From: Candidatus Scalindua sp. SCAELEC01
Lineage (GTDB): Bacteria; Planctomycetota; Brocadiia; Brocadiales; Scalinduaceae
Direction: 5' to 3'
Length of the DNA: 35,673 nucleotides
Assembly: GCA_004282745.1 (NCBI GenBank)
Contig: SHMT01000039.1
Span: 1 to 35,673, forward strand
Part shown: in pieces, positions 1 to 35,673 of the stretch
Layout of the letters: each line of letters begins with the position of its first letter
Numbering within the stretch: position 1 is the stretch's first letter
Program-made: the position numbers and the translations under genes
Notes under the pieces: generated by a model
The model's input: the letters and a program-made list of their open reading frames with translations, nothing else
The model's database searches: none
What the model was told of the DNA's origin: nothing

Positions 1-2
1 AA

Positions 3-119
3 GCTAAACTGACTATGAGAAGATCGTTTGGTTTTCGTACTTTAAAATCAATAGAAATTGCTTTATATCATACACTTGGAAAATTACCAGAGCCTCCAAT
101 AACCCACAGATTTTACTGA
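3..119 (+). pseudogene. 3' end of an ISL3-type transposase
   Basis: The first bases encode an open frame that ends at the TGA at 117-119. Its residues, including RRSFGFRTLKSIEIALYHTL and GKLPEPPITHRF, resemble the C-terminal end of ISL3-family transposases. Only about 38 codons lie in the window, so whether the gene is complete upstream cannot be judged. The downstream stretch of about 80 bases before the DUF433 gene probably includes the right end of that element; I could not identify its terminal repeat. Confidence 0.55.
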
Positions 120-162
120 GGAGGCTTATTTCTAAAAGCAAAAAAAAACTAGCTACATGGTG

Positions 163-171
163 TGTTATAAT
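163..171 (+). promoter_or_regulatory. Extended -10 promoter for the DUF433/DUF5615 pair
   Basis: The sequence TGTTATAAT is an extended -10 box (TG, one base, TATAAT at 166-171). It lies about 30 bases before the ATG at 201 and is followed by a GGGAG ribosome-binding site at about 185-189. No good -35 box is seen, which is normal for an extended -10 promoter. It would start the toxin-antitoxin transcript just downstream of the ISL3 remnant. Confidence 0.45.
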
Positions 172-200
172 ACAATTTTCACCTAGGGAGAAATTCAATT

Positions 201-443
201 ATGAATCCACTTCTTGAGCGCATTACAATAAACCCCAATATTTGTTTTGGAAAACCATGTGTTCGCGGTACACGAATCTGGGTATCACTCATTCTTGACT
301 TTCTCGCAAGTGGTATGACTACAGACGAAATTTTAGAAGAATACCCACAACTTACAATTGAAGACCTTCGCGCGGTTCTTGCTTATGGTGCAGAGATGAC
401 GCGTGAAAGGTATGTTGATATTTCAATTGAGAATGTAGTATGA
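201..443 (+). CDS. DUF433 antitoxin-like protein
   Basis: An 80-residue DUF433 protein, the family of small DNA-binding antitoxins (VapB45-like). The diagnostic stretch is at residues 11-25 (NPNICFGKPCVRGTR), followed by a helix-turn-helix-like segment (LDFLASGMTTDEILEEYP) typical of the family. The start is set by a GGGAG ribosome-binding site 11-15 bases upstream. The stop overlaps the start of the next gene (ATGA at 440-443), as expected for a coupled antitoxin-toxin operon. It probably binds and neutralises the downstream PIN-like toxin and represses the shared promoter. Family assignment is strong; activity is inferred. Confidence 0.85.
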   Translation: MNPLLERITINPNICFGKPCVRGTRIWVSLILDFLASGMTTDEILEEYPQLTIEDLRAVLAYGAEMTRERYVDISIENVV

Positions 444-784
444 AATTTAAGCTAGATGAAAATTTTGGGGCCGGAACTATTCACCTTTTTGAGAAAGCAG
501 GACACGATGTACATACTGTGCTTCAAGAATCCCTTCAAGGAGCATCTGACAGAAATCTTTATAAAGTATGTGGTAAGGAACAGCGTTGTTTAGTCACTTT
601 AGATTTGGATTTTTTTGATGTAACACGCTTTCCACCCGATCAGATCGAGGGTATTGCTGTCATCCGCGTTCCTCAAAATCCAAGCCTGTCCGTATTGGAA
701 CAGCTGATACGACAATTGTTGCAAGCAATGAGTAAAATGTCTATAAAAAGAGAAGCTGGAAGAAACACACACCTTTATTTCTAA
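440..784 (+). CDS. DUF5615 PIN-like toxin
   Basis: A 114-residue protein of the DUF5615 / Mut7-C-like PIN superfamily, the usual partner of DUF433 antitoxins. It begins with the family signature KFKLDENFG (acidic residues D6 and E7) and carries a second acidic cluster in TLDLDFFDVTRFPP at about residues 53-66. These are the likely metal-binding residues of a ribonuclease. The start overlaps the DUF433 stop by four bases (ATGA), so translation is coupled. The usual family end is a hydrophobic strand; here the last about 15 residues (SIKREAGRNTHLYF) look slightly divergent but the length is normal. A functional toxin is likely but untested. Confidence 0.8.
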   Translation: MKFKLDENFGAGTIHLFEKAGHDVHTVLQESLQGASDRNLYKVCGKEQRCLVTLDLDFFDVTRFPPDQIEGIAVIRVPQNPSLSVLEQLIRQLLQAMSKMSIKREAGRNTHLYF

Positions 785-1165
785 AAATAGCCATGAAGGA
801 ATAAAAGCGGGCATCTCCCTTCCTCATTTATAAAGAAGGGTAACAAATGTCTTGCTTTCCCAATTCAACTAAATATAAACAGTTAGAGTTCTGTTGCCTC
901 AAAACTCATTCCTATTATCTTTTTCGTACTCTTCGTGGTTACCTTCAACTCACCGACTTGCGACTCTTCGACTCCCAGGTTCCATACCCTGACTGTTGAC
1001 TGTATAGAAACAAATTATGAAAAAAAGACAATTTCAGGTAAAAATAATAAACCAGAACACGAAGTGCACGAAAGTTACGGACGGTTTTGTATATGAGCAG
1101 TTTTGGTTCAACCACAGGGTTTCCGTTCATGCACTAGTTGAGGGGCATATCAACAACAACTTGGT
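785..1165. other. Intergenic stretch without a recognisable gene
   Basis: I see no supported gene here. A short imperfect hairpin (tcccttcctca...aagaaggg at about 816-840) follows the toxin gene and could act as a weak terminator. The stretch also holds the phrase aacacgaagtgcacgaaag, one of the low-complexity spacer motifs that recur in this window (compare accacgaagagtacgaag near 7890). Short frames in this stretch have no familiar features. Confidence 0.4.
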
Positions 1166-1349
1166 TTATGGCTTCTCATCTTCAACATGAAAGGCATTAT
1201 TATCGAGGTACTCCTCCACTTGCATAACAAACATTTGTGCTCTTTCTATAAATGGTTTTACCATTAAGCAGACATATAGCTTCATCGATAGATTCCTTCG
1301 CTTGTTTTATCCGGTATTTAGCCAATTGTGCTATTTCTCCTTCGCTGTC
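1166..1349 (-). pseudogene. HEPN-domain protein remnant with internal deletion
   Basis: Two minus-strand pieces resemble the two ends of a HEPN protein (minimal nucleotidyltransferase partner, putative RNase toxin). The N-terminal helix is at about 1260-1349 (AKYRIKQAKESIDEAICLL). The C-terminal helix follows in another frame at about 1166-1262 (VKPFIERAQMFVMQVEEYL), ending at TAA 1166-1168. The central part, with the catalytic RxxxxH region and about 70 residues, is missing. The N-terminal side runs directly into the wecB scrap of the duplicated block at 1348. The protein is certainly non-functional. The HEPN assignment rests on residue pattern only. Confidence 0.5.
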
Positions 1350-1450
1350 AACCCGGGTTGCATGGGTGTAACATTTAACGCTCTTATGAGAGCAGCAATC
1401 TTCATAAAATTAGGTCTTGCACCAGCTACTAATATAATCTTTATATCCAT
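1331..1450 (-). pseudogene. 5' scrap of wecB (duplicate copy)
   Basis: This frame repeats the first about 33 codons of the complete wecB gene at 2815-3918 with two substitutions (Pro to Ala, Asp to Asn), then runs into unrelated HEPN-remnant sequence and stops at 1331-1333. The ATG that starts the intact gene is ATA here (1442-1444), so even the native start codon and its ATGA overlap with ydcF are lost. An in-frame ATG six bases upstream (1448-1450) survives. It is non-functional and marks one end of the duplicated block. Confidence 0.85.
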
Positions 1451-2168
1451 CCTTTTATCCAATAAGCGGCAATGCCAAAATACTCTTTTATAGCGAGGCT
1501 TGAGTTTTCCAAATCTCCAACATTTGGTATAAAACTAAATGGATCGTATGGAGAGGGTTTAATAATAAAGTCAGAGGCAACAGGTACCGCATCAACGCCT
1601 ATTTTTTTAAATAACGCATAAGCCCTTGGTATATGAAATGCAGAGGTTACAAGGACTATTTTCTTTGCATCAATTCTATCAAGGATCTGTTTTGTGTATA
1701 TGGCATTCTCTCTTGTATTCCTTGATTCAGTCTCGGCAATTATCGTCCCATCAGGCACACCAAGCGCTGTAGCAATCTCTTTCATTGCCAACGCACCTTT
1801 TGGTCTCTTGTAAAAAATACTGCTACTACCTCCACTCATAATAACCAAAGGAGCGATTTTTTTATGATAAAGAACTATCCCCTTTATAATCCTCTTTCCT
1901 TCACCACCGGACAAAACAACTATGGCATCTGTTTTAGTAATATCTATCTTATTTTCTAAATATTTATGTTCAAGAGGGGATAATAGTAGTTCGGCAGTAG
2001 GCCTGATACTGAAGAGGTATATTATTACAATGCCGCTAAATAAAAAGGAATTGTATAATCTCTTTTTCCCTCGATAACTCAGAATTAGAGCCGTTAGCAC
2101 CAAGAAAAAGCTTATGCTTAGTGGATAGATAAACCAAACTAAAATTTTTGATACTACAAAGAACACAA
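1348..2168. repeat. Direct repeat copy 1 (821 bp) of ydcF plus 5' wecB
   Basis: These bases align without gaps, at a constant offset of 2474, with 3822-4642. The block carries a complete ydcF and the first part of wecB. The roughly 300 bp at the ydcF 3' half look identical in both copies apart from the wecB start-codon base, whereas substitutions collect in the ydcF 5' half. Left of the block is the HEPN remnant; right of it is DUF5647, whose last codons are supplied by the block. Confidence 0.92.
1441..2166 (-). CDS. YdcF-like DUF218 membrane protein, copy 1
   Basis: A 241-residue protein with two N-terminal membrane segments (about 5-30 and 40-58) and a DUF218/YdcF domain from about residue 80. 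Family motifs are present: DAIVVLSGGEG at 80-90, SGGSSS at about 111-116, ESRNTREN at 147-154 and SAFHIPRA at 175-182. E. coli relatives (ElyC, SanA, YdcF) are linked to envelope polysaccharide metabolism, but the biochemical role is unclear. It differs from copy 2 (3915-4640) at about 11 residues, all before residue 142. It now ends in TAA rather than the TGA that overlaps wecB in copy 2. Its reading frame is intact, so it may be functional, but it lacks a downstream wecB. Confidence 0.8.
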   Translation of the reverse strand: MFFVVSKILVWFIYPLSISFFLVLTALILSYRGKKRLYNSFLFSGIVIIYLFSIRPTAELLLSPLEHKYLENKIDITKTDAIVVLSGGEGKRIIKGIVLYHKKIAPLVIMSGGSSSIFYKRPKGALAMKEIATALGVPDGTIIAETESRNTRENAIYTKQILDRIDAKKIVLVTSAFHIPRAYALFKKIGVDAVPVASDFIIKPSPYDPFSFIPNVGDLENSSLAIKEYFGIAAYWIKGWI

Positions 2169-2432
2169 GTTAGATCGAGTAACAAGTTCCAGTTCCTCAA
2201 TCCGCGAATGAACCGGGGCCAACTTCCTGATAGTAATATAGACTATCGTTTGACCTTTTTCTGTTTGCTTATTACCGAGATCAGTACTCCATTTATTGAA
2301 CTCTTTATCCCCCTCTAAAAGCATTATTATATGGGAATTGTTGGGAATTCTTTCACTAAATTCTGGATGTTCTCTCAAGTATCGATCTAATTCCATTCCT
2401 AGCAGGCTGTTTCTTCTTTCATAGATATTCAT
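2154..2432 (-). CDS. DUF5647-like small protein, C-terminus rewritten by the duplication
   Basis: From the ATG at 2430-2432 the protein has 92 residues. The GGAGA six bases upstream and an ATGA overlap with the preceding frame favour this start over a longer one. The core (LDRYLREHPEFSERIPN, IIMLLEGDKEFNKWS) matches my recollection of DUF5647, a small family of unknown function. Its last residues (CSL and stop) lie inside the duplicated ydcF block that begins at 2168, so the native C-terminus has been replaced. The gene also overlaps the first codons of ydcF copy 1 by 13 bases. No function is assigned. Confidence 0.6.
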   Translation of the reverse strand: MNIYERRNSLLGMELDRYLREHPEFSERIPNNSHIIMLLEGDKEFNKWSTDLGNKQTEKGQTIVYITIRKLAPVHSRIEELELVTRSNLCSL

Positions 2433-2675
2433 GGGTATTCTCCGTTCAAAAACTTTTCCTTGTAAAGCTCCCAATTAATATTAACATCATCATCCGCAAG
2501 AGTCAAACTGTCTTCATATGGTAGACAGATATCTTCCTTTTTCTTTTTACCCTTTATGTTGTACCTGTCTATATGAGCAAAATCATGACTACAATCATAT
2601 CGAATGACAGTCTTTCATTCTCCTTCGATTTTCACTTCAAGCTGAACGACAAAATCAATGACTTTACCTATTAGG
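2429..2675 (-). pseudogene. Unrecognised partner of DUF5647, in-frame stop
   Basis: A coherent minus-strand frame precedes DUF5647 and ends in an ATGA overlap with it (stop 2429-2431). It reads VIDFVVQLEVKIEGE, then TGA at 2615-2617, then KTVIRYDCSHDFAHIDRYN and a charged tail ending NWELYKEKFLNGEYP. The TGA sits where a Trp codon (TGG) is plausible. No start codon is visible before the repeat at 2685. The overlap suggests a former two-gene module with DUF5647. I do not firmly recognise the family. Confidence 0.45.
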
Positions 2676-2684
2676 CACTTTACC

Positions 2685-2761
2685 CTTTGCCTGCCCCACT
2701 TGTCCCGTTGAACCAATTATTCAACTGGGATTAAACTCGAAGACTATTTAACTGAGGCGCT
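2685..2761. repeat. Intergenic repeat, copy A
   Basis: About 77 bases (from ctttgcctgccccacttg to aggcgc) recur nearly unchanged at 4758-4834. The unit holds a small inverted repeat, GTTGAA-ccaatta-TTCAAC. It is followed by the low-complexity phrase cactttagtcactttaaac, also seen after copy B. It lies between the DUF5647 module and wecB. It codes for nothing obvious. Confidence 0.8.
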
Positions 2762-2814
2762 TTACCATTTTCCACTTTAGTCACTTTAAACTTTAGTTCA
2801 TTTTAGGCACTTTC

Positions 2815-3918
2815 CTATATATTTGATAATATCTGAATAATTCTCTCAGCAGCTTTACCATCCCATTTTTCAGGAATTTGCCCTTCTTTGTAATGACCGT
2901 CAATTATATTCAAAACCGTCTCTCTTAACTTAACAGTATCAGTGCCCACAATGGTATTTGTACCTACTTCCACGGTTACCGGTCTCTCTGTGTTTTCTCT
3001 CAATGTTATACATGGCACCCCCAATGAGGTAGTCTCCTCTTGTAGCCCACCACTGTCTGTAAGGACTGCAATAGCGTCTTTCCAGAGATAGAGTGCCTCG
3101 GTAAAACCCAAAGGATTAAGTACCTTGATATTTTGAGAAAGATCAACCCCCAGGTCCTCCATTCTCGCTTTTGTCCTGGGGTGTACGGGAAAGAAAATCG
3201 GTATCTTCTCAGCGATTTCATTCAACGCATCTAGTATCCTTTTAAGAACTTTTGAATCATCAACATTAGAAGGTCTATGAAGAGTCAAAAAGAGGTATTT
3301 ACCCAACCCTTCCTTCAAGGGTGTAGTCTCAAAAGTATTTGAATTCAGCCTATTCAATTGATAAAAGAGGTTGTCGATCATTACGTGTCCAACAAAAAAA
3401 ATCTTCTCTTTCAGTTTGCCCTCGTTTTCAAGATTTTCTAGACCGTTTCTTTCCGTAACAAATAGATAATCAGATATGGAATCCGTCACAATCCTGTTCA
3501 CCTCTTCAGGCATCGCCATATCACCACTTCTCAGACCCGCTTCTACGTGGGCAACCTTTATGTTTAATTTCTTTGCCGTTATTGAACAAGCAAGGGTAGA
3601 GTTAACGTCACCGACTACCAAAACTACATCTGGTGTTTCCTCGAGGCAAACCTTTTCAAATTGCACCATAACCTTAGCTGTTTGTTCTGCATGAGTGCCC
3701 GAACCGACTTCCAGGAAATAGTCGGGCTCTGGAATTTCGAGTTCTTGAAAGAAAATCTTTGACATGTCATAATCGTAATGTTGTCCTGTATGAACAAGCT
3801 TCCATGAAATGTTATTTTCACTCAACCCGGGTTGCATGGGTGTAACATCTAACGCTCTTATGAGAGGAGCAATCTTCATAAAATTAGGTCTTGCACCAGC
3901 TACTAATATAATCTTCAT
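2815..3918 (-). CDS. wecB: UDP-N-acetylglucosamine 2-epimerase (non-hydrolysing)
   Basis: A 367-residue cytoplasmic epimerase interconverting UDP-GlcNAc and UDP-ManNAc, a precursor for ManNAc-type sugars. Family motifs occur in order: AGARPNFMK at 7-15, HTGQHYD at 43-49, GDVNSTLA at 103-110, HVEAGLRSGD at 124-133, PEEVNR at 137-142, HRPSNVD at 214-220, DSGGLQEE at 288-295 and TERPVT at about 310-315. The catalytic Asp, Glu and His positions are present and length is normal. The start is the ATG at 3916-3918, which overlaps the ydcF stop (ATGA) with AAGG upstream. Two in-frame upstream starts (TTG and ATG) lie inside ydcF and are less likely. It is translationally coupled to ydcF copy 2. Confidence 0.93.
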   Translation of the reverse strand: MKIILVAGARPNFMKIAPLIRALDVTPMQPGLSENNISWKLVHTGQHYDYDMSKIFFQELEIPEPDYFLEVGSGTHAEQTAKVMVQFEKVCLEETPDVVLVVGDVNSTLACSITAKKLNIKVAHVEAGLRSGDMAMPEEVNRIVTDSISDYLFVTERNGLENLENEGKLKEKIFFVGHVMIDNLFYQLNRLNSNTFETTPLKEGLGKYLFLTLHRPSNVDDSKVLKRILDALNEIAEKIPIFFPVHPRTKARMEDLGVDLSQNIKVLNPLGFTEALYLWKDAIAVLTDSGGLQEETTSLGVPCITLRENTERPVTVEVGTNTIVGTDTVKLRETVLNIIDGHYKEGQIPEKWDGKAAERIIQILSNI

Positions 3919-4642
3919 ATCCATCCTTTTATCCAATAAGCGGCAATGCCAAAATACTCTTTTATAGCGAGGCTTGAGTTTTCCAAATCTCCAACATTTG
4001 GTATAAAACTAAATGGATCGTATGGAGAGGGTTTAATAATAAAGTCAGAGGCAACAGGTACCGCATCAACGCCTATTTTTTTAAATAACGCATAAGCCCT
4101 TGGTATATGAAATGCAGAGGTTACAAGGACTATTTTCTTTGCATCAATTCTATCAAGGATCTGTTTTGTGTATATGGCATTCTCTCTTGTATTCCTTGAT
4201 TCAGTCTCGGCAATTATCGACCCATCAGGCACACCAAGCGCTGTAGCAATCTCTTTCATTGTCAACGCACCTTTTGGTCTCTGGTAGAAAATACTGCTAC
4301 TACCTCCACTCATAATAACCAAAGGAGCTACCTGTTTATGATAAAGAACTATCCCCTTTATAATCCTCTTTCCTTCACCCCCGGACAAAACAACTATGGC
4401 ATCTGATCTAGTAATGCCGATCTTATTTTCTAAATATTTATGTTCAAGAGGGGATAATAGTAGTTCGGCAGTAGGCCTGATACTGAAGAGGTAAATTATT
4501 ACTATGCCGCTAAATAAAAATGACTCGTATAATCTCTTTTTATTTCTATAACTCAGAATTAGAGCAGTTAGCACCAAGAAAAAGCTTATGCTTAGTGGGT
4601 AGATAAACCAAACTAAAATTTTTGATACTATAAAGAACACAA
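3822..4642. repeat. Direct repeat copy 2 (821 bp) of ydcF plus 5' wecB
   Basis: The parental-looking copy of the block at 1348-2168. Here both the wecB start codon and its downstream coding sequence are intact, so this arrangement is probably ancestral. The match stops at 4642; beyond it the sequences differ completely. Confidence 0.92.
3915..4640 (-). CDS. YdcF-like DUF218 membrane protein, copy 2
   Basis: A 241-residue protein of the same build as copy 1: two N-terminal membrane helices, then a DUF218 domain with DAIVVLSGGEG, SGGSSS, ESRNTREN and SAFHIPRA. The stop codon overlaps the wecB start (ATGA), so ydcF and wecB are translated as a unit. This supports a role in the same envelope glycan pathway. 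Differences from copy 1 cluster in the first 141 residues (for example I4, N33, E39, G75, Q102). Either copy could be the working one. The upstream 290 bases hold repeat copy B and no gene. Confidence 0.85.
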   Translation of the reverse strand: MFFIVSKILVWFIYPLSISFFLVLTALILSYRNKKRLYESFLFSGIVIIYLFSIRPTAELLLSPLEHKYLENKIGITRSDAIVVLSGGEGKRIIKGIVLYHKQVAPLVIMSGGSSSIFYQRPKGALTMKEIATALGVPDGSIIAETESRNTRENAIYTKQILDRIDAKKIVLVTSAFHIPRAYALFKKIGVDAVPVASDFIIKPSPYDPFSFIPNVGDLENSSLAIKEYFGIAAYWIKGWI

Positions 4643-4757
4643 CTATCTTTCATTCCTCAATCTCTAAATTCCCAAATACCTAAATTTTAGAACTTTACCT
4701 CTACGCTATAGGCCCTTTGAGCTTTCACCTTTGAGCTTATCACTTATGCGCCACGCA

Positions 4758-4834
4758 CTTTGCCTGCCCCACTTGTCCCGTTGAACCAATTATTCAACTG
4801 GGATTAAACTCGAAGACTATTTAACTGGGGCGCT
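4758..4834. repeat. Intergenic repeat, copy B
   Basis: Second copy of the unit at 2685-2761, with the same GTTGAA...TTCAAC inverted repeat and the same following cactttagtcactttaaac phrase. It separates ydcF copy 2 from the glycosyltransferase gene. Its offset from copy A (2073) differs from that of the ydcF block (2474), so it is not part of the same duplication. Confidence 0.8.
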
Positions 4835-4933
4835 CTGCTCTACAACCACTTTAGTCACTTTAAACTTATAACTTTAGATCACTTAAAAGTTTCAATACCT
4901 GAATTCCTCAATCCCTGAATCCTTAAATTCATT

Positions 4934-6166
4934 TCACTCTTTTTTCCTACTATTCCTTACTACATCTTCCAGATGAGAATACATGGTTTTTGCCAACTGC
5001 TTTCTATCATAATCTGCGGATAACCGCCTACATCCTTCTTGGTAATTGTTATACAGAACATTGTCATTTTTTAAGATTTTTAGCTTTTCGAGAAAATCCT
5101 GCTCATTTTCCGGATCGTAGCAGATACCAGCCTTGTAATTTTCAATAATCTCTTTAGCCTGGCCTTCTACACCTAATAATATTGGCTTCCCCATAGCGGC
5201 AGACTCGAATATCTTCGACGGGATTACGGTCTTAAATGTATCTGATTTTTTGAGAGGAACCAATCCTGCGTCAATGATTGATAAATAATCACCGACTTCA
5301 GCCTTGGGTACAGGATCCAGAAATGTTGCATTATTATTAATATTATTTTCATTAGCAATACGCATGATTTTCTCTTTTTCCGCACCATCTCCAATAAATA
5401 AGAAATGGATCTCCGGGTCATTCAAATTTGCGATAGCTTTAACGATAAAGTCAAGGCTGTGTGCCATCCCGTGCGTGCCGACATAGCTAACAACGAATTT
5501 GTTAACCAGATTTAGCTTTTTCAATAGTTCTGTATTCTTCGCTCTTGGAAAATAATTATCAGAATTTGAACCATTTGGGACTACTTTTATCTTATCTGCT
5601 AATACACCTCGACAAATGAGATTCTTTTTAAATGCATCAGTAAGGGCGATAACGAGTGCAGACTTATTATAGAGAAACAGCTCGGTTTTTTCTAATATTT
5701 TGAATATACGACCATCATTCATTGCTCCCACAGCTTTTATGGATTCAGGCCATAAATCCCTCAGCTCAAACACCCACGGCTTCCGCTTTATTTTTGACAG
5801 ACCGAATGCTGAAAATGTGGTAAAAAATTGTGGAGATGTTGCGATAACGATATCACATTCAGCGAAGAGACCATATATGAATGAGCTCAAGGCAAAACTC
5901 ATGTAGTCTAAGGTCCTTCTAAAAAAACCTTCATTTTTTGTTATATAGGTCCAGAGTCTAACTACCTCAATTCCTTCAATAGTTACCCTTGTGTAAACAT
6001 TGTTTTTATATCCTGGATATAAGATGCCCTTTGGGAAATTTGGTGCACACGTAATGACCTTAACGTCAGCTCCGGATCTTACCCATTCAATACAATGCTC
6101 AAAGGTCCTTGTCGCAGGTGCATTGACTTCAGGTGGGAAATTATCTGTTAAAAAGAGCAGTTTCAT
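4934..6166 (-). CDS. GT4 glycosyltransferase, WbuB-like
   Basis: A 410-residue GT-B fold glycosyltransferase. The N-terminal acceptor domain opens MKLLFLTDNFPPEVNAPATR, a pattern I associate with WbuB-type GT4 enzymes that transfer FucNAc-like amino sugars. RDLWPES lies at 136-142. The donor domain begins near VVPNGSN (195-201) and SYVGTHG (227-233), with the E-x7-E-type motif around PSKIFESAAMGKPI (316-329). The ATG overlaps the stop of the heparinase-like gene (ATGA, 6163-6166). It acts at the cytoplasmic face of the inner membrane on a lipid-linked acceptor. Donor sugar is not determinable; WbuB-like identity would fit an amidinated or N-acetylated amino sugar. Confidence 0.85.
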   Translation of the reverse strand: MKLLFLTDNFPPEVNAPATRTFEHCIEWVRSGADVKVITCAPNFPKGILYPGYKNNVYTRVTIEGIEVVRLWTYITKNEGFFRRTLDYMSFALSSFIYGLFAECDIVIATSPQFFTTFSAFGLSKIKRKPWVFELRDLWPESIKAVGAMNDGRIFKILEKTELFLYNKSALVIALTDAFKKNLICRGVLADKIKVVPNGSNSDNYFPRAKNTELLKKLNLVNKFVVSYVGTHGMAHSLDFIVKAIANLNDPEIHFLFIGDGAEKEKIMRIANENNINNNATFLDPVPKAEVGDYLSIIDAGLVPLKKSDTFKTVIPSKIFESAAMGKPILLGVEGQAKEIIENYKAGICYDPENEQDFLEKLKILKNDNVLYNNYQEGCRRLSADYDRKQLAKTMYSHLEDVVRNSRKKE

Positions 6167-7728
6167 ACAATTATTGTTGTCGTAAGTCTGTCTTGAAAAC
6201 TTGAAACTACCATCTTTGCAGATACTGTTTTGTTGAATTCAGGAGCGTATTCATAATCCTTGATAACAACAGATTCGGCATGTTTAAATACTATTTTTTT
6301 ACTATTAGCAAATAAACACTTTCCCTTTAAGTCAATTTGGACATCAGGATGAAAATGCAGATAGCTATAGCAGTTAAATCTTCTTCTTGAAACTACCTCA
6401 TCCTTAATCTCAATGCCTTTTTCATTAAAGGCAAATCCTCTTTTATGAATGGCTCCGAACCGTTTATACCCTGTATGGCTCGCCGACATACCATTTTGAT
6501 CATATTTCAGGCCCTCTACATAAGCCCGCCGTGCCACCCTGAATCCACCCCACACTTCGGTCTGCTCGTAATCTTCAATTTGCACAGTATTGTGAGACAA
6601 AGTAGATCTTTGATTTTGTCTGATTTGATTTTTTTCGTACGTTGAAATACCGGTATCCACAATAAAAGGGATATTATCCATGTGAAGTTCAAAATTAAAG
6701 GTATCACTATGGGCGTGTGCCGGTGTATAGTCAGGTCCAACCCTGCCCACATCAACCACCATCTCATAATTTGATCTGTTAATCTTCTGGTATCCACTTT
6801 CCCTTAAATTTATTTCTTTTCCTCTTACACCCAACATCTCAGCGTATGTATCGAGTACTTGAGTTGTTGACGCTATATTATTTGCGGAATCATTAAAGAG
6901 AGGAATATCTCCATTCCTGAATGTAATTTTTCTTATCCATCCAAGCATGCGTTCCGCATTTTTTATAAAGATATCTAATAAATCTTTATTGAACAGATCA
7001 TTATTCATCATTAAATTTATACAATCGAGAAGCCTGTTAAGTATTAGTTGATGATACATAGGGCTCAATTCGAAATGACCTCCATCAGGGAGTATCTGCT
7101 CATTCAGTTCACACAATAATATCTGCTTAGCCTTCTGATAAAGAACAACATCATGAAAATAGTAGGCACCAAATAAGAGAGAAAAACTATTTTCAAGCAA
7201 ATGATTACCCATATGCTGATATTCCAGATTATCCATCAATACTTTAAACTGAGCATGCAGTGATGCATCAATATTTTGCTTTCTGATATCATGCTTATTT
7301 ATAAACTTAATCCAGTTGATGACTCTGAGCGATATCGGAAAAGGTTCCAGGCCCTCTCTATTTCCATTAATATCGTTAATAAATGAATTAATAAGAGATA
7401 ACCCATCATCAACACAAAAATCTTTCTGGCTTAAATAATCAAAATAATTAAGGTTGTAGGCCCACAACTTCCCATATTTAGAATAATTCCAATCAATTGA
7501 ATCATTAAATGTATGAGTCAGGTTTAAGAAAGTGAATGCTCCGCTTTCAAACGAATTCGGAGAAACAATAAAATCTTGGAAAGTCAATGAGGTTGTGCGT
7601 GTGTAATTGTATACATACGAATACTCAAATCCTGTTGCTCTCCTGATCTTTTTTCTCAGAAGATAATATAACCTATAGTATATTTGCTTACTTTTTAAAT
7701 ACTTTAATGTATTAAAAAGTAATAACAT
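6163..7728 (-). CDS. Heparinase II/III-like polysaccharide lyase family protein
   Basis: About 521 residues from the ATG at 7726-7728; an in-frame TTG at 7758 would add ten. No convincing ribosome-binding site decides between them. The N-terminal alpha-toroid region includes GNHLLENSFSLLFGAYY and GGHFELSPMYHQLIL. The C-terminal heparinase II/III region includes HAHSDTFNFEL and STLSHNTVQIE. Such proteins often sit beside WbuB-like GT4 and bi-domain oxidoreductase genes in polysaccharide clusters. They are thought to cleave or edit uronate-containing polymers, though some may not be lyases. No clear signal peptide is seen, odd for a periplasmic lyase; the first residues are basic and hydrophobic. 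Its stop overlaps the GT4 start. Confidence 0.82.
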   Translation of the reverse strand: MLLLFNTLKYLKSKQIYYRLYYLLRKKIRRATGFEYSYVYNYTRTTSLTFQDFIVSPNSFESGAFTFLNLTHTFNDSIDWNYSKYGKLWAYNLNYFDYLSQKDFCVDDGLSLINSFINDINGNREGLEPFPISLRVINWIKFINKHDIRKQNIDASLHAQFKVLMDNLEYQHMGNHLLENSFSLLFGAYYFHDVVLYQKAKQILLCELNEQILPDGGHFELSPMYHQLILNRLLDCINLMMNNDLFNKDLLDIFIKNAERMLGWIRKITFRNGDIPLFNDSANNIASTTQVLDTYAEMLGVRGKEINLRESGYQKINRSNYEMVVDVGRVGPDYTPAHAHSDTFNFELHMDNIPFIVDTGISTYEKNQIRQNQRSTLSHNTVQIEDYEQTEVWGGFRVARRAYVEGLKYDQNGMSASHTGYKRFGAIHKRGFAFNEKGIEIKDEVVSRRRFNCYSYLHFHPDVQIDLKGKCLFANSKKIVFKHAESVVIKDYEYAPEFNKTVSAKMVVSSFQDRLTTTIIV

Positions 7729-8016
7729 CTTATTAAATCTAGAAACTATAAATTGCAAATTAGTAAAATTCCCTTTTGAATACCTAGCATGAGCGAGTTG
7801 GAAAAGAAATATTTCTTACAAGTGAATCAACTATAGTGCGTAAAGGTAATTTAGGGATAAAAGATAATTAACAAACAATAATCATGTAACCACGAAGAGT
7901 ACGAAGAAAGGATTAATAAAACAATTATCTTGCCACAAAAAAGACTCAAAATATATAAACCGCGGAATACACGAAATATGCAGAAGTTAAAGAACTCTAA
8001 TATACTCTAAATTTGT

Positions 8017-8418
8017 TTAAGAATTTGATGAGTGATTTGTAAGAACTATTCTTTCGTGCTCTAGCTTAGGGTAATGACCGAAGTTAACAATCAATCCCAG
8101 TTGGTATCCTGTTGCCCGCAGGTAATTAAACACCTGTGCTTGGTGTTCGTCACATAACTCCTTAACTGCTTTAAGCTCTACTATGATTTTTTGATAACAT
8201 GCAAAATCCGGTATATATTTTTGCTTAAGTTCACGTTCTTTGTAGTACAATGTCAAAGCCGTCTGTGAAGAAAAAGGTATGTTGCGAAGTCCCAACTCTA
8301 TCTCAAGACATTCCTGGTAAACAGCTTCCAATAATCCACATCCCTTCTCCTTGTAAACTTCAAAACATGCTCCTAAAATTTCATAAGATTCTTCTTTGTA
8401 TATGAGTTTATCTTTCAT
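8017..8418 (-). CDS. GxxExxY protein (PD-(D/E)XK nuclease-like fold)
   Basis: A 133-residue protein with the naming motif GCGLLEAVY (residues about 27-35). It also shows the nuclease-fold signature IPDF...IIVELKAV: Asp, then Glu-x-Lys. QVFNYLRATG and NFGHYPKLEHERIV follow. Length and motifs are normal for the family (PF13366-type). These genes are common and scattered in environmental bacteria, and their substrate is unknown. It stands alone between the heparinase-like and oxidoreductase genes with non-coding flanks, so it looks like an insertion into the glycan locus rather than a pathway member. Confidence 0.85.
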   Translation of the reverse strand: MKDKLIYKEESYEILGACFEVYKEKGCGLLEAVYQECLEIELGLRNIPFSSQTALTLYYKERELKQKYIPDFACYQKIIVELKAVKELCDEHQAQVFNYLRATGYQLGLIVNFGHYPKLEHERIVLTNHSSNS

Positions 8419-8516
8419 TTTCTAAATTTCTGCATATTTCGAGTATTTAGCGGTTTAGAAAATTCTTTGTTCTCCATAACTTTAGGCACTTTAGCTCACT
8501 TTACCCTTTAGAGCAC

Positions 8517-10649
8517 TTAACCATGAGCCAGCGCTATAATCACCCTACTAACCTCGAACAGCTCCTCAAGTGGAATAGGAGAACTCGTACCTTCTTTTAT
8601 TGCCTTCACAAAATCTGCGGTACAATTCTTCTGGCCTTTGTCCTGGCGCAAGAGATTCATTTTCTTAAACCCCGGCCAATCGAGACCTTTCATGGTTCTA
8701 AAATTATCCAACTGCAGGATTCGACCCGAAGCAAAGACCTCCAACCGCTCTTTAGGAAACTTTTTGCTCCCGTTGGCGAAATAGTGCACCGTGCCAAGTG
8801 ACCCATCAGCAAAGGAGAGTTGGATGGTTAGCGTATCACCAACTCCTTTTTTCATTTTCACTGCCGAACTGGATGTGATACGATCTCCAGCAAGAAAGCG
8901 TAGTAGATCAATAAAATGACAGGCTTCACCGATAATTCTCCCACCTCCAGTTGACGGGTCCTGAGTCCAGTGATCCTCAGGTATTGCCCCGGCATTAACC
9001 GTCATAATAAAAGACTTTGGCCCTTGCACACTCTCTAACAGTGACTTCATCTTTTGTATTTGTGGTGCGAACCTCCTGTTAAAGCCTACCATTAAGATAG
9101 GCACGGAATCGTGAGGTGTAGGATATGTGCTATAAAAGCTTTCAATTTGCTCCAGCTCATTAAGTGTCATGCACAGGGGTTTCTCTACAAAGACGTTTTT
9201 GCCTGCTTCAAGAGCCTCGCAGGTCAGACTTGCATGGCTATTATGCCAGGTGGCTATAACAACAGTATTTATTTCCTTATTGGCAATAAGAGCTGAGGTA
9301 TCAGTGGTAGCTTCCTGAATTCCATATTTACGGCCAGCGTGGACACCGCTTACGCCGCCACTTGAAGCCACAGACTTGAGTACAGCACCGGTTTGTTTAA
9401 ATGCAGGTATCAATGTCCTTGTGGCATAATTTCCCGCCCCAATAAAGCCAATAACTACTTCATCAGTCGATGAGTGCTGAGTCTTTATAGCATTCAGCTG
9501 AATAGTACGCTCATCTTTCAGGCTAATGTTCTGTTTATCTTCCGGTGACGGATATTGCAATAAAATCCCTAAAGCGGCTCGATCTTCGGCCAGCACCTTA
9601 TAAGCATCTACAGCCTTATCCAGTGGAAAACGATGGCTGATAAGGGGCATCATATCCAATTTACCACTTGCCATCATATCAAGAACTGCTTCAAAATTGC
9701 GCTGTTCTGTCCAGCGCACATAACCAACCGGATAATCCTGACCCTTCTCTTCATAAAGGGGATCATACCTCCCGGGCCCATAGGAACAAGATACCTGAAA
9801 AGAGACCTCACTTTTAAAAAAATCCGCCCTGGACAACTCCAGACCGACCACACCTATCAGGACTATTCTGCCTCGCTTTCGGCACATGTTTGCCGCCTGG
9901 TGCATGATGTCGTTACTTTTGGACGAGGCACAGACAAGCACGCCATCGACACCACGTCCGCGGGAAAACTCCATGGCCATAGCCACAGGATCTGTCCCAT
10001 TGGAAAGATCAGCCACACTGGCTCCAAAACTCCTGGCCAATTCACACTTCCTACTATCAAAGTCAATTCCCAATACCCGGCAACCATGGGCTAAAAGCAA
10101 TTGCACCGTCACCAAACCAACCAGACCAAGACCTGTTACCACAAAACTCTCACCAAGGGTAGGCTTGGCCAATCTTATCCCCTGCAATCCAATAGCCCCA
10201 ATCACCGTAAAGGATGCGGTCTCGTCACTCACATTATCAGGAATTCTGGCACAGAGGTTATACGGCACACATACAATTTCTGCATGATTACCATTGGATG
10301 CCACCCGATCCCCGGGCTGGAGCCCACTCCCCTCACCTGCTTCCAACACCCTGCCAACATTGCAATAACCCATCGGTAATGGTTGATCCAGCTTTGCCTG
10401 CACAGCATCAATAGTGGTCAGCAACCCATCAGTCTTTATCTTGTCATAAACCATACGCACCTTGTCCGGCTGCTGCCTGGCTTTAGAGATAATGCCCGCT
10501 TTTCCAAAATCCACAAGCATCCGTTCAGTCCCAGCTGATATCAGGCTTGTTGAGGACCGGATAAGATAATGCCCATACTTCTTTCGGGGGCTAGGAATAT
10601 TGACTAGTTCAGTTTTTCCGGTTTTCAGATTTTGGAGGATTTGTTTCAT
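8517..10649 (-). CDS. Bi-domain oxidoreductase (zinc-ADH-like plus Gfo/Idh/MocA)
   Basis: A 710-residue fusion. Residues 1-370 form a medium-chain alcohol-dehydrogenase-like domain with the Rossmann motif GLGLVGLVTVQLL near 175. Residues from about 388 form a Gfo/Idh/MocA domain with VIGFIGAGNYATRTL, WHNSHASLTCEAL and the catalytic-lysine motif VEKPLCM. Such fusions occur in exopolysaccharide clusters near heparinase-like and GT4 genes, as here, and probably oxidise or reduce a nucleotide sugar; the substrate is unknown. The ATG at 10647-10649 is preferred over a TTG six bases upstream because a duplicated copy of the 5' end (12437) begins with the same ATG. No strong ribosome-binding site is visible. 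Confidence 0.88.
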   Translation of the reverse strand: MKQILQNLKTGKTELVNIPSPRKKYGHYLIRSSTSLISAGTERMLVDFGKAGIISKARQQPDKVRMVYDKIKTDGLLTTIDAVQAKLDQPLPMGYCNVGRVLEAGEGSGLQPGDRVASNGNHAEIVCVPYNLCARIPDNVSDETASFTVIGAIGLQGIRLAKPTLGESFVVTGLGLVGLVTVQLLLAHGCRVLGIDFDSRKCELARSFGASVADLSNGTDPVAMAMEFSRGRGVDGVLVCASSKSNDIMHQAANMCRKRGRIVLIGVVGLELSRADFFKSEVSFQVSCSYGPGRYDPLYEEKGQDYPVGYVRWTEQRNFEAVLDMMASGKLDMMPLISHRFPLDKAVDAYKVLAEDRAALGILLQYPSPEDKQNISLKDERTIQLNAIKTQHSSTDEVVIGFIGAGNYATRTLIPAFKQTGAVLKSVASSGGVSGVHAGRKYGIQEATTDTSALIANKEINTVVIATWHNSHASLTCEALEAGKNVFVEKPLCMTLNELEQIESFYSTYPTPHDSVPILMVGFNRRFAPQIQKMKSLLESVQGPKSFIMTVNAGAIPEDHWTQDPSTGGGRIIGEACHFIDLLRFLAGDRITSSSAVKMKKGVGDTLTIQLSFADGSLGTVHYFANGSKKFPKERLEVFASGRILQLDNFRTMKGLDWPGFKKMNLLRQDKGQKNCTADFVKAIKEGTSSPIPLEELFEVSRVIIALAHG

Positions 10650-11237
10650 TTTCAAGCAAGAGGTTAATTACACGCTATTCAGCATTATTCTCATAAAACG
10701 ATATATTAACAGTATCGTTAGCCATTATTTATTAAGTCATGCTCAAGTTGGATCATTGATCTGGGAGGTAAGAGAGGGCAACCAAGCTAATCTCTGCATA
10801 TCGCGAATGGATTCAACTTCAAATTCCCACTATTTTATCCTGTGAGGTTTGAACCAGATGAGGAATACGTAGTGTATTTTCTATCATGAAGCCTCCATAC
10901 CAGATAGCATGAAGATGCGAATTTGCTTTAATTGATCCCTCGAAATTTCGAAATGCAATAGGAGACATATACTGTTTCACCTATCTGTTGCTTTAACGTA
11001 ACTACTTTGTTCACCTTTATTTTGCCAAATGACGGCATTGCTGTGGTACTCAAACCTTCGACGTAACAACAATACGCTTCAGTTTTGTGCTCATCGCGCT
11101 TTAACCTGTGATAAAATAAGGGTGATCAGAGCAGTTATAATTTAACTTTGAATAGTAGCGACCCAACTCAACGAAGTCCTTGTACGTAGAAAAATATTCT
11201 GCTCAATTTTAAACTATGATGGCGACAAAATACACCT
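10650..11237. other. 588-bp gap with short frame-shifted ORFs only
   Basis: No gene can be supported. On the minus strand a frame reading EYFSTYKDFVELGRYYSKLN ends at 11101-11103. It continues by a frameshift into RLKRDEHKTEAYCCYVEG..., ending GETVYVSYCISKFRGIN at 10928. A second overlapping frame of about 49 codons runs through 10840-10990. The composition looks protein-like, so this may be a decayed gene, but I recognise nothing and the frames compete. Confidence 0.25.
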
Positions 11238-11645
11238 CTATGGCGTTTCAATTTTCAGTCCGGGTATCTTTTTGAAATCTTCGGCATTGCCGGTCAATAC
11301 AGCAAAACTATGGGTTATCGCAGTCGCTGCAATTTGCAGGTCATGGACGTTGCCACCTGACTTGCGGCGCGGCTTCAGAAAATAGGCATATAGCTCGGCA
11401 TAAGTTCTGGCTATCTCTTCTGTAAAGTCGAGAACAGGCACCCTAGCGATGATACCCTCAACAAAAGTGGAGCGTTGTATCCGGACATCCGTGGACTTAG
11501 CTACGTGGACACCGGTAAGTAATTCTGAGACAGTGATGGCTGAAATATAAGCGTCACCGTAATGGGATAAAGCTGCCAAATCCTTCAAGTCTAACCGATC
11601 ATTTTCCACGTCAATAAAAATATTCGTATCAACAATTAATCACAT
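11238..11645 (-). pseudogene. VapC-type PIN toxin, start region broken
   Basis: The frame encodes a PIN-domain ribonuclease: first Asp in LIVDTNIFIDVEN, Glu in TVSELLTG, Asp in GNVHDLQIAATA, and the C-terminal LTGNAEDFKKIPGLKI. However, the ATG expected to open it (11643-11645) is followed at once by TGA (11640-11642). The next usable start is GTG at 11609, which lies beyond the first catalytic Asp and would give a 123-residue protein lacking it. Unless an ATT codon initiates, the toxin is dead. It lies just downstream of vapB, as usual for vapBC. The homologous core itself is otherwise full length. Confidence 0.7.
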
Positions 11646-11680
11646 GGATTATCCGGCAGTCTGGCAATTTTTCTAATGGC

Positions 11681-11917
11681 TTATAGATCTTTGGCCATTG
11701 CCGTCCCCTCCTCCTCCAACCTTGGCAATGACCTGAGTGTATCGGCCAGCTTAGAGACAGGGCATCCCACCTTTGGGGGAGGGCTTAACTCGGCCACCGT
11801 TTGAGAACCCTTGGTAACATACAAGCTACGTCCCGACACCCGCACTTTGTCAATCACAACCGATAGATTTCTTACCAATTCGGTTGTAGTGATAGTTTCG
11901 TGCATCTTGTTTCGCAT
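11681..11917 (-). CDS. VapB/Phd-type antitoxin, C-terminally truncated
   Basis: From the ATG at 11917 (an alternative ATG lies at 11905) it encodes about 78 residues. HETITTTELVRNLSVVIDKV is the Phd/YefM-like DNA-binding N-terminus, followed by LYVTKGSQTVAELSPP and a proline-rich segment. It stops at TAA 11681-11683. Reading past this stop in the same frame gives AIRKIARLPDNPCD and a second stop at 11636-11638, a typical VapB toxin-binding tail that overlaps the vapC start. So a nonsense change seems to have removed the toxin-binding tail. DNA binding may persist. Confidence 0.65.
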   Translation of the reverse strand: MRNKMHETITTTELVRNLSVVIDKVRVSGRSLYVTKGSQTVAELSPPPKVGCPVSKLADTLRSLPRLEEEGTAMAKDL

Positions 11918-12107
11918 AATGTTCCACCACACAAGTGAATAACTAGCGCCTTTCTTGATAAAAACACTTTAAGTAACAGATTGCTTAATATACATACTCT
12001 ATGCATAATACACAATATGTAAATATGCATGCTTTCCTGCTGGGTTCGAAATAAATTATTGTATGGTTTAGCAGCAGATATTTGTTTTGTTTTCACTTCC
12101 ATTTTTT

Positions 12108-12437
12108 CTAATTCAAAAGAACCGCTTTAAAATTTCCAATATATATCCGGTAGTATCCAAAAGCAAGAGGCTGATCCAGCTTTGCCTGTACGGCATCGAT
12201 AGTGATCAGCAACCCGTCAGTCTTAATTTTTTCATACACCATTGGCACCTTATCCGGCTGCTGCCCGGCTTTTGAAACTAATCCGGCCTTGCCAAAACCC
12301 ACAAGCATCCGTTCAGTTCCAGCTGATATCAGGCTTGTTGAGGTCCGGATAACATTGTGCCCATACTTCTTCCTGGGGCTAGGAATATTGACTAGTTCAG
12401 TTTTTCCGGTTTTCAGATTTTGGAGGATTTGTTTCAT
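12108..12437 (-). pseudogene. 5' fragment of the bi-domain oxidoreductase (partial duplicate)
   Basis: The first about 95 residues match the intact gene at 8517-10649 closely (KQILQNLKTGKTELVNIPSP, ISAGTERMLVGFGKAG, ITIDAVQAKLDQPL). After LDQPLAFGY the frame continues into unrelated residues (YRIYIGNFKAVLLN) and stops. The DNA is clearly homologous to 10360-10649 but has drifted by many substitutions, so the duplication is not very recent. Upstream sequences of the two copies differ. The fragment keeps only part of the dehydrogenase domain and cannot be functional. It is separated from the full gene by vapBC and the 588-bp gap. Confidence 0.88.
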
Positions 12438-12506
12438 GGTTCACATGTGTTTTTGCCTTTTGTCATCAGGTAAATGAATACCAAAATGATTAGAATTATC
12501 AATCTG

Positions 12507-13283
12507 TCATCTTCCAAAATATTCATCAAAGAGAGCTTCTTTTTCATTTCGGTTGGGGTAATTTATTAATACTGCTCGGTATTTACCTTTAAACACAAAA
12601 AGACTTCCCGCAGCAGCACCAATAATTCCATGTTTTTTAATAAGCTTACCAATATCATCAATCGTTCCGGCTCCGCCAAGCACGGTCATAGGGACCCTGA
12701 CAAGAGGTTTGATTTTATCTATCAGGCTATAATCATAACCATCCATTACACCATCATTGTCTATAGAATTTATCACGATCTCACCAACTCCCATGTTTTG
12801 AAGCTTCACCACAAAATCTTTTATATCTATTTTTGTCTTTATTTTTCCGTTTTCTATATAAATGCTATAACCACCGAACATCGTTTTTTCTACATCTAAA
12901 ACGACAACTACACTCTGGGAGCCTACTTCCTTAGCTAATTCAGTAACCAAACCAGGATTCTCAATTACGCCTGAACTCAAAGCGATTTTTTCTACACCAA
13001 GGTTAAATATCCGTTGAGCCTGCTGAGATGTTTTTATACCTCCACCATAGCAAAGCGGCATCCTGCATTCAACTGCCAGGTTTTCTATCATTTTATAATC
13101 CGGCTCTCTTCGTTCAATAGTTGCATCAATATCAAGGACCATAAGTTCATCGGATTCTTTTTCATTAAATATCTTTACCGCGTTGAGGGGATCTCCAACA
13201 TATTTGGGGTCTTTGAATTGAACTGTCTTTACAAGACCTTTGTTACGCACCAACAAGCATGGGATAATTCTGGGATACAGCAT
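12507..13283 (-). CDS. HisF-like cyclase subunit of a sugar amidotransferase (WbuZ-like)
   Basis: A 258-residue (beta-alpha)8 barrel of the HisF family. VLDIDATIERREPDY, PLCYGGGIK, VVVLDVEK, INSIDNDGVMDGYD and LGGAGTIDDIG follow the HisF order. The first catalytic Asp of genuine HisF (PCLDV) is replaced here by Leu (PCLLVRNKGL). This is typical of the HisF2/WbuZ group in O-antigen clusters and argues against histidine synthesis. With HisH it channels glutamine-derived ammonia to the partner amidotransferase at 13894-15033. The start is the ATG that overlaps the hisH stop by one base (TGATG); a GTG one codon upstream is less likely. Confidence 0.88.
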   Translation of the reverse strand: MLYPRIIPCLLVRNKGLVKTVQFKDPKYVGDPLNAVKIFNEKESDELMVLDIDATIERREPDYKMIENLAVECRMPLCYGGGIKTSQQAQRIFNLGVEKIALSSGVIENPGLVTELAKEVGSQSVVVVLDVEKTMFGGYSIYIENGKIKTKIDIKDFVVKLQNMGVGEIVINSIDNDGVMDGYDYSLIDKIKPLVRVPMTVLGGAGTIDDIGKLIKKHGIIGAAAGSLFVFKGKYRAVLINYPNRNEKEALFDEYFGR

Positions 13284-13897
13284 CACAATTCTCCAAAATT
13301 TTTGAGTAGTCCAACACCGTTATGATGACTTTTTTCCGGGTGGCATTGAATTCCATAAATATTGCCAGAATTTACTACACAGGTAAATTCATCTCCGCAA
13401 CTTGCAGTAGCCACAATATCGCAACTATTTGTGCATTCAAAATAGTATGAATGTAAGAAGTAAAAACGGGGTTCTTTCTCCAGGTTTATCAATAACGGAC
13501 TCTCTTTTCTAATATTCAATGTGTTCCATCCCATATGCGGGAGAGACATCTTCCCTTCTAACTTGGATTGATCAAATTTCTTAACAACTCCATCAATCCA
13601 GCCAAGGCCAGGCAATGATCCTTCATCACTTTTATTTGCCAACATTTGCATTCCTACACATATGCCAATAACCGGCAATTTTTTTTTAAATACCAACTTA
13701 TCAAGTCTTTCTCTCATACCTGAATCATGCAATCGTTGCATCGCATGATCAAATGACCCGACACCTGGCAAAATAATCTTTGTTGCATCTTTCAAGTCAT
13801 CAACACTTTTCGCGACTGTAAAAGCAATATTCAGATTCTTGTATATATTTGAAAAGGCCTTAATGTTCCCCACACCATAGTCAATAATTGCTATCAC
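13283..13897 (-). CDS. HisH-like glutaminase subunit (WbuY-like)
   Basis: A 204-residue class I glutamine amidotransferase. The catalytic triad is visible: Cys80 in GICVGMQML, His186 and Glu188 in QCHPEKSHH. The oxyanion region GVGSFDHAM is at 45-53. It hydrolyses glutamine and delivers ammonia through the HisF-like barrel. It starts with GTG, overlapping the upstream amidotransferase stop (GTGA at 13894-13897), and ends overlapping hisF, so the three genes are translationally coupled. The absence of other his genes and the glycan context support sugar amidination rather than histidine synthesis. Confidence 0.9.
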
Positions 13898-15033
13898 CTT
13901 TTACCACCTCTTTCAAGACCAAAAAAACGCATTACTTTTGCACCGATATCGTAAATCCACATTTGGTTTTTATAATCTTTATATGATTTATTTGGCGCAT
14001 CCATATAATTTTGCAGTTCAGCAACCGTGATATTAAGTTTAGTAGCGATATATTCAAAGTCCTGTTTTATTGTTTTTTCGTCAAATGCAGGATCTTTCAG
14101 CTTTTTTACTGCATCTTCTCTTGTCATTTGTCCGGTAAGTATGAGACTGGAGTATTGCACTCTCCTCGTGTCATAGCCGAATTTCACAGGCAGCCAGAAT
14201 GATTCATAAAACTTCGTAAACCTCGACTCAAAATGTTTTTGTGCATATCTTTGATATCCAAAATTGTCTACTAAAAACTGTGTAGTCTCCTCTTTATGAT
14301 AAGGGAGATAATCAAGTGGTCTTATAAGTTTAATTTTCTTAATATATGGCAGATAAACTTTATGCCAAAGGATGTTTGTTATAGGAAAACTCTTTAGTGG
14401 TCTTTGTCCAAATTTTTTATGAATATCCCTGAGTTGAATTGAGTCAGATTGATAATACATCCATTCAAGCGGATTTCTAATGCATTCCGTTGAATAATTA
14501 CCACCAGTTAAGATATATTTAACATCATACTTTTCTGCAAATTTATACATCATAGCAAAAAAAGCGTGATCCTGGGGAGCATCAATATGAGGTACACCTG
14601 ATTTGAAAAAAGACAACTGCAAATCCTTCATCTCCTCCCAGTTAATTACTTCGGTGTATAAATCAAGACCTAGTTTATCAACTATTTTTTCTATATTGTT
14701 TACCGCTTGTTGGGAGTTCCATCCCGCATCCACATGAAACACTAAAGGTCTAAGCCCTAATTTCTCCTTGGCTAAATGTACAAGGTATGAGCTATCTGTC
14801 CCACCACTCATACCAATGATACAGTCAAAGTCATTACCTTCTCCAGCTTTTTTGATATAATTAGTTAGTTTGGTAATTTCTCCCCAACCTCTATCATCAG
14901 TATGCCAGTATGGCTTTATGTCTTTGCAAAATGTCCTACAATGGTCACATATACCTTTTTCGTCAAAAGTAATCAAAGAGTCCGAGGTGTCCATGACACA
15001 GTTAGTGCATGTTTGGCGGTTGTTTTCACACAT
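13894..15033 (-). CDS. N-acetyl sugar amidotransferase (WbuX/WbpG/PseA-like)
   Basis: A 379-residue ATP-pyrophosphatase-type enzyme. A zinc-ribbon-like N-terminus has Cys9/Cys12 and Cys29/Cys32. The PP-loop [10 protein letters not shown] is at 75-84. The family (TIGR03573-type) converts an N-acetyl group on a nucleotide sugar to an acetamidino group using ammonia from HisH/HisF partners, as in P. aeruginosa WbpG-HisH2-HisF2 or legionaminic and pseudaminic acid amidination. The overlap with hisH and the order match the known trio. The exact sugar acceptor is unknown. Its product may feed a nearby GT4. The upstream 470 bases hold a MITE-like element. Confidence 0.9.
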
Positions 15034-15203
15034 ATTTACTTAATTTTAGTATAATGATCTTTTACTAATAATTACTTCATACCAACACAATCAAAAAGGT
15101 ATAAATCAAGCCATATTTGCAAGCTTAACATGGAATACAATGTGCCAAAATGACCACATTTCCCTTTAAATGCTCATCACAAATATTTTTAAGAATCGCC
15201 ACA

Positions 15204-15456
15204 CTAATTTCAGAGATCCGGATCCCATATTTTAGCAATCTGTGATAACTCGTTGTATTTACAAGAGTTGTAAATATATTATGGAAATATCTCTCGGATT
15301 TTTATCAGATACCCGCTTTCTGGATGGTCTCAGGATAAAACATGGCTAGACAAGCATAACATGTAGTATGGTATGTGGTTAGCACTTTTTTACCAGAAAG
15401 GAATATGAGCTTATGGGGTCATCTCGAATCCGTGAGATCCGGATCTCTGAATTTAG
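15204..15456. mobile_element. MITE-like 253-bp segment with terminal inverted repeats
   Basis: The segment is bounded by imperfect inverted repeats of about 24 bases, at 15204-15227 and 15433-15456. They share a perfect 16-base core, TTCAGAGATCCGGATC, on the left and its complement on the right. Inside there is no long ORF, and a perfect hairpin ATTTACAA-GAG-TTGTAAAT lies at 15257-15275. Size, TIRs and lack of coding fit a miniature transposable element. No clear target-site duplication is visible. It lies between the wbuX start and the GT4 end. Confidence 0.5.
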
Positions 15457-15503
15457 ACCTACTTATAAAAAAAGGATATAATGACATATCGTACTTATTT
15501 AAG

Positions 15504-16664
15504 TTATTGCTTGAAGCTAAACTTTTTCTTTATAATCCAATTTTCGTATGATTCAACCATAAATGAAAAAGTTTCACTAGCACATCGTGACCAAGAATAC
15601 TTGTCTGAGAGTTTTTTTACGCGCTGGACGATTGTTGCACGAAGTGTAGAATCATCGATAATCTGTTTAACTGCATCAGCAATAGAAATAGCATCTTCTG
15701 GATCGAAGTAAACACCACCATCAGCAAGCACCTCTGGCATAGGACCGCGATTTGAGCAAGCAATTGGAAGCCCACTTGCCATTCCCTCTAGAAGTGTATT
15801 TGGCATGTTTTCGCAACTTGAAGCAAAAACAAATATATCAGCCTTAGTGAGTAGACCAGGTAACTTATCATGTGGAACGAAGCCTATAGTATCTATGAAC
15901 TCTCGTAGAGGATCTATCTGATTTATTGCATCATCTAACATTCTTTGTGCCTTTCCAGCCCCACCACCAGCTAGCAATAAGGAAACATTGTACCCGCACT
16001 TACGAAGCTCTCCGATAGCTCTTACAACAACCCACTGATGCTTATACATAGCGGCATTAGACACATACAAACAGCGAATTGTTCTACCTCGCACATCCGG
16101 CCATTCCCCGGAAGATATAGTTTGCCTGTAAACCTCTCCAACACCATGAGGTATGACGGACAGATGCTGTAATTTACCCGTCACTCCCTGAATGATTCTT
16201 GATGCATAATTAGTAAGGAAAATAACCCCATCAGATCGTTTCATAGATCTTGCCTGTATAAACCGCAACAAGATAAGCCGTATATAAGCTTTCGATAATC
16301 CATAACGGCTCATTTCGCCTGGCTCATAAGCGAGCATATCTTGACTCATAGTCACAACCGGGCTAAATCGGCACACCGAGCCGGCATCGACATTGAATAA
16401 TATGGAGCAGTCAATTGCCCGGAGTTCTTTCGGAAGAGAAAATCGCTCCCACCATACTTGCCGGAAAATAGAGCCTGTCAGTTCAGCAGGACTATGTTTA
16501 ATCAGCCAAGGCCTATCCGGCAATACATTAAGTAATTCCGGATAACTCCATACATGCACTTCACGGAAACCATACCTGGCCGGATCACCTTCAGTCAGGA
16601 TTCCTATCAAATGTGCCTTTGCGCCTCCCGAACGGGCGCGTGATGCGTTTATGCCAAGGATCAT
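15504..16664 (-). CDS. GT4 glycosyltransferase
   Basis: A 386-residue GT-B enzyme. The N-terminus ILGINASRARSGGAKAHL carries the Gly-rich acceptor-domain loop; VIPHGVGE lies in the linker to the donor domain. ADIFVFASSCENMPNTLLEG is the E-x7-E-type donor-binding region, followed by MASGLPIACSNRGPMPEVL. The ATG at 16662-16664 begins two bases after the methyltransferase stop and matches the family start; an upstream in-frame GTG/ATG would overlap. A deleted paralogue lies at 19411-19666, with the same start and donor motifs. Sugar specificity is unknown. Confidence 0.88.
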   Translation of the reverse strand: MILGINASRARSGGAKAHLIGILTEGDPARYGFREVHVWSYPELLNVLPDRPWLIKHSPAELTGSIFRQVWWERFSLPKELRAIDCSILFNVDAGSVCRFSPVVTMSQDMLAYEPGEMSRYGLSKAYIRLILLRFIQARSMKRSDGVIFLTNYASRIIQGVTGKLQHLSVIPHGVGEVYRQTISSGEWPDVRGRTIRCLYVSNAAMYKHQWVVVRAIGELRKCGYNVSLLLAGGGAGKAQRMLDDAINQIDPLREFIDTIGFVPHDKLPGLLTKADIFVFASSCENMPNTLLEGMASGLPIACSNRGPMPEVLADGGVYFDPEDAISIADAVKQIIDDSTLRATIVQRVKKLSDKYSWSRCASETFSFMVESYENWIIKKKFSFKQ

Positions 16665-16665
16665 G

Positions 16666-17313
16666 CTATGGTTTAGTGCACTCAAGGGCGAAGCTATGTG
16701 AAAACTGGTATTCCCGTTCCGGTCTTAAAAACATCTCATCATCGCACTCACCTTGCTGAAATGTTTTGACATTTATAAATCCGTGATCATCCAAGGTCTT
16801 GGATAAACTTTCATTGTCCCACATCCAGTGATGACGACTACGGAACGCCTCATATAGTCGGCTTTTAAAGCTCGTTCTGAATTTCTTCGTGCCCAGTCTT
16901 GTGGAGCTGTTGAAATTTACGGCTGCCATAGCCTTTATTCCTGAGCTATCTGAAGATATCTCTTGTATGTATGTTTTAATGTACGTTTCAAGGTCGGGCA
17001 GAATTATCCTGAATCTCCCGCCGGGCTTCAAATAGTTAAACGAATTCTTAAGAGCTATCAAACCGTCGGCATACGACAGATGCTCAAGAACATGGGAACA
17101 GAAAAGTCCGTCAACGCTACCAAGTTTCAGCGGAAGTCCTTTGATAATATCACCATACCGGATGGTGTTATCAAATACACAATTCAGTCGTGAACGAAGC
17201 AACCGGCCAAGAACAGGAATTTTTTGAATCCTGAGTGTCGGACTGCTATCAAAGTTAAGCCAACCATCAATAGAAACGTTTCCACAACCATATTGAACGT
17301 ATAATTTGTTCAT
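16666..17313 (-). CDS. Class I SAM-dependent methyltransferase (Methyltransf_11-like)
   Basis: A 215-residue protein. Motif I is replaced by the form YGCGNVSIDGWLNFD (residues about 8-22), common in methyltransferases of glycan clusters. The post-motif CSHVLEHLSYADG at about 73-85 and LKPGGRFRIILPDLE at 95-109 are typical. It likely methylates a sugar hydroxyl of the repeat unit or a lipid-linked intermediate; no substrate can be inferred. It starts five bases after the GT4 stop and is followed immediately by another GT4, so it belongs to the same operon. Confidence 0.8.
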   Translation of the reverse strand: MNKLYVQYGCGNVSIDGWLNFDSSPTLRIQKIPVLGRLLRSRLNCVFDNTIRYGDIIKGLPLKLGSVDGLFCSHVLEHLSYADGLIALKNSFNYLKPGGRFRIILPDLETYIKTYIQEISSDSSGIKAMAAVNFNSSTRLGTKKFRTSFKSRLYEAFRSRHHWMWDNESLSKTLDDHGFINVKTFQQGECDDEMFLRPEREYQFSHSFALECTKP

Positions 17314-17318
17314 AATTA

Positions 17319-18368
17319 CTATCCTTTTACAATTGAGAGTAAATTGGCAGCTGACAAAGACGGGGTAATTTTTTGTCCTAGCTGATGTGAAACGTCTGAC
17401 ATTTCAACAAGCTTCTGGTCATCACAATTAATGATCTTTAACATCTGCTCAACAAGAGAGTCAATGTTTTCTGATTCGAACCTGTAACCATTCAATCCGT
17501 GAACTAAAAATACTGGCGCAGCGCCGCACACATCAGAGCATATGATAGGCAGTCCGGCAGCGGTAAACTCATGAATGACTACTCCCCACGGCTCACTTCG
17601 ACTCGGAAGAATGAAGCAACCGGCAGCAGTGATCTCATCCTTCAAGCGATCTGGTTGCATAAAGTCATGAACCATAATTCCAGTCTGTGTTTGCAGAAAA
17701 CTTTTGAGTGACCCATTTCCAATAAACTGTAACTCCCAATCCTTTCTCTTGTCATTAAGCTTATGCCACGCCTTCACAAGGAGCTCTACAGCTTTGATTC
17801 TCTCGAAGCGCCCTACAAATAAAAAGCGGTGCGGATAACGTTTCTTCTTTGTATCTATACTCTCATTGTAGACATCGTTGTATATACTCAAATCGGCGCT
17901 GTATAAATCAAAAACAATCTCACTCTTCTTAAATCCAAGCCTCCGCGCATATTCAAACTGATATGGCCCGGAAACCCACGCGTGACTGAAGTAAAGCTTC
18001 AGATAGAACTTCAGCGATGAAGCGCCCCTCTGTCGAAAAGTACCGAACCACTGATCATCAAATCCGGTAACCGCTGGAACCCCTTTTTTTTTGAGCATTC
18101 GGGCAACTTGCAAATAGCCTTTGTCTTGCCAGCCTGACACCACTACCAGATCGGGGTTAACTTGAACTGCCAATTCCCTGATTTTGGCTATCGAATGTAA
18201 AGAACGACCATAGAATGATACTTTGTTAACAGGCTGATGCTGAAAAGGTGTTAACTTTTTTGTATCCCAATGAACAACATGAACTTCTGCCCCATAATTC
18301 AAACTAAATTCACGAATTGTCGCCATTGTATAACTCATGACTTCGGCATATAAGTAAAGAATTTTCAT
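17319..18368 (-). CDS. GT4 glycosyltransferase
   Basis: A 349-residue GT-B enzyme. The donor domain is recognisable by RFLFVGRFERIKAVELLVKA, LQFIGNGSL, GCFILPSRSEPWGVVIHEFT and AGLPIICSDVCGAAPVFLVHG. This is the standard GT4 order, with Glu of SRSEPWG and of the E-x7-E pair. The N-terminal domain (MKILYLYAEVMSYTMATIRE) is atypical. The start overlaps the CgeB-like gene stop (ATGA, 18365-18368). Substrate unknown. Confidence 0.87.
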   Translation of the reverse strand: MKILYLYAEVMSYTMATIREFSLNYGAEVHVVHWDTKKLTPFQHQPVNKVSFYGRSLHSIAKIRELAVQVNPDLVVVSGWQDKGYLQVARMLKKKGVPAVTGFDDQWFGTFRQRGASSLKFYLKLYFSHAWVSGPYQFEYARRLGFKKSEIVFDLYSADLSIYNDVYNESIDTKKKRYPHRFLFVGRFERIKAVELLVKAWHKLNDKRKDWELQFIGNGSLKSFLQTQTGIMVHDFMQPDRLKDEITAAGCFILPSRSEPWGVVIHEFTAAGLPIICSDVCGAAPVFLVHGLNGYRFESENIDSLVEQMLKIINCDDQKLVEMSDVSHQLGQKITPSLSAANLLSIVKG

Positions 18369-19414
18369 AAATTTTCAGTAGCTGTGATAAATTCTGCTGC
18401 CCTACTTTTCACATCATGCCCGTCAGCCCAGACCCGCCTAAGACCCGCCTGTGCAATACGTTCACGCCTCTCTGGGTTGGCAAGCAGCCAACGGGATTTC
18501 TCTACCAGTTCCTCGTTGGACGAAAAAAAACAGGCTTCTTCATCTTCTTTAAACATACTCATCAGGTCTGTAGTGCGTTCCGCAAGCATGACTCTGCCGC
18601 AAGCCGGTATCTCAAAGCAGCGACGGGTGTAGGTGTCACGATTAAGTTTGGAAAGAAAGCACAGACAGACTTTGGCTCCACACAGAGCTTTTGCGTAATT
18701 ATCTCCCTCAGCAGGGACAATAGGCGCAAAATAAGAGTATAAGCTACCCAAAACATTTGGGATCCAGTATTTACCTCCAAAGAGTTTAACCGATAGCCCA
18801 GACTGAACCAGTGCCTGGAAATATTTTACACGATTATCGGGTTCGTAATGACCGACGAAGACGACATCGCAGCCGAAGCGACTCATTTCGACCTTAGACA
18901 GCTGTACAGGCCGATCCTTCCAAGGTATAAAGTACGGTTTTAGCACATCTGCATGCATAGCACCAACTGTCTGAGCTTCATCCACATTCACTTGCCGATA
19001 AAAAAAGTTGCGCTGGTAATGCTTCAAACTTCGTAAGTACCAAAACCAAAGAAGGTAATGGTGCCATGGTACGTTGCCGTGAGCACGTGGACCAAAAGGA
19101 TCATCGTTGTTATACGAAGCAGTAATCACACTCGTGGTATTAATGGCTTTAATAGTAGATGGCAAAACATGCGTACATCGCCAAGCGAGAAATATATTGG
19201 GTCTTTCCTTGAACACCAATTTCATCAGCGTTCGATTTAGACGCAATAGCGCTGTTCCAGGTATAGGGACAGCGTTTTGTTGTTTACCCATTAAACCATC
19301 AAAAAATTTGGACACCCGAAATGGAATAACCTGATGGCCGAGTTCGCACAAAGCAGTAGCAAACGCCTCCTCGTATTGGAACCAGTGCCAATTTCCCGCG
19401 ATAACAATCTTCAC
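18365..19414 (-). CDS. CgeB-like glycosyltransferase
   Basis: A 349-residue protein. The C-terminal third matches the CgeB / Glyco_trans_1_2 pattern: CDVVFVGHYEPDNR at about 180-193, then VCLCFLSKLNRDTYTRRCFE, IPACGRVMLAERT and LLANPERRERIAQAGLRRV. These proteins act as glycosyltransferases in spore coat and polysaccharide synthesis. It begins with GTG at 19412-19414, overlapping the stop of the GT4 remnant (GTGA). That overlap shows that the remnant was once a full upstream cistron coupled to this one. Donor and acceptor are unknown. Confidence 0.82.
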   Translation of the reverse strand: MKIVIAGNWHWFQYEEAFATALCELGHQVIPFRVSKFFDGLMGKQQNAVPIPGTALLRLNRTLMKLVFKERPNIFLAWRCTHVLPSTIKAINTTSVITASYNNDDPFGPRAHGNVPWHHYLLWFWYLRSLKHYQRNFFYRQVNVDEAQTVGAMHADVLKPYFIPWKDRPVQLSKVEMSRFGCDVVFVGHYEPDNRVKYFQALVQSGLSVKLFGGKYWIPNVLGSLYSYFAPIVPAEGDNYAKALCGAKVCLCFLSKLNRDTYTRRCFEIPACGRVMLAERTTDLMSMFKEDEEACFFSSNEELVEKSRWLLANPERRERIAQAGLRRVWADGHDVKSRAAEFITATENL

Positions 19415-19666
19415 AACCTAATCCAATCTTTCAGTATCATCGCCTCAACATGTGTATTTGCCATATTTTCGCAACCTGATGCGAACACAAACAAGTCCGC
19501 ACACTCCAAATGGAAAGGAAATCCTTCCGATGAGTAATGATTGATATAACAATAGATGAACCTACCGAATTCCATGTTGCATTAGTTCTCCTTCCATAAG
19601 AATTCCAAAGAGATGTTTTTTGGCACCACCAGAACGGCTGCGAGATGCATAAATACCCACAACCAA
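19411..19666 (-). pseudogene. Deleted GT4 paralogue
   Basis: Two pieces match the ends of the GT4 at 15504-16664. The N-terminal piece (about 19562-19666) reads LVVGIYASRSRSGGAKKHLF and then GILMEGE, parallel to ILGINASRARSGGAKAHL. The C-terminal piece (about 19411-19520) reads ADLFVFASGCENMANTHVEA, parallel to ADIFVFASSCENMPNTLLEG. Roughly 230 residues between them are missing, and the 3' end stops at 19411-19413, overlapping the CgeB-like start. So a former GT4 cistron between asnB and the CgeB-like gene has been deleted. The roughly 200 bases between this remnant and asnB hold nothing recognisable. Confidence 0.8.
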
Positions 19667-19879
19667 CCCTTAATTTATTAATTGCTTATTTTTATGCTCC
19701 ACGACTATGCCACTCTCAACGTCGACATTTCATCATCAAGTTAGTTCAATCACCTTCTACCCCAGGGTACATTCCCAATTTTTTTCAACTCAAGCAGAGT
19801 AAAGAGCGGACCTGTGGAACAAGCTTTCAGCCTGTCAGTCACAGACAAGGATTCCTGATCCCCTACCCCAACCTCTTCC

Positions 19880-21751
19880 TCAAAGAGTTACCTGATATTC
19901 CCGTCTCCAAAGTTCAAATAACACCAACGCAAACAACCGTTCACAATTATTACATCCTCGATCCTGACCTCTCAACAAGCCACGAACGGTGCGTTGATCG
20001 AAAATACTCTGTGGATCAAGAAGCACATCATAAAACAAATCTCGATAGGTACCATCCTTGAGCCACTCCGCAATAGGAATAGAAAAACCTTGCTTGCGCT
20101 GACTGTCAAACTCAGGAGGCAGAATACGTGCAGTCAGTCGTTTGAGAAGAATCTTCTTGTCTTGCGGTGTAGCCTTTAAGTAAGACGGAACTCTCCTGAA
20201 GGCAAACTCGATCAGACGATAATCAAGCAGAGGCGCACGCACTTCAAGCGAATCCAGCATACTTGCACGATCCACCTTCACCAGAATGTCTTCAGCGAGA
20301 TAGTTATAATAATCCATGCGTGTTGCCCGTTGTAATAAATCAGGATGGTGAGGTATACGTCCTCTTTCTATTTTTTCTGCCACTAAATTCCAACCGCTAT
20401 TTTGCTGTGACATAAGCCTACATCGTGTTGTCGCATCGAAGTAAGACGTGATCAATGGCAACCCTTTGTGAAAATCTGCTCCCAAGCCCTGTAACCAGTT
20501 TCTCCCCTTCAATCCTACCGGCAATAATATTTCTGCCATGTAGGAAATCACTGAACGTAAAGATTTTGGAATTGAACCGAGCCTGCTTTTCATCCAAAGG
20601 AACCGTTGATAATGTACATAACCCCCAAATAACTCATCACCTCCATCACCACCCAAGGCCACTGTGCAATGCTGTCGAACTAGCTGACTCACCAAAAATG
20701 TAGGAATCATAGATGAATCAACAATTGGCTCATCGTACTGTCGAGCAAGTATTAAAATCAAAGCGGCAGTGGTTGGCTGCGCCTCTAGTTCCAGATGCTC
20801 AGTACCGAAATACCGCGCAATTAACCGAGCATGTTCTGTCTCATCAAGCCTGCCATGACCAGGAAACCGGATAGTAAAGGTCTTCACCTTGCTAGAAGAT
20901 CTCACTGCCATGGCCGTAACAAGGCTGGAATCAACCCCACCGCTCAAAAGTACACCTAAAGGGACATCAGCGACCAACTGACGTCGAACAGCATCCTCAC
21001 ACAATTTTTCCAGCTCATCCAATAACGCTGTTTCATCAACCTTACCATTTTCTGCCGTTGGATCTAACTCAGGCAAATGCCAGTAACGCCAAATGTGAAT
21101 TTTTCCTTTTTGCAAATCGAAGCGTAACGCATGACCGGGCGGCAACTTTTGGAACCCTTCCAATATGCAACGCCCACCTGGCACAAAACCCATGGCTAGG
21201 TAGCAATCCAGAGAGTCATGATCAATGCTGCGAGGTAACATGCTGTCTGCCAACAGCGCCTTCAGTTCAGAAGCGAAGCGTAGAGTACCGTTTGTATAAT
21301 GATAAAAGAGAGGTTTCTCACCAGCACGATCACGGGCTAGAAAAACAGTTTGCCTCTGCGAATCGTAGAGTGCAAAGGCAAACATACCATTCAAGTGAGA
21401 AAGACAATCAAACCCCCACTCTCTATATGAGGCAATAATCACCTCTGTATCGGATTTTGAATGAAAATTTACCCCTTTAGCAGAAAGCTCTTCACGTATT
21501 TCTTTGAAGTTGTATATCTCACCATTATAGGCAATGGTCAATTCCCGCCAGGAATCTTGCATTGGTTGATGTCCTGCCCCCGTAAGATCAACAACCTTCA
21601 GCCTCCTATGTGCCAGCCCGACCCGACCATCTTCAGACCACCACTCACCAGCATCATCCGGTCCTCGATGTGTCATGGCATCACGTCCTTTTACAACCCA
21701 GTCACGGTACACAACTGATGATACCGAAGCTATACCTATTATTCCGCACAT
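19880..21751 (-). CDS. asnB: Asparagine synthase-type amidotransferase (glutamine-hydrolysing)
   Basis: A 623-residue protein with the N-terminal nucleophile Cys2 (MCGIIGIASV), HRGPDDAG near 28-35, and NGEIYNF at 77-83. The synthetase domain shows the PP-loop LSGGVDSSLV at 269-278 and ALGGDGGDELFGGY. Length is normal. In polysaccharide clusters such AsnB proteins are thought to amidate uronic acids or other carboxylated sugars; here this fits the oxidoreductase and heparinase-like genes but is not proven. The start ATG overlaps the end of an upstream minus-strand frame (21739). It heads the GT-rich operon 21.75-15.5 kb. Confidence 0.93.
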   Translation of the reverse strand: MCGIIGIASVSSVVYRDWVVKGRDAMTHRGPDDAGEWWSEDGRVGLAHRRLKVVDLTGAGHQPMQDSWRELTIAYNGEIYNFKEIREELSAKGVNFHSKSDTEVIIASYREWGFDCLSHLNGMFAFALYDSQRQTVFLARDRAGEKPLFYHYTNGTLRFASELKALLADSMLPRSIDHDSLDCYLAMGFVPGGRCILEGFQKLPPGHALRFDLQKGKIHIWRYWHLPELDPTAENGKVDETALLDELEKLCEDAVRRQLVADVPLGVLLSGGVDSSLVTAMAVRSSSKVKTFTIRFPGHGRLDETEHARLIARYFGTEHLELEAQPTTAALILILARQYDEPIVDSSMIPTFLVSQLVRQHCTVALGGDGGDELFGGYVHYQRFLWMKSRLGSIPKSLRSVISYMAEILLPVGLKGRNWLQGLGADFHKGLPLITSYFDATTRCRLMSQQNSGWNLVAEKIERGRIPHHPDLLQRATRMDYYNYLAEDILVKVDRASMLDSLEVRAPLLDYRLIEFAFRRVPSYLKATPQDKKILLKRLTARILPPEFDSQRKQGFSIPIAEWLKDGTYRDLFYDVLLDPQSIFDQRTVRGLLRGQDRGCNNCERLFALVLFELWRREYQVTL

Positions 21752-22044
21752 ATTTTAGCCCATATTGGAATTGTTTTTGTTTTAATTTTTTCTTCTTTTT
21801 CTACCCAATAATCGTCACTTTCATAAACAAGAATAATCCATTCTTTTCCTGCATATTTATTAAAAACACGTTTTGCTTCTTTATGAAAATGATTCTTCAA
21901 ATCTCCGGCTATTCTATTTCTTAAAAAGATTTTTTATTTTGGGTACCTCTTTCTGGATTTGCTTGGTTCAAAAAAGAATATTCTTTTTGAATATATTTCA
22001 GCTTCTCCATGTCTGGCTTTTAACCAGTAAATTTTTAAACAGAG
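21739..22044 (-). pseudogene. Unrecognised small protein overlapping the asnB start, in-frame stop
   Basis: One minus-strand frame reads KIYWLKARHGEAEIYSKRIF, FFEPSKSRKRYPK, then TAA (21934-21936). It continues FLRNRIAGDLKNHFHKEAKR, VFNKYAGKEWIILVYESDDY, WVEKEEKIKTKTIPIWAKI and stops at 21739-21741. The last codons overlap the asnB start by 13 bases. No ATG opens the 3' part. Composition is coherent and charged, so this is probably a decayed gene coupled to asnB. I do not recognise a family. Confidence 0.35.
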
Positions 22045-22115
22045 TTACCTAGTCCTAAAGTAGGCGAGGTTTTTTTACGCGCTTACCGTCACCCCAATTA
22101 GATTCCTAAGTGCAA

Positions 22116-22340
22116 TTATTTTCCGTTCACCCTGTCCAAATCAGGTTTTTCAGTTGCTGATAGAAAGAAATCAACTTTGATAGCATTGTATTGAGAAATA
22201 TCATAAAATGGCATCATTCCCACTCTCGCATATTTTTTAGCTTCTTTGAACGATTCGTTACTTATTAAGGTAAACTTAAGCTGTCTAATTAATTCACATG
22301 TGTTAAAGGAATCATTCAACCAATCGATATTATGGTGTGT
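22116..22340 (-). other. Unrecognised ORF remnant next to an IS end
   Basis: The minus-strand frame ends at 22116 and encodes FNTCELIRQLKFTLISNE, then SFKEAKKYARVGMMPFYDIS and QYNAIKVDFFLSATEKPDLD. Upstream of about 22340 the frame runs into IS-end sequence, so its native 5' end has been displaced. The KVDFFLS segment vaguely recalls nucleotidyltransferase-fold proteins, but I cannot support a family. Confidence 0.25.
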
Positions 22341-22343
22341 TCC

Positions 22344-22386
22344 ACAACATCGTCGACACTTTTTGTCCCACAAGACCGTCGACACA
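22344..22386. repeat. Paired 17-base repeats, likely IS terminal binding sites
   Basis: CACAACATCGTCGACAC (22344-22360) and CACAAGACCGTCGACAC (22370-22386) form a direct repeat at 26-base spacing. They precede a TATAAT (about 22390) and the start of a plus-strand transposase gene. This fits the end of an IS with tandem transposase-binding sites. Confidence 0.55.
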
Positions 22387-22476
22387 TTGTATAATCTTCT
22401 GTAAAAACAGGAGAGTATACAATGAGCCAAAAAAGTAACACCAATAATGATAAAGAGATTCTGCTTAGAAGTAAAC

Positions 22477-23005
22477 TACTACCGCCTAAAGAGCGGTAGC
22501 TTTGCTGTTCGGCTGTAAGCCGACTAAAGTACTAATCGTCAATTTTAAAATCTCCATCAGGAGGTTCTTTGCCTTGCTCTTCAATGTACTTTATGATTAC
22601 TTCATCTGTTACGTTACCAGAACTTGCTACAATATAGCCACGAGCTCAAATATAACGACCCCAAAAATTTCGGTTCAAACTCTTATATTCCATCATCAAC
22701 TTTCGGGGCGTTTTTCCTTTGAGCGATTGTACCAACTGACTTACCGAAATATGTGGAGGAACAGAAACAAAAATATGAACATGGTCTCTGGAAACATGCC
22801 CCTTGATAATTTCTATATCTTTGGTCTTACAAATTTCACGGATCAAATCTCGTGCTCGTTCAGCAACTTCTACCCGCAGAACTGGTTTGCGGTATTTGGT
22901 AATCCAAACAATATGGTACTTTAGGTCATAAATGGTATGGCTTGATTTTCGATAATTCTCCACACCGCAAGCATACTAAAGTCTTCGCCTGAAGGCGAGG
23001 GTTTT
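22477..23005 (-). mobile_element. IS200/IS605-like element, inactivated, nested in an older IS
   Basis: About 530 bp bounded by hairpins typical of the subterminal ends of IS200/IS605 elements: CTACCGC-ctaaaga-GCGGTAG at 22479-22499 and CTTCGCCT-ga-AGGCGAGG at 22983-23000. It contains only the nonsense-mutated tnpA. Exact ends are approximate because these elements make no target duplication. Removing it rejoins the plus-strand transposase frame. Confidence 0.7.
22532..22963 (-). pseudogene. IS200/IS605 TnpA with in-frame TGA
   Basis: The former 143-codon gene has a TGA at 22646-22648, so only 105 residues are made. The HUH motif HVHIF and KYHIVWITKYRKPVL are intact. Past the stop the same frame continues ARGYIVASSGNVTDEVIIKY and ends at 22532-22534. 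The stop replaces the Trp found in the intact second copy (HFWAKGY at 25223-25654). The lost part carries the catalytic Tyr of the family (in IIKY), so transposition from this copy should be impossible. It starts with GTG. Confidence 0.85.
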
Positions 23006-23413
23006 TCTCCCATTCCCCGAGTGGGACAATAAATGCCTTCAGTTAAGTGGAGAAGGCAAAACTGTTACAGAAATCCACAAAGAGCTTAATCGGACAAGAG
23101 ATTGGGTTAATAAATGGCTCAAGAGAGCACAATCAGGAGAAAAAGAGTGGTATCTTGATCAATCAAAAGAACCACGCCTTAGACCAAGTATTCTTTCTGT
23201 GGCGCAATTGCCATACATCTAAAACTTGACACTATAGGTTTCCGGAAGAAACCAGGGCTTACAACCATCAATCAAGTTTTAAAGAGAAACGGTCTTATTA
23301 TTGAAAGATCAAGGCATAAAAATGAAACAACGTCAGGAAAATATTATCCTACAATTGAGACTAAGGGCCCAGGAAAAAATAACTTCTACTTTTCTCCTAC
23401 CATTGAAATAACA

Positions 23414-24580
23414 TTACCCGATCCTTGGTGTTATTGTATAATTTAGTTTTGGCAAAACATGATGCCTTTTCAAAGAAATACTTTCCATTTCTCTGTCAGA
23501 AATGGTTACATTTTTCTCATAGTATTTGTCAACAAGATGTACCTTTACTTTCATGCCTGTCGAGGTTTTAGTGATTTTGGTAAAATTTAACGCCTTCTCA
23601 TAGCATACCAGTGGCTCCCCTTGCCAGTTCTTACTGATTTCGCTAAACAATCTATGTTCGATCGGATTCCACTTTGATACACCTGCTGGGTAGTGGCTTA
23701 TCGTTACAGACAAACCGTGAATGTCGCAAAGCTTATTTTGAATTTCATATTTCCATGCTCGCGATCTACAACCGTTGCTACCTCCAGCATCAGCCAAAAT
23801 ATAAATACTATGCGCCTTTGGGTATCTTTTTTCCCCTTCATACCTCCACCATTTTTCTATTACTTCAACTGCAAACAAAGGTGTATCAGCAGAAACCCCT
23901 CCGAATATTGTTCCTAAATTGCATACTGCATCATAGACGCCGTAAGGTATAAATTTACCTATTGCGTAAGATTCAAAATCATGGTCATATGTGCTTTTAC
24001 CTTGACGTTCATACGTTGCACCTTCGTTTTTGAAATTCCCAACCTTTTCTTTTTTCTTTGTGTCTACACTGATTATGGGGATTTTATTTTCTGCTGATTT
24101 TTCCCTGAGTTTTGCAATATAATCAAATTGATTGTTTCTGTCTATCTTTTCCTCTTTTGTGAGTATTTTCCCACCGCTAGAAATTCCCTTGTGGTTCACT
24201 CTTAATGAAAACCTCATTTTTTTTAGTATTGTGCCAACGGTCTTTCTGCTGACATTAATGCCATGTAACTCAAGTTTTTCTGCAATTTTGCCAGGTGTTT
24301 TTCTACATCACTTCAACCCAGTAATAGGATCACCGACAACATCATTTTTCATTAACCTTTCAATTTCGGTAATTATTTCAGGCGTTTTTTTTAATGGTGG
24401 TCGTCCACCTCCCTTTTTTCTTATACGATCTAACTCTGAGTCGCGCGATAATAGTTCCTTTCTGCCTTGTGTGACTGTATTTACATGTAATCCAAGGGCG
24501 GAAGCTATTATTATATCACCTCCATGCCCAATCTTCATAGATTCCAACCCAGCGTAAAGCCTTTTTTGTTTTTCATCAAG
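23414..24580 (-). pseudogene. ISAzo13-family transposase, split by in-frame TGA
   Basis: The N-terminal part (LLDEKQKRLYAGLESMKIGH through GGGRPPLKKTPEI) is followed by TGA at 24308-24310. The same frame then continues CRKTPGKIAEKLELHGINVS and on to 23414. The second half carries the DDE residues: Asp in IISVDTKKKEKVG, Asp in YILADAGGSNG, Glu in KWNPIEHRLFSEI. The stop again looks like a Trp codon changed to TGA (GLK-stop-CRKTPGK). Without readthrough the catalytic half would need internal initiation. Faint ends (ATTGAAAT at 23402, its complement at 25163) might be terminal repeats, but eight bases are weak support. Confidence 0.75.
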
Positions 24581-25104
24581 TAAAAAAAAATAAAATAATT
24601 GATGCCTTTAGCTTATTGTCTTTGTTGTCATACTTGTTCCTTGAAAACTCTTGCCTCTTTCTTATTTCAGCCTTGACGGAGAAATAAATGTAAATCCCTT
24701 TAGATTTTTTTCGGATAATTCGTTTTTTACGTATCAAATTAAACAAGGGTTCCTTGGTTTCTACCGAAAGTATATCTTTAAGTTCACTTGCAGAATAACC
24801 CATTTCTGATTTGTCAATAAATGCTTTATGCTTTGACGGTTTCCACAAAATTACCGTGGCAAGAAAACATTGCCTCCCCACAAGACCATAATCCGGTTTT
24901 GTCAAATTTAGCCTGCTCTACCAAGGCGTAATACTTTCCTCTATGGGAATAGCTTGAAATGTACGAGAGCTCGGACAACTTGCGAAAGACTGTCATCCTG
25001 GAATTAGTCCCTAAAGCGTTCTTTAATTCTTCGATTGTAGGAGTTGTTATTTTGTAAAAGAGTTCTCTCAGATTGTCAAGAGTAAGGGAGCCTGATTTTA
25101 TCAC
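24576..25104 (-). pseudogene. Upstream ORF of the ISAzo13-type element, frameshifted
   Basis: It begins with GTG at 25102-25104 after a strong AGGAGG. The product reads IKSGSLTLDNLRELFYKITT, a winged-helix-like region (LKNALGTNSRMTVFRKLSEL), then AFIDKSEMGYSASELKDILS and a basic tail. A 7-base tandem duplication (aaagcat twice on the coding strand, 24821-24834) shifts the frame in the middle. At the 3' end a run of nine T bases (coding strand, near 24582-24590) separates this frame from the transposase frame; a -1 slip joins LKASIILFF to LLDEKQKRLYAG. It may once have been translated as one long transposase by slippage. Confidence 0.55.
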
Positions 25105-25170
25105 GACACAATTCCTCCTTATATTTATACCAAAAGAAGAATTGTATCCTAACTGGCTCACAATTTCAAT

Positions 25171-25790
25171 CAACAACCACCCCTTAAAAGGGTGGTTTGA
25201 AAGGCGACCCTAAAAGGGTAATTTATTTTAACAATTTATCTTGATCCATATCTTTGTCTTTTTTCAATTGCCATCTTACATACTTACGAATTTGTTCCTC
25301 ATCAAGACCAACAGTACTTACACAATATCCTTTTGCCCAAAAGTGTCGTCCCCAGTAGCGCTTCTTCAAATCCAAATACCAGTCAAACATCTTGATGGCA
25401 CTCTTGCCTTTCAGAAATCCAATCATTTCTGACACTGAGTATTTCGGTGGAATTGACAACACCAAATGTATATGGTCTCTTTGTACATTGCCTTCTAATA
25501 TCTCTATTTTTTTCCACTCACACAGTTGCTTGATAATGTCTCGTGCTAACATGACTACCTCACCTGTTAAAATCCTAAATCTGTACTTTGGACACCATAC
25601 CAAATGGTATTCGCAATCATACACTGCATGTGCCAACTTATTAAATCTTCCCATTGAATACCTCCTTTTTCTCTTAGAGTCGCCTAACTCTATATTAAGG
25701 AGGTATTCATTTTAAACAAATTTATTCCACTACCCTACACGCATAGCATAGCTGGGACCCACCAGCACAGCTGGTGGTTTAAAGTACTGC
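25171..25790 (-). mobile_element. IS200/IS605-type element, apparently intact
   Basis: A roughly 620-bp element with one gene, bounded by perfect subterminal hairpins: AACCACCC-cttaaaa-GGGTGGTT at 25175-25197 and CCACCAGC-aca-GCTGGTGG at 25759-25777. These flank the coding sequence as in IS200/IS605 elements, which transpose as single-stranded DNA. It abuts the right edge of the ISAzo13-type element. No tnpB is present. Ends are approximate. Confidence 0.75.
25223..25654 (-). CDS. tnpA: IS200/IS605 family transposase TnpA
   Basis: A 143-residue Y1 HUH transposase. KYRFRILTGEV is near the N-terminus, the HUH metal site is HIHLV (His61 and His63), and the C-terminal helix QIRKYVRWQ (Tyr125) supplies the likely nucleophile. 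WGRHFWAKGYCVSTVG lies between. The start ATG is preceded by GGAGG seven bases upstream. Length and motifs are complete, so this copy could be active and could act on the nearby dead copy if ends match. It catalyses single-strand excision and insertion at hairpin ends. Confidence 0.92.
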   Translation of the reverse strand: MGRFNKLAHAVYDCEYHLVWCPKYRFRILTGEVVMLARDIIKQLCEWKKIEILEGNVQRDHIHLVLSIPPKYSVSEMIGFLKGKSAIKMFDWYLDLKKRYWGRHFWAKGYCVSTVGLDEEQIRKYVRWQLKKDKDMDQDKLLK

Positions 25791-25795
25791 TTAAA

Positions 25796-26017
25796 TTAAA
25801 AAAATATCTTTCTCGTTATAGCCATATTCAACATGTTATGAGTGATTGCCAGCACAAGCTCAAGGTGCCATCCTGAATACACCAGGTACAGTTCCGACGA
25901 ATACACACAAGTTATTTTTTCCTGGACCTCTAGCACCTCTATTTCGAAATTTTTAAGTCGCTTGTCATACCTAAAACAGAAATATTCCTTTTCTATTTTG
26001 GAATACGAATTATTCAT
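25796..26017 (-). pseudogene. Possible C-terminal scrap of an IS1182-type transposase
   Basis: A 73-codon frame downstream of the fucosyltransferase gene. Its end, GWHLELVLAITHNMLNMAI, recalls the C-terminal helix of IS1182-type DDE transposases (W..L..LAHNLLKM). The upstream part (CFRYDKRLKNFEIEVLEVQE) is unrecognised. It lies directly against the IS200 element and could be the insertion's old target. It might equally be a meaningless ORF. Confidence 0.3.
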
Positions 26018-26031
26018 TATTAACCCTCGAC

Positions 26032-26931
26032 TTAATGATGATCAATAACAATCCATCGATCAGGGATCAATCCAGGAAATCCCCATGCAGTAACTTTCCC
26101 CTGTAACATGCCAGGAGTAATGATTACTGTGTCAGCTTGAGTTTCACCCAACCATGCTCCCCACCAGCTAAATGAGCTGTTAGCAATTATAAAATGCCTG
26201 CACTTTGTCATAAGCCATAGGTCAGCATATGCATTTTCATCTCCATTATTGTGGGAGACATAAGCAACATTGTCCCCAGGGAACTTAAGTAATTTGCGTG
26301 CTGCATCAGTGTTATCAGAAAACAGAAAGTACCGTGGTGATACTATTTTTTTTTCTATAAGTGCAATCGCGTTATGGTAATAAGCCAAAGAAGCATTGTG
26401 TGAAAAATTGCTGCTTAACTCATCAAACAAACGCACATGTATTGCTACAGCATTACTCTTGAGAATTTCTTCATTCATACGCAGATTTTTAGCATCTGAA
26501 GGTGAAGCAATGCGAAGATCCTCTCTAAGAGATTGTTCAATATCCTTAAAATAACCTTCACTCTGCCAATACCCCTCAAGATATACCGTCCCTCTCGGGT
26601 TGTACTCCAAAAGGCGCGGGTCAAAACCAATCCCCTCCTGCTGTATATACTGCCGTTGTTCAAGCGGCCTGCGTTGATTGATGCGACGCTTCAAATATCG
26701 ACGCATACGAGAGAACGGCTCAAACCTTTCAGCACGAGTAGCATTACGGCATGGGATGTTAAAATGGTTAAGCTGATAATGTCGCTCATAGTCGTGGTCG
26801 TATGCAAACCCACTTACATTGTCAATGACAAGTTCTGCGTTATTTACTATCGAAAGCCGACGAGCTGCGGCATAGCAAAAGAGCTGGTTCCCGATGCCGC
26901 CGAAAATGCGGGTGATAATTTTTGTAGGCAT
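26032..26931 (-). CDS. GT11 alpha-1,2-fucosyltransferase
   Basis: A 299-residue family 11 glycosyltransferase. The N-terminal GDP-binding signature is GGIGNQLFCYAAARRLS (11-27). The catalytic H-x-R motif is VAIHVRLFDE (His165, Arg167), where the family more often has HVRRGD. NSSFSWWGAWLGE near 250 and the final WGFPGLIPDRWIVI complete the fold. It transfers L-fucose from GDP-fucose to a galactosyl-type acceptor at the cytoplasmic face. The start follows the polymerase-like gene stop by four bases. GDP-fucose would have to be made elsewhere because only a scrap of the synthase is seen at 35065. Confidence 0.9.
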   Translation of the reverse strand: MPTKIITRIFGGIGNQLFCYAAARRLSIVNNAELVIDNVSGFAYDHDYERHYQLNHFNIPCRNATRAERFEPFSRMRRYLKRRINQRRPLEQRQYIQQEGIGFDPRLLEYNPRGTVYLEGYWQSEGYFKDIEQSLREDLRIASPSDAKNLRMNEEILKSNAVAIHVRLFDELSSNFSHNASLAYYHNAIALIEKKIVSPRYFLFSDNTDAARKLLKFPGDNVAYVSHNNGDENAYADLWLMTKCRHFIIANSSFSWWGAWLGETQADTVIITPGMLQGKVTAWGFPGLIPDRWIVIDHH

Positions 26932-26935
26932 ATCT

Positions 26936-28420
26936 TCAGATCAAGAATTTGTAAACCAAGTAAAACAACGCGCACATTGCCAGCAATACAATCCAGCGCA
27001 ACGTCCAGCGTCGCACCTCTCTTGTTCGGCAACAGGTATAACCCTGCCACATGCATGCAAAGAGCAACAGGGTGAACATCAACCGATAGCGTCCGTGGAC
27101 GATAAGATTGCCACCAGCGACGGAAGCAAAGGTGACCCAGAACGTGATCGGAATAATCAATGGTGCGGGGAACCGCTTGCGATTACGCCAGGCTTGCGCA
27201 GTCCCGGCCAGAACAAACGGGAAGCCAAGCAACATCATGGCCGATGTCGGTATAACCATCAGACGTTGCCAGGCGCTCCAACTACCGCTAATCAATTCAG
27301 TCAAGGAGATGTAGATATTCGGCAGAGGTGTTGCCAAATATAGTAGCATGCGAGGCAGCAGAAAAACGATCGACTGCCATGCGCTGCTCGGGACGAGCAG
27401 CAAACCGATAGAATTTTCGCTCCATTCGTCGTGGGCAGCAACATTGGCCTCAACCGACTGAATCCGGTTCAGGGTAGCAAAGTAATCGATGTTATAACCC
27501 CCGGTGAATTGCTGGATGAGTGGTCCTGCCAACAGAGCGCCTACGCCCATCGCTATCAGCAGCACCTTTAGCACTGGCCCCAACGTGCGGTGTGATTTTA
27601 GAATTAGTGCCATGGCGGTGATGCTTACCACCAACGGAATCACCATACTGGTACGCACCATCAGAATGGCGGCGAAAGCGGCGCCGGACAACAGCAGCGT
27701 GCCGCTCAGCGATGCACGGCAAATTCCGACCATATATTTTCCGGCTGACAGAGCTGCGATCAGGATCAGAACCAACATGAGAGTTTCCCTACTTGTCATC
27801 ACGTCGTACCACAGCACCTCCGGCACCAATAGTAGACAGGCGATTGTCCAGTCCTTACCAGTCCTCTCTGCGGAAAAAGTATACGCACAGCGGATCAGAA
27901 ACCGCGTCCCAAGTAGGGTGACAAAGGCATTGATCAGTGCCGGAATCACAGGATTGTGACCAAAGAGATAGAAAATCCCCGCAAAATAATAAATGATACC
28001 TTGATAGTTTGAGCCAACTACCGGGTTCCAGCCGTTTTCAATCAATTTCCAGGCATCCCGGAAATAACGTTGAGGATCGTAGCCCCAGCTTACTGAAATT
28101 GCCTCATCTAATTCTGGGATCCACCCCGCATAAAGCAGAAAGATTGTAATGGCGATTTTAAACAGCCAGAATGTCCCTAACAAACTGATACGCGGATCTT
28201 TCAGGGAAACTCTCGTACGGTGACAAAGCCACAAACCGCTGATGGTCACCAAAATGAAAATTGCCAGCGTATTGAGAACTGCTATATGGACGGTACTCCC
28301 CAGCCAATACACACCCAACCAGAGCAATAATTGCAGCAGGATGGTTCGCCACAGGGACATCGACCGCATAGGTTGTCGTATGCTCAACTGGGTTGATGGT
28401 AACGTATGCGTTTTTCTCAT
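26936..28420 (-). CDS. Polytopic membrane protein, polymerase or GT39-like
   Basis: A 494-residue protein with about ten hydrophobic spans. A conserved-looking loop, SWGYDPQRYFRDAWKLIENG, lies after the third or fourth span, followed by NYQGIIYYFAGIFYLFG. This resembles membrane glycosyltransferases of the GT39/PMT type and some Wzy-like polymerases. In this operon, which has a flippase but no other polymerase, a repeat-unit polymerase role is the likely one. It is GC-richer than its neighbours, suggesting a separate origin. Stop and start spacing to flanking genes is 4 and 12 bases. Confidence 0.65.
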   Translation of the reverse strand: MRKTHTLPSTQLSIRQPMRSMSLWRTILLQLLLWLGVYWLGSTVHIAVLNTLAIFILVTISGLWLCHRTRVSLKDPRISLLGTFWLFKIAITIFLLYAGWIPELDEAISVSWGYDPQRYFRDAWKLIENGWNPVVGSNYQGIIYYFAGIFYLFGHNPVIPALINAFVTLLGTRFLIRCAYTFSAERTGKDWTIACLLLVPEVLWYDVMTSRETLMLVLILIAALSAGKYMVGICRASLSGTLLLSGAAFAAILMVRTSMVIPLVVSITAMALILKSHRTLGPVLKVLLIAMGVGALLAGPLIQQFTGGYNIDYFATLNRIQSVEANVAAHDEWSENSIGLLLVPSSAWQSIVFLLPRMLLYLATPLPNIYISLTELISGSWSAWQRLMVIPTSAMMLLGFPFVLAGTAQAWRNRKRFPAPLIIPITFWVTFASVAGGNLIVHGRYRLMFTLLLFACMWQGYTCCRTREVRRWTLRWIVLLAMCALFYLVYKFLI

Positions 28421-28432
28421 TACAGCGACTTT

Positions 28433-29128
28433 TCAACCATGTTTCACCGCTACACAATGCCATCCAAAGCAAGCCAGATCCTCCGCCCGCTTATCACAAC
28501 GCAGTTTGAAATATAAAACACCCAACAAACTGAAGGCATAGGCAAGCGGCCAGCTCCAGTTTCTGAGCTGTCTCTCCATGCTGCCAAGGCGAGTCAATTC
28601 CTGCCCTATGCAGGCGAACCAATCACCATTATGGCTAAGTTCGTCGATGTTGAAGCCGCGCTGACCAAGGTGATGTTCATACCAGTAACGGGAAAATCCG
28701 CTATAGTAATGATATGGCGCCATATGCACTAGTGAGGCGAAAGGAGCTGTAAGAATCAACCTTCCTCCTGGTTTGAGTAATCGTGCGAATTCGTCAAGTG
28801 CGTGAGTCGGCTCAGGCACATGTTCCAGCACTTCACTGCAAATAATGGCATCGAAGCTAGCATCTGGAGCAGGAATCGACGTGATATCACTCACCAAGTC
28901 GATGTGGCTAGTGTCCCAGTGCTTGCATTGTAAACCTTTATTGATTGCCTCATCCTGTCCCTGATATTGACAAAAATCTTGTGATACATAGTCGAGATAA
29001 CCGCAGTATTGTCTATTCTTTAACTCACCTGCACCAGCATCAAGTATGCGTGTACCCATTGGCAACTCAGAAAGAACCTTCTTCAGCCAATCTTGTCTAT
29101 TAATTTCGTTTATATTTTTGTTAAACAT
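28433..29128 (-). CDS. Class I SAM-dependent methyltransferase
   Basis: A 231-residue methyltransferase from the ATG at 29126-29128, supported by a GAG at the right distance and by spacing of seven bases from the DUF268 stop. An upstream in-frame start would overlap that gene. Motif I is RILDAGAGELKNRQ (residues 28-41); ICSEVLEHVPEP (about 97-108) and LLKPGGRLILTAPF follow. YHYYSGFSRYWYEHHL is common to Methyltransf_11 enzymes of glycan clusters. It probably methylates a sugar of the repeat unit. Confidence 0.82.
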   Translation of the reverse strand: MFNKNINEINRQDWLKKVLSELPMGTRILDAGAGELKNRQYCGYLDYVSQDFCQYQGQDEAINKGLQCKHWDTSHIDLVSDITSIPAPDASFDAIICSEVLEHVPEPTHALDEFARLLKPGGRLILTAPFASLVHMAPYHYYSGFSRYWYEHHLGQRGFNIDELSHNGDWFACIGQELTRLGSMERQLRNWSWPLAYAFSLLGVLYFKLRCDKRAEDLACFGWHCVAVKHG

Positions 29129-29135
29129 TGTATCT

Positions 29136-29918
29136 CTATTGAATTTTTTTTTTGAATATAAGAATACCAAGATTGTATCGATCCTCGGCAAGCTTTCGAA
29201 GATTTTCCTCGGTCAACGATACCTTACGCACCATTCCTCCTTCTTGAATCACCGACAACCCTCGGACGCTAAGCGCGTTTGTTTCTGCGCATTGAATAAT
29301 CGTGCGGGGATCAAAAACACGGTTAGCATTGAACTCGACCCGATCAATTCCGATGGGAACGGACAGGTAAAAGACCCCATCATCCCGCAGCAAACCCGCC
29401 ATATTTGCAAGTCCACGCTCAAAACCTTTAGGATCAATCGGGTCGCCATACCTGCCTAAGCCAAAGTGCTCCAGCGCATGCAGGCAGGAAAGAGAGTCGC
29501 AATAGCCCACCATATTATCCAGAGGCTTCATAAGATCGGCCTGTTTAAATGTTATGCCCGGTATTTGAGTTGTCATTGGTCTGACATCTAACACCTCAAT
29601 TTCACGAAAGCTAGCCACGTGGGCGACAAACCCATCCACGCGAGATCCAATATCTACATGCTTCTCCGGCTTGGACTCAAAGATCATCCTGGCCACCAGC
29701 AAATCCTGCCAGAAGTACTCGTTCTTGGTCGTTCCGCCTTCTTCATGCCAGTCGTACAGACAAGGACTCAAATCAAGTTCCCCAGCATAGCTGTCGCGAA
29801 AACGATAATAATCACGCATATATCGCGGCAGGCCCAGCAAAGAGCGGAAAAATATTCTCGGATCTAGCCCAAACTGGTTGGCGATGAGCCAATGTGTTTT
29901 GATTAGAAATCTTTTCAT
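29136..29918 (-). CDS. DUF268 protein, possible methyltransferase fold
   Basis: A 260-residue DUF268 protein. Typical pieces are YDWHEEGGTTKNEYFWQDLL, HVDIGSRVDGFVAHVAS, HALEHFGLGRYGDPID, and VPIGIDRVEFNANRVFDP. DIGSRVDG occupies the position of a SAM-binding glycine loop, so an unusual methyltransferase is plausible, but no activity is established for the family. It recurs in polysaccharide loci beside GT4 and methyltransferase genes, as here. The start overlaps the GT4 stop (ATGA, 29915-29918). Confidence 0.8.
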   Translation of the reverse strand: MKRFLIKTHWLIANQFGLDPRIFFRSLLGLPRYMRDYYRFRDSYAGELDLSPCLYDWHEEGGTTKNEYFWQDLLVARMIFESKPEKHVDIGSRVDGFVAHVASFREIEVLDVRPMTTQIPGITFKQADLMKPLDNMVGYCDSLSCLHALEHFGLGRYGDPIDPKGFERGLANMAGLLRDDGVFYLSVPIGIDRVEFNANRVFDPRTIIQCAETNALSVRGLSVIQEGGMVRKVSLTEENLRKLAEDRYNLGILIFKKKIQ

Positions 29919-31300
29919 CTAAGGGCTCTGACGAAAGACCTAAAAATAGATTGATATGTATCAACAACCACCTGCATGTATTCCTTGACTGTCTTAATCT
30001 GAGGAAACTCTATTTGTCCAGAGCGAATATGATCCTTCTGTGATACAGCACACCGAATTGCATCAGTAAGTGAGCTAACCGACATAAATTCAGCCAGGTA
30101 TCCATTCTTATTATCAATCACTAAATCCTCAATTGGCGGCACTCGCGTAGCTATAACCGGAACCTGATAAGACAACGCCTCAACCAGCGACAGTGGGGTA
30201 TTATCTATCCATACAGAAGGAATGATCACCACATCGGTACTGTTTAATAAAGGCTCTACCTCCACCCAGCCTAACCACTCCACTATAGTGCCACCCACCT
30301 TGCTCGGGTATTTTGCCTTAAGCTCGGTACAGTACTTTGAGGTATTCGTCCCTGCTATACGCAATTGCATTGGACCTGCATCATGTATTTTTTCAAGTGC
30401 ATCGAAAATAAGATGAATCCCTTTTTCTGGAGACACACGGCCTATATAGGTAATCGTAAACAACTGTTCCGGTATGATTGACTTCTCTATCTTAACAAGG
30501 TCATGATACCAGGGCATAACTGTAATGCGGTCAGGTGGTGCGCCGAGTTGTGTGAAAAACTGCCGTCCAAACTCGGACGGAGTAAAGCAATGGGATAGTT
30601 TTGATAGCACACGAGTTGCACGGGTATAGTTCTTTGCTGAACGCTGCTGTGCTGAATACCGTACGATGCCACGTTGCCGAAGCATATCTCGTAGCAATGT
30701 CCTCTCAAGCATTGGTAAAAATTGCCTGACTGTTTTGTATTGCACAAGTGTCTCATTAGCTCTGCCAACAAAGCCTCGTCCGCTCACAACACATTTTGCA
30801 CACTTGTCGACTGCAACTTGTCCGTCACAAAGAACATTATTACCCATAACCAATACAGTTCGTAGACAGGCAATACCCCAATCATGGTTGGTATAGACTG
30901 TTGGTATACCAAGACGTTGGGCTGAATCGAGCAGCCACCAGAGGCCATGGCGATGTTGAAGATGGACAATGTCAGGCGTTAGAGATTGTAATAACTGCAT
31001 CCCGTAGGTCACTGCAGCTTCCCATGCAGCCTCTGAAATAACATTTCCACCTGCTATTTCATTCCATTCTAAAGGTGCCTTGAAAACACGATAAGTTAAT
31101 CCCCCTCTAACCACCTTTAAGGCTGGAACTTCTGCAATTTGATTTGGCAGTGGACCAGTCCACAAATCGTTAAGCGGCCATGTTAGTATTTCAATATCAA
31201 CCCCGAAATCCTCTTGCAGTGATTTTGCTTGCAGAACCACATTTTTGTTTACGCCGATTGAATCGGGGTCGACGTAACGGCTGACTATCAAGACTTTCAT
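29915..31300 (-). CDS. GT4 glycosyltransferase
   Basis: A 461-residue GT-B enzyme from the ATG at 31298-31300, ten bases after the NTase stop; the frame is open farther upstream but overlaps that gene. The N-terminus MKVLIVSRYVDPDSIGVNKN and the CDGQVAVDKCAKCVVSGRG insertion near 165-185 are characteristic of a GT4 subgroup with a Cys-containing loop. Donor-domain motifs are TYIGRVSPEKGIHLIFDAL, STDVVIIPSVWIDNTPLSLV and YQVPVIATRVPPIEDLV. Substrate unknown. Confidence 0.87.
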   Translation of the reverse strand: MKVLIVSRYVDPDSIGVNKNVVLQAKSLQEDFGVDIEILTWPLNDLWTGPLPNQIAEVPALKVVRGGLTYRVFKAPLEWNEIAGGNVISEAAWEAAVTYGMQLLQSLTPDIVHLQHRHGLWWLLDSAQRLGIPTVYTNHDWGIACLRTVLVMGNNVLCDGQVAVDKCAKCVVSGRGFVGRANETLVQYKTVRQFLPMLERTLLRDMLRQRGIVRYSAQQRSAKNYTRATRVLSKLSHCFTPSEFGRQFFTQLGAPPDRITVMPWYHDLVKIEKSIIPEQLFTITYIGRVSPEKGIHLIFDALEKIHDAGPMQLRIAGTNTSKYCTELKAKYPSKVGGTIVEWLGWVEVEPLLNSTDVVIIPSVWIDNTPLSLVEALSYQVPVIATRVPPIEDLVIDNKNGYLAEFMSVSSLTDAIRCAVSQKDHIRSGQIEFPQIKTVKEYMQVVVDTYQSIFRSFVRALR

Positions 31301-31310
31301 GGGAATCGCT

Positions 31311-32333
31311 CTATCGCTCACTGGCGCCAAACGTGAAAGTACGTACACACGCGTTAATTATTTTTATCATACGTAGTCTGCTTTTGGAAAGTGATATTGC
31401 AAATGGTGTTATAAAGGGATACGATAGCTCTTTTTCCTGATAAATCCTCGCCACCCTGCGACTGGCTTCAGAATATTCGAGAATTTTATTATTACCATTG
31501 ATGAGACCTATAAATCCCTCCCCAATTTTAATCAGACCATTTGGAACGCCCACAAATTTAAAACCACCTAATTGGTTCAATGTGGTTATTTTTTTGGCAA
31601 AAAGTACAGTGCTTCGGTTTGGGAAAAAAGGTCTTAACCCGTTAGTGTTCTTGTTATCTTCAGTAGGCGCGCAGAACTGATCAAAGGCCAGACAAGTAGA
31701 CCTAAATTGAAGCCAGAATTCATCTAAAATATACGCCTCATCAATAAAGTCACTATTTATGACTTTTCCTCTAAGTTTTTCACTTTTTCTCTCCATTTTT
31801 GAATTGACATCATTCAATGACGCGAAATAGTGCTCAGATGTTTCAAGATTCTTATGAATAAGCAACAGCAACCGAAGGGGTACCAGACGAGAACGATATA
31901 TACCCATGACTACTATGATAAGAAAAGACCACCATACCATATGCAAGCATTCCATGCTGTCATCATCTGGTCGCATAATGTTGGGGTTACATGTTCCAGA
32001 TATAAATTGCACATTATACATGGAATGCAATATATTCGCGTCTTCAAGGATTTCGTCTATCAAATACACCGGTCTATGCCAAAAGGTTTTTCGAAGTATT
32101 GGATCACTATTACACTCCTCTTCAAACTTGCGCTCCAATTTTAATATTTGCAACGGCCTACCGACGACGACCGCATCGATGTCAGAAACACCAGGGCAAC
32201 TTATATTTCCAAAGTATCCGATACGCACGCTTTTTATACCAACATCATTACACACGGCTTCAAATCTGGCTTGCGAATATTCGTATTCTTTATATCCAAG
32301 GTCCCTTGGCAGATCATCTATAACTTTCTTCAT
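31311..32333 (-). CDS. Nucleotidyltransferase-fold protein of unknown role (1)
   Basis: A 340-residue protein. The pol-beta NTase signature is recognisable in VRIGYFGNISCPGVSDIDAV (about residues 36-55): Gly followed by Asn rather than Ser, then Ser-Asp-Ile-Asp with two metal-binding Asp residues at 51 and 53. A central hydrophobic stretch (VWWSFLIIVVMGIYRSRLVP) might be membrane-associated or a buried helix. I do not recognise a named family. It pairs with a second NTase-fold gene immediately upstream (21 bases), in the flippase-GT4 operon. A nucleotidyl or phosphoryl transfer to a glycan or its precursor is possible but speculative. Confidence 0.6.
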   Translation of the reverse strand: MKKVIDDLPRDLGYKEYEYSQARFEAVCNDVGIKSVRIGYFGNISCPGVSDIDAVVVGRPLQILKLERKFEEECNSDPILRKTFWHRPVYLIDEILEDANILHSMYNVQFISGTCNPNIMRPDDDSMECLHMVWWSFLIIVVMGIYRSRLVPLRLLLLIHKNLETSEHYFASLNDVNSKMERKSEKLRGKVINSDFIDEAYILDEFWLQFRSTCLAFDQFCAPTEDNKNTNGLRPFFPNRSTVLFAKKITTLNQLGGFKFVGVPNGLIKIGEGFIGLINGNNKILEYSEASRRVARIYQEKELSYPFITPFAISLSKSRLRMIKIINACVRTFTFGASER

Positions 32334-32354
32334 TCTTTTTTTATTTTCTATAGG

Positions 32355-33341
32355 TTATGGAACATTTGCCTCTGATTCGATTAATTTTTTAGATTGAGCG
32401 AGAAATGTCTGAACCATCGATAACCGCAATATTGGAAACAAGTCTTTTTGAAATCTGGGTGCAAATATTTTAGCAAATACCCTGTACGCGTGCGGATTCA
32501 TAAACAGAAATGGACTGTACTTAAATAAACAATATCTCCATCCACTTAACGCCTTCGACCATGTCTTTCTGATTAACTCACAGGTATGCAATAGGTCAAG
32601 TGATTCTCCGGCCAACACTTGACCTGCATGCTCTATTGCCCATTTCTTTGAAACACGCATACCGTTGATTTGAAACATATAAGCCGGTGTTAACAATACA
32701 GATCCAACCAGACATTTCATCCTATACAGGTTGATGCGGCCATCTTGATATTCACTGAATAACTGCTCGATTCCGGTTACCGTACCAAGCAGATTCCGTT
32801 TAATCCCGTAATACGTTTTGGTTTTACATATATTCGCATGTACAGATTCCGGCCCACGGATGCATAGAGCACCATCAAGGACTTTAATCGGCATGTAAGA
32901 CTCATCTAATGCAAGCAGTTGTTCTTGGGATAATATCCAATGGCCATGATGTTGTAGTGGATCAAGCCTGCAGAATCGCATATCAACTTTGTTCAACCAG
33001 GCACGAAATTTTCTTTCATTAGAGTTATCCGAATATTTATTCTCGGAATATATAATTAGGTCGTCGAAATCGGAGAAGGCTATATTGCTTCCATCCCCCC
33101 AACTTCCATGAATATATATCCAGACATTTAAGAATTGTTCATGTCCGTTAAAGGCCTGGGCTATCTGGTGTGGCAAAGACCGCTTTCGTACAGTAACAAC
33201 ATCCGAAAGAAACTCGCTCTGAACAGATGTGTCGTCAATACAAACCGCAGCATACGGGCGTGGGCTATGCATGATTCGCCAAATATCGCGCATAAGCGTT
33301 GCCAAGATGCCACCTGGATATGGGTTTAATATAGACCTCAA
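32355..33341 (-). CDS. Nucleotidyltransferase-fold protein of unknown role (2)
   Basis: A 328-residue protein with a clearer NTase signature: IYIHGSWGDGSNIAFSDFDD (residues 75-94), Gly-Ser, then Asp-Phe-Asp-Asp as metal ligands. A third carboxylate may be in IKVLDGALCIRG. LQHHGHWILSQEQLLAL at about 128-144 resembles an active-site segment in sugar-linked NTases, but no named family is recognised. Its start overlaps the flippase stop (ATGA, 33338-33341), so it is translated with it. Its role in repeat-unit decoration is inferred from context only. Confidence 0.6.
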   Translation of the reverse strand: MRSILNPYPGGILATLMRDIWRIMHSPRPYAAVCIDDTSVQSEFLSDVVTVRKRSLPHQIAQAFNGHEQFLNVWIYIHGSWGDGSNIAFSDFDDLIIYSENKYSDNSNERKFRAWLNKVDMRFCRLDPLQHHGHWILSQEQLLALDESYMPIKVLDGALCIRGPESVHANICKTKTYYGIKRNLLGTVTGIEQLFSEYQDGRINLYRMKCLVGSVLLTPAYMFQINGMRVSKKWAIEHAGQVLAGESLDLLHTCELIRKTWSKALSGWRYCLFKYSPFLFMNPHAYRVFAKIFAPRFQKDLFPILRLSMVQTFLAQSKKLIESEANVP

Positions 33342-34717
33342 GATGAAAAAAACCTCACGGAACGGTTAAATACACCAACCGGATTCATAGCTGTCAGCTT
33401 CATGAAAAAAATCGGCTTTGTCTCTGTTTGAAGAAGATCGAAGATTAATGCGGCAAAAGCGTAACTCAACATAGTTCCAATTGCCGCACCTGACAACCCT
33501 AACACTGGGATCAGGCTCATGTTGAGAACTACGTTAAACAATGCACCCAAGCTTGCGCGCTGTAAGCTGAGGATTTGACGATCTTCGGCAAGCATCCAAT
33601 GGTAACTCGTCACGCTCATCGCAACGAATATCCCAGTCCATATATGAATTGCAAGCACTAACGCAGCCGACTGGTAATCAGCTCCGTATACGAGTGCAAT
33701 GATTCTCTCTGTAAAAAACGTAAAGACAATTGCTAAGGATAAACTCAATGTTACTAAAACGTCAAAGACTGTTTGTAATCGTTGTAGATATAGTTCGAGA
33801 CTTCTCTCTTTTGCTCGAAGGATGGCTGGAAACACAGAAGCAATGATTACAGTGGGGACAAAATGCCATATCTGGCTCACGTTAACTGCCGCAGCGTAAA
33901 TACCAACCGCTTCATCACCCAGTATCAGACCTATCATAATCTTGTCAATACCCATATAAATAAGAGCAGCGAAACCCGAAAGAAATAAAGGCCAACTGGC
34001 TTGCAGTAAAAACCGAACCTGACCGATCCTAAAGATCCATTTAGTTAGTCGACCACCAGACCAATGGTAGACTGCGAGCATGGCCACGCAAATAAAAACT
34101 GATTCCGCCAGCACAATCCACAAAAAGGACAGGAGAGACGCTTCATTAAGAATAAGCGTAATCTTGGCAACTGCTGCGAGCAAAAACGCGCTGTTGGCAG
34201 CAACCACAGAGTATTTCGATTGAACCTGGGCTTCGAACCAATAAATGATCGGACTACAAAATTTAAACAAAAGGGTGAGGCCAGCTATAGCAACTGCGGT
34301 CTTGGAGATGGAATCATTTGGCCGTAGTACCTGAATAGTAGTTATTACCGCCAAGAATGCGACCATACCGCCCATAAGATGAAGCACAGCACTTGTGCCA
34401 AGAAACTCGTTAGTTAGTAATGGCTTTTTAACAATCTCACGAACTACTATTCCAGCCAACCCCATCATTGCTAGGGGGCTAAGCAAACCTACAAGTGAGA
34501 GGGTAAAGTTGTAGAGACCGAATTGTTCCGGCCCCAAGTAACGTGCGAACCACACGGTTACCACTCCGCCAACGCCCATCCGCAGAATCTTGTCGAAAAA
34601 AAGCCAGCAAATGTTATCGACAATCTTGAGAAAATTTGAGCGTTGTGCAATGCGGCGGTAAGTAGAAAATAGGGACAGCGACCGTTTTTGTCTCAACTGT
34701 TTCTTACTCAGCTTCAT
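33338..34717 (-). CDS. wzx: Oligosaccharide flippase (Wzx-type)
   Basis: A 459-residue protein of the MOP superfamily with about 12-14 hydrophobic spans. GVGGVVTVWFARYLGPEQFG at the N-terminus and LYNFTLSLVGLLSPLAMMGL follow the RfbX/Wzx pattern. GFAALIYMGIDKIMIGLILG and DEAVGIYAAAVNVSQIWHFV are typical of flippases. It moves the undecaprenyl-linked repeat unit across the inner membrane. It is the first gene of the right-hand operon and is coupled by ATGA to the next. The ATG at 34715-34717 is preferred over an in-frame TTG six bases upstream. Substrate cannot be read from the sequence. Confidence 0.9.
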   Translation of the reverse strand: MKLSKKQLRQKRSLSLFSTYRRIAQRSNFLKIVDNICWLFFDKILRMGVGGVVTVWFARYLGPEQFGLYNFTLSLVGLLSPLAMMGLAGIVVREIVKKPLLTNEFLGTSAVLHLMGGMVAFLAVITTIQVLRPNDSISKTAVAIAGLTLLFKFCSPIIYWFEAQVQSKYSVVAANSAFLLAAVAKITLILNEASLLSFLWIVLAESVFICVAMLAVYHWSGGRLTKWIFRIGQVRFLLQASWPLFLSGFAALIYMGIDKIMIGLILGDEAVGIYAAAVNVSQIWHFVPTVIIASVFPAILRAKERSLELYLQRLQTVFDVLVTLSLSLAIVFTFFTERIIALVYGADYQSAALVLAIHIWTGIFVAMSVTSYHWMLAEDRQILSLQRASLGALFNVVLNMSLIPVLGLSGAAIGTMLSYAFAALIFDLLQTETKPIFFMKLTAMNPVGVFNRSVRFFSS

Positions 34718-34727
34718 AATCAAATTC

Positions 34728-35001
34728 GGGGTCAGACCCCAGTGAAATTAAGAAGAGTAAAGGGGTCAGTAAAGGGGTCAAGTCCACTCTTGACTACATA
34801 GAAAAAGCTCAAAGCAATAAGCTCAAAGGGTAAAGTGAGCTTATAAAGGGGTAAAGGGGTCAAGTCCATACTTGACTACATCATGATTAATGCTCATGTA
34901 AAGTTGCAAAGTGACTAAAGTTAAAAGTGACTAAAATGTTATACAGATAATTGAGGAATTTCAGAATTCAAGAATTTAGGGATTAGCTAGCAGAGCTAGC
35001 T
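34728..35001. repeat. Cluster of short palindromes (REP-like) upstream of the flippase
   Basis: Four palindromes lie in about 270 bases: GGGGTC-a-GACCCC at 34728-34740; GTCAAG-tccact-CTTGAC within 34771-34799; GTCAAGT-ccat-ACTTGAC within 34853-34881; and AGCTAGC-aga-GCTAGCT at 34985-35001. The second and third belong to a 29-base unit differing at two positions. The spacer between carries aaagtgac-type low-complexity sequence. This fits REP-type repeats and might also terminate or attenuate transcription into the operon; no gene is present. Confidence 0.65.
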
Positions 35002-35064
35002 GTAATTAGTCAATTGCTTCGCTGTCAATGGTCAATAGTCATTTGTTCTTGGACAGTAGTCATT

Positions 35065-35316
<252 letters not shown>

Positions 35317-35357
35317 CTAATTGGACTATATATTGATTATCAAATATCTACTCTTAA

Positions 35358-35514
35358 CTATGCACCAGAGTTAACAATTTTATTCATTTGGGAATAGACC
35401 TTCCACATGTTCGGAAATGATAATTTTTCTCCTAATGCTTCCAATTCATCCGATGAGTTTGTTTTATTTAAACGCTCCTTTACATCAGGTTTTAATTCCC
35501 CCCACTTATTTCAT
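35358..35514 (-). other. Unrecognised short frame following a RelE-like gene
   Basis: It encodes KWGELKPDVKERLNKTNSSD and ELEALGEKLSFPNMWKVYSQ and ends at TAG 35358-35360. Its frame overlaps the RelE stop, but the only nearby ATG (35514) belongs to the RelE frame, suggesting a one-base frameshift at the start. It could be the second gene of the toxin module, but no family is recognised. Confidence 0.35.
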
Positions 35515-35673
35515 AATTCTCCGTAAAGTCTGGTAGAAACTCTCTTTTGATTTCACCAGAACAACCTCAATTTCAGTTTTTTCCTCAAGAATCCTATAGG
35601 CAATGCGATATTGTGTCTCGCTATGCTTGAAGTGATAAGACCTGATACCTTTCAAAACGCCCTTCAATTCCTC
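35506..35673 (-). CDS. RelE/ParE-type toxin, partial at window end
   Basis: The last about 55 residues of a small toxin: ELKGVLKGIRSYHFKHSETQ, then YRIAYRILEEKTEIEVVLVK and ESFYQTLRRIMK, stop at 35506-35508. The SETQYRIAYRI strand and LRRIMK tail match RelE/ParE proteins. The 5' end lies beyond the window, so completeness is unknown. Such toxins cleave mRNA at the ribosome or inhibit gyrase. An antitoxin would be upstream or is the short frame following it. Confidence 0.75.
   Translation of the reverse strand, partial: EELKGVLKGIRSYHFKHSETQYRIAYRILEEKTEIEVVLVKSKESFYQTLRRIMK

Follow-up and report, generated by a model that had tools for sequence, protein, structure and literature searches.

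An obligate pair of nucleotidyltransferase-fold proteins encoded in surface-glycan loci of bacteria and archaea: a possible two-subunit transferase for glycan decoration

The window analysed here comprises positions 1 to 35,673 of contig SHMT01000039.1 of Candidatus Scalindua sp. SCAELEC01 (assembly GCA_004282745.1). Its list of open reading frames gives, in order on the minus strand, wzx, two genes here called A and B and separated by 21 nt, and a GT4 glycosyltransferase gene. The wzx gene (33338-34723, PF01943 E 2.4e-29) encodes a glycan flippase of the MOP family. Gene A (32355-33341) starts with TTG and encodes 328 aa, gene B (31311-32333) starts with ATG and encodes 340 aa, and the GT4 gene (29915-31300, PF00534 E 6.1e-24) stands directly after B. 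The tandem of A and B, flanked by wzx and the GT4 gene, corresponds to two adjacent reading frames that an earlier note on this DNA had placed at 31311-33341 in a wzx-GT4 run, and both are present there. That note had also described an overlap with wzx by ATGA; the overlap exists, but the sequence shared by the wzx stop and the start of A is TTGA, the start being TTG. For the GT4 gene, initiation at the ATG at 31300 is more likely than at the GTG at 31348, so that no overlap between B and GT4 is required.

Further along the minus strand, the cluster encodes a DUF268/methyltransferase-like protein (29136-29918, PF03269 E 5.2e-14), a SAM methyltransferase (28433-29191, PF08241 E 1.7e-15), a large hydrophobic protein without Pfam match (26936-28420), which judging from its sequence is possibly a membrane glycosyltransferase or polymerase, and a GT11-family glycosyltransferase (26032-26931, PF01531 E 7.8e-22). 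Transposase genes of the ISAzo13 and IS200 types (23414-25654) lie between the wzx/A/B part and the asparagine-synthase part of the cluster. Elsewhere in the window, an 821-base segment with a DUF218 protein gene occurs twice (1348-2168 and 3822-4642, 96.5% identical), its two copies flanking a UDP-GlcNAc 2-epimerase gene. A 270-base repeat (10381-10649 and 12169-12437, 89% identical) has one copy overlapping the start of a dehydrogenase/oxidoreductase fusion gene and the other just past a HisF-like gene. HisF-like, HisH-like and PP-loop amidotransferase genes stand in a row at 12507-15033, which we take to be the set expected for amidino-sugar synthesis in O-antigen loci. At 6163-7758, a heparinase II/III-like polysaccharide lyase gene adjoins a GT4 gene in a cluster that is otherwise synthetic.

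Protein A carries two motifs, both encoded on the minus strand. Motif I, HGSWGDGSNIAFSDFD (residues 78-93, 33063-33110), is in frame and contains GS and DxD. Motif II, DPLQHHG (residues 127-133, 32943-32963), supplies the candidate third carboxylate, D127, together with an invariant QHHG. Residues G79, S80, S90, D91 and D93 of motif I are identical in 30 of 30 A homologues. The same count holds for D127, Q130, H131, H132 and G133 of motif II, where invariance is partly due to construction, some loci having been found with the DPLQHHG pattern itself; D..QHHG is kept in all 12 loci found by profile alone. P151, K209, K232 and R258 are further invariant positions among the 30 sequences.

Because the window A protein stays under the Pfam cut-off (Polbeta E 0.027, 15 bits for a threshold of 26.9) and Pfam gives no match for window B, the evidence for their fold comes from homologues and from structure prediction. 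NTP_transf_2 was matched by 16 of 18 A homologues and Polbeta by 11 of the 18, the best member reaching E 8.8e-7. PDB searches with single sequences were uninformative, and the A profile gave matches to solved structures of adenylyltransferases and minimal NTases. The predicted model of window A (AF2 pLDDT 86.2, pTM 0.84) displays an NTase core followed by a C-terminal helical bundle. Its VIA Z score is 12.6 to ANT-3,9 (212 residues), well above the rows for unrelated structures, and 12.4 to AadA; across ANT-3,9, AAD(9) and AadA, Z is about 12 over 207-218 residues, covering both core and bundle. A thus echoes ANT(3'')(9)/AadA in its association of core and bundle over the whole chain and in its GS, DxD and candidate third acidic residue, and B shares the two-domain fold. 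It is distinguished from these enzymes by the QHHG loop, by an obligate partner gene and by a setting in glycan loci instead of resistance contexts, and the ANT models of NCBIfam do not match the window protein, single members being at E 0.003-0.006. On its motifs, A is the presumed catalytic subunit.

Protein B presents a different picture at its putative active site. Its motif GNISCPGVSDID (residues 42-53, 32175-32210, minus strand) is in frame and keeps DxD, with the serine of GS replaced: the window protein has GN where GS is canonical. The NTase signature that had been ascribed to both proteins is therefore complete for GS/DxD in A and non-canonical in B, and the predicted structures of both do show an NTase core. 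Y17, G42, S50, D51 and D53 are invariant in 30/30 B proteins, whereas position 43 is serine in only 8/30, the GS serine being lost in 22/30. His86 (32076-32078, minus strand) lies in the alignment near the expected position of the third carboxylate; this column holds His in 27/30 and Gly in 3/30, with an Asp adjoining in two of the three exceptions. As a group, B lacks the complete triad of GS, DxD and third carboxylate. With DxD universal, the GS serine present in 8/30 and His86 in 27/30, we term B an NTase-fold protein and not an active NTase.

The model of window B is mediocre (AF2 pLDDT 69.9), being good over most of residues 1-30, 51-110 and 121-220, and for this reason the role proposed for B rests on motif loss. 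Residues 12-221 match ANT-3,9 with a VIA Z of 8.9 and an rmsd of 3.6 over 189 residues, and a direct comparison of the two profiles, A against B, gave a weak match (hhalign E 8.6e-5, probability 60%). We infer that B is a fold-sharing partner, which would still bind metal or nucleotide and would not use the standard triad. Yet in two loci where B precedes A (L048 and L049), the B proteins have both GS and DxD as well as an Asp close to position 86; some B proteins may therefore still be active.

Pairing of A and B is beyond chance and is not unique to this genome: in 30 of 30 A loci, a B homologue is found at most 1.7 kb from A. The carriers are Planctomycetota, Bacteroidota, Ignavibacteria, Elusimicrobia, one gammaproteobacterium, Woesearchaeota and one IMG/VR contig. 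Genome contigs searched with the window A sequence alone gave no match and a profile search was needed, which returned 16 loci in named genomes (Planctomycetota, Scalindua, Woesearchaeota, Bacteroidetes/Bacteroidales, Carboxylicivirga, Lunatimonas, Ignavibacteriales, Elusimicrobia and one gammaproteobacterium). The plasmid and phage collections gave no match, and the A profile matched a single IMG/VR contig, IMGVR_UViG_3300025133_006890. In this contig, classed as viral, the A-B pair (L040:4842-6745) lies inside a run of glycan genes, among them look-alikes of a sialic-acid-type synthase and of a CMP-sugar synthetase.

Co-occurrence holds in both directions. The A profile gave 12 strong matches in 295 genomes of the class of Lunatimonas, Lunatimonas included, and all 12 strong A-positive genomes of Bacteroidia have B adjoining A. 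The B profile alone, run on 159 genomes of the class of Lunatimonas, detected 8 genomes, all of them A-positive and with B at the adjacent site. Among 147 genomes of the Woesearchaeota phylum, one further strong A match was obtained besides the query genome. Other A matches, weak ones at E 1e-3 to 1e-7, came from genomes of the order to which the window belongs, from G558 (L081) and from Woesearchaeota; being chance similarities or short NTases of a generic kind, they were left uncounted, and a B match in G174 (E 7e-4, L017) was dropped as it sits among unrelated genes.

In the usual arrangement B comes after A, their ends overlapping or nearly touching. Other layouts exist: A and B are convergent in four Woesearchaeota loci, B comes before A in L048 and L049, and one or two genes separate them in four loci (L044, L102, L105 and L106). 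In three Bacteroidota genomes (L054, L055, L056), A and B are fused into one protein. Moreover, A and B distances are correlated (r 0.84, or 0.71 without close copies), for permutation maxima of 0.31 and 0.43. The idea of a paired enzyme, advanced in the earlier note, is well supported by these fusions, by the two-way co-occurrence and by the correlated divergence. The nearest A relatives of the window protein belong to Lunatimonas (33%) and Ignavibacteriales (29%), other planctomycetes being less close; the pair therefore seems to travel between phyla, and this pattern suggests that it moves as a unit.

The closest relatives of A outside the pair are solitary A-like NTases of Planctomycetota (L014:8807-10003 and L015:9114-10328). 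They share the same core motifs, with DPLSHHG/DPLSHHS where A has DPLQHHG. No B neighbour was found for either, and L015 stands beside groEL and dnaJ genes and not in a glycan locus. Two better known systems bear a more distant likeness. GlnE is made of two NTase-plus-helical-bundle units, like the fused A-B proteins of Bacteroidales, but the structural similarity is weak (Z 6.7), the gene context is another one, and the GlnE family is not among the Pfam or NCBIfam matches of A or B members. MNT-HEPN/MntA has the NTase core in common with A, whose residues 176-328 form a HEPN-like bundle (Z about 6). However, A carries core and bundle in one chain of 330 aa, its partner B is itself of NTase fold, and the A-B pair is in glycan context and has no conserved RNase motif.

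The neighbourhood of the pair is dominated by glycan genes. A GT4 cluster is present in 24 of the 30 pair loci, and Wzc-, Wza- and polymerase-like clusters occur in about 10 loci each, these three names being a reading of the sequences partly backed by Pfam counts. The 91 nearest neighbours include 26 Glycos_transf_1, 9 Polysacc_synt, 6 sulfotransferase and 6 Methyltransf_11 proteins. No donor-synthesis gene, CDP-donor genes included, recurs among the neighbour clusters of the 30 loci, as expected if the donor were an ordinary NTP.

The proposed coupling to the flippase stands in part. In 6 of 25 non-redundant loci a glycan transporter gene lies directly upstream of A, for 2.1 expected (P about 0.01), a moderate enrichment. 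The transporter is wzx in five of them and, in L055, an ABC ATPase with a Wzt C-terminal domain. Several loci, on the other hand, have an ABC exporter in place of wzx or no wzx nearby. With an upstream transporter in 6/25, flippase coupling is thus a tendency and not a rule. In Candidatus Scalindua OFTM180 (L052:6099-10698), the fusion partners are TPR plus a glycosyltransferase domain for A and a methyltransferase for B, and these fusions indicate glycan modification even without a flippase. This pair adjoins genes that look flagellar from our reading of the sequences, which suggests a setting of the flagellin-glycosylation type.

Since the pair recurs in surface-sugar loci of distant bacteria, of archaea and on a contig classed as viral, it probably adds a group to cell-surface sugars. 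Starting from the genes, folds, residue conservation, obligate pairing, fusions and glycan-locus context computed directly here, we favour tentatively, at not quite an even chance, a model in which A and B together form a single two-subunit transferase of NTase fold, acting in the cytoplasm to decorate a surface glycan, or the precursor of one, ahead of its export. A would be the catalytic subunit, its GS and DxD carboxylates holding the NTP phosphates and Mg2+, with D127 as third carboxylate or general base. The acceptor side of A would be formed by the QHHG loop and the conserved Lys/Lys/Arg of the helical bundle. In the presumed reaction, a hydroxyl would receive AMP (NMP) from ATP (NTP), as happens with the O-adenylyltransferases that have the two-domain fold of A. 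B would bind or position the acceptor, or regulate A, instead of running the reaction of A, since, with DxD retained, the GS serine and the third carboxylate are usually missing from it.

NMP transfer to a hydroxyl leads because the full-length fold is that of ATP-using O-adenylyltransferases and A has the needed residues; nucleotidyl transfer by A is accordingly favoured on its complete motif set and its modelled adenylyltransferase-like fold. A glycan or glycan precursor is the leading acceptor in view of the glycan context, the neighbouring decoration enzymes and the Scalindua fusions. The possibility raised in the earlier note, that the repeat unit receives a nucleotide or a phospho group, is plausible on these motifs. 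We infer likewise that A is active, that the group would be AMP, that the acceptor would be a glycan and that the exporter would read the decoration. Other proteins of NTase fold activate lipids, modify proteins or, like LicD, transfer phospho-alditols, so that several chemistries are carried out on this fold and the reaction is not fixed by it.

The alternative that survives best concerns phospho-group transfer. A-B would take a phospho-alditol, or a group of the phosphocholine type, from a CDP-activated donor and place it on a lipid-linked glycan, which would then be checked by the flippase, as happens with LicD1, LicD2 and TacF in pneumococcus. The wzx-A-B layout resembles the lic2 unit (licD1-licD2-tacF), which encodes LicD1 and LicD2 together with the MOP flippase TacF (PMC4364537). 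The LicD family belongs to the NTase superfamily and uses CDP conjugates (PMC11666461); the two LicD proteins act on lipid-linked teichoic acid, and unmodified teichoic acid is blocked by TacF (PMC13385700). The lic2 unit thus indicates that decoration followed by an export check can work in such an arrangement. It is the closest layout analogue of the present locus, two NTase-superfamily proteins being encoded with a MOP flippase, and it suggests a common logic in which the lipid-linked glycan is decorated before export. Yet a transferase function is described for each of the two LicD proteins, while B has an altered look here. No A or B member matches Pfam LicD (PF04991) at E 0.1 and, as neither protein is a LicD by profile, the comparison is a layout analogy only. 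LicD/FKRP is absent among the structural matches listed for A, which leaves room for some similarity, and the lack of a recurrent CDP-donor gene in the neighbour clusters also argues against this mechanism, which we consider unlikely.

It is quite unlikely, too, that the acceptor is a protein. A-B would then adenylylate a glycan-assembly protein (flippase, Wzc or glycosyltransferase) and regulate export, B being the regulatory or removing half, in a distant parallel with GlnE. The best solved-structure match of the A profile is indeed a protein-AMPylating NTase domain (E 1.5e-4), GlnE domains are found among the structural matches of A (Z 6.7), and fused A-B resembles a two-NTase polypeptide. 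However, no one protein partner is common to all loci, several having ABC exporters instead of wzx or no wzx at all; what the loci have in common is glycan chemistry.

Precursor activation, in which A-B would make an NDP-X donor from a phosphorylated building block for another transferase of the cluster, appears improbable. CDP-lipid synthesis by proteins of NTase fold is known and B has a weak match to Tam41, but apart from the common GT4s the pair is not accompanied by any one conserved family of transferases. Very improbable is a defence or toxin-antitoxin module (MNT-HEPN, CBASS or Hailong-like) present by chance in variable glycan loci: some A members have weak PADLOC cyclase/candidate-defence matches (best 6e-6) and A matches HalB structurally (Z 9.2), but window A has no PADLOC match at E 0.01, no HEPN R-x4-6-H signature is conserved in the aligned columns, and no effector recurs beside the pair, which has glycan genes around it in bacterial and archaeal loci alike.

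To return to the decorating transferase, no curated family covers the A-B pair among the profile libraries searched. The literature searched, from which subscription papers were mostly absent, yielded neither a paper describing the pair nor a report of an AMP-bearing surface polysaccharide. The folds are singly known; the obligate and sometimes fused A-B pair in glycan loci appears to be undescribed. In its most specific form, which we regard as doubtful, A-B would be an unrecognised cross-domain enzyme adding an AMP-type phosphodiester to surface glycans and giving rise to a class of nucleotidylated polysaccharides. Wzx, or the substrate-recognition domain of Wzt, would possibly read this mark as a licence for export, and B would be a converted NTase presenting the glycan.

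The pair marks a step of surface-glycan assembly without a name in the searched profile libraries, and its conservation extends from anammox Planctomycetota and from Bacteroidota as far as DPANN archaea. The natural A-B fusions, of about 610 aa, offer a ready single-chain construct. If a nucleotide or phosphate group is indeed added, this step would explain why surface and matrix polymers bear charged decorations that escape prediction from current annotation.
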